From a virus, in IMG/VR virus record IMGVR_UViG_3300025316_000011, positions 1 through 64,000 of that record: 64,000 nt of DNA. One strand, given 5' to 3'. The position numbers and the translations under genes were made by a program. The notes beneath the pieces were generated by a model. That model searched no databases. It was not told the origin of the DNA and was given only the letters and a program-made list of their open reading frames with translations. Positions 1-64,000 of this stretch are shown piece after piece. Position 1 is the stretch's first letter. Each line of letters starts with the position of its first letter.

Positions 1-125
1 GATGTATTCTTAAAAAAAAGTAACAAGTCTTACCAGCTTTAAAAAAAAAGAAATAAAGAACAAACATAAAGGCGGCGGCAATTTTTTCCCGCCACGAAAT
101 TTCAACCATCCAAACCCACCGAGCC

Positions 126-332
126 ATGAATGTAAAGAAAGTAACCGTAACGATTGTCAACTATGATGAAATTCAGGTAAAGGACAAAAAGGAGTTATAC
201 TCATTAAGACGGGGCATAATCAATGCTTTTAAAACATTTTCTCCCGTCAATTCAGACGTATCAGTGTTTATAGAGACTGAACCTAAGAGTAAGAACCAAT
301 TAACACCAAACAAAGATGATCGGCAACATTGA
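126..332 (+). CDS. Hypothetical protein, 68 aa
   Basis: Unrecognised small protein with mixed charge, no transmembrane segment and no motif I can name. It starts at the first ATG after an A-rich leader with no Shine-Dalgarno sequence, as is usual in Bacteroidota. Its 3' end overlaps the next gene (start 316) by 17 nt in another frame, which suggests translational coupling. The leader at about 71-103 has short GC-rich inverted arms (GGCGG and CCGCC) around a T run, possibly the end of an upstream transcript. Confidence 0.6.
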   Translation: MNVKKVTVTIVNYDEIQVKDKKELYSLRRGIINAFKTFSPVNSDVSVFIETEPKSKNQLTPNKDDRQH

Positions 333-462
333 ATGGATTGACGAAACGCACACCCGCTGCTTATTCGTTGAATGCCCTGACGGGGCATGGGAATTGTCGG
401 AACCCATTGAAACGACACTTACGGATGATTGGTCGGAAGAACTTTTGTCCATACAAATTTAA
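316..462 (+). CDS. Small acidic hypothetical protein, 48 aa
   Basis: A 48-codon frame opens with ATGATCGGCAAC and ends at TAA 460-462. The product is acidic (many D and E), contains MIGNIEWIDETHTRC at the start, and ends in LLSIQI. It fills what would otherwise be a gap between genes at 126 and 489 and overlaps the preceding gene by 17 nt. Its codon use looks more natural than the longer alternative frames over the same DNA. Function unknown. Confidence 0.6.
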   Translation: MIGNIEWIDETHTRCLFVECPDGAWELSEPIETTLTDDWSEELLSIQI

Positions 463-488
463 AACACTTAACCTTAAAAACTTTAAAA

Positions 489-701
489 ATGGGAACATCA
501 ACATTAATATTTATCTCAATATCAATATATTATATAACGTCATTAGCCATTTTAATAATTCATTATAATGAAAAGTTAAAATTGTTGAGATGGGACAGGG
601 ACTTTTGGCGGAATATTGCCATGAAGATTGATAAAGACCATGTAGATCAGATACATAAACTCGTAAAAGAAATAAACGAACTTGAAAAAAACCAAAAATG
701 A
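489..701 (+). CDS. Small membrane protein, 70 aa
   Basis: The ATG at 489 follows an AT-rich leader (ACTTTAAAA). Residues 4-26 form one hydrophobic segment rich in I, L and S. The charged rest (residues 30-70) looks helical with spaced K, E and L, ending ELEKNQK. This suggests a single-pass inner-membrane protein with a short cytoplasmic coiled coil. An earlier in-frame ATG at 429 would add a poor N-terminus over the upstream gene, so 489 is preferred. Its stop overlaps the next start as ATGA. Function unknown. Confidence 0.6.
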   Translation: MGTSTLIFISISIYYITSLAILIIHYNEKLKLLRWDRDFWRNIAMKIDKDHVDQIHKLVKEINELEKNQK

Positions 702-907
702 ATCGAACTGATAAAATAATTGACCAGGTAGAGACGGAGACAGGGCTTCACCTCACCAACGACAAAATGCTGAAGGACTTTGTTGTTAAAGTTATCGAGA
801 AGGCTGCATGGGAAAGGCACATATCCATCGTCAGGGCTTATTTCCGTGAATCAGCGGACAGCGCAGAAAAGTCAAAGCTTAACAAATGGCTAAACGAGGA
901 GGTATAA
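698..907 (+). CDS. Hypothetical protein, 69 aa
   Basis: A hydrophilic, probably helical protein, coupled to the preceding membrane-protein gene by an ATGA overlap and separated from the next gene by 3 nt, so it sits inside one small-gene operon. No conserved motif recognised. Confidence 0.6.
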   Translation: MNRTDKIIDQVETETGLHLTNDKMLKDFVVKVIEKAAWERHISIVRAYFRESADSAEKSKLNKWLNEEV

Positions 908-910
908 GAC

Positions 911-1228
911 ATGGAAGACAATAAAGACATAACCATATCCACCATTCAGGTTAATCTCAGGCACACAAGGGGAAAGACCGTTCAGATCGGTCGCAGGATT
1001 CCTGAATCAGACCTTAACTCATACCGGAAGCTGATTGAAGAAACGCTAACCGGAGTTGGACTTGACGTTGAATGCGTAGCCATAACCTATGATGATATTC
1101 CAGAAGGTCAAAAAATGGTTCCGGTTCCCATCGCGGACCCGCCAAAGCAAGTTAAAAAACCCATTGAGGACAACACCACGGAAGAAGAAATAGAACCTTT
1201 CATTTCCCGTAAGCCTAACATGAAGTAA
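911..1228 (+). CDS. Hypothetical protein, 105 aa
   Basis: The N-terminal 60 residues (TISTIQVNLRHTRGKTV onward) look like a small alpha/beta fold. The last 40 are P-, E- and K-rich and probably disordered. It lies 3 nt after the preceding gene in the same operon. A long minus-strand frame across it (1046-1441) is a shadow. Function unknown. Confidence 0.6.
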   Translation: MEDNKDITISTIQVNLRHTRGKTVQIGRRIPESDLNSYRKLIEETLTGVGLDVECVAITYDDIPEGQKMVPVPIADPPKQVKKPIEDNTTEEEIEPFISRKPNMK

Positions 1229-1265
1229 CACTTTAAGTAAAACACATAAGTAACACAGAACCAGT

Positions 1266-1460
1266 ATGACAGTAAACGTTAAACACCTACTTTCAGGATT
1301 AGAAAAACACCAATTTGACCATCCAACAGTGAAGAAAATCGTTGATTTAATGCTTGACGAGTACGACAGAACCTCCGTTGGGGTGAGAAATATACGCTGG
1401 GTGGAAGAAACATACGAAGTTAAACTACTCAACAGAAACAACCAAATAATTAGATTGTAG
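1266..1460 (+). CDS. Hypothetical protein, 64 aa
   Basis: Small basic protein of unknown function that ends the first small-gene run. About 110 nt of AT-rich non-coding DNA follow it before the ribbon-helix-helix gene, so a transcript may end or start there. No motif recognised. Confidence 0.55.
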   Translation: MTVNVKHLLSGLEKHQFDHPTVKKIVDLMLDEYDRTSVGVRNIRWVEETYEVKLLNRNNQIIRL

Positions 1461-1534
1461 TTTTGTACGACTATTTTGTATGTTTGTAAATATTGTTAAT
1501 TACTATATGAATAAAGGCTTGCATGAGAATATAT

Positions 1535-1550
1535 AATATTGTAATATTGC
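1535..1550 (+). promoter_or_regulatory. Tandem 8-bp direct repeat, possible operator
   Basis: AATATTGT and AATATTGC lie back to back at 1535-1542 and 1543-1550, 22 bp before the start of a ribbon-helix-helix protein gene. RHH repressors commonly bind short tandem half-sites upstream of their own gene, so autoregulation is a reasonable inference. The spacing fits; binding is not shown. Confidence 0.35.
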
Positions 1551-1572
1551 AAAACCAAAACGAAAAACACCA

Positions 1573-1785
1573 ATGACAAAGAAAGAAAACAGTAAGAAAA
1601 AGGCTACGTTGACAGTCAGCGTAGATCAGCAGTTGTATGATGCCCTACATGAAGCAAGGTGGGAGCAAAAGACTAATCTAAGTAATCTGGTGGAGGCTAT
1701 GATTATTGATTCAGGAACCCGCCTTGACCCGCCAATTCCCTATTGTGTCGAAAAGTATAATAAGGCAAGGAAGGCGGGAAAATAA
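1573..1785 (+). CDS. Ribbon-helix-helix (CopG/Arc-type) DNA-binding protein
   Basis: This 70-residue protein has a lysine-rich N-terminal arm, then a beta strand (residues 12-19, ATLTVSVD) and two helices (about 20-45, LYDALHEARWEQ then NLSNLVEAMI). This is the usual RHH layout of a small dimeric repressor in which the strand reads the major groove. The T/S-rich turn between the helices fits the family. It has its own upstream gap with a tandem repeat that could be its operator, so it is probably an autoregulated early regulator. The family call is sound; the target is unknown. Confidence 0.7.
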   Translation: MTKKENSKKKATLTVSVDQQLYDALHEARWEQKTNLSNLVEAMIIDSGTRLDPPIPYCVEKYNKARKAGK

Positions 1786-1819
1786 CTTTTAATTATTCAC
1801 ATTTTAAAAACCAAACATT

Positions 1820-2041
1820 ATGAAATTCAAAGTATTAAAGGTTAAGGCTACCGAAGGTCTGTATGGTGTACTTGAGGACATTGAAGAAGGATCAGAAATA
1901 TTTCAAAACGAAGTACCTCAATTATTTGGTAAGGATGCCGAGATGGAGGATTTAAAATTAATACTAAAGAACACCATTGCATTAGGGCAACTTTCTGATT
2001 ATGATTTAATAACTGTTGAACTTACGGAGGTTGATAAATGA
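1820..2041 (+). CDS. Acidic hypothetical protein, 73 aa
   Basis: An acidic protein starting MKFKVLKVKATEGLYG. It begins after a TTTTAAAAACC leader typical of Bacteroidota and overlaps the next gene as ATGA. A perfect TTATTCACA, matching the DnaA-box consensus TTATnCACA, lies just upstream at 1793-1801. Function unknown. Confidence 0.6.
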   Translation: MKFKVLKVKATEGLYGVLEDIEEGSEIFQNEVPQLFGKDAEMEDLKLILKNTIALGQLSDYDLITVELTEVDK

Positions 2042-2226
2042 AAGTTGAATGGACAAAGGTAAGTGAAGCCATGCCAAAGGTTCCCGGTCAATACCTTTGT
2101 AGAGACGGGAACGGTAAAGAGTTTATTGATTTCTTAGTTTTCAATTTCAGTAGCACCGCCTTAGTATGGCTTTCGGATAAATCAACGGGACATCCCACAG
2201 TAGTTGAATGGAAAGAAAAAATCTAA
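2038..2226 (+). CDS. DUF551-like small protein, 62 aa
   Basis: The sequence follows the DUF551 pattern: W near the start (VEWTKVSEAMPKVPGQYL), a middle with hydrophobic strands, and a final H-P-x-V-x-x-W (GHPTVVEW). DUF551 proteins are common in phages and of unknown role. Here it sits between two genes with which it is probably co-transcribed. The resemblance is by pattern only. Confidence 0.55.
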   Translation: MKVEWTKVSEAMPKVPGQYLCRDGNGKEFIDFLVFNFSSTALVWLSDKSTGHPTVVEWKEKI

Positions 2227-2241
2227 AAACAAAAGAACTAT

Positions 2242-4431
2242 ATGAATGACACATATCAGAATTTTTTAAATTCAAAACAGAAAAAACATATCCTAAGTGG
2301 ATTTGAAGTTACAGATTCAGAGTTAAGAAATTCATTATTCGACTTTCAAAAGTTTATTGTAAAGAGAGCAATTAAAGCAGGCAAGTATGCTATTTTCGCT
2401 GATTGTGGGCTTGGAAAAACAATTATGCAACTGGAATGGTCACGTATTGTTTCACTACACACAAGTAAACCTGTATTGATATTGGCACCATTGGCTGTTT
2501 CGGGGCAAACCATTAACGAGGGAAAAAAATTCCACATTGACATTGTAAGATATACAGGAGGGAATGACCCTATTCAGATTACAAATTACGAGCAAATTGA
2601 AAATATTGATTGCTCTATATTTTCCGGTATTGTGTTGGATGAAAGTTCAATCCTTAAAAACTTTGAAGGTGCGACAAAGAAATTAATTTTAGACATATTC
2701 AAAGACACTCCCTACAAATTAGCATGCACAGCAACACCATCACCAAACGACCCTATGGAATTAGGTAATCATTCAGAGTTTTTAGACGTTATGGGGCGCA
2801 ATGAAATGTTGGCAATGTACTTTGTTCATGACGGGGGTGAAACCGCCAAATGGAGACTAAAGGGCCATGCCGTTAAAATGTTCTACCAGTTTGTTGGGTC
2901 ATGGTCAATAATGCTTAATAAACCGGAGGATATTGGTTTTAAAATGCCAGGTTACGACCTCCCCGAATTGATATTAATTGAAAAAATGATTGAAACTCCC
3001 AAAAAGGATAACGGCCAGCTTTTCAACGATGCCATAATATCTGCAACAAATTTCAATCAGGAATTAAGAGAAACTAAAGATATAAGATTGGCATTAGTTG
3101 CTAAAATAGTAAACAATTCAGACGACAATTTTATAATTTGGATAAAACACAACGACGAGGGGGATATTCTAAAATCATTGATTCCAGGTTCCGTTGAGGT
3201 AAAAGGTTCTGATTCAAATGAATGGAAATCTTCAAAACTACTCGGATTTGGTCAAAATGAGTTTAGGGTATTGATAAGCAAAACAAAAATAGCTTCATTC
3301 GGAATGAACTATCAAAACTGTCATAATCAGGTATTTGCTTCATTGGATTTTTCATTTGAGGGATTGTATCAGGCTATGAGACGATCATACAGATTTGGTC
3401 AAAATCATCCGGTAAATATTTATCTGATTACAACAGATACGATGGCTAATGTTAAAACATCAATAGATCATAAACAGAAACAATTTGAAATCATGCAAAA
3501 AGAAATGAGTGATGCTGTTAATGCAAATTTAACAGGAAAGTCTTTATCAGTCGGGGACTTCGATATAACCGAAGAAAAGAACGATAACTACTGGATTAAA
3601 AGGGGTGATTGCATTCAATTAATCAGGGAAGTCGAAAACGAAAGTATTGGTTTTTCCGTATTTTCCCCTCCATTTGCACAGCTTTATACATATTCCAGCC
3701 ATGTAGAGGATATGGGAAACGTAACCGATTATGATGAATTTGTTACCCAATTCTCGTTTCTTATTAAAGAACTTCACAGGGTAATGATGCAAGGCCGTAA
3801 TGTGGCGGTTCATTGTATGGATTTACCAATTCAAAAAGGTAAGGATGGATTCATAGGCCTTAGAGACTTTTCAGGAATGATACTTCGTTCATTCGAGGAT
3901 GCTGGATTTATTTATGCAAGCAGGGTGACAATATGGAAAGATCCCGTAGTTGAAATGCAAAGGACAAAAGCACTTGGGCTCCTTCATAAACAGATAAAGA
4001 AAGATAGCACAATGTCAAGGGTGGGAATCCCTGACTATGTATTGATATTCAGAAAAGACGGAGATCGTGTTAGTCCTGTCACCAATGTTGATTTGCCTGT
4101 TGATTTGTGGCAGAAATACGCATCTCCTGTATGGATGGATATTAACTACGGGGATACATTACAGGGATATAGAAATGGCAGGGATGAAAAGGATGAAAAA
4201 CATATATGCCCACTTCAATTACAGACTATTGAAAGGTTAATTCACCTTTATACGAATAAGGGAGATACTGTCCTTACCCCATTTATGGGAATAGGATCGG
4301 AAGTATTTCAATCTGTAAAAATGAATCGTAAAGGAATTGGATTTGAACTGAAAGAAAGTTATTATGATGTGGCAAAAAAGAATATTGCAGATTTATTACT
4401 TACTAAAAATCAAATAAGTATATCTATGTGA
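2242..4431 (+). CDS. SF2 helicase fused to beta-class DNA methyltransferase
   Basis: One 729-residue protein with two enzymes. The N-terminal half is an SF2 (SNF2-like) helicase: a FQKFIVKRA entry motif near residue 35, Walker A DCGLGKT near 54-60, a DES box (ILDESSIL) near 133, TATP near 163, and motif VI YRFGQNHPV near 385. The C-terminal part is an amino-methyltransferase with motif IV SPPF near 475 and, after it, the AdoMet motif FMGIGS near 680, the order of the beta class (N6-adenine or N4-cytosine). Such fusions occur in phages and probably move along DNA to modify it against host restriction. The gene's TGA lies at the edge of the TnpB element, so its last residues may come partly from the insertion. 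Confidence 0.85.
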   Translation: MNDTYQNFLNSKQKKHILSGFEVTDSELRNSLFDFQKFIVKRAIKAGKYAIFADCGLGKTIMQLEWSRIVSLHTSKPVLILAPLAVSGQTINEGKKFHIDIVRYTGGNDPIQITNYEQIENIDCSIFSGIVLDESSILKNFEGATKKLILDIFKDTPYKLACTATPSPNDPMELGNHSEFLDVMGRNEMLAMYFVHDGGETAKWRLKGHAVKMFYQFVGSWSIMLNKPEDIGFKMPGYDLPELILIEKMIETPKKDNGQLFNDAIISATNFNQELRETKDIRLALVAKIVNNSDDNFIIWIKHNDEGDILKSLIPGSVEVKGSDSNEWKSSKLLGFGQNEFRVLISKTKIASFGMNYQNCHNQVFASLDFSFEGLYQAMRRSYRFGQNHPVNIYLITTDTMANVKTSIDHKQKQFEIMQKEMSDAVNANLTGKSLSVGDFDITEEKNDNYWIKRGDCIQLIREVENESIGFSVFSPPFAQLYTYSSHVEDMGNVTDYDEFVTQFSFLIKELHRVMMQGRNVAVHCMDLPIQKGKDGFIGLRDFSGMILRSFEDAGFIYASRVTIWKDPVVEMQRTKALGLLHKQIKKDSTMSRVGIPDYVLIFRKDGDRVSPVTNVDLPVDLWQKYASPVWMDINYGDTLQGYRNGRDEKDEKHICPLQLQTIERLIHLYTNKGDTVLTPFMGIGSEVFQSVKMNRKGIGFELKESYYDVAKKNIADLLLTKNQISISM

Positions 4432-4432
4432 A

Positions 4433-4570
4433 CTACCCACCCACGCCAAAGGCGATGGGATGGGATTCAGAAGTCAACACTCCTCGTAACCGAGGCAGTT
4501 CGTCCTGATTTTTAAGAGTGTGTTCCACACTCAATTTATCTTTAAGAGCAAATGATTTAATATTTATGGA
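4433..4570 (-). ncRNA. Candidate omega (guide-scaffold) RNA of TnpB
   Basis: In this family the guide RNA scaffold covers the 3' end of tnpB and the right end, and the guide is the flanking DNA. Here the minus strand has a small hairpin CTCG-GTTA-CGAG near 4487-4498 and the terminal GGCG/CGCC hairpin at 4440-4459. The guide would then read the last bases of the helicase-methyltransferase gene (about 4411-4427, minus strand). The 5' boundary is a guess. Confidence 0.4.
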
Positions 4571-5608
4571 AGCATTTTTATCTCTATCAAGAACAGAATT
4601 ACACTTAGGACAAGTCCATTTACGGTCTTTTAAAGTTAGTTCTTTGTTGATAGTTCCACAACCAGAACAAGTCTTTGATGATGGCGAAAAACGTCCTATT
4701 CTAAGAATGTTTTTACCATACCAATCAGCCTTATATTCTAACATAGATACAAAGGTAGACCAACTTACATCACTAATTGCTTGTGCTAAGTTATGGTTTT
4801 TTACCATATTACTTACTGCCAATGTTTCAAGTGCTATCGTTTGGTTCTCACGAATTAGTTTAGTTGAAACTTTATGCAGAAAATCTTTGCGTTTATTTAC
4901 TACTTTTTCATGTAGTAAGGCAATACGTTGTTTTGTTCTATTGCCTTTGTTTTTTGAATATTTACGTTGTACATATTTTAATTTTGATTGTGCTTTGCGT
5001 AAGTTCTTTGGATTTTCAATTTCTAAACCATCAGAAGTTACTAAAAAAGTTTTGATACCTAAATCAATACCAATAGTAGTGCTTTCGGCTATCGGTGCTT
5101 TAATGGGCATTTCAATATTAGTATCAACTAATATTGAAACAAAGTATTTACCAGTTGGCGTAACGCTTATTGTGGCACTTTTAATTGTTCCTTTGATTGG
5201 TCTATGCAAAACAATGTCAATTCCTTCTTTGAATTTAGGAATTACAAGTTTATTGTCATCTACTAATACATTTTGTGGAATAGAAAAAGATTGTTTACCA
5301 CGATGTTTAGATTTGAATTTAGGAAAACCAGCACCTTTAAAAAACTTCTTAAAAGCAATATCCATATTTTGGATTGACTGCTGTAAAGATTGGCTGTTGA
5401 CTTCTTTTAACCACTCACATTCTTTTTTAAGTTCGGGGAGTTGTTTAATTAAGTCAAAAGGAGAAAAGTTATGTTTAGAACCTAAATACGCTGTATTCTT
5501 TGTTTCTAATGCAAGATTATACACAAAACGGCTACTACCAATATGCTTGGCAATAAGCTCCTTTTGTGGTTCACTTGGATATAGACGATATTTAAACGCT
5601 TTAAACAT
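4433..5608 (-). CDS. tnpB: TnpB RNA-guided nuclease (IS200/IS605 OrfB)
   Basis: A 391-residue protein, full length for TnpB. It has the N-terminal FKYRLYPSEPQ signature and a RuvC-type nuclease with catalytic D near residue 182 (IGIDLGIK), E near 261 (IALETL) and the last D near 343 (LDRDKNAS). Between the last two is a zinc ribbon CSGCG...CPKC. All key residues are present, so it should be active. TnpB uses an RNA from the element's right end to cut DNA next to a short motif. The start is MFKAFKYR at 5608; an upstream start at 5623 adds only five residues. The C-terminus overlaps the right-end hairpin, as is usual. It runs against the surrounding operon. Confidence 0.9.
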   Translation of the reverse strand: MFKAFKYRLYPSEPQKELIAKHIGSSRFVYNLALETKNTAYLGSKHNFSPFDLIKQLPELKKECEWLKEVNSQSLQQSIQNMDIAFKKFFKGAGFPKFKSKHRGKQSFSIPQNVLVDDNKLVIPKFKEGIDIVLHRPIKGTIKSATISVTPTGKYFVSILVDTNIEMPIKAPIAESTTIGIDLGIKTFLVTSDGLEIENPKNLRKAQSKLKYVQRKYSKNKGNRTKQRIALLHEKVVNKRKDFLHKVSTKLIRENQTIALETLAVSNMVKNHNLAQAISDVSWSTFVSMLEYKADWYGKNILRIGRFSPSSKTCSGCGTINKELTLKDRKWTCPKCNSVLDRDKNASINIKSFALKDKLSVEHTLKNQDELPRLRGVLTSESHPIAFGVGG

Positions 5609-5754
5609 ATCACACAGATACAATATTATTTTGACAAACCAATATATTTGTCTAAATTTACAAAATGTAAGTGTTAAAGGAGTCGCTTACATCCCATCCA
5701 CGCTAAAAAGCGATGAATTGGTTTTACGGCACGTTTTATAAAATCTAACCCAAT

Positions 5755-6366
5755 ATGAAAATAACAGAAAAGATATTTAATGTGGTAATGAATGAGTACC
5801 AGCATTATGAATTTAATGAGATGGAACTTGTAATGATTCACGATGCCATTGCCAGAGGTATAAGATCAGGTTGGATGGAGAGAAGTAACACATCGAAGGA
5901 ACCAACGTCAATTACCCTTGAATCCATTGTCTGTAACGCATGGATGGATGCTGAACTCCCCGCCACGGAACCCGAAAAACCCGTTTCCCCTGATCAGATG
6001 GAACATAGGCCAATATCATTCCGGCTAACAGACAAAGAAGTTAAACAGATACTTCAAGTAGGACACGACAACAAAGTGAAAACCAATACCGTAGTAAACG
6101 ATAACTCCCCTAATCTGGCGGCACTTATACCTATAACAAAAAGAGACTTCTTCTTTCGTATAAACCAACCCGATCATCTTTGTGAACCTCAAACCATAGA
6201 ACTTAAAAGACTATGGAAAATGGGTAACTCAACTGCCATTAAGAACATCACAGGATTAGACTTCTCCGACGAATGGACCGACGAAACCCATACGCAAGTT
6301 AAAGTTACTCCAAAGGAATTTCATAACCCATCCAAGAAACACTTACACGGGGAGGATACAAAATGA
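5755..6366 (+). CDS. Hypothetical protein, 203 aa
   Basis: First plus-strand gene after the TnpB element. The N-terminal 70 residues are acidic and helical (MKITEKIFNVVMNEYQHY onward), the middle is proline-rich, and the C-terminus is charged with several histidines. It overlaps the next gene as ATGA, so it belongs to the nucleotide-metabolism operon. No family recognised. Any leader or promoter it had has been separated from the upstream operon by the insertion. Confidence 0.65.
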   Translation: MKITEKIFNVVMNEYQHYEFNEMELVMIHDAIARGIRSGWMERSNTSKEPTSITLESIVCNAWMDAELPATEPEKPVSPDQMEHRPISFRLTDKEVKQILQVGHDNKVKTNTVVNDNSPNLAALIPITKRDFFFRINQPDHLCEPQTIELKRLWKMGNSTAIKNITGLDFSDEWTDETHTQVKVTPKEFHNPSKKHLHGEDTK

Positions 6367-6683
6367 CACAACAAAGACTCACTGAATTATTTGCCGAATT
6401 TACCCAGCAGCAGGCATATATATTGACCAAGAAGAATACAGATTATGCCAACACCGACGCGCTGAGTAATTTCAAATCTGTGGCTTGTATCTTAAACACT
6501 ACTCCGGAGCTCGTAACCGCGAATCTTATCGGGGTTAAACTTGCCCGCCTGGGCGTATTGCTTAACTCTGATAAAAGTCCTGTGAATGAGTCTGTATTAG
6601 ACTCCATCCTGGACCTTGCTAACTACGCATTCCTGTTACATTGCTGCGTTATTGATACCCATCCCCAACCCACCAACGTATGA
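6363..6683 (+). CDS. DUF1599/Nmad1-like nucleotide-modification protein
   Basis: 106 residues with the family's order of features: LTKKNTDYANTDALSNF near residues 22-38, a helical stretch with a K-x-x-R motif (VKLARLGVLL), and ESVLDSILDLANYAFLL near 79-95. DUF1599 (nucleotide modification associated domain 1) proteins are helical, occur in phages beside nucleotide enzymes, and resemble MazG-like folds. It overlaps both neighbours by four bases, including a deoxyribosyltransferase-like gene, which supports a role in nucleotide supply or base modification. The reaction is unknown. Confidence 0.7.
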   Translation: MTQQRLTELFAEFTQQQAYILTKKNTDYANTDALSNFKSVACILNTTPELVTANLIGVKLARLGVLLNSDKSPVNESVLDSILDLANYAFLLHCCVIDTHPQPTNV

Positions 6684-7018
6684 AGGTAAAAGTTTACATA
6701 GCCTCGCCATTGGCCATAGGAGACAAGGAGCAAAACGTCCGAAATTCATTCGAAATGGGTAACAAGATTATCGACATGGGAGCAAACCCATACTGCCCAC
6801 TGTATAACTATTTCCTGGATGCAGAAAAGCCCAGGGATGGAGAGTTTTGGCTCCAACTTGATTTTGACTGGCTACGAGCGTGCGACGTAGTGCTACGGAT
6901 GCCGGGAGAATCGGTAGGAGCCGACATGGAGACCGCACTGGCCAATGAGATTGGTATCCCTGTTGTTTACTCTATTGAACAACTGGCTGAATATTTTGGC
7001 CTTATCGAACAGTATTAA
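6680..7018 (+). CDS. Nucleoside 2-deoxyribosyltransferase-like protein (DUF4406 type)
   Basis: 112 residues with the small Rossmann-like fold of this superfamily: KVYIASPLA at the N-terminus, D-x-x-W-L-x-x-C-D (FDWLRACDVVLRMPGES) near 60-78, then GADMETALANEIGIPVV. The acidic ME residue in the last motif matches the catalytic glutamate position. Members cleave or exchange the base of deoxynucleosides, and DUF4406 proteins are frequent in phages. It is coupled by ATGA to the DUF1599-like gene. Substrate unknown. Confidence 0.75.
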   Translation: MKVKVYIASPLAIGDKEQNVRNSFEMGNKIIDMGANPYCPLYNYFLDAEKPRDGEFWLQLDFDWLRACDVVLRMPGESVGADMETALANEIGIPVVYSIEQLAEYFGLIEQY

Positions 7019-7031
7019 TGGACATGGGGAT

Positions 7032-7277
7032 ATGGCGAAATTGGCAAAACCGAAGAAACCAGAACCAATAGAGATACCCGCAATAATGATTTTATGCTGG
7101 AATGAACGGGAACTCATTAACATCTCAAAGTCAATAGATAAAAAAGAGGTAATACTATCCCCCTGCGGGGAAGAAACTATAAAGACCATCCACGAACACC
7201 TGATGAAAAACCATTTCATTGAAACAGAAAATGGGTACATGCACATATCGGAAGTGCTTAAACCCTTAAAACCATAA
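7032..7277 (+). CDS. Hypothetical protein, 81 aa
   Basis: Starts at the ATG at 7032 (MAKLAKPKKPEPIEIP), 13 nt after the previous stop. An earlier start inside the previous gene is less likely. The protein has a basic, proline-rich N-terminus, then an alpha/beta region ending HISEVLKPLKP. It is the last plus-strand gene before the control region. Function unknown. Confidence 0.6.
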   Translation: MAKLAKPKKPEPIEIPAIMILCWNERELINISKSIDKKEVILSPCGEETIKTIHEHLMKNHFIETENGYMHISEVLKPLKP

Positions 7278-7445
7278 CCCCGCGGGACTTACCCAATCAA
7301 TTAATCTAACATACAACATTTAAAAACCGATAAAACAGTAGGTACATAAAAATATCAAACACCAGACTATATAACCAATTAGGCATTTTCCTATAACACT
7401 TTTATTGTATGATTATCACAAACATTAAAAAACACACATACAACA
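7278..7445. other. Non-coding, AT-rich and G-poor stretch
   Basis: No credible frame. The plus strand is poor in G. A TACAACA word occurs in ACATACAACA contexts near 7310 and 7438. This is the 3' side of the minus-strand gene that follows. No strong terminator seen. Confidence 0.4.
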
Positions 7446-7658
7446 CTACCGTATGCTCCTCCTACCACTCTTTATCCGTATAGGGTTCCTATATACATCC
7501 CCAAGATAAGTCCTCACTACATCGCCCGCAATGAACCTCCTGCTCAAAGTAGCTACACATATCCCTACCAACTTCGCACACGCCTTCTTGTCTGTTACCA
7601 CATAAGACAAATCACCAACTATAACTAAATACGGTTCACGCTTCTCTTTCTTTTCCAT
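7446..7658 (-). CDS. Small basic protein with HTH-like segment, 70 aa
   Basis: The preferred start is MEKKEKREPYLV at 7658, because a good TAnnTTTG promoter sits just upstream. The stretch TDKKACAKLVGICVATLSRRF (about residues 22-42) looks like a helix-turn-helix, with a K-A-C-A helix, a G turn and a T-L-S-R-R recognition helix, similar to small NUMOD1-like DNA-binding modules. The C-terminus is strongly basic. It is transcribed against the early operons, so it may be a regulator. Family assignment is weak. Confidence 0.55.
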   Translation of the reverse strand: MEKKEKREPYLVIVGDLSYVVTDKKACAKLVGICVATLSRRFIAGDVVRTYLGDVYRNPIRIKSGRRSIR

Positions 7659-7679
7659 TTGTATGTGTTTGTATGAGTA

Positions 7680-7710
7680 CAAAGTTAACATTTACCCCAA
7701 CGCAAGTCAA
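7680..7710 (-). promoter_or_regulatory. Bacteroidota-type promoter for the 7446-7658 gene
   Basis: On the minus strand TAACTTTG (7680-7687) matches the -7 consensus TAnnTTTG exactly. A TTGAC element (7706-7710) lies 18 bp upstream in the -33 position. It points into the small HTH-like gene. Confidence 0.55.
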
Positions 7711-8109
7711 TATCTACTCTAAGATACCAACCACCACGCAACCAATTAAACAATCACTTCATGTAACCACTACAACACTATTATAATCAATGCGTTACAC
7801 ATACCACCAGTAACCAATTCCCCTGCTATTTCACAACCAATAACCCTATGTGCTATGGTCAATCCTCACCGATCTCCCCTACCTATGCCGCAACGCAAAC
7901 GGCTTTCGCCGTTCCCGTTTTCCGGTTTGCGCTGCTGGCTTTTTTCCCCGAAAAGAATGCTTTTTTTACCGGCGGCGCGGGTCACATGCTGCCTGTTGCG
8001 CTGCCTGTTGGTTTCTGTAACTCGTTAGTTAGAAACGTGTTAGGTGGGGGCTTAACGTTTAGCGGTTAATGTTGGGGCTGCCTGGCGGCAGCGGAAAACG
8101 GCAATAAGT
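7711..8109. other. Gene-free region: C-rich strand then GC-rich hairpin island
   Basis: No credible gene in about 400 bases. A plus-strand frame at 7848-8069 has an implausible composition. From 7681 to 7860 the plus strand has 55 C against 14 G. From 7921 to 8100 G+C is 54%, well above the surroundings. Hairpins: ACGGC-TTTC-GCCGT inside 7898-7913; CGCAAAC (7894-7900) with GTTTGCG (7925-7931); and GCTGCC-TGGC-GGCAGC at 8077-8092. Possible origin, structured RNA or acquired repeat unit. Confidence 0.5.
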
Positions 8110-8397
8110 TTATTTCCTGGGGAGCCCGTAAATATAATGTTTATCGAATCCATTGTGTTTGATGTTAATGTATAGTAGCCAGGATATTAGTATAGATGTT
8201 GTATAGATAGAGTTCTTATTACCTTTGTTGTGGAGTATAGTTTTGTACAACTGATACTGGTAAACTTTTAGTGTCCGCTGAATTAGGGTAATAGGGAAAT
8301 TGAACAGGTGGCCGTAACGCTGATCAAAATATTCTTTTACCTCTATTGTGTAACTATCCAAGTCTTTTAAGTTATCTATCTCTGGTAATTGTTTCAT
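8110..8397 (-). CDS. Hypothetical protein, 95 aa
   Basis: Starts with MKQLPEIDNLKDLDSY and is rich in Y, K and I. The second half is hydrophobic around ILISWLLYIN, but too mixed for a clear membrane segment. It has its own TAnnTTTG promoter at 8423-8430 and diverges from the plus-strand gene at 8681 across a palindrome cluster, which is the usual place for a regulator. No DNA-binding motif recognised. Confidence 0.55.
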   Translation of the reverse strand: MKQLPEIDNLKDLDSYTIEVKEYFDQRYGHLFNFPITLIQRTLKVYQYQLYKTILHNKGNKNSIYTTSILISWLLYINIKHNGFDKHYIYGLPRK

Positions 8398-8422
8398 AAT
8401 GATATTATTTTTTTAGTTGATA

Positions 8423-8430
8423 CAAAGATA
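8423..8430 (-). promoter_or_regulatory. Minus-strand -7 promoter element
   Basis: The minus strand reads TATCTTTG, an exact TAnnTTTG match, 25 bp before the ATG of the 95-residue gene. No clear -33 TTTG is present, so it may need an activator. Confidence 0.45.
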
Positions 8431-8482
8431 GTGAGGTATTAAGTTTGTCCCGTCGATTCAGGGAAAAAAGATTTTCACCGGC

Positions 8483-8522
8483 ACAGGTATTTTTACCTGT
8501 TTTACATTGATATATATCAATG
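8483..8522. promoter_or_regulatory. Two palindromes between divergent promoters
   Basis: ACAGGTA-TTTT-TACCTGT (8483-8500) is a perfect 7-bp inverted repeat. Directly after it CATTGATATATATCAATG (8505-8522) is a perfect 18-bp palindrome. They sit between a minus-strand promoter (8423) and a plus-strand promoter (8594-8627). The second would suit a dimeric repressor; the first could also be a hairpin. Confidence 0.5.
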
Positions 8523-8593
8523 GATTGATTGATATAGACCGGATAATTTACGTATATATATCATTGATAATCAAAGTTAATTACCCCTATACT

Positions 8594-8627
8594 TTTGTCG
8601 GGATCGTATGTAATTGTATTATCTTTG
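8594..8627 (+). promoter_or_regulatory. Bacteroidota-type promoter for the 8681 operon
   Basis: TTTG at 8594-8597 and TATCTTTG at 8620-8627 are separated by 22 bp, close to the usual 19-21 bp for -33 and -7 elements. A 53-nt leader leads to the ATG at 8681. This is the best promoter candidate on the plus strand. Confidence 0.65.
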
Positions 8628-8680
8628 TATTGAAGAACGTAAACAAAGTAAATTATTAACCACACTAAATTTTTGGTCCC

Positions 8681-8914
8681 ATGAAAACGCGTAACATTGT
8701 CCACATGACAACCTGGTTAAACTCCGGGAATATCATAACTGAAATTTTGGCAACAGCCCGCAATCGTAGGGTTATTTTCCATTATGCCAATCCAGACGGA
8801 ATAGGCAATGATCCCGGGGCCCTGAGAGTATATAAGTTACTCACCAGGAAAAACAGCCGCTTTACTGTTAAGACGATCACCGGAGTATGTAACACTTATT
8901 CAATTAAACACTAA
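8681..8914 (+). CDS. Hypothetical protein, 77 aa
   Basis: First gene of the second plus-strand block, downstream of a good promoter and the palindrome cluster. Small basic protein (MKTRNIVHMTTWLNSGNI at the start) with alternating hydrophobic strands. No family recognised. Confidence 0.6.
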   Translation: MKTRNIVHMTTWLNSGNIITEILATARNRRVIFHYANPDGIGNDPGALRVYKLLTRKNSRFTVKTITGVCNTYSIKH

Positions 8915-8963
8915 TCCCGTCAGTTTATCCAAATCTAAATTTTAACCTATAAATTTTTGAACC

Positions 8964-9152
8964 ATGAAAAGCCAAAAAATAACTTATAACACTGAATTTA
9001 TATCCGGTGAATATCGGATCGTAAAATATGACAACGGGAGGAAGATACGGGAAATATGGGCAGGCCCGCGGGATATTTGCCTAAATGGTTGCAGTAACTT
9101 AAATTTAGCCGAAAAGCTATACAACGAAAACAAATTTATTAGGATGAAATAA
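8964..9152 (+). CDS. Hypothetical protein, 62 aa
   Basis: Starts MKSQKITYNTEF after an AT-rich leader ending TTTTTGAACC. The N-terminal half suggests beta strands (GEYRIVKYDNGRKIREIWAG), the rest helix. Positively charged. Function unknown. Confidence 0.55.
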   Translation: MKSQKITYNTEFISGEYRIVKYDNGRKIREIWAGPRDICLNGCSNLNLAEKLYNENKFIRMK

Positions 9153-9208
9153 TAAGGCCCCGCCAAAACAACCGAGTAAATAATTTAAACCATTAAATAT
9201 ATAAAGCT

Positions 9209-9598
9209 ATGGACTACCAAGTAAATGCCGCTAAATTTGCCGAAAAACACGGAATTAAGTTATCCGTAATTGGTGAACCTGAATATAAAAGATATTGGGA
9301 GACCGACAAAGAACGCCGTTATGTATTCAAATTAAGATTATCCAGGAACGGGACTAAATTATTAACCTTAAAATCTAAATGTATGAAAAAGTTACTCAAA
9401 AATTACGATCTTAACTCTGATATGCAATACTTTGAATTAATTGTAATGTCAGCTTTTAACGGACAATGGAAACAGGCTAAAGACCAATTTAACGCCATGC
9501 CGCGGCAATACCGTAAAGACTTTATTAAAACCATTTGTTTCTACTGGCAATCCGGGTTAAGCCAACAAGATCAGGAAATGTTTATACAAATGTTATGA
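9209..9598 (+). CDS. Hypothetical protein, 129 aa
   Basis: The N-terminal half looks like an alpha/beta module: NAAKFAEKHGIKLSVIGEP, then YVFKLRLSRNGTKLLTL. The C-terminal half is helical and aromatic, ending with Q-rich GLSQQDQEMFIQML. No enzyme motif seen. It is the third gene from the 8594-8627 promoter. Confidence 0.6.
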   Translation: MDYQVNAAKFAEKHGIKLSVIGEPEYKRYWETDKERRYVFKLRLSRNGTKLLTLKSKCMKKLLKNYDLNSDMQYFELIVMSAFNGQWKQAKDQFNAMPRQYRKDFIKTICFYWQSGLSQQDQEMFIQML

Positions 9599-9629
9599 GA
9601 CCCGAAACATTTAAGCAGCGATAATTATT

Positions 9630-9637
9630 TATTTTTG
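9630..9637 (+). promoter_or_regulatory. Possible -7 promoter element
   Basis: TATTTTTG matches TAnnTTTG in the 127-nt gap before the gene at 9726. No good -33 partner. Confidence 0.3.
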
Positions 9638-9725
9638 CCACCGTCATATTAACCGTAATTGCCTTATTTGGATATATAGTAATATTTTAAAACTGTAAAT
9701 ATTCACAATTAAAACCAACTGTAAA

Positions 9726-10274
9726 ATGAACGCAAAAAGAACCACCGCAGAAGTAACAGCCGAAGGAATGAACCAACTCAACCAATATTCCGTTAAACTG
9801 TTAAACCAACTATTGCCGCAGCTCCGCGGGATGATGGATAAAAAACTTTTCACCGTAACCGGTGAAAAATCCGCTACCCTTAAAAAATTAGTTCCTTTGC
9901 CCGACTTGTCAGGGAAAAAAGAAAATCCCGACAGATATATTAACTATTCATTTTATTTCAACAATTCAAATACCGGAGTATGGCTCAACGTTCGTGTTTG
10001 TATCAACGGAGGAAGTTATGATGTAAAGCCAAATACGGCATACACTCAATATTTTGATACCTCCTATTATGTAGGAACTTTAAAAGATGGTAAAATCCTT
10101 GAGTCCGTTCAGGATATTGAAAACATTATCCGCGACCACTCATTAGAAGTATTTTACACGGAGGAAAAAATTCAGGCCGATATCCGGGCCTATAACGAAG
10201 CAAAGAATAAAGCCAGGGATTTATATAACGCTATACCTTATATTATCCAAAAGGCAATGAATGTTACATTATAA
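9726..10274 (+). CDS. Hypothetical protein, 182 aa
   Basis: The N-terminal 55 residues are helical (TTAEVTAEGMNQLNQYSVKL onward). The central part has beta strands with repeated aromatic residues (INYSFYFNNSNTGVWLNVRV). The C-terminal 50 are a charged helix. No enzyme motif, signal or membrane segment. It follows its own gap with a possible promoter element. Function unknown. Confidence 0.65.
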   Translation: MNAKRTTAEVTAEGMNQLNQYSVKLLNQLLPQLRGMMDKKLFTVTGEKSATLKKLVPLPDLSGKKENPDRYINYSFYFNNSNTGVWLNVRVCINGGSYDVKPNTAYTQYFDTSYYVGTLKDGKILESVQDIENIIRDHSLEVFYTEEKIQADIRAYNEAKNKARDLYNAIPYIIQKAMNVTL

Positions 10275-10289
10275 TCCCGTCAAAGTTAT

Positions 10290-10385
10290 ATGTCAGTAAC
10301 TTGTTTTTTAAGTGAAAAACACATCCCCGAAGAAGTAAAACAATCCCTGAAAGATATTTTAAAATCATTAAATTTCGTACTTTAA
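10290..10385 (+). CDS. Possible micro-protein, 31 aa
   Basis: A 31-codon frame reads MSVTCFLSEKHIPEEVKQSL and ends SLNFVL, 16 nt after the preceding stop. It has plausible composition but no other support, and could be chance. Confidence 0.3.
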   Translation: MSVTCFLSEKHIPEEVKQSLKDILKSLNFVL

Positions 10386-10410
10386 AACCCCGATAACCCA
10401 ACATTGACGG

Positions 10411-10455
10411 CCCCGTATATTCAATAGTATGCTAAACATCGGAACAGCTACGGGG
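10411..10455 (+). other. Long-loop inverted repeat in a leader
   Basis: CCCCGTA (10411-10417) pairs with TACGGGG (10449-10455) around a 31-nt loop, in the gap before the gene at 10526. No T run follows the 3' arm, so a regulatory leader structure is as likely as a terminator. Confidence 0.35.
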
Positions 10456-10490
10456 ACAAATAGAACAGTTAACCCAAATCATTTAACACT

Positions 10491-10498
10491 TAACTTTG
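10491..10498 (+). promoter_or_regulatory. -7 promoter element upstream of 10526
   Basis: TAACTTTG is an exact TAnnTTTG match, 27 bp before the ATG at 10526. The -33 region has no TTTG. Confidence 0.4.
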
Positions 10499-10525
10499 TA
10501 AATTAAAGTAGTAAAATCATGATCC

Positions 10526-10699
10526 ATGAAAGATCGCCCGATGTACTCACCTGATTTATTAATAGAAGGCTTAGATCAAGTTTTTTCCGTCAGGACAGGG
10601 GAATTTATCGGATACAGGTCAAACGACCCCACAACGCAGGAAAACGGGCAAATTAACGAAGATAACGATATCCCAACAAATCAATTAACACTATTTTAA
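10526..10699 (+). CDS. Small protein with C-terminal clamp-binding-like motif
   Basis: A 57-residue acidic protein (MKDRPMYSPDLLIEGLDQVF at the start). It ends precisely in QLTLF, which fits the QL[S/D]LF-type peptide by which many proteins bind the bacterial sliding clamp (DnaN). The rest is polar and probably unstructured before the tail. It could recruit or block the clamp during phage replication. Next gene starts 1 nt after the stop. The motif is seen; the function is inferred. Confidence 0.6.
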   Translation: MKDRPMYSPDLLIEGLDQVFSVRTGEFIGYRSNDPTTQENGQINEDNDIPTNQLTLF

Positions 10700-10700
10700 A

Positions 10701-10907
10701 ATGGAAAAGCAAGTAATTATCCGGGGAGTAAAATACTCCATGAAAAAGACAGGTTACGGACAATATACCGTTACCAAAGAATTAAGCAAAAACCCTATTT
10801 CAGTTCATTCAACGGACAGTCAGACATTTGACTGGATGGATGATATTTCCAACTGTGAAAAAAACAGACAAGCCAAAAAATCTTTAACCAGAATGTTTAA
10901 AGACTAA
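10701..10907 (+). CDS. Hypothetical protein, 68 aa
   Basis: Small basic protein (MEKQVIIRGVKYSMKKTGYG at the start). The beta-rich first half followed by a lysine-rich helix could suit nucleic-acid binding. It follows the QLTLF protein by 1 nt and precedes a cysteine-rich protein by 4 nt. No family recognised. Confidence 0.6.
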   Translation: MEKQVIIRGVKYSMKKTGYGQYTVTKELSKNPISVHSTDSQTFDWMDDISNCEKNRQAKKSLTRMFKD

Positions 10908-10911
10908 AGCT

Positions 10912-11049
10912 ATGAAAACAAAAAAACCAAAGACGACAAGAAACACGCCCCCAAAATCCGTAGGATGCCCCCGCGACATTACGGTTACATGCCCTTACAA
11001 TAACGGGCAGTACAGTGAATGCGGCCTCTGCAATATAAAAACCAAATAA
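10912..11049 (+). CDS. Small four-cysteine (zinc-ribbon-like) protein, 45 aa
   Basis: Starts at ATG 10912 after AAAGCT and ends at TAA 11047-11049. The first 16 residues are very basic (MKTKKPKTTRNTPPKS). Then four cysteines occur as C-x7-C-x9-C-x2-C (CPRDITVTCPY, ECGLCN). This suggests one bound zinc and nucleic-acid or protein contact. It sits in a run of tiny genes. Confidence 0.6.
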   Translation: MKTKKPKTTRNTPPKSVGCPRDITVTCPYNNGQYSECGLCNIKTK

Positions 11050-11059
11050 AACAAACGAT

Positions 11060-11242
11060 ATGAAAGTATCAATAACTCTAACAGGAACAGCCGGTTGCCA
11101 ATGCGACCTTGTGGCAGACCTAAAAGCCATTGAAGAAGCCATTGATAAGGACGTGGAAACTTTAAAAGAATCCCAGGCTAAGGGAGGACACCGAACCTTT
11201 AAAGGTGCCGCCATTGAAGCTGAATTAATCTATATGCCCTGA
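11060..11242 (+). CDS. Hypothetical protein, 60 aa
   Basis: Beta strand at the start (MKVSITLTGTAGCQC) followed by helices rich in E, K and A. It has two close cysteines near residues 13 and 15. Located 10 nt after the zinc-ribbon-like gene. Function unknown. Confidence 0.55.
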   Translation: MKVSITLTGTAGCQCDLVADLKAIEEAIDKDVETLKESQAKGGHRTFKGAAIEAELIYMP

Positions 11243-11245
11243 TCT

Positions 11246-11455
11246 ATGTTACGGACAAAAGGATTACTCGCCAAATTTGACGGAATAGTAAAAAACCCGT
11301 CTTTTAATCCGGGGCAGAAACATGAAGCATTAATAAAAATCTTTTTAAAAGAAAAGGATAAAGCCCTAAACTATACATCCGTCTCGTTACGGATAAAGAA
11401 GATTAATTGGTTAGAACAAATAACTTTCAAATATCAACAAAAGATACAGCCATGA
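11246..11455 (+). CDS. Basic hypothetical protein, 69 aa
   Basis: Lysine-rich, helical protein starting MLRTKGLLAKFDGIVKNP, three bases after the previous stop and overlapping the next gene as ATGA. No motif recognised. Confidence 0.5.
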   Translation: MLRTKGLLAKFDGIVKNPSFNPGQKHEALIKIFLKEKDKALNYTSVSLRIKKINWLEQITFKYQQKIQP

Positions 11456-11706
11456 TAACAGTTAAAATTCTTACCCTGATTCATCACCATGTCAATAAGA
11501 TAGCGGATAATATGATACCATTATCCGGGGAACTTTCATCCACAGGACACGCACTACTCGATTTAAAGGTAGAACCGAGCAACCCGCTTATCGCTGCACT
11601 ACAAAAAGCGACGGAGGATTACCTTAATCTTGCTGAACACATAGGGGAGATGAACAAAGCCCTTGCCAAGATCGAACAGGAAATTTTAACCGCAGAGCAC
11701 AACTAA
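11452..11706 (+). CDS. Helical hypothetical protein, 84 aa
   Basis: The start chosen is ATG 11452 (MITVKILTLIHHHVNK), which overlaps the previous stop as ATGA; a longer upstream start would duplicate coding use. The product is largely helical with heptad-like spacing of L, I and A, ending IEQEILTAEHN. It is the last gene before a promoter gap. Function unknown. Confidence 0.55.
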   Translation: MITVKILTLIHHHVNKIADNMIPLSGELSSTGHALLDLKVEPSNPLIAALQKATEDYLNLAEHIGEMNKALAKIEQEILTAEHN

Positions 11707-11721
11707 GTTTATTTTTATCAA

Positions 11722-11755
11722 ATAGTACGTTTATATCATTTATGTACTATATTTG
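11722..11755 (+). promoter_or_regulatory. Promoter with overlapping inverted repeat
   Basis: TATATTTG (11748-11755) matches the -7 consensus. ATAGTAC (11722-11728) and GTACTAT (11744-11750) form a 7-bp inverted repeat with a 15-bp spacer that overlaps it, a likely operator. It precedes the repeat-protein gene at 11794. Confidence 0.45.
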
Positions 11756-11793
11756 CAAACTCTAAAGTAAATAATAACCCTAAATCAAAAGCC

Positions 11794-12417
11794 ATGACAG
11801 CAAAATTTTCAATTTTCAAATCAGAAATCGTAAAAAGATGCAAGGACCAAAATGCTTGCAAACCGGAATTTAAAAGAATATTAGAATCGGGGACATTCCC
11901 TGATATTTTCGTAGTTCTTAAAGATAATTTCTTTTGGGCGATCAATCACGGAGTAATTGATGTTACCATCCTTGAATCTGTAAAAGGAGAGGCCGCAGAA
12001 TCAGCTGTTTTCGTAAATGAAAATGTTACCTACGGCTATTTGTTAGCAGGGGGCAATGCCACTGTGAAGGCATGGGACAATGCCACTGTGGAGGCAGGGG
12101 GCAATGCCACTGTGGAGGCAGGGGGCAATGCCACTGTGAAGGCATGGGACAATGCCACTGTGGAGGCAGGGGGCAATGCCACTGTGAAGGCATGGGACAA
12201 TGCCACTGTGGAGGCATGGGGCAATGCCACTGTGAAGGCATGGGGCAATGCCACTGTGAAGGCATGGGACAATGCCACTGTGGAGGCAGGGGGCAATGCG
12301 TTCATATCTTCATATTCACGCATTGAATGTAAAATCTCAGAGCATGCTATTTATCGGATTATTTCAACTAATGAAATAATGGTTGTTGACGGGTCATATA
12401 CTATTAAAACTGTTTAA
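11794..12417 (+). CDS. Octapeptide-repeat beta-helix-like protein, 207 aa
   Basis: The N-terminal 85 residues are a mixed alpha/beta region with no recognised family. Residues 87-166 are ten copies of an eight-residue repeat, consensus [GD]NATV[KE]A[WG], which should wind as a parallel beta helix with N, A and V inside. About 40 residues close the fold. Only three positions vary between copies (G/D, K/E, W/G). Such repeats occur in phage and bacterial proteins without known activity. It has its own promoter with an operator-like repeat. No signal peptide, so it is likely cytoplasmic or virion-associated. Confidence 0.7.
   Translation: MTAKFSIFKSEIVKRCKDQNACKPEFKRILESGTFPDIFVVLKDNFFWAINHGVIDVTILESVKGEAAESAVFVNENVTYGYLLAGGNATVKAWDNATVEAGGNATVEAGGNATVKAWDNATVEAGGNATVKAWDNATVEAWGNATVKAWGNATVKAWDNATVEAGGNAFISSYSRIECKISEHAIYRIISTNEIMVVDGSYTIKTV
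12052..12291 (+). repeat. Ten tandem 24-bp repeats inside a coding region
   Basis: The unit is GGCAATGCCACTGTGAAGGC plus ATGG, in ten exact-length copies. Variation between copies is limited to single bases: GGC/GAC, AAG/GAG and TGG/GGG. Copy number can change by recombination or slippage without breaking the frame. Confidence 0.9.
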
Positions 12418-12418
12418 T

Positions 12419-12841
12419 ATGTCAGCCCAGGAAATTTATTCACTCATAGAGAAGATTCAAACCGACCTTGATATAGTCAAAAGAGAGATAGGCTCAAACC
12501 TGACAAGTCAGGAGACTATCAAGATGATGGTATGTGAATACTTCAACATAACCAAAGACGATTTAGAATCGAAAAGCCGTAAAAGGGATACAAGCGTAAT
12601 CCCGCGACAGTTCTTTTATTTATTTTCAAGAGCATTACTTAATGTATCCCTTAAAAGATTAGGTATAGAAGCAGGTAATAAATGCCATGCCACCGCCTTA
12701 TCAGGCATATCAACCATTTGTGGCATACTCAACTCCGGGGACAGAACAGCGATGTTCCAATTTGAAGGGATACTCAAAGCCGCTGAACAACTGGGGTACG
12801 ATTCAATGACAGTACGTAAATTTGTAAGAGCCACAAAATGA
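12419..12841 (+). CDS. DnaA domain-IV-like DNA-binding protein
   Basis: 140 residues starting MSAQEIYSLIEKIQ at 12419. The C-terminal part follows DnaA domain IV: a helix with VCEYFNITKDDLESKSRKRD near 38-57, then PRQFFYLFSRALL, then GNKCHATALSGIST, where DnaA has the GRDHSTV-type signature helix. The AAA+ ATPase of DnaA is absent; the N-terminal 30 residues are a helix. It could bind origin boxes in the phage genome or compete with host DnaA. It lies just before the helicase genes and overlaps the next gene as ATGA. Confidence 0.65.
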   Translation: MSAQEIYSLIEKIQTDLDIVKREIGSNLTSQETIKMMVCEYFNITKDDLESKSRKRDTSVIPRQFFYLFSRALLNVSLKRLGIEAGNKCHATALSGISTICGILNSGDRTAMFQFEGILKAAEQLGYDSMTVRKFVRATK

Positions 12842-13086
12842 AAAAGGTTAAATGTATTGTCGTTACACGTAATGACCTTAAACCGGGCTTCCGGGCAATA
12901 AAATTTAAAGACGTTAATCCGTATTCATTTACGGATAACGTAACTAAATGGATGGATGCGGCGGAAATAGTCATCTATGTCAATTCCGCAGACGATCAGC
13001 AGGTACCAGATAAACGTAGCAAGGTACTTAAAACTATTCCGGGGTCACTCTACGGCTGGATAATTCCCAGTCCAAAGTGTGTATAA
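12838..13086 (+). CDS. Hypothetical protein, 82 aa
   Basis: Coupled by ATGA to the DnaA-like gene. Alpha/beta-looking protein (MKKVKCIVVTRNDLKPGFRA at the start) with a central helix and a hydrophobic IVIYVNSAD strand. It does not match a family I know. Probably part of the replication operon. Confidence 0.6.
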   Translation: MKKVKCIVVTRNDLKPGFRAIKFKDVNPYSFTDNVTKWMDAAEIVIYVNSADDQQVPDKRSKVLKTIPGSLYGWIIPSPKCV

Positions 13087-13099
13087 CTGTAAAACTATT

Positions 13100-13270
13100 A
13101 TGACAACGGCAGAAAAGAGGTTAGCCCTGATAAGGCGGGAGATTCAGCTACTTGACAATGACAGAAGAAAATCCGCCACAGGAACCATAACCATCATTAA
13201 GCGGTATATCAATGCTAATGATAAAAGAACAGACGAATACTACGAAGCATCATTTGGAAAAGTAAACTAA
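13100..13270 (+). CDS. Small charged helical protein, 56 aa
   Basis: Starts at ATG 13100 (MTTAEKRLALIRREIQLL). Rich in K, R, D and E, almost certainly helical. It lies 2 nt before the next gene. Function unknown. Confidence 0.55.
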   Translation: MTTAEKRLALIRREIQLLDNDRRKSATGTITIIKRYINANDKRTDEYYEASFGKVN

Positions 13271-13272
13271 TC

Positions 13273-13692
13273 ATGGACTACATAGAATCAACTGTCACGT
13301 TTCAGCAATTCAGGGGAGATTTGTTGCCTATTTTTAGCGACGGAGACTTACAGGCAGCATATAATGACCTGTTATACGTCTTATCCTCCAATATGCGTTT
13401 CGAGATCACCGGAGAGCCTGTTACGTGGCAGTTAATCCTAAATCAATATTCCGCCCACATAGCCCAATGGAACTTTTACTTTAAAAAGTCGGAAGCCTCC
13501 GGTTATCTCCAAGGGAAAGACAGGGCAAAGAGATTAGAGATTCAGCAGTTCATCGAAAAAAGAGCATGGAACAAAGATTATATCATCCATAAAGGATCTT
13601 CCGAACGTGACGAATACCTTTTTGGTAAACTACCAGTAGATAACCTAAAATACCAGCTAAATGCGTTCAGACAAAAGTTCCATAAAGTTTAA
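13273..13692 (+). CDS. Hypothetical protein, 139 aa, upstream of DnaB-like helicase
   Basis: Helical, aromatic-rich protein. Its 3' end overlaps the DnaB-like helicase gene by 32 nt in another frame. Its position directly before the helicase gene is where a helicase loader often sits, but no loader motif or ATPase is present. That role is only a positional guess. Confidence 0.6.
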   Translation: MDYIESTVTFQQFRGDLLPIFSDGDLQAAYNDLLYVLSSNMRFEITGEPVTWQLILNQYSAHIAQWNFYFKKSEASGYLQGKDRAKRLEIQQFIEKRAWNKDYIIHKGSSERDEYLFGKLPVDNLKYQLNAFRQKFHKV

Positions 13693-15190
13693 GCCCGTTG
13701 TCATTGACGATACCAACAAGCCCATGCCACACGATAATAAGGTGGAATCGGCTATACTTGGCGCGATAATGGTGGAACCTGAAACGGCAGCAGCCAAACA
13801 GGTACTTTCAGTTATGAAAGCGGAACACTTTTACCTGGTGAAAAACCAATACATGTGTAATGCTATCCTGTCATTGCATCATAAGGATACTGTTATTGAT
13901 ATTATTACCGTTACCGCTGAACTTAGGGATACAGGCAGACTTAATGAAGTTGACGGACCCTACGGAGTAACCACATACACTGATGGAGTAAGTTCTTCCA
14001 CCTCCGTTAGCACATGGTTCCATACGGCCCTTTACCCGTTATTTATCCGTAGAAAACTCATTGAGATAAGCCAACGGATGATGGACAAGTCCTACGAAGG
14101 GACCATAGACTTCATTGACTTACTTGATGATTCAATAGATGAATTATCCCTTTGCCGCCCGGAGAATATGTATAAAAAAGTTCATTCCGCCAAATCAGCG
14201 GGTGATGAATTTCTCCGGGAAATGGGACTTTCGGATGATTCGGCGGCAGAAGAAGAAGTGTTAAGTACCGTTAAAAAGTATCTTACCGGACACAAGCAAT
14301 TTGATGATATAGTATCTATCTGTGCTGACAAGATCATGCTTGCAGCTTCTCATAAGGCAGGGTTAAAATCCAGGTTCACCAATCACCTGATAACTACCTT
14401 GGCAGAAAAGTACCCTAATGAAATCGCTTGCTATTGGGTATCATTAGAAGATTCAGCAAAGGAACAGCTGAGGATATATCTTTCTTCAAAGGTTTTCCTC
14501 CGCCCCGAAAGCATAAAGTTCCGCTTGTTCGATAAGATTTTCAACCCCGAACTATCCAAATGGGTGAAAGTATGGCAATCCTTTGATATTAAGATAAGAG
14601 ATCAGTCCATGAAGATAAAAGATATAGGAACCGCTTTTAAACAGTTTTGCGCTGAACGGACGGGGAAACTCTGTATCTTAATAATTGACAACGTGCTATC
14701 TTTGGATGATCGTAACGACTTCAAATATGACCCTAACCAAATGTATGACTACATAGGTAACGAAATACTTGAAATAAAAAGACAAACTCATGCATTGATT
14801 ATTCCTGTTCATCATTATAACGACGACGCGAGCAACAAATCAGAATTGAGTAATGGATACAGACCCCGCTTAGTAAATTTAAAAGGTACGGAGGTTTGGA
14901 AACGTGTAGCTTTTCAAACATTACTCATTAACTATCCTCGATACTATAAAGACTTATTAAGCCAATACTCCGGGGACCAAAAAGAAGTGTTACAGAATGT
15001 ATGGATACTTGACGTTGCTACCAATCGTGGTCATTCAGAAAGAGATGAAGAAAGCCTTATAAGGTTTTTCGTGGAACCTGACTTTTGCCTGTTTGAAGAA
15101 ATTGATAGCACTTTTGAAATGCCACAAGTCGAAGCACCATCAGACGTGATATATCCCAATGCCAATTTTGATAACCAACCCCCATTTTAA
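13661..15190 (+). CDS. DnaB-like replicative helicase with altered Walker A
   Basis: 509 residues. The N-terminal domain follows DnaB (PHDNKVESAILGAIM near 22-37, then ITVTAELRDTGRL). The RecA-like domain has a Walker B at about 339-346 (CILIIDN) and a later VHHY stretch. At the Walker A position (about 227-238) it reads AASHKAGLKSRF: the lysine and serine are there, but the canonical G-K-[ST] is G-L-K-S. This may be a lineage variant or a weakened ATPase. The C-terminus ends FDNQPPF, resembling an SSB tail tip. It would unwind the phage fork. The DnaA-like gene lies upstream. Confidence 0.7.
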   Translation: MRSDKSSIKFKPVVIDDTNKPMPHDNKVESAILGAIMVEPETAAAKQVLSVMKAEHFYLVKNQYMCNAILSLHHKDTVIDIITVTAELRDTGRLNEVDGPYGVTTYTDGVSSSTSVSTWFHTALYPLFIRRKLIEISQRMMDKSYEGTIDFIDLLDDSIDELSLCRPENMYKKVHSAKSAGDEFLREMGLSDDSAAEEEVLSTVKKYLTGHKQFDDIVSICADKIMLAASHKAGLKSRFTNHLITTLAEKYPNEIACYWVSLEDSAKEQLRIYLSSKVFLRPESIKFRLFDKIFNPELSKWVKVWQSFDIKIRDQSMKIKDIGTAFKQFCAERTGKLCILIIDNVLSLDDRNDFKYDPNQMYDYIGNEILEIKRQTHALIIPVHHYNDDASNKSELSNGYRPRLVNLKGTEVWKRVAFQTLLINYPRYYKDLLSQYSGDQKEVLQNVWILDVATNRGHSERDEESLIRFFVEPDFCLFEEIDSTFEMPQVEAPSDVIYPNANFDNQPPF

Positions 15191-15203
15191 AAATATATTT
15201 TAT

Positions 15204-15211
15204 TACTTTTG
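15204..15211 (+). promoter_or_regulatory. -7 promoter element upstream of 15259
   Basis: TACTTTTG matches TAnnTTTG in the AT-rich 68-nt gap after the helicase gene. No -33 TTTG at the right distance, and the distance to the ATG is 47 bp. Confidence 0.35.
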
Positions 15212-15258
15212 TTGCTTTTATGAATTAATGTTGTATATTTATCAAAAATTTGTATCCC

Positions 15259-16203
15259 ATGGGAACACAGACCACAGAAACAGTTAAAGGATGGAAAGTC
15301 TTTGACAAAGATTTAAAATGTCGTAACTTTCAATTTAAAGTAGGTGAAACATTTGTTGAAAAAGGGAACCCTTCACTTTGCCACAATGGATTCCACTTCC
15401 ACACACATTCATCTCATTTATTCAACTATTACAATTTCTCAACGGACAACCGGGTTTGTGAGATTGAAGCACATGGTTATGTTGAAAATGGAGATGATAA
15501 ATCATGTTGTTGCACAATTAAAATTGTTCGTGAATTAACATGGGATGAAGTTTTAAGATTAATCAATACAGGCAGTGGGAACACGGGTAAAAATAATACC
15601 GGGTACATGAATACAGGGGACAGGAATACCGGGTACAGGAATACAGGGGACATGAATACAGGGGACAGGAATACAGGGGACAGGAATACCGGGGACAGGA
15701 ATACCGGGGACATGAATACAGGGGACATGAATACAGGGGACAGGAATACCGGGTACATGAATACAGGGGACAGGAATACCGGGTACAGGAATACAGGGGA
15801 CATGAATACAGGGGACAGGAATACCGGGTACATGAATACAGGGGACATGAATACTACCGACTTTTCCGCAGGGATATTTAATACCGTAGAACAACCTACT
15901 GCTATTTTCAACGGTGCGGCAACGGTAATGATGTCTGAATTTCGCAACACAGGACAATACCGTGCTTTATTTTCATCTTCATTCACCCTTGTTGAATGGA
16001 TTTATGAAAGCAATATGACAGATCAGGAAAAAATTGATAACCCTAAATTTTATGTTGCCGAAGGTTATCTTAAAAAAAGATCATTCAAAGAAGCATGTGA
16101 ATTATGGTGGAAGAATATGTCGGAGGAAAATAAAACCCTGGTGAAATCAATCCCAGGATTCACCACTTCAATATTCACAGAAGTAACAGGTATCAAATTA
16201 TAA
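15259..16203 (+). CDS. Pentapeptide NTGxx-repeat protein with a conserved phage N-domain
   Basis: 314 residues from ATG 15259 (MGTQTTETVKGWKVFDKD); an upstream TTG adds three residues only. The first 100 residues follow a conserved phage/bacterial domain with KGWKVFDKDLKCRNFQF, GFHFHTH, and VRELTWDEVL just before the repeats. Residues 103-197 are 19 five-residue repeats, consensus NTG[DY][RM]. The C-terminal 115 residues are unique and helical. It may be a cytoplasmic scaffold; pentapeptide proteins can mimic DNA, but these repeats differ from the A(D/N)LxX type. Function unknown. Confidence 0.7.
   Translation: MGTQTTETVKGWKVFDKDLKCRNFQFKVGETFVEKGNPSLCHNGFHFHTHSSHLFNYYNFSTDNRVCEIEAHGYVENGDDKSCCCTIKIVRELTWDEVLRLINTGSGNTGKNNTGYMNTGDRNTGYRNTGDMNTGDRNTGDRNTGDRNTGDMNTGDMNTGDRNTGYMNTGDRNTGYRNTGDMNTGDRNTGYMNTGDMNTTDFSAGIFNTVEQPTAIFNGAATVMMSEFRNTGQYRALFSSSFTLVEWIYESNMTDQEKIDNPKFYVAEGYLKKRSFKEACELWWKNMSEENKTLVKSIPGFTTSIFTEVTGIKL
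15565..15849 (+). repeat. Nineteen tandem 15-bp repeats inside a coding region
   Basis: Units such as AATACAGGGGACAGG, AATACCGGGTACATG and AATACCGGGGACATG. The first two units are divergent, the other 17 nearly identical. Variation is confined to ACA/ACC, GAC/TAC and AGG/ATG. In-frame copy-number change is expected. Confidence 0.9.
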
Positions 16204-16215
16204 AACCAATCAACC

Positions 16216-16764
16216 ATGTCAACCGATAAAGATTTACTCAATGAATTGTTTGCCCTGACCACTGATTTGGTCAATGTTTTAATTAGTGACAAACTGGAAC
16301 TTGCCAGAAGATTTGTTGCACTTGAAACAAAGATTAAGGACGTAAATAAAGTATCTGAAAGGGTAGAACAATCAAAACCCGATCTTTTTGCGAAACAACC
16401 CGCACAGCCACAAAATCATGTTCCGGCACAACCCGCGGCACAACATGAAACAGTTAGGATGCGGCCAGCACAGGAAGAAGAACCTGCTCCGTGGGAATTA
16501 CCTGAAAAGCCATTAAGTAATGACCCGCTGAAACCTGGTAATTCTGACAATGCTATCAGTTCCTTTGACGAACTGCCTGATCCCCCAAATCAGAAGAAGG
16601 TTAACCCTCCCATGAACGATATGCCGTGGGAACGTAGTTCTACGATGCCAATGGGGAAACAGCCCATTGCCAAACCTCCGCAACACAGGATTCCTCCCCA
16701 ACACCCTCCATTGACAAGTACAGACATTTTCGATGAACCAAAAGGAGATGGATTGCCATTTTAA
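16216..16764 (+). CDS. Proline-rich protein with SSB-like C-terminal tip, 182 aa
   Basis: The first 55 residues form a helix or coiled coil (LLNELFALTTDLVNVLI onward). The remaining 125 are rich in P, Q, E and D and should be disordered. The last residues are DEPKGDGLPF: acidic residues then P-F, like the SSB C-terminal peptide that recruits replication proteins. It may act as an adaptor in the phage replication complex. No OB fold is present, so it is not an SSB itself. Confidence 0.55.
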   Translation: MSTDKDLLNELFALTTDLVNVLISDKLELARRFVALETKIKDVNKVSERVEQSKPDLFAKQPAQPQNHVPAQPAAQHETVRMRPAQEEEPAPWELPEKPLSNDPLKPGNSDNAISSFDELPDPPNQKKVNPPMNDMPWERSSTMPMGKQPIAKPPQHRIPPQHPPLTSTDIFDEPKGDGLPF

Positions 16765-16775
16765 TACTTATCCCT

Positions 16776-17030
16776 ATGACCACGGCAGAAGAATATTTAA
16801 CTCAAGTAAGCATGGATAAACCACTTCATGCTGTAATGGAAGATTTTGCTGAAATAAGAGCCATTGACCTTATCAAATGGTACGCAGGAATGAGTGAAGA
16901 AAGAGCAAAAGAAGAATACGACAAATATATCCGATTAGCAAAACAATTAACATTTAAACCCTTAAAATCATGTCCAGAAGAAAACAATTCAGCCCCCCGG
17001 CGAATGAGGTTAACAGCCTTGAGAAAATGA
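16776..17030 (+). CDS. Hypothetical protein, 84 aa
   Basis: Mostly helical, acidic protein (MTTAEEYLTQVSMDKPLHAV at the start). Its last 20 residues overlap the next gene by 61 nt in another frame and look less natural than the first 64. Function unknown. Confidence 0.5.
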   Translation: MTTAEEYLTQVSMDKPLHAVMEDFAEIRAIDLIKWYAGMSEERAKEEYDKYIRLAKQLTFKPLKSCPEENNSAPRRMRLTALRK

Positions 17031-17485
17031 AAAAGAACGTTGAATGGATGGAACTCACCATCCGCAGAAACGCAGCGCAGAAAACGTTGATGGGAACCGC
17101 CATTGACGAAAGGATAAACGCGTGGATTGATATCGAGATAAATATCGAGAAAAGTCACCCCGAAGCCCTGCTTGCCATACAGGAGGAACGTAACAACTTC
17201 CTTGGGCAGATCGATATGGACCCGAAGGATTACGAAGGAATGCTTCATAAAGACATTGAGGGTCGTGAACCGGAACCGAAGAAAGACCCGTCAGAAGCAT
17301 TACACGCTATCCATAGCGACATCGAATCTCATGCAATCCCTCCACCGGAAGATGAACCGTTTCCAGAATTGGAGATGGAACCCGATGTAGAACACCCGGA
17401 AGCAAGAGTATTAAAAATCTCCGAAAGCCACAGCGACCAGGTAATTGACATTGCCAATGCAGACCCCGACAAAACAGGGGAATAA
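16970..17485 (+). CDS. Hypothetical acidic protein, 171 aa
   Basis: The N-terminal 85 residues are basic and helical. The C-terminal part is strongly acidic and P-rich (PEDEPFPELEMEPD) and probably disordered, ending DPDKTGE. It overlaps the previous gene by 61 nt and is followed by the tRNA-like element. No family recognised. Confidence 0.6.
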   Translation: MSRRKQFSPPANEVNSLEKMKKNVEWMELTIRRNAAQKTLMGTAIDERINAWIDIEINIEKSHPEALLAIQEERNNFLGQIDMDPKDYEGMLHKDIEGREPEPKKDPSEALHAIHSDIESHAIPPPEDEPFPELEMEPDVEHPEARVLKISESHSDQVIDIANADPDKTGE

Positions 17486-17492
17486 GAGTAAA

Positions 17493-17578
17493 GGGGGAAT
17501 AACGAATGATGGCGGGTCCTGCCATAGTGCATTGACTTCGTTAGTTGGATTCCGTGAGTTCGATTCTCACTTCCCCCG
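17493..17578 (+). ncRNA. tRNA-like RNA with acceptor and T arm but no normal anticodon arm
   Basis: GGGGGAA (17493-17499) pairs perfectly with TTCCCCC (17571-17577). Directly 5' of the latter is a canonical T arm: GTGAG-TTCGATT-CTCAC (17554-17570), with the invariant TTCRA loop. The middle does not give D and anticodon arms. Instead AACGAA (17501-17506) pairs with TTCGTT (17537-17542), enclosing the hairpin ATGGC-GGGTCCT-GCCAT (17509-17525), whose loop lacks U33. No CCA is encoded. It lies between two genes on the same strand. It may be a tRNA mimic, a decayed tRNA or the trace of a tRNA attachment site. Confidence 0.55.
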
Positions 17579-17610
17579 CAAAGAATTTAACCTTTAAAAT
17601 CAATAAACAA

Positions 17611-18309
17611 ATGGCAGCACAACTTACAGTAGGATTAGTTCACGTGATAACTAAGCGTGACCCCATTATGGAGGATGGCATTCACCAGACATGGGAAAGC
17701 CCCAACGGAACATTTTACAAATGGTTCGTGGAAATTGACGGGAAAAAAGGTACAGCATTATCAAAAGATACTGACCCGTGGTGGAAAGCCGGTGTATCAG
17801 TAGAGTACACCCTCGAAACAAAAGAGGGTGGCAAGTATGGCTTTAAGGGGTTTAAGAAACCACAGACGGAAGAAGCCAAAGGCGCACATATCAAAGAAGC
17901 GTATAAGGACAAACCATCTGCCTACAACGACCCAACTGTAGTTCATCAATTCGCCATGTCACAGGCCATTGAACAGACGATAAGATTATTTCAGGAGATT
18001 GGTTATGCTCCTGCTTCCGTGGAACAGTTGAGCCAAAATTTCAAGTTTTTATATTCATGGCTTATGGCTGATAAGGCGGCGACAAGGGATATTGTATGGA
18101 CCCGCGTTAGTTGCCTTAAAGCAGCCATCACCTGTATCAATGCAGGAAAAACATGGGATGATATCGGGATGGTTGTTGCCCCCGGATGGCTTTATACCTT
18201 TCTCCCCGACACTGACGGAGTAGCCCCGGAGAAACTTACCTCAAAATTAATTCGTCTTGCTGACGAGTTTTACAAATCACCTTCATCTCTAACCAAAGAA
18301 ACAATTTAA
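17611..18309 (+). CDS. OB-fold-like, possible ssDNA-binding protein, 232 aa
   Basis: The start is ATG 17611 (MAAQLTVGLVHVITKRDP); an upstream TTG frame would run through the tRNA-like element. Residues 5-85 are beta-rich with regularly spaced W, Y and F (NGTFYKWFVEIDGKKGTAL, GVSVEYTLE, GKYGFKGFKK), a pattern that fits a single-strand-binding OB fold. A helical region follows (VVHQFAMSQAIEQTIRLFQE). Its place before a nuclease and an SbcC-like ATPase supports a recombination or replication role. Family not certain. Confidence 0.5.
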   Translation: MAAQLTVGLVHVITKRDPIMEDGIHQTWESPNGTFYKWFVEIDGKKGTALSKDTDPWWKAGVSVEYTLETKEGGKYGFKGFKKPQTEEAKGAHIKEAYKDKPSAYNDPTVVHQFAMSQAIEQTIRLFQEIGYAPASVEQLSQNFKFLYSWLMADKAATRDIVWTRVSCLKAAITCINAGKTWDDIGMVVAPGWLYTFLPDTDGVAPEKLTSKLIRLADEFYKSPSSLTKETI

Positions 18310-18311
18310 CC

Positions 18312-18863
18312 ATGAGAGAAAAATCAATTTCAACAGCCATCATCATTGCAGTAGTATTTATTGCAATACTTGTTTTAACAATTCCTACATATATTTACTT
18401 CCAGCATAAAATAGAGAAAAAGGAATTGGGGAAGGTAGCCAAGCCCATGAATGAAACACAACTAAATACTTGTGGCATGGCAGTGGCAAATGCTATTAGC
18501 AAACATTTGGGAACAATGGGAAAGAATGAAGTTATCGGTATCTCCATTTTGTCTGATACCCTTGTCGGGACGGATGATACTACATCTGCCGACACATTGA
18601 AAGTGTATTACCTTGTTCATGCCCGATTCACCTATTCAGATGAATATTACGAAGATCATACCATTGCCTACATCCTGCTTTACACCAAACAGGGGGATGA
18701 ATGGATATGGGTGGGGAGAAACACCACTCTATGGTGTGAATGTAAATCATCGGGAGGGGTGTGTGATATCTCCTGGGATGGGAAAACGTTTGTGTGCATC
18801 AAACAGCCTTCCTGCGGATATGTATTCCCTTGCGAGATACATAGTGCATACAATACAAAGTAA
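18312..18863 (+). CDS. Single-pass membrane-anchored protein, 183 aa
   Basis: Residues 8-29 form one strongly hydrophobic segment (IIIAVVFIAILVL and neighbours) after MREKSIS, so it should be an N-terminal anchor with the rest outside the cytoplasm. The outer part includes strands (TLKVYYLVHARFTYS, YILLYTK) and a cysteine-rich end (CECKSSGGVC, CIKQPSCGYVFPCE) that could form disulfides. It lies 2 nt after the OB-like gene and 5 nt before the nuclease. Possible superinfection-exclusion factor, but this is a guess. Confidence 0.6.
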   Translation: MREKSISTAIIIAVVFIAILVLTIPTYIYFQHKIEKKELGKVAKPMNETQLNTCGMAVANAISKHLGTMGKNEVIGISILSDTLVGTDDTTSADTLKVYYLVHARFTYSDEYYEDHTIAYILLYTKQGDEWIWVGRNTTLWCECKSSGGVCDISWDGKTFVCIKQPSCGYVFPCEIHSAYNTK

Positions 18864-18868
18864 ACCCG

Positions 18869-19858
18869 ATGTCAGAAGCACAGGACTATATCAGGATCGC
18901 AGATCACATAATTAACGGTACCCCTATCAAACCCGTTATTCAGGACTTTTCCGAGAAGAAGCCCCCCATAAAACTTTGTGAAATCGTTGACGGTAAGATA
19001 AAGACCATCATACTAAACCAGAGTTTTATGAAGTCTATCTTTTGGACGGGAACATCTACCGAATGGATTGGTTCATGGGACCTGCGACCTGATGCATGTG
19101 CGTACAGGGTTCTTAAATGCAACATTGAACACGCATTCAAATATCCGTCAAGTCCGGCAATGTCACTTGGAACGTATTTTGAGACGTTATGTATTGGTTC
19201 AGGCGCATACGGTAAGACCCGCGGATTACCCCGAAACACCCGAACAGGGGAGATAAAAAAGAATGAAGAACGTATTTTAGAAGCCGTAGCAAGGTTTAAA
19301 AAGTTGGCGGATGAATCAGGTATCTTAATAGATGAACGCAATACCCAGGTAGAGCAGAATGTCCCTATTCTCGACACAGGGTTCCCCGACATTCAGGTTT
19401 ATTTGAAAGTCGTGGCGGACATCATAAGCCCCTTTAAATGGAGGAATATTGACGAAGGACTTGCAATACTCGACCTTAAACTTACCGCTGATCGTCATTC
19501 AGACTTCTTTAAAGCAAGGGAACCGTGGAACTCCTTTTGTTGGTCACTGCCCGATAAAATGTCACATTTACAAGCATTGACATATTCCGCGGTATTTAGG
19601 ATGAATTTCATTAACCTTGTTTTTGACTATAAGGCTAAAGACGCGGGATTTTCCATCATTCCTGTTAAGACCATTACAAGTCACCCAAACGACAATGAAG
19701 CTAAACTACGTCACAGGGAAATGACAGAAGGAATTAAGAAAACAGTGGAGCAGTTGGTTGAATGGTCCGAATGGGATTGGCCTACCAACAAGGGTCCTCA
19801 TTGCAAAAAGTGTCCCGTCGAATCATGCGAAATGAAGAAATTAATAGAATATACCTAA
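18869..19858 (+). CDS. PD-(D/E)XK nuclease of the Cas4/AddB-RecE type with probable Fe-S cluster
   Basis: 329 residues. Core motifs of RecB-like nucleases: GTYFETLC near 101-108, the D-x-K centre in LAILDLKLTAD near 200-208, and the Q motif HLQALTYS near 232. Cysteines near the N-terminal third (DACAYRVLKC) and a C-x2-C-x4-C near the C-terminus (CKKCPVESC) match the one-plus-three pattern of Fe-S nucleases such as Cas4 and AddB. It probably trims double-strand ends for phage recombination. The adjacent SbcC-like ATPase and OB-like protein support this. Confidence 0.7.
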   Translation: MSEAQDYIRIADHIINGTPIKPVIQDFSEKKPPIKLCEIVDGKIKTIILNQSFMKSIFWTGTSTEWIGSWDLRPDACAYRVLKCNIEHAFKYPSSPAMSLGTYFETLCIGSGAYGKTRGLPRNTRTGEIKKNEERILEAVARFKKLADESGILIDERNTQVEQNVPILDTGFPDIQVYLKVVADIISPFKWRNIDEGLAILDLKLTADRHSDFFKAREPWNSFCWSLPDKMSHLQALTYSAVFRMNFINLVFDYKAKDAGFSIIPVKTITSHPNDNEAKLRHREMTEGIKKTVEQLVEWSEWDWPTNKGPHCKKCPVESCEMKKLIEYT

Positions 19859-19871
19859 AAACACAAAACAA

Positions 19872-20276
19872 ATGAACAGGGAAATTAAGTTTAGGGTGTG
19901 GGATAAAAAACGCAAAAGATTATATCCAGTAGCTAATATTTACGGATTTACAGCAGATAACTTATTTTGCGATGCTCAAAAATTTGACATAATTGAGCAA
20001 AAACACTTTATATCAAAGATTCAACCGAATGAGTGTGCCATTGAGCAATTCACTGGACGTATAGACAAAAACAGAAAGGATATTTGCGAGGGTGACTATT
20101 TGGCCACTCCAGAACGTGATGTAATATTTGAAGTATGCTATGGAGATTGTGAAAATATGGCATCTGGATTCTATTACAAAACAAAAATTGGCAAGAAATA
20201 TATCATGGATGCATCATGTTCCAAAATGGAAATCATTGGAAATATTCACGAAAATCCTGAACTTATTCAATCATAA
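19872..20276 (+). CDS. YopX-family phage protein, 134 aa
   Basis: It begins NREIKFRVWDKKRKRLYPV, has IEQFTGRIDKNRKDICEGDYL near 57-77 and finishes with EIIGNIHENPEL. These are the standard YopX-type signatures (IKFRxWD; QxTGxxDxxGxxIxEGD; GNIHENPEL). The family is abundant in Firmicutes and Bacteroidota phages and has no proven function. Here it separates the nuclease from the SbcC-like gene. Confidence 0.85.
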   Translation: MNREIKFRVWDKKRKRLYPVANIYGFTADNLFCDAQKFDIIEQKHFISKIQPNECAIEQFTGRIDKNRKDICEGDYLATPERDVIFEVCYGDCENMASGFYYKTKIGKKYIMDASCSKMEIIGNIHENPELIQS

Positions 20277-20296
20277 TCATAAAAACATAAATCAGT

Positions 20297-21718
20297 ATGA
20301 GTTATAATCTAAAATCAGCATCAGCGACAAACCTAAAGGGTCTTTCAGAAATATCAGTAAGTTTCGACCCGTCATTAACTTATTTAGTTGGGCCAAATGG
20401 GTCCGCAAAATCAACCATTGGACTTGACATACTATGGATAACCATGCAAGGGGTGGGAACCAAGGCAGCAAGCAAAGACAGCACCCCCGTTATTGCTGAA
20501 AGATATCAGGTTATCGGGGCAGAAGGCAAATCAGCCAAAACGAATATCGTACTCCATGACATTCAGAAAAACTATGATATTTCCGTCACAAGAAAGATTA
20601 CTAAGGATGGAACTGAACTTTCCTTTGATGCCCCCGACGACATAGTGTTAGATCAGCGATTCCTTAATGAACTTTTTTCTCTGTTCCTTATTTCCCCTCA
20701 AAAGTTTATTGCCCTGACACCGCGGGAACAAAGCATAGCACTCGGCATTGATCTTTCTGATATTGATAAGTCACTTAAATCAGTAAAGGATGAATTTACA
20801 ATCATAAACCGCCAAATAAGGGATATAGGTACTTTGACGGAAGTCCCCAGATGTGAAAGTGTTGATGTCTCCGCCCTTGTTGCCGAAAAGACCCGTAGGC
20901 TGGAATATAATCGTATTCAGGAAACGATAAGACTTGACCGTAACGACCTTACCGAAAGACTTGAATCCTGCGAAGCTGAATTTACAGAATATCAAACATC
21001 ATTACAGGAGTTAATTATACTCCGTGACACTATTAAGGCAACGTGTAAAGGTTTTAAGTCTAAAGGTGCTGTGGCTTACCTTCGCACATACTACCCCATC
21101 CTTGAACAGCAGATAAATGAGTTTAACATATCAATCCCCAACAGCAAAGATTACATTACGGAATACAGTAAGAAACTCAATTTATCCATGATACCGCAGG
21201 AACTACTTGAAATTGATGAACTGGACAATCAGATTGCTTCCGCTTCCGAGATCAACGTGAATGCCAACAAATACGCTGAATACGTTAAATCCGTAACAAG
21301 GCGGGACAAACTCATTGAGGCATTGGATGAAAACAAGCGTCACCAGGAGATATTGCAGTCACAGAGAACGGAGAAAATAAAATCATTCAATCTCCCATTT
21401 GCCGATTTGACAATTAATGATGATGGTGAGTTGATGTTACAGGGAAGGTATCTGAAAAAGCCAAACTTTTCCACCGGAGAACTCATAAAGACTGTTCCCA
21501 TGCTTATTATCGCTTCGATGAAGTCCATGGGTAAAGATATCAACCTCCCCTATACCTATGTTGAAGATTTCTCCTTGCTTGACGAAGATAACCAACAGGA
21601 CATTATCAATTTCTTTGCAGAAAACAATATCCAATGTTGCCTTGAGATCGTATCAAAGCAGGTAGGCAACGAACCAAACCACATTTATTTACGTGAAAGT
21701 AAGATTGTAACAGAATAA
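20297..21718 (+). CDS. SbcC/Rad50-like AAA ATPase, 473 aa
   Basis: Residues 1-60 form an ABC/SMC-type head with a first strand and Walker A LVGPNGSAKST near 31-41. Residues about 150-350 are helical and charged, a shorter coiled coil than in host SbcC. The C-terminal head has an ABC signature-like NFSTGEL near 394-400, then YVEDFSLLDED with Walker-B-like acidic residues near 420-430. The GSAKST loop has A in place of the usual G before K. It probably works with the PD-(D/E)XK nuclease in end processing, as SbcC works with SbcD. Confidence 0.75.
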   Translation: MSYNLKSASATNLKGLSEISVSFDPSLTYLVGPNGSAKSTIGLDILWITMQGVGTKAASKDSTPVIAERYQVIGAEGKSAKTNIVLHDIQKNYDISVTRKITKDGTELSFDAPDDIVLDQRFLNELFSLFLISPQKFIALTPREQSIALGIDLSDIDKSLKSVKDEFTIINRQIRDIGTLTEVPRCESVDVSALVAEKTRRLEYNRIQETIRLDRNDLTERLESCEAEFTEYQTSLQELIILRDTIKATCKGFKSKGAVAYLRTYYPILEQQINEFNISIPNSKDYITEYSKKLNLSMIPQELLEIDELDNQIASASEINVNANKYAEYVKSVTRRDKLIEALDENKRHQEILQSQRTEKIKSFNLPFADLTINDDGELMLQGRYLKKPNFSTGELIKTVPMLIIASMKSMGKDINLPYTYVEDFSLLDEDNQQDIINFFAENNIQCCLEIVSKQVGNEPNHIYLRESKIVTE

Positions 21719-21741
21719 TTTAACCCTTTAATCATAAAACC

Positions 21742-22188
21742 ATGGCAGCATTACCAGTATTAAACAACTTACCATTTTCAAAGGTTCAGCAACAGAAGTT
21801 TGCAGAACAGGCTATTGACGAGATATTGTCAGGTGACGTTGATCCCTTGTCCGTCGACATAAGGCTAAAAGCCATGTTGGACACCATCGAGAAGATCCGA
21901 AAAAATGATCGGGTAAAAGATTATGTCCTTGACGAAGCGGAAAAACAAGGAGGTAAAACCTTCGATTTTCAGGGAGCCAAAATAACATTAGGTTCCAAAA
22001 CCACACGTGACTATACCGGCTGCGGTGATACTACCCTCAACGAGATGTACAAGCAGATGGAAAAACTCAAAGAACAAATCAAAGTTCGCGAAGCCATGGT
22101 GCTTACGGGAGTTAACCAGGAAACCGGGGAGATATATAATCCCCCTCAAACTTCAACAAGCAGATTCCTCACATATAAATTCATTTAA
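21742..22188 (+). CDS. Hypothetical protein, 148 aa
   Basis: Helical N-terminal half with regularly spaced hydrophobic residues (VDIRLKAMLDTIEKIRKN), a small beta part (KTFDFQGAKITLGSK), then a coiled-coil-like helix (LNEMYKQMEKLKEQIKV). No enzyme motif. It sits between recombination genes and may be a partner protein. Family not recognised. Confidence 0.6.
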   Translation: MAALPVLNNLPFSKVQQQKFAEQAIDEILSGDVDPLSVDIRLKAMLDTIEKIRKNDRVKDYVLDEAEKQGGKTFDFQGAKITLGSKTTRDYTGCGDTTLNEMYKQMEKLKEQIKVREAMVLTGVNQETGEIYNPPQTSTSRFLTYKFI

Positions 22189-22235
22189 CCGGCAATTAAT
22201 GGAAGCCGGAAGATCATTTAAAAAGTAATACTAAA

Positions 22236-22676
22236 ATGGTTAAATCATTACGTTGGAAGTCTGTGGATCACCTGAAAGGTCGGATTATTGACCAAGGGAC
22301 CCCGTCGGTTCAGCCGGAAAAGCCTAAAACCGGCAAAGCAAGTAAATACCTTAACGTCAAATGTGAGTATGACGGGCATAAGTTCGACAGTCTAAAAGAA
22401 CGGGACTACTACATTACGTTACAGGTATATAAGAGATACGGAGAAGTGATTAACATAGAACTTCAACCTCAATTCCCATACACTATTACCTATTCAAATC
22501 CCACAGACCCGGATAAAACCATGATTCAGCACGTAAAGTATATCGCTGACTTTAAAGTTGATTACGCTGACGGGCATACAGCCATTATTGACTGTAAAGG
22601 GATAAAAACCAATGTTTATTTGCGTAAGAAAAAAATCATTAAGAAGTTATATAACATTGATATAGTCGAAGTATAA
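22236..22676 (+). CDS. DUF1064 PD-(D/E)XK-type phage endonuclease
   Basis: 146 residues. KYLNVKCEYDGHKFDSLKE near 38-56 and VKYIADFKVDYADGHTAI near 96-113, followed by IDCKGI, are the DUF1064 hallmarks. The D-x-K pair (ADF, then IDCKG) and the earlier glutamate fit a PD-(D/E)XK nuclease active site, as in T7-endonuclease-I-like resolvases. It overlaps the next gene by one base (TAATG). Likely role: Holliday-junction or branched-DNA cleavage. Confidence 0.75.
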   Translation: MVKSLRWKSVDHLKGRIIDQGTPSVQPEKPKTGKASKYLNVKCEYDGHKFDSLKERDYYITLQVYKRYGEVINIELQPQFPYTITYSNPTDPDKTMIQHVKYIADFKVDYADGHTAIIDCKGIKTNVYLRKKKIIKKLYNIDIVEV

Positions 22677-23269
22677 TGGCTAAAACTTGTCTGTTCCCCG
22701 AATGTAAATCTGCTCGTTTCTCTCATGGTTATTGCCAACGGCATCAACAGTCACGTAGTGATTCAGATTGGGTAAAGAAACAGGAAGATAAGAAAGTGAA
22801 AATGGCTGAAAAGATGGATAAGGCTAATTCCGCGGAAACAGGCAAAAGAAGCCTTATACGGGGTCATAGACCAAGAGTGGTACGCAAGCCCACCCATAGC
22901 GAATTAACCTATCCTACCATACACAGTGAAGCCAAGGAAGCCATTGCAACACAAAGTGAGATATTCATGGAGATATGGGAAGAAAGACCTCATGTTTCTT
23001 TTCTTTCAGGCAGACCCATTAACATAATGCCCGGAACTGATTTATGGTATGTTTGTTTCGCCCATGTATTATCAAAAGCACTTAATAAGTTCCCGCGATA
23101 CAAACTGTATAAACCTAATGTCCAATTACTGTTACCCGAAGAACATACGCTATTGGACCATGGATATTCCGATCAGAGGGAACGTTATGCCAAAGAGTAT
23201 AACTGCGATTGGAACAAAATTTACGAGTTATCTGAAACGTTAAAACTTCAATACCCATACTTTATATGA
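22676..23269 (+). CDS. HNH/NinG-like protein with N-terminal zinc finger
   Basis: The N-terminus has C-x4-C-x8-C-x2-H (CLFPECKSARFSHGYCQRHQ), a NinG-like zinc finger. Residues 25-65 are very basic. The C-terminal part HVLSKALNKFPRYKLYKPNV, then EEHTLLDHG near 150-160, follows the HNH pattern of NinG (H-x-S-K, N, H) although the usual cysteines are replaced. So it may be a diverged HNH or a non-catalytic relative. Overlaps both neighbours. Confidence 0.6.
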   Translation: MAKTCLFPECKSARFSHGYCQRHQQSRSDSDWVKKQEDKKVKMAEKMDKANSAETGKRSLIRGHRPRVVRKPTHSELTYPTIHSEAKEAIATQSEIFMEIWEERPHVSFLSGRPINIMPGTDLWYVCFAHVLSKALNKFPRYKLYKPNVQLLLPEEHTLLDHGYSDQRERYAKEYNCDWNKIYELSETLKLQYPYFI

Positions 23270-23505
23270 GCAGATACAAGAGCAAGGAACATCAGGAGAA
23301 GTTAAAGAAACAGGGGACGGGGATTTCGGTGGATAACCAAAATCAGGGTCATATCCCACATTCAGCATTAAAGGCGGGAGACGTAAGCCATAAGTCTATT
23401 GTCTCATTCCCTGAACAAAGAACATGGGTATTTTATGACCCTAAGAAAAAGAAAGAAACCGATGTTCAGTCTTTTTGGAAAGATCATATCATTAATCCCT
23501 TTTGA
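23266..23505 (+). CDS. Basic hypothetical protein, 79 aa
   Basis: Rich in K, Q, H and S (MSRYKSKEHQEKLKKQGTG at the start), overlapping the HNH-like gene as ATGA. Little predicted structure except near TWVFYDPKKK and the end KDHIINPF. Function unknown. Confidence 0.55.
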   Translation: MSRYKSKEHQEKLKKQGTGISVDNQNQGHIPHSALKAGDVSHKSIVSFPEQRTWVFYDPKKKKETDVQSFWKDHIINPF

Positions 23506-23507
23506 TT

Positions 23508-23762
23508 ATGTGGGTATCAAATCATGGCATGGATAAGTTTAAAGACATTCAGGGGGTGTCAATGAAGGATTTGGTAGTAAAAGGGAGAAAGATAATCCCG
23601 TCTCATTTCTTTGTTTACCCTTTTTACACGGAATGCTTAGAGGAACATCGTGCCGAACCTGGTTATGACTTTTACGGTAAATGGCAGCAGTGGATTGATA
23701 GCGGTCGTATCTTTGTCCTTAAAGAACAACCAAAAGCAAAAGAAGATGATTTACTAATTTAA
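23508..23762 (+). CDS. Hypothetical protein, 84 aa
   Basis: Starts at ATG 23508 (MWVSNHGMDKFKD), 2 nt after the previous stop; an upstream TTG is less likely. Contains IIPSHFFVYPFYTECL, with aromatic strands, and a charged C-terminus ending KEDDLLI. No family recognised. Confidence 0.55.
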   Translation: MWVSNHGMDKFKDIQGVSMKDLVVKGRKIIPSHFFVYPFYTECLEEHRAEPGYDFYGKWQQWIDSGRIFVLKEQPKAKEDDLLI

Positions 23763-23775
23763 ACCCTTATACATT

Positions 23776-23940
23776 ATGGCACGTAATCCCGAAGATTTAT
23801 CCGATTGCCCCCGTTGCGGGGGAACAGGTGTACTCGATAACCATTCATGTCCTGATTGCGACGGCACAGGTGATGTAACAGAACGAGAGAGAAAAGCAAT
23901 ACTCAAGCAGATGCAGATTGAAGAATGGAATGATATTTGA
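23776..23940 (+). CDS. DnaJ-type zinc-finger small protein, 54 aa
   Basis: Two CxxCxGxG units face each other (CPRCGGTG and CPDCDGTG, residues 11-35), the cysteine-rich module of DnaJ, here alone. A charged helix follows (TERERKAILKQMQIEEW). Such single zinc modules are common in phages, and may bind nucleic acid or client proteins. It follows the 84-residue gene by 13 nt. Confidence 0.75.
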   Translation: MARNPEDLSDCPRCGGTGVLDNHSCPDCDGTGDVTERERKAILKQMQIEEWNDI

Positions 23941-24009
23941 TTGATATATGTCAATGGGAAACAAAACAAATTTCCTTACCTTGTTAGTCGAATCAGCAAA
24001 CAACCGTTG

Positions 24010-24017
24010 TATCTTTG
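24010..24017 (+). promoter_or_regulatory. -7 promoter element upstream of 24038
   Basis: TATCTTTG matches TAnnTTTG, 20 bp before the ATG of the next gene. The gap 23941-24037 also has GATATATGTCAATGG, resembling part of the palindromes at 8505-8522. No clear -33 TTTG. Confidence 0.45.
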
Positions 24018-24037
24018 ATTTTTAAAGTGAAAACGAC

Positions 24038-24238
24038 ATGAAGGATTATATAGTTATTCCGGCGACAGTAATATTAATGGGAATTATAATATTCCTTAGT
24101 ATCCATAAAGATCCTGTAAAGAAGTATGCAGTATATACTATTTACAATGGGTATATCATTGACTACGATACCGTCAGGGATACTACAAACCTCGAAAAGC
24201 CCATTGCTGGTTTCAAAATAGTTCACCGGATTAATTAA
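24038..24238 (+). CDS. Small membrane protein, 66 aa
   Basis: Residues 4-22 are a hydrophobic segment (IVIPATVILMGIIIFLSI). The rest is polar with tyrosines and ends FKIVHRIN. Likely single-pass inner-membrane protein. Its own promoter precedes it and a hairpin follows, so it may be a separate transcript. Function unknown. Confidence 0.6.
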   Translation: MKDYIVIPATVILMGIIIFLSIHKDPVKKYAVYTIYNGYIIDYDTVRDTTNLEKPIAGFKIVHRIN

Positions 24239-24247
24239 GTAAATCCC

Positions 24248-24270
24248 CCAGGCTAACTATACTAGCCTGG
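24248..24270 (+). terminator. Hairpin between small membrane gene and cytosine methyltransferase
   Basis: CCAGGCTA-ACTATAC-TAGCCTGG is a perfect 8-bp stem with a 7-nt loop, followed by TTTATAC, only a weak T run. It may end the upstream transcript, or regulate the methyltransferase from its leader. Confidence 0.55.
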
Positions 24271-24286
24271 TTTATACAGAAAAACA

Positions 24287-25057
24287 ATGAGACATGGATC
24301 ATTATTTTCCGGAATAGGCGGCTTCGATCTGGCTTCAGAATGGATGGGATGGGAAAATGTGTTTCACTGCGAATGGAATGAATTTGGAAAACGAGTTTTA
24401 AAATACTACTGGCCCAATGCAATCAGTTACGACGATATCACCAAAACAGACTTCTCTATTCACAGAGGAAACATTGACATCCTTACGGGAGGATTCCCAT
24501 GTCAAGATATTAGCTATGCAAAAAGCTGGACAAGTAATAACGAGCATATCAACAATGGACTTGACGGAAAACGATCAGGATTGTGGTTTGAAATGCTCAG
24601 GGCAATTAAAGAAATTACCCCCCCCTGGGTGGTCGCAGAAAACGTCCAGGCACTCACGAAGCAAGGAATCGACATCGTATTACAAACACTTTCCGAAATC
24701 GGGTACGATGCGGAATGGTGTGTTTTACCAGCCTCTTTCTTTGGCGCACCACATTACCGTGAAAGAACGTGGATTGTGGCTTACCCCCACAGCATCGGAC
24801 GGGAACAAGAGAGCCTCATTTTCGGCAAAATCCTTAAGCAAGAGATTCGATACTCACCCCAATGGGAATTTAGCCGAACAATATGCAAAAATAACCGGAA
24901 AAAGGCTTTGCCCGAATCTTTTGGAATATATGATGGGATACCCGATGGACTATACAGAGATAAAAGAATAACGGCACTTGGAAATAGCATTGTACCGTTT
25001 ATTGCTCTCCAAATCTTCAAAGCAATCGAACAATTTAACGACCTACAAACCCAATGA
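24287..25057 (+). CDS. C5-cytosine DNA methyltransferase, short
   Basis: 256 residues with all main C5-MTase motifs: motif I FSGIGGFDLA (7-16), the catalytic PCQ in GGFPCQDIS near 68-76, ENV (VVAENVQAL) near 117, RER (PHYRERTWIVA) near 158, and motif X ALGNSIVP near 229-236. The target-recognition region is short. A run of eight C at 24618-24625 encodes TPP. A second frame of 184 codons is open across most of the gene. It overlaps the next gene as ATGA. It probably modifies phage DNA against restriction. Confidence 0.9.
   Translation: MRHGSLFSGIGGFDLASEWMGWENVFHCEWNEFGKRVLKYYWPNAISYDDITKTDFSIHRGNIDILTGGFPCQDISYAKSWTSNNEHINNGLDGKRSGLWFEMLRAIKEITPPWVVAENVQALTKQGIDIVLQTLSEIGYDAEWCVLPASFFGAPHYRERTWIVAYPHSIGREQESLIFGKILKQEIRYSPQWEFSRTICKNNRKKALPESFGIYDGIPDGLYRDKRITALGNSIVPFIALQIFKAIEQFNDLQTQ
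24417..24971 (+). other. Long +1 frame inside the C5-MTase, possible overlapping gene
   Basis: 184 codons from ATG 24417. It carries recognisable strings: FPKSGTMRNGVFYQ, GLWLTPTASDG, and EYMMGYPMDYTEI near the end. Similar W-x-K-x-G-M-x-NG, PTPTA-x-D and WLMGFP-x-G-W-T strings are familiar from phage proteins annotated near or as methyltransferases. The likely reason is that VAYPHS and DGIPDGLYRDK in the C5-MTase frame produce them in the +1 frame. So this is either a real second product or a conserved shadow. No separate start signal is visible. Confidence 0.25.
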
Positions 25058-25197
25058 AAAACAACAAACATAGCATAAAGCTGACTGCGCTTGCCCGTCA
25101 GAACAGGGTTAAACTCCCTGTGGTAAGGGAACGGCAGATAAAGGAATGCTCGCGGGTGAGAACGGAATCAGAAAACCATAAAACCAAATCTATATGA
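25054..25197 (+). CDS. Small basic protein, 47 aa
   Basis: ATG 25054 overlaps the methyltransferase stop as ATGA, and its own TGA overlaps the next ATG the same way. Very basic (MKNNKHSIKLTALARQNRVK at the start), so probably nucleic-acid binding or a coupling peptide. The end of this gene lies in the 83-bp direct repeat. Confidence 0.55.
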   Translation: MKNNKHSIKLTALARQNRVKLPVVRERQIKECSRVRTESENHKTKSI

Positions 25198-25261
25198 CCC
25201 AATCGCTTGAAATATTAGCAAAAGCCACACTCAACACTCCTGAATTTTTGGAATTTGGGAA
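25179..25261 (+). repeat. 83-bp direct repeat, copy 1
   Basis: An 83-bp segment identical to 26312-26394. It contains the end of the 47-residue gene and the first codons of the 94-residue gene, from TAAAACCAAATC to GAATTTGGGAA. The offset between copies is 1133 bp. Confidence 0.95.
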
Positions 25262-25478
25262 CGAGGCGAATATGGTTCGTCCTGTCGAAGTAGAAGATGC
25301 CATGCAGACGGCTTGTATTAAGTTTTCGGAATGGATCAGAAGTCAGGGGTTCATTCGGTGTTATGATTCAGAATCATCATGGATGATATGGAAATCAACA
25401 TCATATAATATTCAACACGGGGAATGGATTATAAAGAATACAAAAGAACTATTTGAAATATGGAACCAACAACTATGA
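25194..25478 (+). CDS. Hypothetical protein, 94 aa
   Basis: Intact copy of a gene whose first 22 codons recur at 26327. The product has a helical N-terminus (LEILAKATLNTPEFLEF) and a later region with W and S (SSWMIWKSTSYN). Coupled on both sides by ATGA. Function unknown. Confidence 0.6.
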   Translation: MTQSLEILAKATLNTPEFLEFGNEANMVRPVEVEDAMQTACIKFSEWIRSQGFIRCYDSESSWMIWKSTSYNIQHGEWIIKNTKELFEIWNQQL

Positions 25479-26314
25479 AGGAAATAGTCAGTTACGGAGG
25501 AGGAACCCAATCATCAGCTTTAATTATAATGGCATTGGAAGGAGATTATAACTTACCCCGTCCCGACTTCGCAGTATACGCTGATACGGGTGCCGAACCT
25601 GAATTTGTGAATGAGTATATCCGGTATTTCATCGGGTATGTAAAGCAAAAGTATGATTTTGATATTTTCACAACGCAGCATAAAAATGGATTGGTGGATC
25701 ATCTTAAAAACGGTAAAAAACAAGATCGTAACGGTCAATTTTATACCACATCCGTTCCTCCGTTATTTACGCTTGCATTGGACGGCACAAAGGGAATGTT
25801 AATGAGACAGTGTACTTCCGGCTTTAAAACGCAACCCTGCAATAAACTGATTAACTCACATTTGAAACGGGCAGAAAAGTATCGGTTTTGGTTAGGAATA
25901 TCCTTTGATGAACGAAGCAGAATGAAAGTATCACCATTAAAGAGGCGTGAAAACTATTATCCGCTGGTAGAAAACTTCATTAACCGTGGCGATTCAATTA
26001 AATACCTGAAAGAAAAGGGAGTTAAGCCAGCACAAAGATCATCCTGTTTCTTCTGCCCGTTTCATTCAGATCGGTACTGGATTTGGTTAAGAAAATATCA
26101 TCCATCTGAATTTCAAAGGGCTATTGAAATGGAAACGGTTATGAATAATTTAGGAGATAAAGGCAGAGTAAAAACCGGAGACTTATTTACAAAGGTTATA
26201 TATTTCCTTCATTCATCCTGTGTGCCGCTTGACAAAGTGCAGTTTAAAAACGAAAATCAGTTAAACATGTTCCCGGAGATGATTGATGAATGCGATGGTC
26301 TCTGTGGAATTTAA
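25475..26314 (+). CDS. PAPS-reductase-like PP-loop protein, 279 aa
   Basis: The start is ATG 25475 (MKEIVSYGGGTQSSAL), overlapping the previous stop as ATGA. SYGGGTQSSAL is the PP-loop that binds ATP. Later conserved positions: DFAVYADTGAEPEF near 31-44, a CTSGFKTQPCNK segment, and CFFCPFHSDRYW near 190-201. The family includes PAPS reductases, DndC-type DNA sulfur enzymes and tRNA/DNA base-modifying enzymes. Its place after a C5-MTase suggests nucleic-acid modification. Substrate unknown. Confidence 0.75.
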   Translation: MKEIVSYGGGTQSSALIIMALEGDYNLPRPDFAVYADTGAEPEFVNEYIRYFIGYVKQKYDFDIFTTQHKNGLVDHLKNGKKQDRNGQFYTTSVPPLFTLALDGTKGMLMRQCTSGFKTQPCNKLINSHLKRAEKYRFWLGISFDERSRMKVSPLKRRENYYPLVENFINRGDSIKYLKEKGVKPAQRSSCFFCPFHSDRYWIWLRKYHPSEFQRAIEMETVMNNLGDKGRVKTGDLFTKVIYFLHSSCVPLDKVQFKNENQLNMFPEMIDECDGLCGI

Positions 26315-26394
26315 AACCAAATCTATATGACCCAATCGCTTGAAATATTAGCAAAAGCCACACTCAACACTCCTGAATTTTTGGAATTTGGGAA
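26312..26394 (+). repeat. 83-bp direct repeat, copy 2
   Basis: Identical to 25179-25261. Outside the borders the sequences diverge at once. It directly follows the stop of the PP-loop gene. Confidence 0.95.
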
Positions 26395-26431
26395 AACCGG
26401 ACAATGGCGTGCCGGGAGTATGCTTACCTGA
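26327..26431 (+). pseudogene. Truncated duplicate of the 94-residue gene, 34 codons
   Basis: The first 22 codons equal those of the gene at 25194. Then the frame continues KTGQWRAGSMLT and stops. It keeps the leader and start codon, so a short peptide could be made, but the original product is lost. Explained by a partial duplication or a recombination event. Confidence 0.75.
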
Positions 26432-26468
26432 ATGAAAAAATCGGAAAACCGAAACAGAATGCCCCTAA

Positions 26469-26516
26469 CGAACGAAGTCAGGACTTACCAACTGCCTGAC
26501 TTCATAACGTGTTCGT
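26469..26516 (+). other. Hairpin before the convergence point
   Basis: GAAGTCAGG (26474-26482) pairs with CCTGACTTC (26495-26503) with no mismatch around a 12-nt loop. ACGAAC (26469-26474) could extend it with GTTCGT (26511-26516). No T run follows. Possibly part of the terminator region or an RNA end-stabiliser. Confidence 0.5.
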
Positions 26517-26531
26517 ATCATAGGGATATCA

Positions 26532-26717
26532 TTAACCCGCTGCGTTATCCGTAGCGGGTTTTTCGTCTGGAACAGCGGGAATCAACTCAACAGCCATAAG
26601 AGTTTTATTAATAGCAACGAGGTTTGATAAAAAGGATTCCCTGCTGGTGTTTACCATAGCAACATGGCATAAGTCCTCAATTCTGGTCTTTGCTTCCTGG
26701 TCAACTAATATCTTCAT
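26532..26717 (-). CDS. Hypothetical protein, 61 aa, end of the late arm
   Basis: Last gene of the minus-strand arm. Helical acidic protein (MKILVDQEAKTRIEDLCHVA at the start), ending in a P-, D- and A-rich tail. No motif recognised. Its stop lies within the bidirectional hairpin. Confidence 0.55.
   Translation of the reverse strand: MKILVDQEAKTRIEDLCHVAMVNTSRESFLSNLVAINKTLMAVELIPAVPDEKPATDNAAG
26534..26563 (+). terminator. Rho-independent terminator at the convergence of the two arms
   Basis: AACCCGCT (26534-26541) pairs with AGCGGGTT (26553-26560) and is followed by TTT, giving a T5 run. It ends the plus-strand block and overlaps the stop of the minus-strand gene at 26532. Confidence 0.75.
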
Positions 26718-26738
26718 AATTTATCTGTTTTTAAATTT

Positions 26739-28349
26739 TTAAATCCATGCAAGTACATACCACGAAGAAGTAGCGTGGTCACATCTTAGTTTGGCATAAC
26801 CTCCGGCACCTGAAAGTACCAAAGTTGCTACGTCTGCTCCGGTTTTGTCCACAAAGACAGTATCTCCCGCGTTTTTAGCGATAGTCCCCGTATTGGCACC
26901 ATATTGAGATAATTCTACTACAGTCCCATCGGTAAGAGTGGAAATCAATGGTAAAGTAGCGGTTTTTGACCCTCCCGTGGTGTCAAGGGTAATTTGGTTT
27001 GGAAGGTTGGCATCAGTAAAAACGGTATTGGCAATGATGATGTTTGACGATATTACGTTACGGACAACGGCATCAAGTTGCCCCTGAATATCGGATGATA
27101 CGTTGGTAAGGTAAGTTAATTTCCCCGCAGCGACACCCGAAGATACCATTAAGCCACCAGCATCCAAAGCAGGTATTGTCGAGGTTGCCAGCGTAGCCAT
27201 TTTTGACCATGATAAGGCGGCACCCGCAGACACGGAAGCATCCACGACTTTCCCTGTAAGTACCAAATCAGCAACTTCGAGGTCGAGGGATGAATTAACC
27301 CTTAGATATTTGTCTGATGAAGCCCCTAACGCAATGGCAGAGTACGAAGTACCGTTGAACCATAATACCGATTTAGCTGTCACAGTAGATCCTACCACGG
27401 CATCCATAAGCTGTTTAAAAGTAGGTGATATTACCTCCCCTGACGAGTTCATAATCATAGCGCCTGCCCCGGCCCCTGCACCACCGCCTCCACCGGGAGT
27501 AGCATCATATTTGAAAGTTCCTGTCACCCATAAGTCACCGGAGATTTTAACGAGGTATGCTGAATCAGCGGCACCACCAATGCCTAACCGTCCCCTCCAC
27601 GTTGTTCCGTCATAGCAGATAAGGGTAGAACCGTTTAATCCTCCGTTGACACCGGCACCACCATAGATATAGGCAGAACCTCCTGTTTTAGGATTGGATG
27701 GGTCTAATCCCGCCCCACCAACGAAATGAAGGTTTGAGCCATTGTTCCCTGTGGATGTTTTCGGGTTGATGTAAGCGTCAGCAGCATAGGTAAGCAGATA
27801 CGAAGCTGCGGTAACGGGACCTGTCCCCATATCGAGGGAATCCCCTGATGTGACGGGAGTAATAACCGTAGCGGTATCTTTCCATACACTCCCCGACAAT
27901 GCTGAATAAAGTAGTTTTTTAGGTTTGCCGGAATCAGCGGTATCGACAATAACAAGGAAATCCGTTGCTGCCAGGGTAGTCTTTGCTGTCAACGATGTAG
28001 GATCGAAGTCTATCTGGTAGTCAAGCCTGTCAGTTGCGGAAATGGCAGTTACCTTTATACCTTGGTAGGATGAATTACTCGAAAGGAGTTCCGTGCCATT
28101 AACCTGTAATGCCGGGAGATGGGATGGCAACACAACACCGTTACCACTACGGGCCTTACTTACTGCTGTCGTGGCGAGGGTCACGAGCCCCTGAAGTGTT
28201 TCAGTAGCATAGTCCCCGGATGAGACCTTAAAAGGTATGCTATCCATTAAATCCCTGAATGTGTTTTCTGACGGGATATTGTTGGCGTTGAATTTGGTTC
28301 CTGCCGTGGTACGTGGGGAATCGAAGAAAAAAGCCTTGTTGCGTTGCAT
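26739..28349 (-). CDS. Tail-fibre-like protein, 536 aa
   Basis: Rich in S, T, G, A, V and N with few charges, typical of trimeric phage fibres. N-terminus MQRNKAFFFDSPRTTAGTKF. Middle has a G-rich linker (GGGGGAGAGAGA) near 284-297, and LQGLVTLATTAVSKARSG resembles fibre strand repeats. The C-terminal domain (TDGTVVELSQYGANTGTIA) is likely the adhesive tip. No signal peptide, unlike fibre genes further upstream. Probable receptor-binding fibre. Confidence 0.65.
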   Translation of the reverse strand: MQRNKAFFFDSPRTTAGTKFNANNIPSENTFRDLMDSIPFKVSSGDYATETLQGLVTLATTAVSKARSGNGVVLPSHLPALQVNGTELLSSNSSYQGIKVTAISATDRLDYQIDFDPTSLTAKTTLAATDFLVIVDTADSGKPKKLLYSALSGSVWKDTATVITPVTSGDSLDMGTGPVTAASYLLTYAADAYINPKTSTGNNGSNLHFVGGAGLDPSNPKTGGSAYIYGGAGVNGGLNGSTLICYDGTTWRGRLGIGGAADSAYLVKISGDLWVTGTFKYDATPGGGGGAGAGAGAMIMNSSGEVISPTFKQLMDAVVGSTVTAKSVLWFNGTSYSAIALGASSDKYLRVNSSLDLEVADLVLTGKVVDASVSAGAALSWSKMATLATSTIPALDAGGLMVSSGVAAGKLTYLTNVSSDIQGQLDAVVRNVISSNIIIANTVFTDANLPNQITLDTTGGSKTATLPLISTLTDGTVVELSQYGANTGTIAKNAGDTVFVDKTGADVATLVLSGAGGYAKLRCDHATSSWYVLAWI

Positions 28350-28357
28350 ATCGAATG

Positions 28358-28948
28358 TTATTTGAAAAGTAACCCTATTCTTACGTTTACGTATGTGCCA
28401 TTGAGGTAAACTCCCCCAATCCCAACTGTCAACTGATCTTGTACTATAATCTGTCCACCTATCCCGATACCAGGAAAGTCTTTGAAGTTTCTCCCGACCA
28501 TTTCAGCATATAACCCCCAATGGAGTAATTTGGCTTTGTAGGCGGGAGACTTACTGAAACAAGTGTCTGTTCTTAATGTTATCCTATCAATTTCTTTTGG
28601 GAATACAAAGTCTGAAAACGATAAGTCGTTAAGGTTCCCTAATATATGTGCCGACCAATGAAACCTGATACCTTTTTGGTTGAAAGTAGAATCATACCAA
28701 TTTTCACTGATCTCTTTTATGATAGTGTCATGGATGATGGTTTTTACTGGAATGGGTTTTATCCTTATTTCAGCGGGAATATGAATAGTGTCATATAATA
28801 TCACTGTATCTGCTTTTGCTGACTTATAGGCCGTCACCTGATCTGAAAGTACATTTATCCTACTATTGGCTGAAATCACTTTGTAGCCAAGGAAACAGGC
28901 CAATGCTATCAAAATTCCTATCACTACGTATGTTGCTATCTGTTTCAT
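28358..28948 (-). CDS. Membrane-anchored protein, spanin-like candidate, 196 aa
   Basis: Residues 5-24 are one hydrophobic segment (IATYVVIGILIALACFLGYK). A helical linker follows, then beta-rich sequence ending GGVYLNGTYVNVRIGLLFK. It lies directly downstream of holin-like genes, the usual place for an Rz-type spanin. The C-terminal beta part is unlike the classic Rz coiled coil, so this is a positional guess. Confidence 0.5.
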   Translation of the reverse strand: MKQIATYVVIGILIALACFLGYKVISANSRINVLSDQVTAYKSAKADTVILYDTIHIPAEIRIKPIPVKTIIHDTIIKEISENWYDSTFNQKGIRFHWSAHILGNLNDLSFSDFVFPKEIDRITLRTDTCFSKSPAYKAKLLHWGLYAEMVGRNFKDFPGIGIGGQIIVQDQLTVGIGGVYLNGTYVNVRIGLLFK

Positions 28949-28949
28949 C

Positions 28950-29078
28950 TTAATAAATATGAGGTCTTTCTCTTGTGCAAATGCAAAATATGGCTAATGC
29001 GATGATTGCCAACACCAATAATCCCACCCCGAAGTTCGGGGTAGGATTTGATGTGGAGTTTGTTGGTTGCGGTGTCAT
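28950..29078 (-). CDS. Small membrane protein in the lysis cluster, 42 aa
   Basis: Starts at 29078 (MTPQPTNSTSNPTPNFG), overlapping the holin-like stop as TAATG. Proline-rich start, then one transmembrane segment (GLLVLAIIALAIFCICT) and a short basic end. Possible antiholin or second lysis component. Confidence 0.55.
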   Translation of the reverse strand: MTPQPTNSTSNPTPNFGVGLLVLAIIALAIFCICTRERPHIY

Positions 29079-29314
29079 TACGGTTTTTCGATAGTCAACG
29101 GCTGACCCGTTGAGTTCGTGAGGAAATTTTTGACCAAATAGGCAATTCCGGCACCTACCGCAGATAAAACGACTGGTTGCCAAAATACCCATGTGAAGGC
29201 AATGGTCCCTGCCTGTAATGCCTGATACACTCCGATTACTAATGCTGTGATAACAGCAAGGATAAATCCTTTTAATGCATCGAGCCAATTTAATGAAGCA
29301 AAATTTGAGTTCAT
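29078..29314 (-). CDS. Holin-like protein, 78 aa
   Basis: Two hydrophobic segments, residues about 13-33 (LKGFILAVITALVIGVY) and 38-62 (GTIAFTWVFWQPVVLSAVGA), with a short polar C-terminus. Size and two-TM layout fit phage holins. Neighbours are other small membrane proteins. It would make the inner-membrane hole for lysis. Confidence 0.6.
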   Translation of the reverse strand: MNSNFASLNWLDALKGFILAVITALVIGVYQALQAGTIAFTWVFWQPVVLSAVGAGIAYLVKNFLTNSTGQPLTIEKP

Positions 29315-29337
29315 TGTTTTTGATTTTAAGGTTAATA

Positions 29338-29790
29338 CTAATTGTGTTTAATAATTATATCGGTAATCTTTGTCAAATTTTCTTTAAATAGTTCGGTAAG
29401 TATTTTAACACCACCTTCCGACACACTCATTTTATTTTCAAGGTAACTACGAGTAGTGGAAACTAAGTCCCGGAAGTCGTAAATGTTTTTTTCAAGTTTG
29501 GCGAGTTTAAGTTCATGCTGATTATTGGTTATTTGCCATTCCTTATAAAATACCTGATCGTCTGTTTGAAGTTTGTTGAATTTCTCTGCTAAATTATCAT
29601 GTTTTGTGATAGCTTTTTCAACATCGAGTATCAAAACTTCTTTTTGCTCCATAACGGTCTTTAAAAGATCCGCCACAGACTGTTTAATCTCCTTTTGATC
29701 GGTTTTAAGGTTCCAATAGGTAAGGGAAATAAACCCTACCATCCCGGTTACTAACCCCGATATTATCCAATAGGCAGTAGATTGTTCCAT
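29338..29790 (-). CDS. Membrane-anchored coiled-coil protein in the lysis cluster, 150 aa
   Basis: N-terminal transmembrane segment (residues 6-26, AYWIISGLVTGMVGFISLTY). About 110 residues of coiled coil follow (DQKEIKQSVADLLKTVMEQK, KLAKLEKNIYD). The layout is that of Rz-like spanins or holin regulators. It is 23 nt upstream of the holin-like gene. Confidence 0.55.
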   Translation of the reverse strand: MEQSTAYWIISGLVTGMVGFISLTYWNLKTDQKEIKQSVADLLKTVMEQKEVLILDVEKAITKHDNLAEKFNKLQTDDQVFYKEWQITNNQHELKLAKLEKNIYDFRDLVSTTRSYLENKMSVSEGGVKILTELFKENLTKITDIIIKHN

Positions 29791-29808
29791 TACCTGACAT
29801 TATGAATT

Positions 29809-29997
29809 TCATGTTTTGTTCCACCACTTTCGAGTTTGTTCTCTACCTGCCAAGCTATAATGTATGTCATCAATACAGCGTAAACTATCCACATCATCCT
29901 GAATGACCATTTTGTTATTTGCGATCTGCTCATACCCCGTATTGTTTAATAATATATTTGATTTTGTGGTACATAGGCTGGACATGTAAAGTTCCAT
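29809..29997 (-). CDS. Hypothetical protein, 62 aa
   Basis: Polar protein, few features. It may start at 29997 (MELYMSSLCTTKSN) or four codons later. Two cysteines. A 61-nt AT-rich gap separates it from the gene upstream. Weakly supported. Confidence 0.4.
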   Translation of the reverse strand: MELYMSSLCTTKSNILLNNTGYEQIANNKMVIQDDVDSLRCIDDIHYSLAGREQTRKWWNKT

Positions 29998-30058
29998 TTC
30001 GAATTATCTATTAATTGAATCGGTATATCCAAAGACTTGCATTTGGTGTTTTTTTTGA

Positions 30059-30436
30059 TTATTCTTGTGATACCTTGATTTTATAATTTGGCTCAATGGC
30101 ATCTTTGATTGCTTTTTTTAGTTTAATATCGCTAAAGAACCCATTCAACGCAGTCTGTATATCGGCAAACCTGATTTGAATTTTCACCTCTTTTACCAGG
30201 GTATCGCCAACACCGACAATCCTTTTTTTGGTTAGAGTTAGTTCAATGTTTGAACCATTCAGCGAAAAATACGATCCTGAATCGACTGCCTGAGTTGAAA
30301 ACTGTCCAAGGTTCCATTCATAGATAAAACGCGAACCATGATAGGTTGTGTCAAGCACCACACCGGGATTTTTAATGGATTGCCCAAACCCTGATAATGT
30401 CACAAAACAAAGGATAATTAATGTTGTTTTTTTCAT
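30059..30436 (-). CDS. Secreted protein with Sec signal peptide, 125 aa
   Basis: The start chosen is 30436 (MKKTTLIILCFVTLSGFGQS), because this gives a clean signal peptide: two K, a hydrophobic core, then a G-F-G cleavage region. The mature part is small and beta-rich with TLVKEVKIQIRF. Function unknown. First of three neighbours with signal peptides. Confidence 0.6.
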   Translation of the reverse strand: MKKTTLIILCFVTLSGFGQSIKNPGVVLDTTYHGSRFIYEWNLGQFSTQAVDSGSYFSLNGSNIELTLTKKRIVGVGDTLVKEVKIQIRFADIQTALNGFFSDIKLKKAIKDAIEPNYKIKVSQE

Positions 30437-30438
30437 AG

Positions 30439-31506
30439 TTAGAATCCTGTTGAGAAAAGTAAAGAATTGAGAAATTTCCATCCTGAGTTAAAGCCCTGAC
30501 TTGTTGAGTTGCTTCCAGCCATCCACTCCCCCCCTGTGGCTGTGGAATAAGATATATTGCAAAATGATACGCGGGTAATACCTGTTGATTTTGTTATGGC
30601 CCACCCTGCCGTACCTGTCCCTGTTAATGTAATTCTATTGCCTGGGGTTCCGTTGATAGATAAGTTTGTAACTGTTTGTGTTGATCCATCTGTAAACTTT
30701 ATAAATCGAGTAACGCTACTATTAGTACCTAAAGTGGTAAATGTATTATTACCGGAAATAGTCATTCCTCCAGTTGTTAGTGTACCCTCCAAGTACACAT
30801 TTTCAAATGTTTTACCATTCCCTTTAAACGCTGGATTACCCGCAGTAAATCGTAAAGTTGACCCTGTTCCTGTGAAAGTGAAATTGCTGCCATTTGTTGC
30901 AAAGTCTATTGCCCCGTTTGCACTAAAATTAACATTTGCTGCGCCTGTAATAAGTGTTGAGGGATTGGTAGCGTCACTGATAGCAAATGTTTGAATAGTA
31001 CATGGCTTCCCATTCAAATTAATAGTGCCAATAGCTATTCTCATGCCTATACAACTAAGATTATCCATTATCTTTATCTCAGCACTTCCTCCTGACTTAT
31101 AAAAATTTCCAATAGAAATACCGTTGCTGTACCAAGTAGCCGAAGAAGCATTCTGCATGAGAAATGTTGATGCCGTTATTGGCATTGTACCACTTAGATA
31201 AACATTCCCATAAATATTAACGTTAAAATTAGTACCATTACCTACAACCGTTCCTCTGAATCCATGACAATTCCAATCCAAACAGTTTATAATTCCAGTA
31301 ATAGTGCAGGTGACATTCCCTGCTGCATAAGTAAAATAAAGATTATCAGAACTTGTAGGAAATGCAAGTGCAGTAGTCCATGATGTAGTATCGGTAGCGT
31401 AATTTGATAAGGTTGTACTGTTCCCATTCACGTTCTTCCAATAGTAATTCGTTGAAAATACGTTAAAAGAAATCAGTATTAATATTACAGTGGTTAGCTT
31501 TCTCAT
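30439..31506 (-). CDS. Secreted beta-rich fibre-like protein, 355 aa
   Basis: The start is 31506 (MRKLTTVILILISFNVFSTN), a signal peptide. The mature part is rich in N, T, S and G (NYYWKNVNGNSTTLSNYATD onward), with runs of alternating hydrophobic residues typical of a parallel beta helix. No catalytic motif. It directly follows another signal-peptide gene, and its C-terminus ends FLNSLLFSTGF. Function likely host-surface or outer-membrane related. Confidence 0.6.
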   Translation of the reverse strand: MRKLTTVILILISFNVFSTNYYWKNVNGNSTTLSNYATDTTSWTTALAFPTSSDNLYFTYAAGNVTCTITGIINCLDWNCHGFRGTVVGNGTNFNVNIYGNVYLSGTMPITASTFLMQNASSATWYSNGISIGNFYKSGGSAEIKIMDNLSCIGMRIAIGTINLNGKPCTIQTFAISDATNPSTLITGAANVNFSANGAIDFATNGSNFTFTGTGSTLRFTAGNPAFKGNGKTFENVYLEGTLTTGGMTISGNNTFTTLGTNSSVTRFIKFTDGSTQTVTNLSINGTPGNRITLTGTGTAGWAITKSTGITRVSFCNISYSTATGGEWMAGSNSTSQGFNSGWKFLNSLLFSTGF

Positions 31507-31507
31507 G

Positions 31508-34500
31508 CTATTTAATATCTGCAATCTGTGAACATATATAAACTCCCCCAATATACTTTACAATTAGTAAGTCATTCGCCCCACTCGTATTTGTATAAAC
31601 AGGGGTTACGCCACCGGGATAAGTAAACGTTGGGCTTGTAGCTACTGTGTACGTTGTGGTTGATGCCTCATGTGTCATTAATACAGACACTATCTGTCCA
31701 GCCACCATATTGCTAAACGTATAGGTGCAATTTCCTGTCCTTGTTACTGTGAAATTATTGGAGGTAGAACAATCAAAGGTTATTGCCGTTCCTGAATTAC
31801 CGGATGCAACAACATCTGAATATAACCTACCTGTAACATTTACATTTCCCGTAAACTTTGCAGCCACATTAGTAGTTGCACCTGTTGGTGCCGCAACCTT
31901 TAATCCATATCCAGTTGTTACATTGGTCAATGCCTTTGTCTCAACTGCGACTGCACAAGACTCTGTTAATGTTGTGTTGGTTCCTCCTGTTGGTGGTCCC
32001 TGAATAACCACTCCATCAGCATCAGATATTGTCGTTGCACTCGTAGCTGTTAGTGTTGGGGTGGAAATTATAACGCTTCTCTGATTTGTAATTGCCCCTC
32101 CATTATGCTGAAGAGTACGAGCAAGGTTAATATTTACATCTGTTACCTCACTTCCCACATCAACACCTGATTGTGATCCTCCCGTCACGGATACTATATT
32201 AACCCCCGATCCCCCTGTAATTGATGGTTGTGTAACAATTAATTTTGGCGTGGTAATTTGAGTTGTGAAAGTTGGCGAACTTAAATTAGCTTTTAATACT
32301 AACTTGGTTGTCATGTCAAAATAGGCTGCAAATTTCTTATTTACCCCTGTATCAGATGGTAATGATCTTAATCCTATTGCAGCCATAGTAGTGTAATATG
32401 CAGCAAGTTTTTTATTGGCTGATGTATCGGCATATAACCAGTATGAGGACATCCCTGAAATTGGTTGATAATTTGCTCCCCACTCGTTTAATCCATCATA
32501 CATTGCCTTGGGGGTGACATACCCATGATGGTAAACGTTGCTATCAGCAAGATTAACATAAGTTCCCAATAGGGTGTGAGCATCAAAATATTTTCTGGTT
32601 ATATATCCATAACTTGTGTTGGTATTACTATCTGCACGTTTAGGGAATAATGTAGCAGAGTGATAGTCCCCCCAATTAAAGGCTGTGACACCTTTGTTCT
32701 GTTTGGTTCTCCAATCAGTAAGAGTATCATTATTAATGGCAATAGTTCCCGTAGTTGTGATCGTTCCTCCTGTTAATGGTGAGGTTGTTGAAATTGATGT
32801 TACCGTTCCTGAACTTGATGATTTATGGTCATTAAAATATTTTAATGTAATTGCATTAGCATTTGTATTTGAATCTGCTTTACTAAAATACAATCCTGCA
32901 TGATTACCCCACCCATAAACAGTATCTAATCTATCTATTGAATTTCTAATGTTATAAAAGGGTTTATTGGAATTAACATTAATCATTGTTTCGGGTATAA
33001 CATTATCTGCAACAATAGAAAAATAAGCATAATCAGTTGTTGCTGTCACACCTCTAATGAAAACATGATGAACATCACTTGCTAATCTAATCGCTTGTGA
33101 AGACGATCCCGTTTGTTCTGATATATATGATCCACCGTCAATTACACATGAATCACCAGAAATAAATAAAACCAAACCATTTCCAGATGGGTATTTGGGT
33201 GAAAACCCACTGCAATTAATTAACTTAGCACCCTTAGTAATTCCAGCTAATGAGTTTGTTCCAAATGCGGATATTTGAAATGCAGCAGGTGCTTTTGATT
33301 CCGCTGAACAGTTTACAAATGTTCCTCCTAATGATGATATTCCTTCTAATCCCCCTTCAAGTGCAACACCTACGCACCCATAAGCTATTGAATTATTATA
33401 TCCCACCATACCCTCATCTGTATGAGATAATCCCTTACAATAATATGCTATTGCACTATCGTAAGTGGGAGTTCCATTACCATTTAAAAAACCAACACCA
33501 GAATTTGCAGAAATTCCCATATCATCGCCTTCACCAATACAGTTATATGCTCTTGCCAATTTACCTAAATTGGCAAACCCTGTTTGACCATGTGAAATAC
33601 CCTCGCAAAATCTTGCCTCGCCTTGATTATCGAATGCCGCAGAATAAGGGTGTGTTGTTTCTGCGGTAGATTTAATTACTAATCCGCCCTCATTATAAAT
33701 TCCAGATTGAACTAATGATGTGCCATAGCAATCATCTGCTTTCCCACCAGCATCAATATGAATCCCGTATCCCGAATTACTGTTTACCCAACAATCTACA
33801 GCATACCCATTGGCACTAACATCTAATCCATAATTGCCTCCTGTTAACTTCGTAGCAAGTATTTTTGCACCTGTCAGCTTTCCACTTATCAATGCTCCGT
33901 AATTAGTTGTTGATTCAAATGTGACGTTGTTACAAGTTATTTCACTGCTTGTATTTGTGAGCCATAAACAGACATACTTTGTTGATTTAAAATAAAGATT
34001 TGACAATTGACAAATTACCTTTGTTCCATTATCCTTTACTGCCGTTAATGCTGTTGTATCAATAATGGTTACATTTTTGCCATATCCAAAGATATTAACC
34101 CCATTTTTTAGGGTAATCTTTTCGTAATATGTACCGGGATAAATGACGATTGAATAAGTTGAATCTGCCACAGTAAGTGCTGAATTTACTGTAAGGTATT
34201 TCTGACCCGAACCAACATAAAGTATTTTGTTTCCAATAGGCTGGAATGTCAATCCTGCATGATAAGGAGTTAAATATCCTCTAATACTATCTTCCTTATG
34301 AAGAAGCAAAGCTGTATCAACTGAAGGAAGTTGTGTTAAGTCATATTGTGTTGCATATCCACCCATTCTTACACTATCTTTCTTATGAACAAGTAAAGAT
34401 GTGTCTGTTGCAGGAGGGATTGTAGGCTTATCTGTTAAAGAATTATACGACTTTTCATCGAGATTAGCAAGGCTATCATGATTACTCATAGTTCTATAAG

Positions 34501-34822
34501 AACCTTTGGGTTGATATAATGTAGCAGCCTGAGTTTTTCTCAGGAATAACATAGTGTCAATTATCCCACCCCCAATAGACCCCACAGAGACAACCCATCC
34601 CATTCTGTACATGGTAGTCATGGAATCATTGACGGAAGTATTAGTATGAGTAAACTGATACTGCCTACGAGGTACGCTATCGGATAGTACAACGACCTGT
34701 GTGGCAGCAAAGATAGCCCCTAACTTAGTTCTGTTGTTTGGTAAGGTGAGAATAGGTTTTGTGTTCTGTCCCGCCGCCATAAGGCTAAAAAGGCATAAAG
34801 CTATAAATACTAATTTTCTCAT
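31508..34822 (-). CDS. Large tail-spike-like protein with Sec signal peptide, 1104 aa
   Basis: The N-terminus MRKLVFIALCLFSLMAAGQN is a good Sec signal peptide. Residues about 200-620 form a right-handed beta helix of the pectate-lyase type (VGSGQKYLTVNSALTVADST and many G-x-x-N-x-G turns). A region with repeated fibre units follows (KRADSNTNTSYGYITRKYFD). The C-terminus has a beta sandwich (NCTYTFSNMVAGQIVSVL). Such folds bind or cleave surface polysaccharide. A signal peptide on a fibre is unusual for phages. Confidence 0.7.
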   Translation of the reverse strand: MRKLVFIALCLFSLMAAGQNTKPILTLPNNRTKLGAIFAATQVVVLSDSVPRRQYQFTHTNTSVNDSMTTMYRMGWVVSVGSIGGGIIDTMLFLRKTQAATLYQPKGSYRTMSNHDSLANLDEKSYNSLTDKPTIPPATDTSLLVHKKDSVRMGGYATQYDLTQLPSVDTALLLHKEDSIRGYLTPYHAGLTFQPIGNKILYVGSGQKYLTVNSALTVADSTYSIVIYPGTYYEKITLKNGVNIFGYGKNVTIIDTTALTAVKDNGTKVICQLSNLYFKSTKYVCLWLTNTSSEITCNNVTFESTTNYGALISGKLTGAKILATKLTGGNYGLDVSANGYAVDCWVNSNSGYGIHIDAGGKADDCYGTSLVQSGIYNEGGLVIKSTAETTHPYSAAFDNQGEARFCEGISHGQTGFANLGKLARAYNCIGEGDDMGISANSGVGFLNGNGTPTYDSAIAYYCKGLSHTDEGMVGYNNSIAYGCVGVALEGGLEGISSLGGTFVNCSAESKAPAAFQISAFGTNSLAGITKGAKLINCSGFSPKYPSGNGLVLFISGDSCVIDGGSYISEQTGSSSQAIRLASDVHHVFIRGVTATTDYAYFSIVADNVIPETMINVNSNKPFYNIRNSIDRLDTVYGWGNHAGLYFSKADSNTNANAITLKYFNDHKSSSSGTVTSISTTSPLTGGTITTTGTIAINNDTLTDWRTKQNKGVTAFNWGDYHSATLFPKRADSNTNTSYGYITRKYFDAHTLLGTYVNLADSNVYHHGYVTPKAMYDGLNEWGANYQPISGMSSYWLYADTSANKKLAAYYTTMAAIGLRSLPSDTGVNKKFAAYFDMTTKLVLKANLSSPTFTTQITTPKLIVTQPSITGGSGVNIVSVTGGSQSGVDVGSEVTDVNINLARTLQHNGGAITNQRSVIISTPTLTATSATTISDADGVVIQGPPTGGTNTTLTESCAVAVETKALTNVTTGYGLKVAAPTGATTNVAAKFTGNVNVTGRLYSDVVASGNSGTAITFDCSTSNNFTVTRTGNCTYTFSNMVAGQIVSVLMTHEASTTTYTVATSPTFTYPGGVTPVYTNTSGANDLLIVKYIGGVYICSQIADIK

Positions 34823-34824
34823 GC

Positions 34825-35643
34825 TTATAGTTTTTCAAAGATAAATTCTATGTTAAAGATAGCGTTGTTCCAATCGTCTCCCACCCCTGCATGGTGAAGG
34901 TAAATAGTTGTAGGAGTTGTCAGGGAGAAAGTCTTATTCACCGCAATGGTAGTCAACCCTTTCGTAGTAAGATCGAGCAGGTTCATCCCTGAACAGGCAA
35001 AACATTCATTACCTCCCGAAGTGATCCCCATACTTAGCTGCGCCCAATTAGCGGTCTTATTCTCAAAGACAACATCATTGAATTTGTAGTTTCCCGGAAT
35101 CAAATTGAGAAATACCGAATCGGCTGAAATGTTGGTTTTGGTTGCTTTGACGGTACAGCATGAATTGGTGATATTGTTTATGATATATGTAGTAAATGAC
35201 TGCCATACATTAACAGGGACAGTAGTTGTGGCAAATCCCGTCGTTTGACCTGAATTACCCCTTATGTGGAATGGGTTCACCGCACCCTGGATTATCATGC
35301 TGCCGATACCTCCATTTGAAGTATCTCCAATGTACACGTTGATAAGGTCGGCAATGGTCTTGCCTTCAATCCCGGTACATTGTAGTTGCTTTTGGATTTT
35401 GTCAATGCAATAGAGTGTCCGGTAATAACTTAATGGATAAAACAAGCCATTGATAAGGTCTATTTCCCGTTGCTGTTCGATAATATCCAAATAAAACCAT
35501 AGGTTATGAAGCAGCGATAATCTCCGGGATTCAGTAACCTTTTTACCCATCACGAAGTCACGTATCATGTCATTGGATATCGACACTACGTAAGGGTGCG
35601 CTATTTGCCAATATGCCGTTTGCTGTTGTTCCCGGACTGTCAT
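34825..35643 (-). CDS. Tail-associated protein, 272 aa
   Basis: The first 95 residues are helical (MTVREQQQTAYWQIAHPYVV onward). Then a T/N/G-rich beta region (FATTTVPVNVWQSFTTYIIN) with three cysteines in the middle, ending IFNIEFIFEKL. This head-plus-beta-tip layout suits an adapter between tail and fibre. No motif for enzymatic function. Confidence 0.55.
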   Translation of the reverse strand: MTVREQQQTAYWQIAHPYVVSISNDMIRDFVMGKKVTESRRLSLLHNLWFYLDIIEQQREIDLINGLFYPLSYYRTLYCIDKIQKQLQCTGIEGKTIADLINVYIGDTSNGGIGSMIIQGAVNPFHIRGNSGQTTGFATTTVPVNVWQSFTTYIINNITNSCCTVKATKTNISADSVFLNLIPGNYKFNDVVFENKTANWAQLSMGITSGGNECFACSGMNLLDLTTKGLTTIAVNKTFSLTTPTTIYLHHAGVGDDWNNAIFNIEFIFEKL

Positions 35644-35645
35644 GG

Positions 35646-36734
35646 TTAACAGGTTATATTGATGTTATTGCTCCCTCCGCATAATCCGCAGCGGTCGGTG
35701 ACTATCTTTAACTTGTCGATCATTTGACCGATGTCAGTCAAAAGATCACTCTCGCTTTTAGTGATAGGGTATAATCCTACATACTGGCTTTTCTGTAAAT
35801 ACACCATTTGGTTGATGCTCGTCACCAGTTCCCGTATCATCAGCAAGTCATGTTTTTTGGCCTTATTATCATCACAGTCGTCACATGGATCATCGCAGGT
35901 ACAAAGTGTGTACTTAAACAACTTCGTGTAACAGGCATTGGCTTTACATGTTTCAAGGATAGGTATGGTAACGACAATCCATGATGTAGGAGTAGGTATA
36001 TGCTGTTGGTTGCCATTGTTGACATAGGCAAGTTCAAATGTGTATGACCCGTCACCATAGGCAGAAAGGTCGATTATCACCGTAGTCCCGGCAAAGGGCA
36101 ATCCCTCAACCAACAACGTACCATCGTAGTTATAAAGCCTTGTCCGAACAACGACACACGATATGTTTATTGCTACCTCCCATTTCAGGCAGTCCGTCTT
36201 GGAAAGGACAAAAGCATCTCGGTCGATAAAGGTTATTGCCGTGGTTGCTATCGAAGTTGCCCCTACTGCCGCAACGGACAACCCTGCCAATGCGTAAATA
36301 TCGGCAATGGTAAGGGCGGTATATACATAACTCCCTATTGTAAGCGGTTGCCCTACGACAAGCGGGGAGAAATCAGTAACATCGAGTGCGGGATTGGTCC
36401 CCGAAGATGAAGGGTTGATAGTCCCGGTAGTAGTCTTGATATAGAATACCCCGTTATAAAACACTATCCCGAATTGACCGAAATCAATATTATTCAGTGC
36501 ATCCCATGTGTAGTTATACAGGGCATAGACTGATATCGTCTGCTGCGCCCCTACGGGGACACTCCATGAATCGGCATTGGATTGGTCAACATTGAAATCG
36601 GCGGCAAAGGCATCACTTGACCAGAATACCATTATCCCTGTCAAATCGCGTTCCCCCGCGGCATAAGGGGTAATGTCGCTGATACCTAAGTACCCATCGA
36701 GTGACTTGTCTAAAGAAATTACGGGTGTAACCAT
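35646..36734 (-). CDS. Tail/fibre protein with cysteine-rich C-terminus, 362 aa
   Basis: ATG 36734 (MVTPVISLDKSLDGYLG) is preferred; an upstream GTG adds two residues. The N-terminal 240 residues are beta-rich. Near residue 270 lies a cysteine cluster CTCDDPCDDCDD, then a helical stretch (RELVTSINQMVYLQ) and CGLCGG near the end, perhaps metal-binding. It is the first gene after the giant protein. Confidence 0.55.
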   Translation of the reverse strand: MVTPVISLDKSLDGYLGISDITPYAAGERDLTGIMVFWSSDAFAADFNVDQSNADSWSVPVGAQQTISVYALYNYTWDALNNIDFGQFGIVFYNGVFYIKTTTGTINPSSSGTNPALDVTDFSPLVVGQPLTIGSYVYTALTIADIYALAGLSVAAVGATSIATTAITFIDRDAFVLSKTDCLKWEVAINISCVVVRTRLYNYDGTLLVEGLPFAGTTVIIDLSAYGDGSYTFELAYVNNGNQQHIPTPTSWIVVTIPILETCKANACYTKLFKYTLCTCDDPCDDCDDNKAKKHDLLMIRELVTSINQMVYLQKSQYVGLYPITKSESDLLTDIGQMIDKLKIVTDRCGLCGGSNNINITC

Positions 36735-36771
36735 GTCCACAAAATTAAGAAAAATTCATACTACTGTCAAA

Positions 36772-39700
36772 TTAAGGAGTGGTTAAGGCTACTGCCCTCT
36801 TATACCCTCCGTACACTCCTAATGTCCCTGCGAGAACGCTGAATTTCTTCTGTCCAAGTCCTACTTCTGTAAGTCTCAATGTCGTACCTAAAATTGGAAT
36901 AGGGTTTTTCATCCATTCTTCGGAAGCATAACCAAGCATAAGTTCGCTGTAAAGGTATGAATACTTCTGCTGGTCCTTCTTTGTCAATGTCCCGATGAAA
37001 TACACCAACCCGGCTAAAGCCCCAGCATAGACAAGGCTGCGGCCTAAGTTGATACGCCTGTGAGTAGGTAAACTCTGCCAATACTTTAACGGGTCTTTCA
37101 TGTTTTTAAAATCCCGTAAGTCGTGGATTACGTGTCTCCATGACTGAAAATGACCTTCCATGATATTCATTTCCCATTTTGTCATGGTGTTGCCTTCTTC
37201 ATCAAGATATGGGACCCACCTTCCCCCTCCAATGGTTTCACCTGTCTTTGCATTGACACCAAGATTATTCAAATGTGGCATCATAAACATTCTGAACATC
37301 CCGACCATTTTACCCTTCCACCCGTTTGTCATCAATGCCTTTGTAGCATCGTCAATCCCTACATATACGAACTGTGAAGCATACCATTTGTAATGATTGT
37401 TCACAATATCCCAATCGTCTCCCCTGTCAGGGATAATGTCGCTATCACTCATTTCACCCTGTGACTTTAACCTTTCCGTAAGGGCATTATACATAGCCTT
37501 CTGTTTGGCAGATTGGCTCCCATCGGAGTTGAAGTACCTCTTGTCTTTAAATCGGTCCCATGCTAAGTCCCCCGACTTAGCATCCACAGAATAGGCTTCC
37601 CATGCCCCGTTATGGATAAGTTGAGACACCAGAGAATGTACCCGCATCGTTTGGTCAACGGAGTTATCAGGTAACATCCCCCATGCTGCGGATAAAGCAT
37701 TTTTCTTAACACTTAGGTTCTCCATCGGAGAATGAAGTAGGCTATCCTCCGTCTGATTCCAATAGTGAAACTTCCGGGCAATGGCCCATACCTTTCTACG
37801 GTTGGAGAACATTTTACCTGCTGCCTTTAAGTGGTCAGCCATAGTAGGTAGTATTTCACTCCTTAATTCCTCCGGCATTCCAATATTAGCGGCTGATTGA
37901 GCAATGGCATTAACGGTTGATTTGAATGCTCCCGCGATAAGAACTTTAGGCGCCGTTACGAACCTATACATCAGCAAAATGTTAGTCATGCCACGCATGG
38001 CGGTATTGGCTACGTCGGCTGTTTCCACGGGACCGATAAGCGGAACATCAATAGTTCCTCCGTTATCCCGTTTGTCTGCATTCTGTTTATTGACATAACG
38101 GTTAAAGTATTCCTCCATAAATTCCCTTGTATGGCGAAGGTTTACGTTGTTGGAATTTTCCCATCCGGTCATTAAAGCCATCTGCGTATTATACTCCGGC
38201 AGGAACTCATTGCCAATCATTTCATCCCTGATACCTTTAAGCATAAAGTAGTTGCCGATTTTCTCAATGTCGTGAGAAGCCTTTTCGTTAAGGTCAGGGT
38301 CAAAAAGTTCAAAATGTGAAGTATTCCCATCCCTTACCTCTACCAATCCTATCTTTTCATGTGTCTTTGAAGGGTCAAGCATTTGTTGGTTAATACTGCT
38401 GAACAACTTGGTCATGCTTTTATCCTTGGTGACATCGGTGAAAATCTGGTCCGGTGCTTGGATATTGTCAAAGTATTTCTTCAACCCCTCTTTGAACTTA
38501 CCCTGCATAAGCATTTCGTTGGCTGATTTGTCGATTACAGGAATATGACCTTTTGGTGCACGGGAGTTCATGTCGTTAAACTGCTGCTCGGCATCCTCCC
38601 ATGTAAATTCGCTGATATTCAAATCATCATGCTCGCTGCCTATTTCGGTAAATTGATGCTGCCAGTAAATGTCTGCTATGGTACGCTTTCTCATTTCATC
38701 GTACATGGCATTGGTGAGTTCAAGGTCGGCATCGGTAATCTTCCCTTTGTCATATAATGGCTTTGTTTCGGGGTCATTCTTGTCCATGTGGAGAACTGTT
38801 CCCCGCACCGTTACCTTATCACCCTTTTTGTAGGATTTCCCACCATAGGTCAAGTCCTTACCCGCAACAACGTCCATATCCTTATAGAGATGGTCGAAGT
38901 ATAAGTTTCCTGCGGTTCCGACAAATGGCTGTGCTTTAATGCCATGTTGCGCCACTACCTTCTCAAGCAATGGGAATATCTTTTCATGGTATTTCCAATA
39001 TGCCGATACGGTACGTTCGATAGACATTTGCATGGCCCCTGCGGAAGCCTGGATAAAGCTGCTGCGCTGTACCAATGGAGAAGGAATGTTTTCAAGTCCC
39101 CCCCCTTTTATGTCAGCGATTTGGTTTGCCGTCTCAATATGACCAAATCCTGTTCCCGGCCTTTTGAGTTCATCCAACGTGGCACTTACAAGTTGATAGA
39201 TAGGGTCAGCAAACTTCTCTGTGTCGCTGCCTATCTTATGGTCTAATACCCTCTGCCATTCTGTTAAGGCTTTTATCTTTGCCTGTTTTGAACCTTTGGT
39301 GAGTAAGTCCCGCCTTGCTACGACAGATTCCCTTTTCGTGTCAAATTCTTCGTAAGGGTCCATCATTTCTTCCTGATTGGAGAGATATTCACTAAGCTGG
39401 TTGATGAAAGGGGTGCGCAGTTTATCATTCTCTATCCGCTTGTTTTGGATGATACCACGGATAGTGATGCTCCCTACCATATCCATAAATTCAGGTTGTG
39501 CCTTTAAAATGTCAAGTATCTTACCAATATCCTCAATGCTGTTTACCTGATAAGGCTTAACGCTGTTTTTACGTGTCTCAATGACTGATAACTTTCTGAA
39601 GGTAGCATCCATGCCTAACGCTTGCATCCCAATCATGAGTTTCCGGTAGCTATACATGCTGTCATTGTATTCTGCGGGGCCGCCTAATTTGCGATATTTC

Positions 39701-42700
39701 TTATCATCCATGATATCCCCCAAAATGTTCCGTTGCCTACCAATGACGGCATCCGTTCCCTGACCATAGGAGGTAACATCGAATATAGATACGTCAGCCT
39801 TCCCGTTTTTGTCAAATCCATGAACAACAACGATAGGGTCATAACCTTTTAAATCGTCTTTATACAATGACCTGAAACGTGGGTCTGCGTGTTCCGGCAG
39901 TTGGGAGTACCTCACTACGTCCATGGCTCCCTGTTCAATACCAAGTAGGTTGATAAGGGTTTTAAGTACCTGTGGGTTGTAGTCTTTTAATCCTACCGTT
40001 GAAGCAATATCAGAAATGGTAGCCTGTTTACTGTTATGAGTAGCAGATAACCCAATAGGGGTATTGGCAAAAGATATGAAGTTCTGTATAAGTTCAGGTA
40101 CTTTCCCGTCAATCATAGGATATTTGGGTGTAACCTGGTTATGAATGGCTTCTTTTAACTTCTCGTCAGTATCGTATTTGTCAGCAGGGAAAACAGTCTG
40201 ATGGGTTCCTTCGTTGTAATAATAGTTACCCCTTGCATTTACTCCCGTCTTTTTAACTTCATTGAAGATTTCATCGGTGACTTCTTCCGGTGTGAGTTTT
40301 GAGAACCGTAAAGAATCAGCGTGATCTGATGCTAAATGAAGTGTAAGGTCGCTAATGTCCAATACAGGCATCTTTGCGGATCTGCTTTCAGCCTTACCCA
40401 TTTTGTCAATGACTTTCATCTCGTCAGGGGTGAATGTGAACTTGTCTCCTTTTAATACCTGATTGGTGAAATCTTTAAAGAACTTTTCTAAGTCAGGGTT
40501 TCCAATGTCAAACCCGTCTTTTAATCCGAGTATGCCTTTTAACCCATTCCATAATTCGGTGACATAACGCTTCACGTTCTCATAGATACGTGTGGCGAAG
40601 GTTTTATCCGTCTCCGGTATCTTACTGTCACTTTCCCGTAAAAAGCGTTCTACGGCAGGAATAGAGGTAAACCCTCCCATGGTAGCCATCACTTCGTCAA
40701 TGTGCTGCTGCCCGTCAAGTTCGGGATAAGTAATCTTTATCTGTTCCGATAATTTGGCAACATCGTTCCCCCCCTGACTGATAGCATCCTTCACGTAGTT
40801 TTCAAATTCAGCATACTTTTCGGGATTACGTGACTTATACACGGCATTCCATATATGCTGTAACTCATGTACCCCTGTGGATGATGTTACCTTGTCAATG
40901 TTGTAATGTATTCCCTGTCCATCGACATATCCCCTTGCTGTTGGGCTAATACCTTTTTCCCGTAACGAATCGGAATCTTCCTTAATGAAGTTAAGTTGTT
41001 CAAACTGACCTTTTATTTTGTCAAGCAGGATTTCAAATGATTGTTGAACAACACGGTTATCTTGGATTTTGTTAAGGTCAATAGGCTTTTGAAATAGGGG
41101 CAATCCCTGTGCTACTTCATCACGCATTTTGGGGGTAATGTCAATAGAATGTTGAGTTGTTGAACCATTAATTTTACGTTCGGATTCTATGGCAATTTCT
41201 TGTAATGTCTTTTGTATTGCTTCCTTAGATAGTTGATTCCCTACATCTATCGGAATTGTAGATAGAACGTCATCATTCCATGCACGTAATTGGTAGTCTC
41301 CAGTATGAGGTGATTTAACCACAAACGAATCTGTAAAATCATTTTCATTTATAAGCCTTTTTGTACCAATATCTTTTGTTTTCACACTCCCCTTGCCCCA
41401 CAAACCTTCTGCAACCTGACCGACAATGCCTAATTTGCCTTCTGCCGGACTTCCGTAGAAACCTATCATGCCTTTGCCACCAACCTTAATATCCTGACCC
41501 GTCAAACTACGCAAAGTTCCTTTTGGTTCTTGTGCCATAAGTTTTTCAGCAACGTCCTTACCAATAATATCAGGCAAATCTTTAGGTTGAACTCCCGTTC
41601 TCTCTATTACAGTATTTCCATCATGGTCGTATGCTTTAAGATTGCTACCGCTATAATGAATTTCGTTTATTTTCTTTGACAAATCATACCGTTCATTCTG
41701 CTGTTCACCCGTTGTCCAACTGATACTTTCTGCACCTTCTTTTATAGCCTGTTTCAACGCAACTTTCAATCCAAGTTTTGTCCATGCTGTCGTTTCGGTG
41801 ACGAAAGGGGCATGAGTATGTTTACTCTTGTTAGCATCTTTATTTAAAGTTTCTAACGCATTTTTAATCGCTTCTTCTTTTGTATTTCCTGAATCAAACA
41901 CGAAATCTTGGGTTGCCCTGTCATACCCTTTCGGGGCAGTTATTTTCCAATAATCCTCAAATTTAGTTGGAGGTTCTACTATGAATCCTGTTGGTAATTC
42001 AGTTATGCTGTTGGGTTCTTTAAACCCTTCTTTTTTCCCTTTCTGCCCCCAATCTGACTGAATTTCATCAACAAATAAAACTTTCTTTCCGTTAACGTCA
42101 ACACGGGTGCTTAACCTTAAATGTGCCAAAATGTTATGTTCATCGAAATGGGATGAACGGTAATAAAAATCCCTGCTTGCTAACACATACGAACGTGTAT
42201 TGCGCTGTTGTGCATCGTTGAGTTCATCGTAAGGTACATTGTACTGTACGAAAGCCATTTGTTGAAGTTCATCGGTAGTAGGTTCCTTCGGTGGTAACGT
42301 TATCAATACCTCTTTGTAGTTCTCTTTGTCTCCGGGGAGTTGGTACGCCGAATATTTTGTTTGTGATTTTTCACGTTCTTCCTTACTTGTAAGTTTAGTC
42401 CTTATTTCATTATTTCTTAATTCTAATTTCACAAGTTGATCGAATGCTTTTTCTGGTATATATGTCGGTTTCTCCCCTCCATTTTTAATGAAATGATCTA
42501 CGTCACCCCATATTTCATCTGCAAAATGTGTGTAATTAGAATCCCGTTCAACTCTACTAAAAATAGCATTTTTTGCGTTTATGATTAAATCATATTCTTC
42601 TTGTAATTTAACCTCATTATCTCCTTTTGAAACTTCCCGAATATCAATCCGGTTATCCTTCATCCATTGCTGGATTTCCCCTCTACTGAAAGTCTTTGAA

Positions 42701-45700
42701 GGGTTAGCCTTTAACATATCATCTAACCCTGTATAGGTGAGTTCATCGCCCTTTACTCCCCGTGATCGTAACTGTTCGAGCCATTTGTTGCCAGTGAGTT
42801 TTTCCGCCTTAATATCCAAAACGGCTTTTTCAACGGGAGAATAGAACCCATTGATAACATCAAGGTATGGTGATAATGGCTTTACCGTTGAGGTATTACT
42901 CATGGTCCCATCGGTAGTAGTCTTTTCGGAATCAAACCCTCCATGCGGATAGCGTTTGTAACCTTCGCCACCGGCATAAGCCTTCATTTCCGTAGAAAGG
43001 CGGGAATATTCATTTTGGTCATTACCTATCCCATCAAGGTATCTGCCAAAGGCAGTAGATTGTTCATGTAACCCATTAGGCTTATCGTAGAACTCTTTTG
43101 GGATGATATTGATAGCAGAACCTTGTTTTGATTCAAGTCCGTTTGTGAGCAATATCTGATAGGCATACTTTGATTGTAAATCTTCCGGCAGTCTCTTAAA
43201 TTCATCCTGTAAGAACTCAACAGTTTTTGGGTCAGTTTCACTTATAAGTGAATTTCCCCTGAAACTACGGACAAACATGTTGTCGGTGATGCTGTCATAA
43301 AATTCACCAGGATTTCTTACCCCTATCTTTTCAAGTTCCCCTATGGCTACGTTTTTAGGCATATCGGCAATGCCTTTTAACCATGATTGGTATTTGTCAA
43401 ACCCTTCAACATATTCCTGCCTGTCTTTGGCTGAATATAAATGATAGTCCGTCCCGTTAAGGTCAATGGCTTTTTCCCCTATTGACTTCTTAAAGTACCT
43501 GTCAAGGAAAAGGTCATGGTATGGCTTACCTCCACCAAATTCATCCATTGCATGGTGTTCGATATTGGTAAGTACCTTGTTAACCTCTTTTGACGGGTCA
43601 AGTTCCGTCCGGGTAGCCTTGCGGGACAAATCAGGCATTTGATCTTTAAACCTGCCATGGTCAATATCATAAATCAGGTTGTCAATATGCTTCATGTCCG
43701 GCTGATACCTGCCAAACATCTTATTGACCATATCCATGAATGCCTGAAATATCCCTTTCGGGGTGTACCACGGGGACTTCTCCTTCTTTTCAAATGGTTT
43801 TTCAATGCCTGTCTTACCGATATAATGAGCTATCCATTCCTCTGCTTGTAGGTCGGTAATCTTTTTGCCCCGCCATTGTGGGGAATAACGCTTCATGGCG
43901 GTTTTGGATTCATTCATTATGATACCCTTACTTGGTTCATCCAAAAAGTAGTTATATACCATGTGGAAAAACTCATGCTTTGGTGATGTATATACAATCC
44001 CATCCCTCTGCATTTCAAGTCGTATCCTGCCATTATGAAGGTAGCCAAATACCTGTTTCCCGTCAATATTCAAAAACCCGATGCCATGTTTGTCCAGACT
44101 TTCACGAATATCAGCGGCAATGTCGGGATGAACGTTGGAATCTAACCAAGTGTTGAGGGTTTCTCGGCTGATTCTGCGGGTGTCTGTTTCACGGGATTCT
44201 TCAAAGATTGGCCCGTTTTCTTCTCCATTTCCATCCGCTGGTGCGCCACCCTCATTGCCAAGATTTGACTTGGGGTATACTTCGAGAACTGTTTTTTCAT
44301 CTGATAAATATTTATATAGGTTATTATAACTTTCTTCTGAAAATGGGAACCCTTGGAACTGATCTTTGTTGGCTTCAATTGATGATAACAGTTCTTCTTT
44401 TGTTGCCGTTGAAATATCAATCCCGTTATGTTTAACAAAAGTATCTAATGTCGCAAAGTCAGGGATTTCCGCATAAGCAGCCTTAATACGTTTTTTGCCT
44501 TCATTGATACTCATTCCCGTCTTTTCCTTATACTTGCGGGATATTTCCTTTTGGATTTCAGGAACTTTATCTTTAAATACGCTTTTGTCAGGATTGGAAT
44601 TGATAAAATCAATAACATCGTCAGGAGTTATATTTGAGTTATAACCCTCATTCTCTTCGTTTACAAATAAATCAATTCCTTTTAAATTTGTGTCATTTGA
44701 TTTATCAAGCAACCAATTTTTTTCTATCGGATGCTTCTTCTTAAACTGGCCTTTCTTTCTCCCTGACTTTTGTTCTACTTTAAGGGTGTTTTCATCCCCA
44801 AAACGAACATAACTCTTATATGAGAATTGTTCAGCTTCCAGCCTTTCCTGCCATGGTTGTAATCCACTTTGGGATGTCAACACTACCTGATCGTAGGCAG
44901 CAATTAAATCGTTAGGTGTAGCATACTTCGATTCAACCGCCCATTGAGGAAACTGTTCTTCACTGATATTTTCTGAATCGTTTTTCCTATCCTGTAACAA
45001 AGATTCAACTTCCGATGTTCTTGCGGCACGAATGGATTGCTCACGAGTAGTAAGCGTTTCTCCAGCAAATAACTTGTCCGCAATGGTGTTTAACCTTTTA
45101 TCAGAAACTACGTTGTTGTCAACAAACTCCTTATATTCTTTGGCAGGAACCTTTTCATTTTTGTCGGCTTTAATCTTTTCCTTTTCCTGATTTACGAAGT
45201 TAATAGCTTCTTCTGCACTTCCTTCACCTTTGCCAAATGTCACGGGAGGATTCGATTCCGGCCCCGCTTGAACAACTTCACCGGGTTTTATGTCATTAAT
45301 GAATACTGACGTATGTGGCAGCAAATCTAAGGTGTTGGTAAGGAATGTACCTGCCCTGCCAGAGAGTATGTCTGAAAGCCCGTATGCCTTGTCAAACGGC
45401 AACTCAACATTGCCAAGTTCGGATGATCTTTCGATAATCCTGTCAAACATTTTGGCATATCCTTCTTTGTTGGCAAACTCTTTTTTAAGTTTCAAACGAT
45501 AACCAGCAGCAGCGGTATCATATTCCCATTTGCCAAAATCCCCAATGATTTTACCTATCTCTTTATTCTTAAATTGCGCCCTGTTATTATGAATAAAATT
45601 GAAAAGCATGGTCCCGTCCATCTCCCCGTTTTGGGTAAGGTATGTGTCGGTATCCTTCCATGCCTTTAAAATATCGGCAATGGATTTCCCTTCGGCAGCG

Positions 45701-48700
45701 GCAACCTCCGACATCTTCAATGTACGCAGGATGATATAATTTGATTCAGAAATAATGGCAACAGGGTCATATTGGATAATGAGTTTCTGTCTCATTGTCC
45801 CTTTCTCATATATGTTCTTTGCGGTAGCCATGTTCCCAAAGACTACTTTCCCCTCCATTTTGCCAATCAACTCACTGACGGGGATATACTTTGTCCTGCC
45901 GTCCTGGTTTTTACCCGTAACAGAATAAACTTTATAATCATCTCCCAACGGGATATTGTTGGATAATACCACAGGGTCATTTGAGAACTTACCCCGGCCT
46001 TCGGTGATTAAGTCTTTTAAGGCGGCATTATGATCTTCTGAAAGTCCTTTATGTGGTTGGTCAAGCATCATAAGATACCTGAACTTTTCAGGTAATTCTC
46101 CCGTCTCATTAACCGATTTCTCTATTTCGGCAAATGCCTTTTCTGATAACCGGCTCCCCGTGGATCTCTTTAACTGATCGAGAAATTCAGCTTTCTTTGC
46201 TCCGTCTTTAAATGTGAATCTGACGGATAGCACATCATTCATCGTCACCTTATTCCCTAACGGGTCGGTCATATCCTGACTACGCAGATACACCAATTCG
46301 GGATTAAAATAGGCTGAAAGTGCATGGATATGCTTTGTGATGTCCTGTTTGGTAGTATGATCTTCGGCAGATACATCGCTGCCAAAAGTGTAATGAGTGT
46401 AAGCGTATGATTCCCCTGTTTCAGCGAATGCCGAGGTTTTCCCCTTTGCTACCTTCCCTACGGGTTTGGGAACATATTTATCCCTGTGGTTAGTGTCAAT
46501 GTAGCTGATACCGCTTATATCCATTTTTGACGGCTTCAATAACGGGTCGTCAATGTTAATGGCTTTAACTTCTGCTTCTGTGTCAGCTACCACAACTTTC
46601 AACGATATCCCGTCTTTGCCTACCGATACTATACGGGCATATCCTTTTGGGTCAATGGTTTTAAATACATCTCCTGCCGTTGGTTTTACGGTAACAGGTA
46701 ATATCTGGTCGGGGTCAGTTTTTCCCTTTACAGGTTCTACGGGTTTTACCCCCGTAGTCTGATCTCCTGTAACAGTCCTTAGTCTGTCAATTTCCCTGTC
46801 GTAGTACCGTTTGAGCAGGTCGTCCGGCAGTTGGGCCGGAGTTTCAACCCATGAGACATCTTCTTTACGGCCTTTGTTGAGATCGTCAGCTTTTCTATCC
46901 GGGAGTGCGACAAAATCACTTGCTCTGCCGGTGGCGGTATAGTAATCTGCATCGTTGCCATTCCTCTCAAAGCCGATATATACCTTCTTAAAAATACTGC
47001 CACGTATGGATTTCGGAGTTTCGCCATTGTCTTGTATGTCTTTATCGAGAACGAAAATGTTAGGATTCTTCTTTTCTTCTTCCGTCAAATCTTCGTAATC
47101 CAACGGATTAAGGATAAGTGCCTTTTCCCCTGATGGGTCGGCATAAAAAGCATCAACAACACCTTTGGCATCTTTAAAATACTGGATACCATTACCGTTT
47201 TCATCTACAAATCCGTTTGGCATGGCATCACCTATACCCCTAAACACATCATGGAGTACATTTACCAATGGGTTGTTATTGTTCTTCCTTTCGGTAAGGG
47301 TTAATGACTTTGCTCCTACCTTTGAGATATTGTCCGTCCCCTGACGGATATCACCCAAAAACAGGATGGTCCCTGATTTACCAAAATGGTTTTTAATCAG
47401 GATAATGTCATTGTCTGATAACCGCTGTGATTCGTCAATAATGATATGGTCCGCACGTTTTACACGTTCGATAAGGTCGGGACTATTCAGTACGTCCTCT
47501 AACCGCAGATATTCAGGCTTAATGCCTGATAACCCTTCACCAAGCGATTTCTCATTGCCTACCGATACTCCAATGGCAACAACGTCTTTGGAAAATGGTT
47601 CTTCTGAATAGTACGAATGAAGGTCGTAAAGTCCTTTTAAGAATGATGTGCTTTTTCCCGTCCCGCTATCTCCACCGATAAAAATGGAGTTATCCATAAA
47701 GACACGGTTCATGGCATCAACTTCGGCCTGTATCCCTACCCCTTTCCATGTGGTAAGGTATTTGGATTCCGCTTCAACAACTTTACCGAGTATTTTGTGT
47801 GCATTGCCATTATCATTCACCATAAAGGAAAAGGCAAGGCTTTGCGCTCCCTGAATCAACGGGTCAACGCTTTCACCTGTTTCGGTAAATGCTTTAAGCC
47901 TTGCTAACTCCATGCTCTTTGCATGAACGCCAAAAGTCTCAATGAGTGAATTTATGGTGTTGATATAGCCTACGCTTGTCCCGCCTTTGCGCGTTAAATA
48001 ATCATCTCCCGGTTTTAACTGATACAGGGCATCAAGTGACGATTTGTATTCTTTGTTATCGTAAAATTGGGTATTCAGGTAGGTATCTTCAATACCCTGC
48101 ATGTGACGATGCAATACAAGGTCGCTAATAAATGCTTCAAATTCTGGACTGTCAATAATCTTGTCCTGTAACTCAAACAGTCTTGATTTTATCTCTACAA
48201 TCTGGCGGTTGGCTTCATGTAACTTTTTACGTTCCCCGTCAGATAAGGTATATTTCATTTCCTTCCATGCTTCGGGAATGGATGGAATAGCCTTTACCAA
48301 GTCATTATATTCCGGCATAACGGAAACAATACCCTGTGCTATATTTTCTAAATCCCGCTTCGCTTTGTCAATACCCTGGATAAAGTATTTGTCGTTGTGG
48401 TTGTTTAACTTACTTTCATTAAGATCATCATACAACCTTAATATCGAATAATACCTATTGAGTAAGTTCAAATGCTTATTTCCCTGATCTTCCGATAAGG
48501 TAATGTCGTTTGGGGATAAATGAGGTTTCAGTTCGTCTTTTGCGCCAAGCAGATAGGCTGACCGAACAATCATTTTATTCTTTTCTACCTTGTCTTGTAA
48601 ATCCTTAATCTTTTGACGGATAACGGTAGGTTCGGAAGTGTCGGAAAACGACATATTGCTAATGGATAACGGATTATCACTGGTAATATCGTTAGCAATA

Positions 48701-51426
48701 TCACCACTAAGCATGTCGCTGATAACCTTTTCCTTGTCGGTAGATAAAAGGTTCTGTTTGTTTTCAAATAAGTTTTCTGTGCCTTCGTATGCTTTGGATA
48801 ATCCGGCAACATAACCAACATCGGAATCGGAAAGTACGGGAGCAAACTTCTGCCTGTCTCCCGCCTCCGTAACCAATTTCCCCTTTAAGTCGAGAAATTC
48901 ATTTTGTAAGTCCAACTGCCGGGACATATCAATTTTACTTGATACATCATTTATCATCCCGGTAATCTTTCGTACACTGTTTAACCTTTCAACATCATCG
49001 GTTAATTTACCGGCACCCCTTATTTCTTCCCGTATCTGTTGGACAACGGGAGTTAATGCCTGTTCCTCTGATATAGCCTTCTGGTTGAACTCTTTTCTGC
49101 GGGCAATCTCTTTGTCCACATCGGTAGAGAAAACCTTACTTGCCTCATAGGAACGATTGAGGTTATCATCTTTCAGGTTAGCTTCAAACTTATCCCGCCA
49201 TGCTTTGGATTTACGGTTTTCTTCCGTTATGGGATTTGTGTTCCCTACCGAATTACGGTAATCTTCATCGGTTTTGTCAATCACCGCACCCAACGAGATA
49301 TGATTTGACTTTACAAGGTCGTTATATGCCTTGGAGAAATCCGTTCCGTCCTCTTTGGTGGTAATGTCTTTTATCCTTTGTTTGGCGGTTTCCTGCTGTT
49401 CCTGAATAGCTTTTATCTTTTCAGGGTCGGATTCCGTCTTTAATGCTTCATTCCCCGATTCAATGGTTTTGCCATTAACAATGACATCACGTAGTAACCC
49501 GATATTGTTACCAAAGTTTGACCTTATGGCAGGGTCGGCATACATATTGGAAATCTGATCGGTATATTGAAGTTCCTGAACAAACGCCTGATAACGGGAT
49601 TCATTTTCCGTCATGGCATCGCTGCCTTCGGTAATTGGGTTCCCGTCTTTGTCATGCGTTTCCCTGCCAAAGAAACTTTTATTCTTTAAGTCCTCCGATA
49701 TTTTCAGGGCATCCTGTGTCTTACCTGATGCAGAAATGTTCTCCATGGTAATGTCAGGCATCTTTGAAAACAGTCCCGGAGAATCAAAAGGTTTCCCCCT
49801 TAACGTCTCTACCCCTTTTCTTGCGGCACCTTCGATTGGAGAATAAAGTAATCCGCTGAAAAACCCACTGACGTAACTTGACATCATCTTATTCGGTAAG
49901 CGGTCAATTACGTTTGATATGAAACTCTTGTTGGCATCGTATTTATCAAACTGGCCTTTTCCCGGTGCTGCGTTTGGGTTCTTCGATAATGCACGTAAGT
50001 CATTTAATGTCTGTACCCCGGCTTCTACTGCTGTACCTGATGCCATCATGGTTCCCATCCCGTGTGCGCCAAGTAATAACTTCCCAACGGGTGTCCCGAT
50101 ACCTTTGACAAAACGAAGTTTAAGTTCAGGAGATAATAGAGCAAAATCAGTACCCCATTTAAGACCGTAACTTTTCATCTCGTTTGAAATGAGTTTAGTT
50201 GTCTGTGCCTTTAATTCGGCACCCATAAGTCCTTTCGATAAGAACGTTGGCCCCGTCATAAAAGCGGTTGCGCCAAAAGCGGGTCCGGCTAACATCACCT
50301 GCCATGCTAAATCAGCGGGGTCAACCCCATTTTCTTTTCCCGCTTCGGTATATGAATCCATCCCCATTCCGGTAAATAAGGCAAAGGTGGCGGCACCATG
50401 CGCTGATGCTTCCGCTGCCATCCCCGAACCAAACATACCTGATGCTTCCATTGCTCCCCCTGCACCACGGGTAAGCAGCACAATAGGGATAAGTGACCCT
50501 ATGGAATATGCTGCGGCTGAAAACGAAGAAAACATACTCCCCTGCGCTTCCATGCCAACGGGAATCTGACTACGTTTACTTAAATTCTGAAATACCCTGC
50601 CTTCACGTTCTAACCATGAGTTACTGTCTTTTCCCGTGGTCATAAAGTCAATGAACTTATTGCTCTGTTCCATGACGGAACCTACCATAGATTGAACACC
50701 TACAAGTCCATTATATACCCCTTTGAGTAGCGCACCATACCAGTTCTCCGTCATTGACTGCGGTCCCCATGAGGATGCTATCTGACTACGAAGGACCTTT
50801 GGGTCGTCTGCCGCCACGTTACGGTAAATGGAGTTTCCGTACTCATCCTGGTCTATGATACGTACCTTTGATGGGTCGTCTCCCTGTAACAACGGAGCCA
50901 ATGAAGGAATAAGTGGTGAACCAATGCCAATAGGGACATTGGCTAACTTCTGTAAAAACCCCGGAGGAGAGTAGGGTACTTTCTTCCCGTCGGTGTCAAC
51001 GACAAAACCTTTTGAAGCTGCCAACTCGTCACGGGTAGCGATAATCCTACCGTATTTGTCAACCCCTTCCGGCATCCCACCTGTGACGCTTTCATCGTAT
51101 TCGGGTGTCTTTAATTCAGGTTTGTCGTATTGCCAGAAAGGGGCTACGCTGCCATTGTATTTAGTGGTAGCATATCCTCCGTAGGAATCATGTGCCTTTT
51201 GGTAAACTTCGTGGAATTTGTCTTTAGTGATACCTTCGAGCATCCCTCCTTTTGAGGCATATTTCTCGAAAGACTTGTCCTCCGGCAAAAGGGTAAAAGT
51301 GTAACCATTTTCCCGTGCATGAGTAGCCATGTCCTCATGGGTAAAACCTCCGGCAAACATCGGGAGGAAATCTCTTTTTTCAACTTCTTTTTTTTCAGGA
51401 GTTATGGTAGGTTGAGTATCTTCCAC
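36772..51426 (-). CDS. Giant polyvalent protein (SF1 helicase, zinc-protease motifs, LPD domains), 4884 aa
   Basis: A single frame of 4884 codons, start GTG at 51426. Parts by approximate residue: a hydrophobic G/A-rich region (300-500) that may insert in membranes; an SF1-type helicase with Walker A FIGGDSGTGKSTS (1250), DESQ (IIIDESQRL, 1330), GDIRQG (1358) and a late ATGRASDF motif (1498); HEFFH (2485) and HELQH (3521), two zinc-protease-type motifs; and DEIQSDWGQKGKK (3125), then AWTKLGLKVALKQAIKEG (3230), which are polyvalent-protein (LPD) signatures. The C-terminus has one hydrophobic helix (about 4805). Phage polyvalent proteins of this kind are thought to be injected with DNA to counter host defences. 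No RNA polymerase motif (DxDGD) seen. Confidence 0.75.
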   Translation of the reverse strand: MEDTQPTITPEKKEVEKRDFLPMFAGGFTHEDMATHARENGYTFTLLPEDKSFEKYASKGGMLEGITKDKFHEVYQKAHDSYGGYATTKYNGSVAPFWQYDKPELKTPEYDESVTGGMPEGVDKYGRIIATRDELAASKGFVVDTDGKKVPYSPPGFLQKLANVPIGIGSPLIPSLAPLLQGDDPSKVRIIDQDEYGNSIYRNVAADDPKVLRSQIASSWGPQSMTENWYGALLKGVYNGLVGVQSMVGSVMEQSNKFIDFMTTGKDSNSWLEREGRVFQNLSKRSQIPVGMEAQGSMFSSFSAAAYSIGSLIPIVLLTRGAGGAMEASGMFGSGMAAEASAHGAATFALFTGMGMDSYTEAGKENGVDPADLAWQVMLAGPAFGATAFMTGPTFLSKGLMGAELKAQTTKLISNEMKSYGLKWGTDFALLSPELKLRFVKGIGTPVGKLLLGAHGMGTMMASGTAVEAGVQTLNDLRALSKNPNAAPGKGQFDKYDANKSFISNVIDRLPNKMMSSYVSGFFSGLLYSPIEGAARKGVETLRGKPFDSPGLFSKMPDITMENISASGKTQDALKISEDLKNKSFFGRETHDKDGNPITEGSDAMTENESRYQAFVQELQYTDQISNMYADPAIRSNFGNNIGLLRDVIVNGKTIESGNEALKTESDPEKIKAIQEQQETAKQRIKDITTKEDGTDFSKAYNDLVKSNHISLGAVIDKTDEDYRNSVGNTNPITEENRKSKAWRDKFEANLKDDNLNRSYEASKVFSTDVDKEIARRKEFNQKAISEEQALTPVVQQIREEIRGAGKLTDDVERLNSVRKITGMINDVSSKIDMSRQLDLQNEFLDLKGKLVTEAGDRQKFAPVLSDSDVGYVAGLSKAYEGTENLFENKQNLLSTDKEKVISDMLSGDIANDITSDNPLSISNMSFSDTSEPTVIRQKIKDLQDKVEKNKMIVRSAYLLGAKDELKPHLSPNDITLSEDQGNKHLNLLNRYYSILRLYDDLNESKLNNHNDKYFIQGIDKAKRDLENIAQGIVSVMPEYNDLVKAIPSIPEAWKEMKYTLSDGERKKLHEANRQIVEIKSRLFELQDKIIDSPEFEAFISDLVLHRHMQGIEDTYLNTQFYDNKEYKSSLDALYQLKPGDDYLTRKGGTSVGYINTINSLIETFGVHAKSMELARLKAFTETGESVDPLIQGAQSLAFSFMVNDNGNAHKILGKVVEAESKYLTTWKGVGIQAEVDAMNRVFMDNSIFIGGDSGTGKSTSFLKGLYDLHSYYSEEPFSKDVVAIGVSVGNEKSLGEGLSGIKPEYLRLEDVLNSPDLIERVKRADHIIIDESQRLSDNDIILIKNHFGKSGTILFLGDIRQGTDNISKVGAKSLTLTERKNNNNPLVNVLHDVFRGIGDAMPNGFVDENGNGIQYFKDAKGVVDAFYADPSGEKALILNPLDYEDLTEEEKKNPNIFVLDKDIQDNGETPKSIRGSIFKKVYIGFERNGNDADYYTATGRASDFVALPDRKADDLNKGRKEDVSWVETPAQLPDDLLKRYYDREIDRLRTVTGDQTTGVKPVEPVKGKTDPDQILPVTVKPTAGDVFKTIDPKGYARIVSVGKDGISLKVVVADTEAEVKAINIDDPLLKPSKMDISGISYIDTNHRDKYVPKPVGKVAKGKTSAFAETGESYAYTHYTFGSDVSAEDHTTKQDITKHIHALSAYFNPELVYLRSQDMTDPLGNKVTMNDVLSVRFTFKDGAKKAEFLDQLKRSTGSRLSEKAFAEIEKSVNETGELPEKFRYLMMLDQPHKGLSEDHNAALKDLITEGRGKFSNDPVVLSNNIPLGDDYKVYSVTGKNQDGRTKYIPVSELIGKMEGKVVFGNMATAKNIYEKGTMRQKLIIQYDPVAIISESNYIILRTLKMSEVAAAEGKSIADILKAWKDTDTYLTQNGEMDGTMLFNFIHNNRAQFKNKEIGKIIGDFGKWEYDTAAAGYRLKLKKEFANKEGYAKMFDRIIERSSELGNVELPFDKAYGLSDILSGRAGTFLTNTLDLLPHTSVFINDIKPGEVVQAGPESNPPVTFGKGEGSAEEAINFVNQEKEKIKADKNEKVPAKEYKEFVDNNVVSDKRLNTIADKLFAGETLTTREQSIRAARTSEVESLLQDRKNDSENISEEQFPQWAVESKYATPNDLIAAYDQVVLTSQSGLQPWQERLEAEQFSYKSYVRFGDENTLKVEQKSGRKKGQFKKKHPIEKNWLLDKSNDTNLKGIDLFVNEENEGYNSNITPDDVIDFINSNPDKSVFKDKVPEIQKEISRKYKEKTGMSINEGKKRIKAAYAEIPDFATLDTFVKHNGIDISTATKEELLSSIEANKDQFQGFPFSEESYNNLYKYLSDEKTVLEVYPKSNLGNEGGAPADGNGEENGPIFEESRETDTRRISRETLNTWLDSNVHPDIAADIRESLDKHGIGFLNIDGKQVFGYLHNGRIRLEMQRDGIVYTSPKHEFFHMVYNYFLDEPSKGIIMNESKTAMKRYSPQWRGKKITDLQAEEWIAHYIGKTGIEKPFEKKEKSPWYTPKGIFQAFMDMVNKMFGRYQPDMKHIDNLIYDIDHGRFKDQMPDLSRKATRTELDPSKEVNKVLTNIEHHAMDEFGGGKPYHDLFLDRYFKKSIGEKAIDLNGTDYHLYSAKDRQEYVEGFDKYQSWLKGIADMPKNVAIGELEKIGVRNPGEFYDSITDNMFVRSFRGNSLISETDPKTVEFLQDEFKRLPEDLQSKYAYQILLTNGLESKQGSAINIIPKEFYDKPNGLHEQSTAFGRYLDGIGNDQNEYSRLSTEMKAYAGGEGYKRYPHGGFDSEKTTTDGTMSNTSTVKPLSPYLDVINGFYSPVEKAVLDIKAEKLTGNKWLEQLRSRGVKGDELTYTGLDDMLKANPSKTFSRGEIQQWMKDNRIDIREVSKGDNEVKLQEEYDLIINAKNAIFSRVERDSNYTHFADEIWGDVDHFIKNGGEKPTYIPEKAFDQLVKLELRNNEIRTKLTSKEEREKSQTKYSAYQLPGDKENYKEVLITLPPKEPTTDELQQMAFVQYNVPYDELNDAQQRNTRSYVLASRDFYYRSSHFDEHNILAHLRLSTRVDVNGKKVLFVDEIQSDWGQKGKKEGFKEPNSITELPTGFIVEPPTKFEDYWKITAPKGYDRATQDFVFDSGNTKEEAIKNALETLNKDANKSKHTHAPFVTETTAWTKLGLKVALKQAIKEGAESISWTTGEQQNERYDLSKKINEIHYSGSNLKAYDHDGNTVIERTGVQPKDLPDIIGKDVAEKLMAQEPKGTLRSLTGQDIKVGGKGMIGFYGSPAEGKLGIVGQVAEGLWGKGSVKTKDIGTKRLINENDFTDSFVVKSPHTGDYQLRAWNDDVLSTIPIDVGNQLSKEAIQKTLQEIAIESERKINGSTTQHSIDITPKMRDEVAQGLPLFQKPIDLNKIQDNRVVQQSFEILLDKIKGQFEQLNFIKEDSDSLREKGISPTARGYVDGQGIHYNIDKVTSSTGVHELQHIWNAVYKSRNPEKYAEFENYVKDAISQGGNDVAKLSEQIKITYPELDGQQHIDEVMATMGGFTSIPAVERFLRESDSKIPETDKTFATRIYENVKRYVTELWNGLKGILGLKDGFDIGNPDLEKFFKDFTNQVLKGDKFTFTPDEMKVIDKMGKAESRSAKMPVLDISDLTLHLASDHADSLRFSKLTPEEVTDEIFNEVKKTGVNARGNYYYNEGTHQTVFPADKYDTDEKLKEAIHNQVTPKYPMIDGKVPELIQNFISFANTPIGLSATHNSKQATISDIASTVGLKDYNPQVLKTLINLLGIEQGAMDVVRYSQLPEHADPRFRSLYKDDLKGYDPIVVVHGFDKNGKADVSIFDVTSYGQGTDAVIGRQRNILGDIMDDKKYRKLGGPAEYNDSMYSYRKLMIGMQALGMDATFRKLSVIETRKNSVKPYQVNSIEDIGKILDILKAQPEFMDMVGSITIRGIIQNKRIENDKLRTPFINQLSEYLSNQEEMMDPYEEFDTKRESVVARRDLLTKGSKQAKIKALTEWQRVLDHKIGSDTEKFADPIYQLVSATLDELKRPGTGFGHIETANQIADIKGGGLENIPSPLVQRSSFIQASAGAMQMSIERTVSAYWKYHEKIFPLLEKVVAQHGIKAQPFVGTAGNLYFDHLYKDMDVVAGKDLTYGGKSYKKGDKVTVRGTVLHMDKNDPETKPLYDKGKITDADLELTNAMYDEMRKRTIADIYWQHQFTEIGSEHDDLNISEFTWEDAEQQFNDMNSRAPKGHIPVIDKSANEMLMQGKFKEGLKKYFDNIQAPDQIFTDVTKDKSMTKLFSSINQQMLDPSKTHEKIGLVEVRDGNTSHFELFDPDLNEKASHDIEKIGNYFMLKGIRDEMIGNEFLPEYNTQMALMTGWENSNNVNLRHTREFMEEYFNRYVNKQNADKRDNGGTIDVPLIGPVETADVANTAMRGMTNILLMYRFVTAPKVLIAGAFKSTVNAIAQSAANIGMPEELRSEILPTMADHLKAAGKMFSNRRKVWAIARKFHYWNQTEDSLLHSPMENLSVKKNALSAAWGMLPDNSVDQTMRVHSLVSQLIHNGAWEAYSVDAKSGDLAWDRFKDKRYFNSDGSQSAKQKAMYNALTERLKSQGEMSDSDIIPDRGDDWDIVNNHYKWYASQFVYVGIDDATKALMTNGWKGKMVGMFRMFMMPHLNNLGVNAKTGETIGGGRWVPYLDEEGNTMTKWEMNIMEGHFQSWRHVIHDLRDFKNMKDPLKYWQSLPTHRRINLGRSLVYAGALAGLVYFIGTLTKKDQQKYSYLYSELMLGYASEEWMKNPIPILGTTLRLTEVGLGQKKFSVLAGTLGVYGGYKRAVALTTP

Positions 51427-51437
51427 GGTAGTTTAGT

Positions 51438-53330
51438 TTAATATTTGCCTTGGTTACTGTATTGGTCCATTGCTTGCTGCTTGGCCTTTCTTTCTGCTTC
51501 ATCTCTTGCCTCAATCGCACGTTGTGTACCCTTGGCATATTCTTTGTTTTCAAACTGAATAAGCGTTTCCGGCTTTACTGGCATATCCAACGGAATGATC
51601 TTATATTCCTGTTTGCCTTTTTTACCTCCGGCAAATTCATCGTACCATACTGATTCATATTGCCCTTTGTCAACACCTGATTCTATGTTTACTCCCTGAA
51701 TGCGTTTAAGGTTTTTAAAGAAAGGACTATCCGCAGGGACAGCCATACGGACCCTTACGGTAGGAACCACGGCACGCCTTAAATTATCAATAGGCTTTTT
51801 TACGTCCATAAGGTCAAGGGTCTTTCCCCCGTCTTTTGATTCAGGTATGAAGTTTTCCTGAACCTCCCCTGAAATCCCTACAATACGGGCATGGGAACCT
51901 TCAAAGATAGACATGGAATTTGGTGCGCCATCGGGAGAATAAAAGAAGTTCATACCCTTTGAGAAATAGTCAGGCATGATACCCCCTTCATGGGTCATAA
52001 ATGAAGTTGCATTGTTATTAAACTCTGTGATGTTACTCAATGGGACTTCCCAACGATTAAGTTGTAATTCTTCCTTTGTCTTTACGTCAACAAACTTTTC
52101 AGTTCCTCCAGAAGGTCTTAATGTTCCACCTTCCTTATATGCTATTTCAGATGGTCCTGACGGTTTTGATTCACCTGTAAGTATTTTAGTAAAACCACCC
52201 TTAACTACGTTTCCTTCTCCCGTCCCTGCATCTTTAACTTTGATATGTTCGGTAGCATCCGTTACGGTTGTTCTGCCGGGAATTTCAGATAATATAAGGT
52301 CTTTACCGTAACCCTTAATCATATCGTTTAACCGTTCCTTTTCGTTACGGTCAAGTTTCTGCATATTCAAAAGTTTGGAAACGATACCGGATTCTTCTTT
52401 GTTGAAGGTAAAAACCCCTTTATCGTTATCCATCGAGAACCCTATATTGCCATCCTTTGTCTGCCTTGCATGGAGTAGTTTCTCATAGAATTTACTTGTA
52501 AGGTCAAGTCGGGCAGGTTCCGTCATGTTTTCCATCATGTTATTCGCTGCATCCCTCAACTTATGTGCATCGGTGCTGCGAGTAAGTACGTTGATATAAC
52601 TCATGTTTTCAGTTCCATAGACGGGAATTACTACCTGCGGTGCATAAGTTACTTTACCATTGGCATCGGTAACGGGAATAGGTACAGATTCTTTACTTTT
52701 ACCTGCTTTACCATATTCTTTATCAACAAACTTATTCCATGAACCTGTGTAGTTGATTTTGGTATCTAATCCCGTGTGAACAGGCATACCTGACTTTTCC
52801 CCCGGTGCATAATCAAAACCTCTTACCGCTTCGATATGGGTAAGCCATCCTGGACCTCCCTCTTTGTCCCCAATGACAGGCATATAAACACCGTTATCAT
52901 CGGTAAGTGCGATACTGTTTGCGGTGCTTTCATCTCCACCTTCTACAAGGGCTTTTTCGTAACCTTTGGACTGAATGTAGTTTTGCTTATACAGGCTGGA
53001 TTCCGCCTGTAACTTCATTTTCTGCTGGTCAATATCCATCAATTCCTTGTTCCACTCCCGCTGCATATCGGATGAAGGGATATTCTGTGACTTGGAGAAG
53101 TATTCCATCATCTTACTCCTAAGACCTTGTTCCCGTCCCGATAAGGATGATTGCTTTTCAAGGTAATACATTTTCTGACCGGGAAGCATATCTTCGTCAG
53201 CATGTTCCTCTTTGTATTGTTCCTTTTGGTAAAAGTCAGGCTGTGATGATTGCCTTAACTGCTTCATCTCGTCAGCCTGACCTTCTACCTGTGGATTTCG
53301 CTGCGGAGCCGGGAGTACCTGCCATGCCAT
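51438..53330 (-). CDS. Structural or injected protein, 630 aa
   Basis: The first 120 residues are Q-, K- and E-rich coiled coil (NPQVEGQADEMKQLRQSSQP onward), followed by a mixed region with D/G-rich turns and a basic C-terminus (EARDEAERKAKQQAMDQYSN). No enzyme motif. Located directly upstream of the giant protein gene, so probably an internal or ejection-associated virion protein. The role is inferred from position. Confidence 0.55.
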   Translation of the reverse strand: MAWQVLPAPQRNPQVEGQADEMKQLRQSSQPDFYQKEQYKEEHADEDMLPGQKMYYLEKQSSLSGREQGLRSKMMEYFSKSQNIPSSDMQREWNKELMDIDQQKMKLQAESSLYKQNYIQSKGYEKALVEGGDESTANSIALTDDNGVYMPVIGDKEGGPGWLTHIEAVRGFDYAPGEKSGMPVHTGLDTKINYTGSWNKFVDKEYGKAGKSKESVPIPVTDANGKVTYAPQVVIPVYGTENMSYINVLTRSTDAHKLRDAANNMMENMTEPARLDLTSKFYEKLLHARQTKDGNIGFSMDNDKGVFTFNKEESGIVSKLLNMQKLDRNEKERLNDMIKGYGKDLILSEIPGRTTVTDATEHIKVKDAGTGEGNVVKGGFTKILTGESKPSGPSEIAYKEGGTLRPSGGTEKFVDVKTKEELQLNRWEVPLSNITEFNNNATSFMTHEGGIMPDYFSKGMNFFYSPDGAPNSMSIFEGSHARIVGISGEVQENFIPESKDGGKTLDLMDVKKPIDNLRRAVVPTVRVRMAVPADSPFFKNLKRIQGVNIESGVDKGQYESVWYDEFAGGKKGKQEYKIIPLDMPVKPETLIQFENKEYAKGTQRAIEARDEAERKAKQQAMDQYSNQGKY

Positions 53331-53345
53331 ATTCCGAAGTGTTAA

Positions 53346-53762
53346 TTAGTTCTTTAACGATAATGGTTTTTCACCTTTAATGGCTTTGGCTTTTTCCTCT
53401 ACTTTGAATTTTAATGATTGTGTTTCTTCTGCGGTCGGGGTGCATTTGCCTAAGATAAGAGCATAACGGATACATGGATAATCAATACCATCCATGATAA
53501 CATACTCTGTCCCACGTTCGAGGATTTCCCCCGGAAGATAAACAATATCCCCTTTTTTAATGTCCATGTCGTATTTGATACCTCCATTCATGTAGTAAGG
53601 AGAAACATACATTACTAATCCCCGATAGGGATGATCTTTGAAATTACCCTTTGATGCGTAAGGCAGTTGAGTATTAGGATTGATAAGTGGGCTTGATGTT
53701 GTTGGTTCGGTGTATATGGGTTTCACCACTACGTAACCATTTAAAGGCTGATACTCTGTCAT
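53346..53762 (-). CDS. GroES-like (Cpn10/gp31-type) co-chaperonin candidate, 138 aa
   Basis: Pattern of a 10-kDa chaperonin fold: YQPLNGYVVVKPIY near the start, then GLVMYVSPYY, a KKGDIVYLPGE hairpin near 90, and IMDGIDYPCIRYALILG near 97-117, as in GroES and phage T4 gp31. The middle loop (TEPTTSSPLINPNTQLPYAS) is where the mobile GroEL-binding loop would be. It has its own promoter at 53786-53820 and heads the injected-protein genes, so it may help fold the virion proteins. Alignment is by eye only. Confidence 0.5.
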   Translation of the reverse strand: MTEYQPLNGYVVVKPIYTEPTTSSPLINPNTQLPYASKGNFKDHPYRGLVMYVSPYYMNGGIKYDMDIKKGDIVYLPGEILERGTEYVIMDGIDYPCIRYALILGKCTPTAEETQSLKFKVEEKAKAIKGEKPLSLKN

Positions 53763-53785
53763 ATTTCTTTAGTTTTATGTTGCTG

Positions 53786-53820
53786 CAAATATATACTTTT
53801 ACTATATTAAAGTCAACAAA
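53786..53820 (-). promoter_or_regulatory. Late promoter for the chaperonin-like and giant-protein genes
   Basis: In the only sizeable gap of this block, the minus strand has TATATTTG (53786-53793, exact TAnnTTTG). Upstream lie TTGAC (53812-53816, 18-bp spacer) and TTTG (53817-53820). The gap 53763-53832 has no gene. Confidence 0.6.
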
Positions 53821-53832
53821 GTTAGAAAATAA

Positions 53833-55845
53833 TTATTTCCTCATATACATATCCGCCATCAATTTTGAATAGACCGCATCCTTCATCCTCTGCTTTTGTT
53901 TGAGGTCGTCATATTCAACCGGACCGTAGATTAGGTTCACTAAAGCCTTGTATCTTTCAGTATCTTGGAGACCTGCGGTTTTAAGTCTTTCCAATTCCAA
54001 GGTAGCGTTCTTCGTGGCTACATCGGCATCCATGGCTGACTGCGTAAGGCTAAACTGATTAGAAGTCCGTGCGTTTTCCGATTGAGCCTTTGTCTCCATT
54101 TCAGCATTAATCCCGGCATACTGCTCCCCGACTTTATTGGTGGCTTCGATACCAGAAGCGATAAGGCTTGGTATCATGTCGGTTCTGCCTGTTTGGGTAA
54201 GTTTCTCCACCCCTGCGTTTATCTGCCTTCCTACTTCGTCTAAAGTAGCTTTTGGGTTCTGATAGCGGGGTGTTACCATTGTGGGAGTTCCGGCAGGAGT
54301 ATTAGGTACTCTTACCTGTTGAGGTTTGGGTTGAAGAATGGTAATCAGGTTGGCGGCTACATCCCCTAACATTTTCTTTTCAGCATATCCAAATTTAAAC
54401 TTACTACCTGTTTCAGTTGTTTTAGACAAATCAGGAGGATTCATCAGAGATTCAGGGTCCATTGTTTGGGGATCTTCTTTTTGAGGGAATAGTCCGCCTG
54501 ATTTCGCAATATCATCCCATCCCGATAATGCCATGTCGGGGGTATCTTCAAACGTTGCATGTGGAGGTGTCTTAGGTGCAAAACCTGCCACATTTTCATC
54601 ATATTTCCAATTAGGGAATGTCCCTAATCCCTTTGTTTTTCCACTAAGATCAAAAGCAGGATTCTCATATTTCCCTAATCCAATACCACTTGTCTTTAAT
54701 TTACCTAATCCGATATTACTTTTAAAATCCCCTCCCGTGTCGGAGGTCCCTGTCCCCAAATCTCCCCTTACTCCTTTTTCAATAGGCACTTCATTGACGG
54801 GGCTTTTACTTGTCGGTGCGCCTGTAAATGGATTTTTGCCTTCCTTTACCAACTGCTTCATCCTTTCTGTATTCGGATGTGCATTACTCGATGTCCCAAA
54901 CAGTGCGGAGAAATTAACAAGTCCTGTGTGTGGATTGAAAAATTCATCCCCATCTGGTGGATTATCTGCTCCGTTGACTGCTTTGCCAACACCATTGACA
55001 TTTGGGATGCTATCGAGAATGGATTTTAATGTTTCCCCTGAATTAAGTCTCCCCTGTTGATCTTTGTTTAGAATGGCATGGTTCTTAGGTAACTTTAAAT
55101 CAATCCCGCCTTGAGCATGTGACGGGCCTACAAGCGGCTTTTTGCTTATGATCTTATGGTTGTTATCAAATTCAACAACGATTTCTCCACCTTCGGCTTC
55201 AACGGGTGCGGAACCTGACTTGTTTTTGCCCCCATTTTTAAGAACAGGTTCTTCAAACGTGGCTTCCTTTGGAGTAGAAGGAGATAAGGCTTCCGTTGTC
55301 CCTGGTGCATCCATAACGGTCGAAGTAGGTCCCCCAATCAATGATGTGCTACCTGATCCCGGCAATGCGTTTTGAGTAAATGCGGGAGACGAACCACCTA
55401 CCGATGCCCCATTTTGTAATACAGAAGAAGTCATTCCCGCCCCTTCAAATGCACCTGCGCTATTTAATCCACCAACAACGGATGATGCTGCGCTTGCAAC
55501 ACCCATAACGGTATTATGGGTCTGCTCCATACCGTTGATTTTGTCAACCTGCTTTGGGTCGAGTTCTGTCCCGTTGATAAGGCTTACGTCACGATATGCT
55601 CCCGCCACTTTCCCCAAAGAACTCCCTGCGGCATTCTGCGATACTGCGGTTTTACCCGATCTCCGGTATAACTTTTTTTTGGCTTTGTCGGCGGCACTCC
55701 CGGCAGCAAAACCATATATGCCTCCTGCCACGGCACCTACTCCAGCACCTATTAATGTCCCCACTCCTGGAATTACAGACCCTATCGTTCCACCTACGGC
55801 AGCACCCGTTACGGCATCGCTACCTGCTGTTCCCCATTTATCCAT
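53833..55845 (-). CDS. Glycine-zipper structural protein, 670 aa
   Basis: Residues 10-55 form a glycine zipper (AAVGGTIGSVIPGVGTLIGA, GVGAVAGGIYGFAAG), which can insert into membranes. Near residues 216-275, VEAEGGEIVVEFDN, then VGPSHAQGGIDLKLPKNHAI, is a conserved phage motif seen in Bacteroidota phage virion proteins. The C-terminal half is P-, G- and N-rich, then helical. Likely a tail or ejection protein. Encoded downstream of the 1416-residue protein. Confidence 0.6.
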   Translation of the reverse strand: MDKWGTAGSDAVTGAAVGGTIGSVIPGVGTLIGAGVGAVAGGIYGFAAGSAADKAKKKLYRRSGKTAVSQNAAGSSLGKVAGAYRDVSLINGTELDPKQVDKINGMEQTHNTVMGVASAASSVVGGLNSAGAFEGAGMTSSVLQNGASVGGSSPAFTQNALPGSGSTSLIGGPTSTVMDAPGTTEALSPSTPKEATFEEPVLKNGGKNKSGSAPVEAEGGEIVVEFDNNHKIISKKPLVGPSHAQGGIDLKLPKNHAILNKDQQGRLNSGETLKSILDSIPNVNGVGKAVNGADNPPDGDEFFNPHTGLVNFSALFGTSSNAHPNTERMKQLVKEGKNPFTGAPTSKSPVNEVPIEKGVRGDLGTGTSDTGGDFKSNIGLGKLKTSGIGLGKYENPAFDLSGKTKGLGTFPNWKYDENVAGFAPKTPPHATFEDTPDMALSGWDDIAKSGGLFPQKEDPQTMDPESLMNPPDLSKTTETGSKFKFGYAEKKMLGDVAANLITILQPKPQQVRVPNTPAGTPTMVTPRYQNPKATLDEVGRQINAGVEKLTQTGRTDMIPSLIASGIEATNKVGEQYAGINAEMETKAQSENARTSNQFSLTQSAMDADVATKNATLELERLKTAGLQDTERYKALVNLIYGPVEYDDLKQKQRMKDAVYSKLMADMYMRK

Positions 55846-55848
55846 AGC

Positions 55849-58800
55849 TTAATCGTATGAGATGTCAAAGTCACTGATTACACTCTTTAACTCTATATCC
55901 TGATCTCCTTCATAGACAAGGGTTACTTTTATCCATATACCTCTTAATTCGCTTGTAGTCTCATAGGCATCATTGTCCGCCGATGTTTGTATAATGACCG
56001 GAACGTGCCATTTGTGTTCAAGGTATTCTGCTACGTTCCAAAAATCACTACTCCCAAAACTATAATATCCCTCTTGGTATTGTGTCGTAAAGGTAATGGA
56101 ACTTAACGGCACGTTAGCCATTTCAATATCGAGACTGTTGATAATCTTAACCAATTCGGCTGCGCTTTCCTTTTCAGATACCCCATTGATGATAAATGAT
56201 ATTTTCGTCTGCTGTTTGTTCCCAAAGAACGTAGCAAAGTTAGGTGTGCCGTCAGCCTTTACCTTTTGATTATACAGATACACCCTGTTATCGGTAATGT
56301 AGTCAAATCCTACCCCGATATTCTTATATCTGCTGTGTTGACTGAAAAGCATGTTCCCCAACGTCAGGTACAAATGCTCTGCAAAAGGGTAGTCCCCTCT
56401 ATACCCGTCAATCTTTTCGGAAAAGATAATGGTTCGCATCAAATGACCATTCTCATAGGTAGGGATAGGAAGTAAAAAGGTCATACCTATTTCTTCATTG
56501 TCAATGTCTGCATAGGCTACAATTCCGCACCCGGATAACGGATCATCCGGTAAATCATCGGAAGCGTCACGGTACGGAGAATAGGCATCCGAAAGTTTGG
56601 TAAGTTCATCCTGGATAAATGCCCTCCCTGATACATCTTCCATGACAAGCCTTGCACCTCCAGACAACATACGTTCGGTGTTTATCTTCCACCATACGTT
56701 TTGAATGAAGTCATATCCGTATGTCCCCCGCGTTCCGTTGGTAATAGAACTTTTATGCTGTGTGCCAAACCATCCTATCTTTTCTATTTTATCTGAAAAG
56801 AAGGTAAGCGATGTACCGAGAATTACGTCCTGCCCCTGATTGGTCTGCCCTACTACTTCTTCATTGAAAAATATCTGGTTAGTCCCGTTTCGTTGAACTA
56901 TAAAGGCTTTTGACATGTTCTTTCCAATGTAGTTTATGTCCCCGTCCTCAATGGCGAAATCCTGATATGAGTTATCCTGAATTGACCTGTACCCGTCAAG
57001 GAATGCCCCCGCAATATGAGCATCAGAAGCGTAAACCCTGTTTGGTTTGTTCTGTTCAAAGACAGGCTGCGTTACATCGTAACCCTTATAAGTCTTATCT
57101 GACTTTACCTTGTTATACCCACTGTTGATCTGTAAGGCTTCTTCCATGTATTTCCCGGCTTCAATGGCAATAAATTGGTCAATGGTTATTCCGTCCACCA
57201 TGCACTTAGGGAAAAAGGTGTATTCGAGGTATTTGTCGGTAGTATTAGCGGCAATGACGTTATTCCTCATTCCGGCATTATACCTACATTCGACGGTAAC
57301 GCCAATCATAAAGCCATGCTGATACCAATAACAGTTCTTGTCAATGAAGTTACGGGCGTATCCGTCCTGCGTGCTACTGCAAATACTATTTTGAGCATCG
57401 CTATTGTTGTTGTGCGAAATATTGTACCACCTGTGGGTCCTGAACCATACCTTCTGAAGAAAACAATCCCCTTTAAAGCACTGATACATGCTACTGAAAT
57501 TGTTTATATCATCAAATGTCACAAGTTCAGATATGATATTATATTGAGTAAAGGTAGTCCCAAAAGAATCATTGGTAGCCTTTATCCAATCAGAATCCAT
57601 AGTGTTTTTATATACGCTGACAATGCAGGTTCTTTCTTGGTTGTTGTTGTAATTGTAAGGTGATGAAGGGTTGTATTTTGCGTATAAACCTCTCATGGTT
57701 TTGTCCGTCGAAATATCCTCAACTCCTATATAGGCGGAAGTACCAATATCCCGGTTCCAAATGTGAGAAAATGCTACAAATCCTATGTTCACTCCGTCAC
57801 CCGTAAGGTGTGAAGTGAAATTAAGATTTCCTTTACCCTGTAAATGTTCTACCCTTGTTGCACTTACCTTTATATCATCAGAGGAAATAAGATCATCAGC
57901 CAACGATATTGCGTTAGCCGCTGCCATTGGGTTAAGGTCTATCCCGTAGATAGAACTCGAAGCCTTACTTGTGCGGGGTAATACCTTTCTCGCTGCTGTA
58001 ATGATATATGGGTTTTCACCCGAAGGAGTAACGGCATCGAACTTAAACAATGGTTTGACCACTGCATTTGTCGGGACAATAATACCACCTTCATCAAACA
58101 GTAGGTCGGGGCAAAAGATACCATGTTTGTTCCCGTATGGATTAGGGGAGTTAAACATACTCTCTGTATATGCCCCTGCGATGTTATCCCACCGTGCAGG
58201 GAGGGTAATCTGATGTTTAGATGCTTCCACTATCCCACTGAAATTATAGGCAAAATACCCGTCAAATCCGGTAGGCTTGTAGTCCATACGTGGTGAAGGA
58301 GGGGTATGTGCTCCATAATCATCGGTGTAACCATAATAGGCATCAACATCTTCATGGACAGTAGGCATATATCCCCGGTAAAGCGGGATGATAGCTGCGG
58401 TCAATGGAAAGAATGTAGTAGTGTTGTTGGCGATATTATGTGTGTCAGGTTGAATGTCTCCTTGAAATGAACATGGGTAGCTTCTGTTTTCATCTGTTAC
58501 AGCAACACCATGATAACCATGTAATGATACTCCTTGACAGATAAAGTTGTCTATCCGGTCCGCCCTTGCAAAGTAAAAGCCCACAATGTCGGCAAAGTCA
58601 GTCTTATGATTGTTGTAGTAATCCCTTGCGTAAGCGGTCATAAAAGATACCCCTGTAATCCTATCCTGCTTTGGAAATGTACTACCTCCATACATGGATG
58701 CAGTAGCCCAATCTGCGAACTTATAAAGCCCCTTTTCGGTCAACTGACCAAGATTCCCCTGGCATGGGAACGCTTCTGAAATAGTCCCGTCAGAAAACTT

Positions 58801-60099
58801 GAAAACACATGCAAAAGGATATACCTGATCTTTGAAATAACCTACGTACTTATATACGTTTTCCGACACCGAATAGGCTGTTAACCCTCCGTTGACGGCA
58901 TCATTGATATTTGTTGAAGCAAAATATTCATCATGGTAAAATTCACCTATTACGACCTTGCTGGCAAAGGATATAAGACTATCCCTTTTATAACTCAACG
59001 CTGACCGTTTCACGTTAGCCTTTAAAAGACGTTTCTCTATCTGTGTTTGAGTTTTAGAGATAGGATAAGGGAATGGTTCTTTTAGTATTTCTGTGTATAA
59101 CAGGCTTTCCTGTGGCTCGTCACCGTAAATGGAAAATTGACTTGACGTGCCGGAAATAGGATAGTAGTTTCCGATAAGCCATATATCCCGTTGTGCGGGG
59201 CCATTCTCCGTTGTGGCACTATAACGGACAACTCCTACCTGAATATAGGAAAAATTAGGATCGAGATTGTCAATGTTTACGTCAATCCTTTTGTTGGTCA
59301 CATTGTCTATACCCGTAGTCCAGTTCTTTTCCTGATAACCTACATGGTACTTAGGGACATTCCCAACATCAATGCTCAGCGGTCCTATCTCTTTTACGAA
59401 ATTTGTTTTCCCGTAATTATAGGTGAGATAGCGGATATACAGGTATATGTTCCCCGGCTTTAAATACCCTCCATCAACAACCTGAACATCGTTTACCTTT
59501 ATCTCCTTATTAGTGAATGGAACATGGTTTAATGCCCCGTCAAAGTTACTTAAATACACATAACGGGGTACGGATTCCCCCGTCACCTTAAATCCATTAT
59601 TGATTACCCTGTCGGGATTGTAGTTATCAATGAAATACAGGTCAACGGTGTTGTCGTAAGACTTTTTAGCAACGACATCGACCTGGTGGTGTATGCTGAA
59701 ATTGAATTTTGTAGTCCTTAACGGAAATGGACCATACGGCGGAGCATTCCCAGCTACGGGCATCCCTCCCCCTAAATTTAGCAACGGGAAATAGTATTTA
59801 CTGAAACCTGCCGTTGCCCTGTTTGGAGTAGGATATGTCCCTATCTCTCCTTCTCCCGTAAGTTGATTTAAGGAAAAGATATAAGCCACTCCTTCAAGTT
59901 CACAACCCCCGATGATTTCAAAGCCTTCGGTAATATCAAAAAATTCCACGTTCCCCGGAACAACGGTAGCAATAAGTCCCTTCCCTGCTTTATTGAATAC
60001 CCTTATTCCAACGGTAGGAAATACAATGATGTCTCCCTTAATGTCGGATACGTCAATGTCTGATATTATGTTCCCCGAAAACTTATTTATCTGCTTCAT
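55849..60099 (-). CDS. Large tail-tip or connector protein, 1416 aa
   Basis: Begins MKQINKFSGNIISDIDVSD. Beta-rich throughout with many aromatic residues, N and D. Strings such as YDNTVDLYFIDNYNPDRVIN and IYLYIRYLTYNYGKTNFVKE resemble large tail-end or stabilisation proteins of Bacteroidota podoviruses. No enzyme motif, signal peptide or coiled coil. Size and place between an ATP-grasp gene and the glycine-zipper gene suggest a virion tail component. The link to that group rests on memory of patterns. Confidence 0.5.
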   Translation of the reverse strand: MKQINKFSGNIISDIDVSDIKGDIIVFPTVGIRVFNKAGKGLIATVVPGNVEFFDITEGFEIIGGCELEGVAYIFSLNQLTGEGEIGTYPTPNRATAGFSKYYFPLLNLGGGMPVAGNAPPYGPFPLRTTKFNFSIHHQVDVVAKKSYDNTVDLYFIDNYNPDRVINNGFKVTGESVPRYVYLSNFDGALNHVPFTNKEIKVNDVQVVDGGYLKPGNIYLYIRYLTYNYGKTNFVKEIGPLSIDVGNVPKYHVGYQEKNWTTGIDNVTNKRIDVNIDNLDPNFSYIQVGVVRYSATTENGPAQRDIWLIGNYYPISGTSSQFSIYGDEPQESLLYTEILKEPFPYPISKTQTQIEKRLLKANVKRSALSYKRDSLISFASKVVIGEFYHDEYFASTNINDAVNGGLTAYSVSENVYKYVGYFKDQVYPFACVFKFSDGTISEAFPCQGNLGQLTEKGLYKFADWATASMYGGSTFPKQDRITGVSFMTAYARDYYNNHKTDFADIVGFYFARADRIDNFICQGVSLHGYHGVAVTDENRSYPCSFQGDIQPDTHNIANNTTTFFPLTAAIIPLYRGYMPTVHEDVDAYYGYTDDYGAHTPPSPRMDYKPTGFDGYFAYNFSGIVEASKHQITLPARWDNIAGAYTESMFNSPNPYGNKHGIFCPDLLFDEGGIIVPTNAVVKPLFKFDAVTPSGENPYIITAARKVLPRTSKASSSIYGIDLNPMAAANAISLADDLISSDDIKVSATRVEHLQGKGNLNFTSHLTGDGVNIGFVAFSHIWNRDIGTSAYIGVEDISTDKTMRGLYAKYNPSSPYNYNNNQERTCIVSVYKNTMDSDWIKATNDSFGTTFTQYNIISELVTFDDINNFSSMYQCFKGDCFLQKVWFRTHRWYNISHNNNSDAQNSICSSTQDGYARNFIDKNCYWYQHGFMIGVTVECRYNAGMRNNVIAANTTDKYLEYTFFPKCMVDGITIDQFIAIEAGKYMEEALQINSGYNKVKSDKTYKGYDVTQPVFEQNKPNRVYASDAHIAGAFLDGYRSIQDNSYQDFAIEDGDINYIGKNMSKAFIVQRNGTNQIFFNEEVVGQTNQGQDVILGTSLTFFSDKIEKIGWFGTQHKSSITNGTRGTYGYDFIQNVWWKINTERMLSGGARLVMEDVSGRAFIQDELTKLSDAYSPYRDASDDLPDDPLSGCGIVAYADIDNEEIGMTFLLPIPTYENGHLMRTIIFSEKIDGYRGDYPFAEHLYLTLGNMLFSQHSRYKNIGVGFDYITDNRVYLYNQKVKADGTPNFATFFGNKQQTKISFIINGVSEKESAAELVKIINSLDIEMANVPLSSITFTTQYQEGYYSFGSSDFWNVAEYLEHKWHVPVIIQTSADNDAYETTSELRGIWIKVTLVYEGDQDIELKSVISDFDISYD

Positions 60100-61481
60100 C
60101 TTGTGATAGTCTTTAGGAAACGATTAACTTTTGCAGGGACTACTATGGGTTCGGGTTTCTTTTCTTCGGGTTCCTTTTCTGGTTCTTTTGCCGGTGCCGT
60201 CGGTTTATCTGAATAGAAGTTTACACCAAGTTTATCCATCAACTCAATATGGTCAAAAACTTCATCGAGTTTGTCACTCGGAAAGTCCAAATGTCTTGTT
60301 TTAACATCGCCGATTATCCCTTTTACATTCTCAATAGCTTCTTCAAGTGTGTTTCCGCAAGCGACTACCGCACCAATTTCCTGTAATTTATATGGTTGTG
60401 GAATTACCCTTGGAACTCCGTCAATGACAACGTAGTTTTTAAGGAAAACGTTGTTCCGGTACTTTTCATGTATTTCGACGGAAATAAAATGATCTTCTGA
60501 AAATTCAGAATGGATGATAACCTGAACACCAAACTTGTACTTGGTTATAGGTTCCACAATTTGTCCCATTCCCAATCCCATGTAAATATCGGCAATGTTC
60601 TCATACATATACTGCATAAGTTCTACCGGAGGATGTGGCATTCTGCATGTTGAATCAATAAAATAAGGTTTTTTCTCTTTACCGTACCGGATTTCGGTTG
60701 AAAAGTGTTGTTGGTATCCAACTGCGGAAAAGGCTTCGGTAAATGCCGTGTTAATAACCTTAATAGGTTCAGGAACGTCTTTTATGTTGATAAACTTTGC
60801 CGTATAGGAACAGTCCTTTGTCTCAATACCACAAAGCATATTTTCGGCAAATTTACCCCCTGCGAAGAAAGTGTCACACCCAAATTCAACCATATCATCA
60901 TCCCCAATCGGGTCCTGTACGAGAAATTCAATCTGTTCACGTAAGTCACCTAACCTGTAAGAAATATCATCCAATTCACTTGCTGAAATCCTTTCGTTGA
61001 TATACTGCATGGTTTCAGTAATGCCACGGAGATTTGATATTTTGATAAACTTCTTCTCCTTGTCTTTAAGGTACTCCCGTAACTTAGTTATGCCTTTAAT
61101 TGGAGTAAAGTCATTAACGGGTAATCCTTTTGATTTAAGGAACTCTTGTAAATAACTACGGTCAAGTTCAAACTTTTTGCCGTAGAATGAAGAAACAACG
61201 TGTTTCCCTATTTTCCGTAAATGGTCGGCTAAGTCTCCATCATAAACATCGGTAAATATGATAAGGTCCACCGTCTCATTATCTATAACCTTCCATAAGT
61301 CCTCAACCTTCTCAACTCCCGGAATGCCTACCCCAATGAATCGTGGATTATAGTCAGGAAATCCCGATTGTGTCCAAGGTGTAAAGTAATACACCTTTTT
61401 GAACTTAGGAACAAGTAAACGGGCAAGTTCACAACTCGACCCGTTATCATAAATCAACACAACCGCTTCTTTCGTTATCAT
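60096..61481 (-). CDS. ATP-grasp-type enzyme, 461 aa
   Basis: Rossmann-like start (AVVLIYDNGSSCELARLLVP). The region HVVSSFYGKKFELDRSYLQE near 95, KFIKISNLRG near 145 and YFIDSTCRMPHPP near 280 follow the ATP-grasp fold as in PurD, and VVACGNTLEEAIENVKGI near 380 matches its last domain. The tail (430-461) is P/E/K-rich. It may ligate an amine or amino acid to a carboxylate. It lies in the tail module and is coupled to both neighbours by 4-base overlaps. Substrate unknown. Confidence 0.65.
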   Translation of the reverse strand: MITKEAVVLIYDNGSSCELARLLVPKFKKVYYFTPWTQSGFPDYNPRFIGVGIPGVEKVEDLWKVIDNETVDLIIFTDVYDGDLADHLRKIGKHVVSSFYGKKFELDRSYLQEFLKSKGLPVNDFTPIKGITKLREYLKDKEKKFIKISNLRGITETMQYINERISASELDDISYRLGDLREQIEFLVQDPIGDDDMVEFGCDTFFAGGKFAENMLCGIETKDCSYTAKFINIKDVPEPIKVINTAFTEAFSAVGYQQHFSTEIRYGKEKKPYFIDSTCRMPHPPVELMQYMYENIADIYMGLGMGQIVEPITKYKFGVQVIIHSEFSEDHFISVEIHEKYRNNVFLKNYVVIDGVPRVIPQPYKLQEIGAVVACGNTLEEAIENVKGIIGDVKTRHLDFPSDKLDEVFDHIELMDKLGVNFYSDKPTAPAKEPEKEPEEKKPEPIVVPAKVNRFLKTITR

Positions 61482-61873
61482 AAGGTCATTACAGTTTCAT
61501 TGTGGCCATTCCATGAAATCCCCATAAATCCGCAAAGCATCATTTCGATAGAAGTAGCAAGTGCGTGCATGTTCATATATGGACACCTTGGATCAAAACC
61601 AGGTTCATCAATATCGCTATGAAGCCATTCTTCTCGTTCCTTTTCGTAAGCAAGATCAAAGTCCATTATATCCTGTTCTTTAATCTTATAAAAATCTGTA
61701 GTAATCCATTCCGCAAGTTCATGCAAAGCCACAAGGCAATTATTTACTGTATGCGGCATCTTGGACACCCGGATTTGTAAAGTATCTCCTTCAATCCAAT
61801 AGTCCCCACACGTTGAGTAACGCTGACTTTCGTGAGGGATGAACTCAATATTTATCCGGTTGATTTCTGTCAT
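61478..61873 (-). CDS. HELAE-motif protein, 131 aa
   Basis: NCLVALHELAEWITTDFYKI near 44-63 has H-E-x-x-E where zinc proteases have HExxH, and further acidic residues (ELAYEKEREEWLHSDID-like region, near 75-90) follow. It may be a metal-binding relative without protease activity. Coupled by 4-base overlaps to the ATP-grasp gene and to the gene upstream of it. Function unknown. Confidence 0.55.
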   Translation of the reverse strand: MTEINRINIEFIPHESQRYSTCGDYWIEGDTLQIRVSKMPHTVNNCLVALHELAEWITTDFYKIKEQDIMDFDLAYEKEREEWLHSDIDEPGFDPRCPYMNMHALATSIEMMLCGFMGISWNGHNETVMTL

Positions 61874-62205
61874 TGCTGCGGTTCATTTTCAGGTTGTCCC
61901 GGCTGCTGACCCTGCTGACCTCCACCTTGGCTGAATACCCCCACGATCATCTGTACCAGCTTTTTCACATCGTCAGGCTGTTTGATACTCATGTTACCAA
62001 GCGGTTGAGACTGACCATTAGCATTCACCGCAATGGTTACATCAACGGATATGCCCCCGCCCTGCCCCGGCTGTTGACCCTGTGTAGGTCCACCTTGTCC
62101 CGGCTGCATAGGCTGTTGTCCCCCCTGCGGAGCCGACATATCGGCATTTACCAATCCATTAGCGGCACAATTCTTAGATTTCTTTTTAGTGGTTTTGTAT
62201 TTCAT
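61870..62205 (-). CDS. Gln/Gly/Pro-rich protein, 111 aa
   Basis: The start is 62205 (MKYKTTKKKSKNCAANG); the longer frame would run into the upstream gene. Residues 20-60 contain repeats of GQQP and PGQGG. A short folded part (ISVDVTIAVNANGQSQPLG, then KKLVQMIVGVF) follows, then another Q/G/P tail. Probable flexible linker or virion decoration protein. Confidence 0.6.
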   Translation of the reverse strand: MKYKTTKKKSKNCAANGLVNADMSAPQGGQQPMQPGQGGPTQGQQPGQGGGISVDVTIAVNANGQSQPLGNMSIKQPDDVKKLVQMIVGVFSQGGGQQGQQPGQPENEPQQ

Positions 62206-62209
62206 GGTG

Positions 62210-63514
62210 TTACATTTTAAAAAGGTTGCTGACAAAATTAACGTCCCCGGCAAGGTCTGGCTTGTTGTATAACTGCATCCAATCATCCATGTTTGGGGTG
62301 TCCTGCTCTATGCCTTCCCCTGCTGATCGTGTGCCTGTTGTTGGTGTCTTTGGTAATGGCTTGTTTAAACTTGGCAAAGTGGTCCGCTGAACCGGGAATA
62401 AAGTAGTTTTCCCCGGTATCTCCAACTCCCTGTTTGACTTCTGATAACTTGTCATATCAGCCAACGAAGGAGTTAGATTCTGCGGTAATCCCGGTGGGGT
62501 CATTTTGGATTTGTATGACGGGTCAAACCATCTCCTTATTTCCCCTACCGTTATCTGCTGATCTTTGTCAACGTCAATGGCAGGGTTTAATTTGGCTAAC
62601 TTTGCTCTTGATTGTTGGTCCGTCCCAATAGCGTAATCATCCGATTTACCTAATGCAGCGGGATACATATTCGCTATGTAAAGGTCCGATGGTTGTTTTA
62701 TCTTGTCTTTATACTGGTTCCAATATTTAAAGGCAAAAGGCAACTGCTCGGATGCTGTCATGTGCCGCAGTTCTTCGGCAGAAGTCCCCATAGCTTTTGC
62801 CGTGGAATCAATCATCTGAACGATACCGCTTGCGGACCCATGTGGATTATGTGCGGAGGAATCACCACCGCTTTCGATATGAATAAGCCTGTTAACCCAA
62901 TCCTTGTTTATCCCTGATTTCTTGGATAAAGATTCGAGGACGGAGTTAAATTCAGGATCATCCATTGCTTGATGTTTTACACCACCAGCGGCAAATACTT
63001 TTCTTGGTTGATCGTCAGCGGCAGAATATGGGTCCATTAAGGCGGTGCTTGCTCCACCACTTGCATTCTTAATCCCATTCTTACCTTTGGGACTTTGCAT
63101 TTTATATTTAAACTGTTGTTTATCCCCTAACTCACTCCATGTAGGATTATCAATAATAGTATCATTTGATCCTTTTTTACGATATTCCCTAACGTCCCCG
63201 AAATTAACACCTTTTGCTGATGAAGGATATTCTCTCATTTCTGCACCCGGACCCATTGGCACCCATTCATAAGGTGTTGGGACCATGCTTTTCATTGGAT
63301 GCCTTAACAACGTATTGTTATTGGATGAGGGGATTCCTGTTGATAGAATAGGCTGCATTGGGATTAATGAGTTTGATGATAAATCAATATCATTAACAAT
63401 CCCACCCGCTGCTTTATGCGAAGAATATTTTGCCCCGCCAATCTGCCTTTTTTTGGCATTTAGCAGGTCCATCCGGTTTCCGGTAGTGCTTTTCTTGCGT
63501 TTATGGGAGTACAT
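62210..63514 (-). CDS. Lytic transglycosylase-like tail lysin, 434 aa
   Basis: Basic, disordered N-terminus (MYSHKRKKSTTGNRMDLLNA). The enzyme domain spans about 195-310: NKDWVNRLIHIESGGDSSAH with the catalytic E in ESGG, then NPHGSASGIVQMIDSTAKAM, as in SLT lysozyme-like enzymes. DVDKDQQITVGEIRRWF near 322 resembles an EF-hand. The C-terminal 100 residues are P- and T-rich. It probably opens the peptidoglycan for DNA entry. Confidence 0.75.
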   Translation of the reverse strand: MYSHKRKKSTTGNRMDLLNAKKRQIGGAKYSSHKAAGGIVNDIDLSSNSLIPMQPILSTGIPSSNNNTLLRHPMKSMVPTPYEWVPMGPGAEMREYPSSAKGVNFGDVREYRKKGSNDTIIDNPTWSELGDKQQFKYKMQSPKGKNGIKNASGGASTALMDPYSAADDQPRKVFAAGGVKHQAMDDPEFNSVLESLSKKSGINKDWVNRLIHIESGGDSSAHNPHGSASGIVQMIDSTAKAMGTSAEELRHMTASEQLPFAFKYWNQYKDKIKQPSDLYIANMYPAALGKSDDYAIGTDQQSRAKLAKLNPAIDVDKDQQITVGEIRRWFDPSYKSKMTPPGLPQNLTPSLADMTSYQKSNRELEIPGKTTLFPVQRTTLPSLNKPLPKTPTTGTRSAGEGIEQDTPNMDDWMQLYNKPDLAGDVNFVSNLFKM

Positions 63515-64000
63515 GCCTTACGTGGTGTTTTACTTCATCCGACAATAACCATAACTTAGCGGGTTGAGGAAATTCATCAAAGGTAATCTTCATCTCCTGG
63601 TTAAGTTCATCCCGTGTCTTAAACTGTAACGAGTAACATTGTGCTGCCAATATCTCGTTTTCTTTGTTCAACTTTACTTCCTGCCAAAAGTTAGCATTGA
63701 TTTTTCCCGTCCCGAAGTCTGAAAACAACGCATTATACACACAGAACCATTCACATGCTAATTCGTGACCACGTTGTATTAACGGCTCCCCCGTTTCCAT
63801 GTCAATAGGGGACCCGTAGTAGTCGATTAACGGGTTGGTGACTTTATCCCTTGGGTTGAAGATTAAGTATGAGCCTAAGTCGTTAAACTTAACTCTACCA
63901 CCATTCCCGTGGCTGCCATGTTCGGTATAAACATCAACGATACGGTAAGTATTACACGGGACCCGCGCTTTATCGTTATAAACCTTTAACGGGACTTGTG
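63501..64000 (-). CDS. Truncated gene at the right edge (5' part outside the window)
   Basis: The frame is open from TAA at 63501-63503 to the window end. The ATG at 63800 is internal, because upstream codons continue without a stop (VPLKVYNDKARVPCNTYRIV onward, then YLIFNPRDKVTNPLIDYYGS). At least 165 residues. Alpha/beta with several W, ends SDEVKHHVRHVLP. It overlaps the lysin gene by 14 nt. Possibly a tail or head-tail protein, unconfirmed. Confidence 0.65.
   Translation of the reverse strand, partial: QVPLKVYNDKARVPCNTYRIVDVYTEHGSHGNGGRVKFNDLGSYLIFNPRDKVTNPLIDYYGSPIDMETGEPLIQRGHELACEWFCVYNALFSDFGTGKINANFWQEVKLNKENEILAAQCYSLQFKTRDELNQEMKITFDEFPQPAKLWLLSDEVKHHVRHVLP

Follow-up and report, generated by a model that had tools for sequence, protein, structure and literature searches.

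A 57-residue protein of a crAss-like phage ends in QLTLF, a candidate clamp-binding tail

The window considered here is a stretch of 64,000 bases taken from a virus record of 81,022 bases (IMGVR_UViG_3300025316_000011), whose ends share no exact repeat of at least 12 bases. On its + strand, a short open reading frame (ORF 10526-10699) encodes a protein of 57 residues, translated as MKDRPMYSPDLLIEGLDQVFSVRTGEFIGYRSNDPTTQENGQINEDNDIPTNQLTLF; the TAA stop occupies positions 10697-10699. The features of this locus and of its neighbourhood are the following:

9726-10274, +: upstream ORF of 182 residues; weak match to phrog_13145, of unknown function (E 0.00024)
10491-10498, +: Bacteroidota -7-type box TAACTTTG, weak, 28 bases 5' of the start codon
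10526-10699, +: 57-residue protein with an orphan body and a C-terminal QLTLF (ORF list; codon preference)
10571-10621, +: predicted beta-hairpin, residues 16-32 (AlphaFold2 single-sequence model of low overall confidence)
10622-10681, +: polar and acidic linker, residues 33-52 (sequence; low model confidence)
10682-10696, +: QLTLF, the last five residues; candidate motif for binding the DnaN clamp (agrees with QΦx[L/M][F/L])
10701-10907, +: ORF of 68 residues without family match in Pfam and PHROGs; codon preference +0.242
12383-12841, +: 152-residue protein with a DnaA C-terminal helix-turn-helix domain (Pfam PF08299, E 1.1e-14)
13661-15190, +: DnaB-like replicative helicase (phrog_19, E 1.7e-20; PF00772, E 9.6e-17)
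18869-19858, +: PD-(D/E)XK nuclease, weak match (PF12705, E 0.00088, under the cut-off)
22236-22676, +: Holliday junction resolvase-like protein (phrog_190, E 5e-29; PF06356, DUF1064)

The 68-residue ORF starts two bases past the last base of the stop of the 57-residue ORF, which lies about 1.7 kb from the DnaA-type protein and 3 kb from the DnaB-like helicase, on the same strand. The + strand also codes for a helicase-methyltransferase fusion, and a Lin1244-type replication initiation domain is found near the end of the record (80391-80768). The octamer at 10491-10498 is of the Bacteroidota -7 box type; since 47 octamers of this type occur on the + strand of the record for 39 expected, it may be due to chance.

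Some other features of this region can be mentioned. The DnaB-like helicase has the C-terminus NFDNQPPF, which recalls the SSB tip. A proline-rich protein of 182 residues (16216-16764, +), probably disordered and without Pfam match, ends in GDGLPF, an ending presumably akin to that of single-stranded DNA-binding protein (SSB). Tandem repeats of the GGNATVEA type are found at 11794-12417 (+), with a match to a FapA-like beta-solenoid (PF03961, E 1.7e-8), and a giant ORF of 4884 residues (36772-51426, -) lies within a minus-strand block.

The coding bias of the 57-residue ORF is clear. Its codon preference is +0.182 bits per codon, a value reached by none of 139 spurious ORFs of 40-80 residues located inside longer genes (mean -0.187, sd 0.127). 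The protein was also modelled with AlphaFold2 as a single sequence, and the model (mean pLDDT 60) is to be taken as a hint only. It predicts two strands, residues 16-20 and 27-32, with a mean pLDDT of 85 for hairpin residues 21-30, and a floppy remainder: the mean falls to 60 for residues 31-40 and to 48 for residues 41-50, i.e., in the linker, and the pLDDT of 16 of the last 19 residues is below 50, so that the tail is of low confidence. The preliminary description had announced a 57-residue protein ending in QLTLF, as the ORF confirms, and made of a disordered body; the latter agrees with the low-confidence linker and tail but not with the N-terminal part, where a beta-hairpin is predicted.

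Bacterial clamp-binding motifs are defined as QΦx[L/M][F/L], with tolerance at position 3, and several of the known ones occupy C-terminal tails (PMC11139829; PMC3716654). QLTLF has Gln in position 1, an aliphatic residue in position 2, Leu in position 4 and Phe in position 5, as this definition (PMC11139829) asks. It is also carried on a flexible end, being at the extreme C-terminus and mostly of low pLDDT. Since the motif definition covers QLTLF, it is likely, as judged from sequence, that this tail would bind DnaN.

Among 84 gene-like ORFs chosen by hand (25,198 residues), Q[LIVM]x[LM]F or Q[LIVM]x[LM]xF occurs three times, and the only C-terminal occurrence is that of the 57-residue protein. 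A PAPS-reductase-like protein (25460-26314, +) contains QLNMF 13 residues before its C-terminus; as none of five relatives compared (out of 41 matching phage records) keeps QLNMF, this second clamp motif was rejected as unsupported. The internal QLYLF of the capsid protein was discarded as well, being judged to lie inside a folded protein.

The use of the same ending by other viruses was examined with a DNA pattern coding for Asn-Gln-Leu-Thr-(Leu/Phe)-Phe-stop. In the control pattern, Gln and Leu exchanged places (NLQTLF-stop). In the viral contigs, 110 matches to the pattern and 36 to the permuted control were obtained. An ORF of at least 50 residues is ended by 71 of the 110 matches and by 0 of the 36 controls (Fisher p 1.8e-13, relatedness being ignored), the longest open frame in the control having 30 codons. 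All 71 ORF-ending matches read NQLTLF. The other 39 matches are about as many as the 36 matches of the control, thus the excess of the pattern consists of protein ends.

Seventy-five viral frames reach 50 codons; they fall into 18 groups (blastp, E 1e-4), i.e., groups of 41, 6, 4, 4, 4, 3 and 2 members plus 11 singletons. At least two groups, one of those of four (that of contig L050) and contig L091, look spurious but were kept in the counts. The two largest groups are DNA polymerases and DNA methyltransferases. Twenty-one representatives were scanned, including five of the group of 41 and two of the group of six: six match DNA polymerase phrog_1252, two DNA_pol_B and two N6_N4_Mtase. Small proteins are present too, since 11 of the 71 tailed ORFs have 50-99 residues. 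Two of these reach the end of the available stretch; the other nine form four groups (61, 61, 73-76 and 84 residues) whose bodies are mutually different. None of the tail-bearing viral proteins matches the 57-residue ORF in tblastn. Concerning named Crassvirales, two annotated DNA polymerases were examined: that of phage cr273_1 ends in QQLELF, and that of cr4_1 in QLSLWD, a poorer fit to the motif.

The other genes of the tailed loci were also considered. QxxLF ends are found in 5 of 904 of them (two of the five being homologues), against 2 and 1 of 904 when Q is placed one or two positions later, 0 of 326 genes in the control loci and 1 of 391 in loci having the pattern but no ORF. That QxxLF tails are generally common among such genes is suggestive only and does not enter the readings below. 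Related tails on other genes are seen in contigs L010, L012, L043, L071 and L111, for example on a protein of L010 ending in QQKLF.

In bacterial genomes, at least 117 matches to the NQLTLF-stop pattern were obtained, the permuted control having been run on the viral contigs alone. Of the 117 matches listed, 33 close an ORF that reaches 50 residues (31 NQLTLF and 2 NQLTFF) and the other 84 close none. Ten of the bacterial tail proteins, among the matches listed, were scanned in Pfam: two have no match, and the eight others are identified as PolC-type Pol III alpha, MutS, UvrD-type helicase, family-B polymerase, Cas2, DDE transposase, photolyase and DUF763. PolC and MutS are clamp clients. Polymerases (PMC11139829) and transposases (PMC4549789) are also described as such clients in these papers. 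The DDE transposase ending in NQLTLF comes from a Lentimicrobiaceae (Bacteroidales) metagenome-assembled genome, and at least five further genome matches share its end sequence. The Cas2 belongs to Terrihalobacillus insolitus (L220:2038-2364, +); from its NQLTLF end one may suspect that CRISPR adaptation is linked to the clamp. As the exact tail is carried also by phage polymerases and methyltransferases and by bacterial PolC, MutS and transposase, the clamp-binding reading is strongly supported.

The body of the 57-residue protein is an orphan in all the collections searched. No homologue was found by tblastn in phages (best E 0.8, judged to be chance) or in plasmids, no relative by pattern scans of the viral and genome contigs, and no match in Pfam and PHROGs. 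Scans with the neighbouring proteins (DnaB, 182 and 68 residues) gave no relatives of the locus, and the nucleotide search of the region in phages gave no match. The sole relative contig obtained with TerL (L003, 68%) cannot reach the locus because it is only 5 kb long. A nearby DUF7666/pentapeptide protein (15250-16203) was of no help in this search, since its relatives, found in 170 phage records, belong to many other phages.

Crassvirales are abundant in the gut and in the environment. The record is read as a deep-branching member of this order, on the following sequence evidence: (i) its major capsid protein (69076-70539) matches PF23898, Crass_capsid (E 3.7e-20); (ii) a second protein scores 26.8 bits against the crAss muzzle, just under the cut-off of 27; (iii) TerL has 23-26% identity to four Crassvirales records and the portal 24-29% identity to cr4_1 and cr273_1.

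A family A or B DNA polymerase, present in most Crassvirales groups, was not found in the record. More precisely, the searches covered polymerase families A, B and C (DNA_pol_A, DNA_pol_B, DNA_pol3_alpha), the phage polymerase family phrog_1252 and a clamp domain (DNA_pol3_beta_3); each was positive in control genomes and negative in the record. It must be kept in mind that a polymerase gene may lie outside the record, since its 81 kb are less than the 95-99 kb of four named relatives and it has no exact end repeat. Thirteen records chosen for carrying other tailed proteins, most of them small, were searched as well: one has a family A polymerase and none has family B or phrog_1252. This count says little, since 10 of them are shorter than 45 kb and could be fragments.

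The balance tips, by a little, towards an adaptor role: the 57-residue protein would be a small clamp binder of a crAss-like phage from which a polymerase seems to be missing. QLTLF would dock into the canonical peptide pocket of the host sliding clamp DnaN, and the flexible acidic linker would allow the N-terminal hairpin to contact a second partner, for which a phage replication protein of the same + strand module is the likeliest candidate. Host clamp, together with the Pol III holoenzyme, would in this way be brought to the phage replication complex. We infer, with somewhat better than even confidence, recruitment rather than inhibition of DnaN. With neither polymerase nor clamp detected in the record, shutting DnaN down altogether would probably be to the phage's own detriment: a phage dependent on host Pol III gains by recruiting the clamp and loses by blocking it. 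The preliminary description had called the tail a clamp-binding type, which the other NQLTLF carriers and the clean permuted viral control strongly support; it had left the choice between taking over and blocking DnaN, of which the former is now favoured and the outright block less so.

Alternatively, and with less probability, the protein may be a competitor, i.e., it would fill the DnaN pocket and drive off selected clients of the host, be they those of mismatch repair, the translesion polymerases or, during take-over, host replication itself, instead of recruiting the clamp. Such a role suits a very small protein having little besides its tail, the same evidence on NQLTLF tails applies to it, and SocB, a toxin of Caulobacter, blocks the clamp through a clamp-binding motif (PMC9690074). 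However, a full block would stop the phage too, given that no polymerase or clamp was detected in its record, and the known phage inhibitor Gp168 acts at the DNA channel and not at the peptide pocket (PMC11139829).

It is unlikely that the tail is the chance ending of a small protein with another job. From composition, the probability that a gene ends in QLxLF is about 8e-6, which makes about 0.001 over 110 genes, or about 0.02 over 110 genes for a looser clamp-type motif; these figures alone are not decisive because the preliminary description resulted from looking for many things, this motif being one picked out of many possible. The protein is moreover an orphan, and the 39 viral matches without an ORF of at least 50 residues indicate that chance matches exist. 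Against this, the permuted control never ends an ORF of at least 50 residues, and the polar linker before the tail is what is expected for a linear motif. Finally, that the ORF is not expressed is very improbable: it is short and orphan and its promoter evidence is weak, but its codon preference exceeds that of all the 139 spurious ORFs compared and it sits in a run of + strand ORFs, with a neighbour beginning at 10701.

Returning to the adaptor reading, it may tentatively be extended. Some polymerase-less phages would possibly encode miniature «clamp adaptors», in which a bare QLxLF tail follows a small module for recognition and couples the host sliding clamp to the phage replisome, and which arise repeatedly on unrelated bodies; the repeated origin is suggested by the other small NQLTLF proteins (61-84 residues). 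For polymerase-less Crassvirales, a small tail-bearing protein would be a simple and readily testable link to host DnaN. More widely, since many unrelated phage proteins share one exact tail of the clamp-binding type, the tail offers a cheap finder of phage proteins acting at the replication fork of the host, and such a search covers small proteins that gene callers may drop.

The QLTLF-type tail is a well-known motif. In the literature searched, a collection with subscription papers mostly outside it, no description was found of QLxLF tails on small phage proteins, or of clamp-binding tails on crAss-like polymerases; within it, «QLTLF» appears in one paper, on archaeal PCNA. As regards crAss-like polymerases, the word «clamp» is absent from PMC11348598 and appears in other contexts only in the extract of PMC7544198.

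Among known systems, Pol II, Pol IV and UmuC carry a motif of the Q-L-x-L-F type, located for Pol II and Pol IV in the C-terminal tail as in the 57-residue protein (PMC11139829, PMC3716654); they are enzymes, whereas the phage protein has 57 residues and no recognisable domain. Insertion sequence transposases are proteins of mobile elements that bind the clamp via a C-terminal QLxLF, thought to be convergent (PMC4549789), but they are transposases and not small phage proteins. Gp168 of phage Twort, an inhibitor of the S. aureus clamp, is likewise a phage protein aimed at the host clamp; on the contrary, it prevents clamp loading by occupying the DNA channel, and does so by other means than a QLxLF tail (PMC11139829). 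SocB of Caulobacter reaches the clamp by a clamp-binding motif, and is likened here by its description; it differs in that it belongs to a toxin-antitoxin system, as the toxin, and stops elongation (PMC9690074). The phage DNA polymerases (phrog_1252, crAss-like) end in NQLTLF or similar, like the 57-residue protein, with the difference that the phage studied here, in a record without phrog_1252 match, carries its tail on a small protein of its own.
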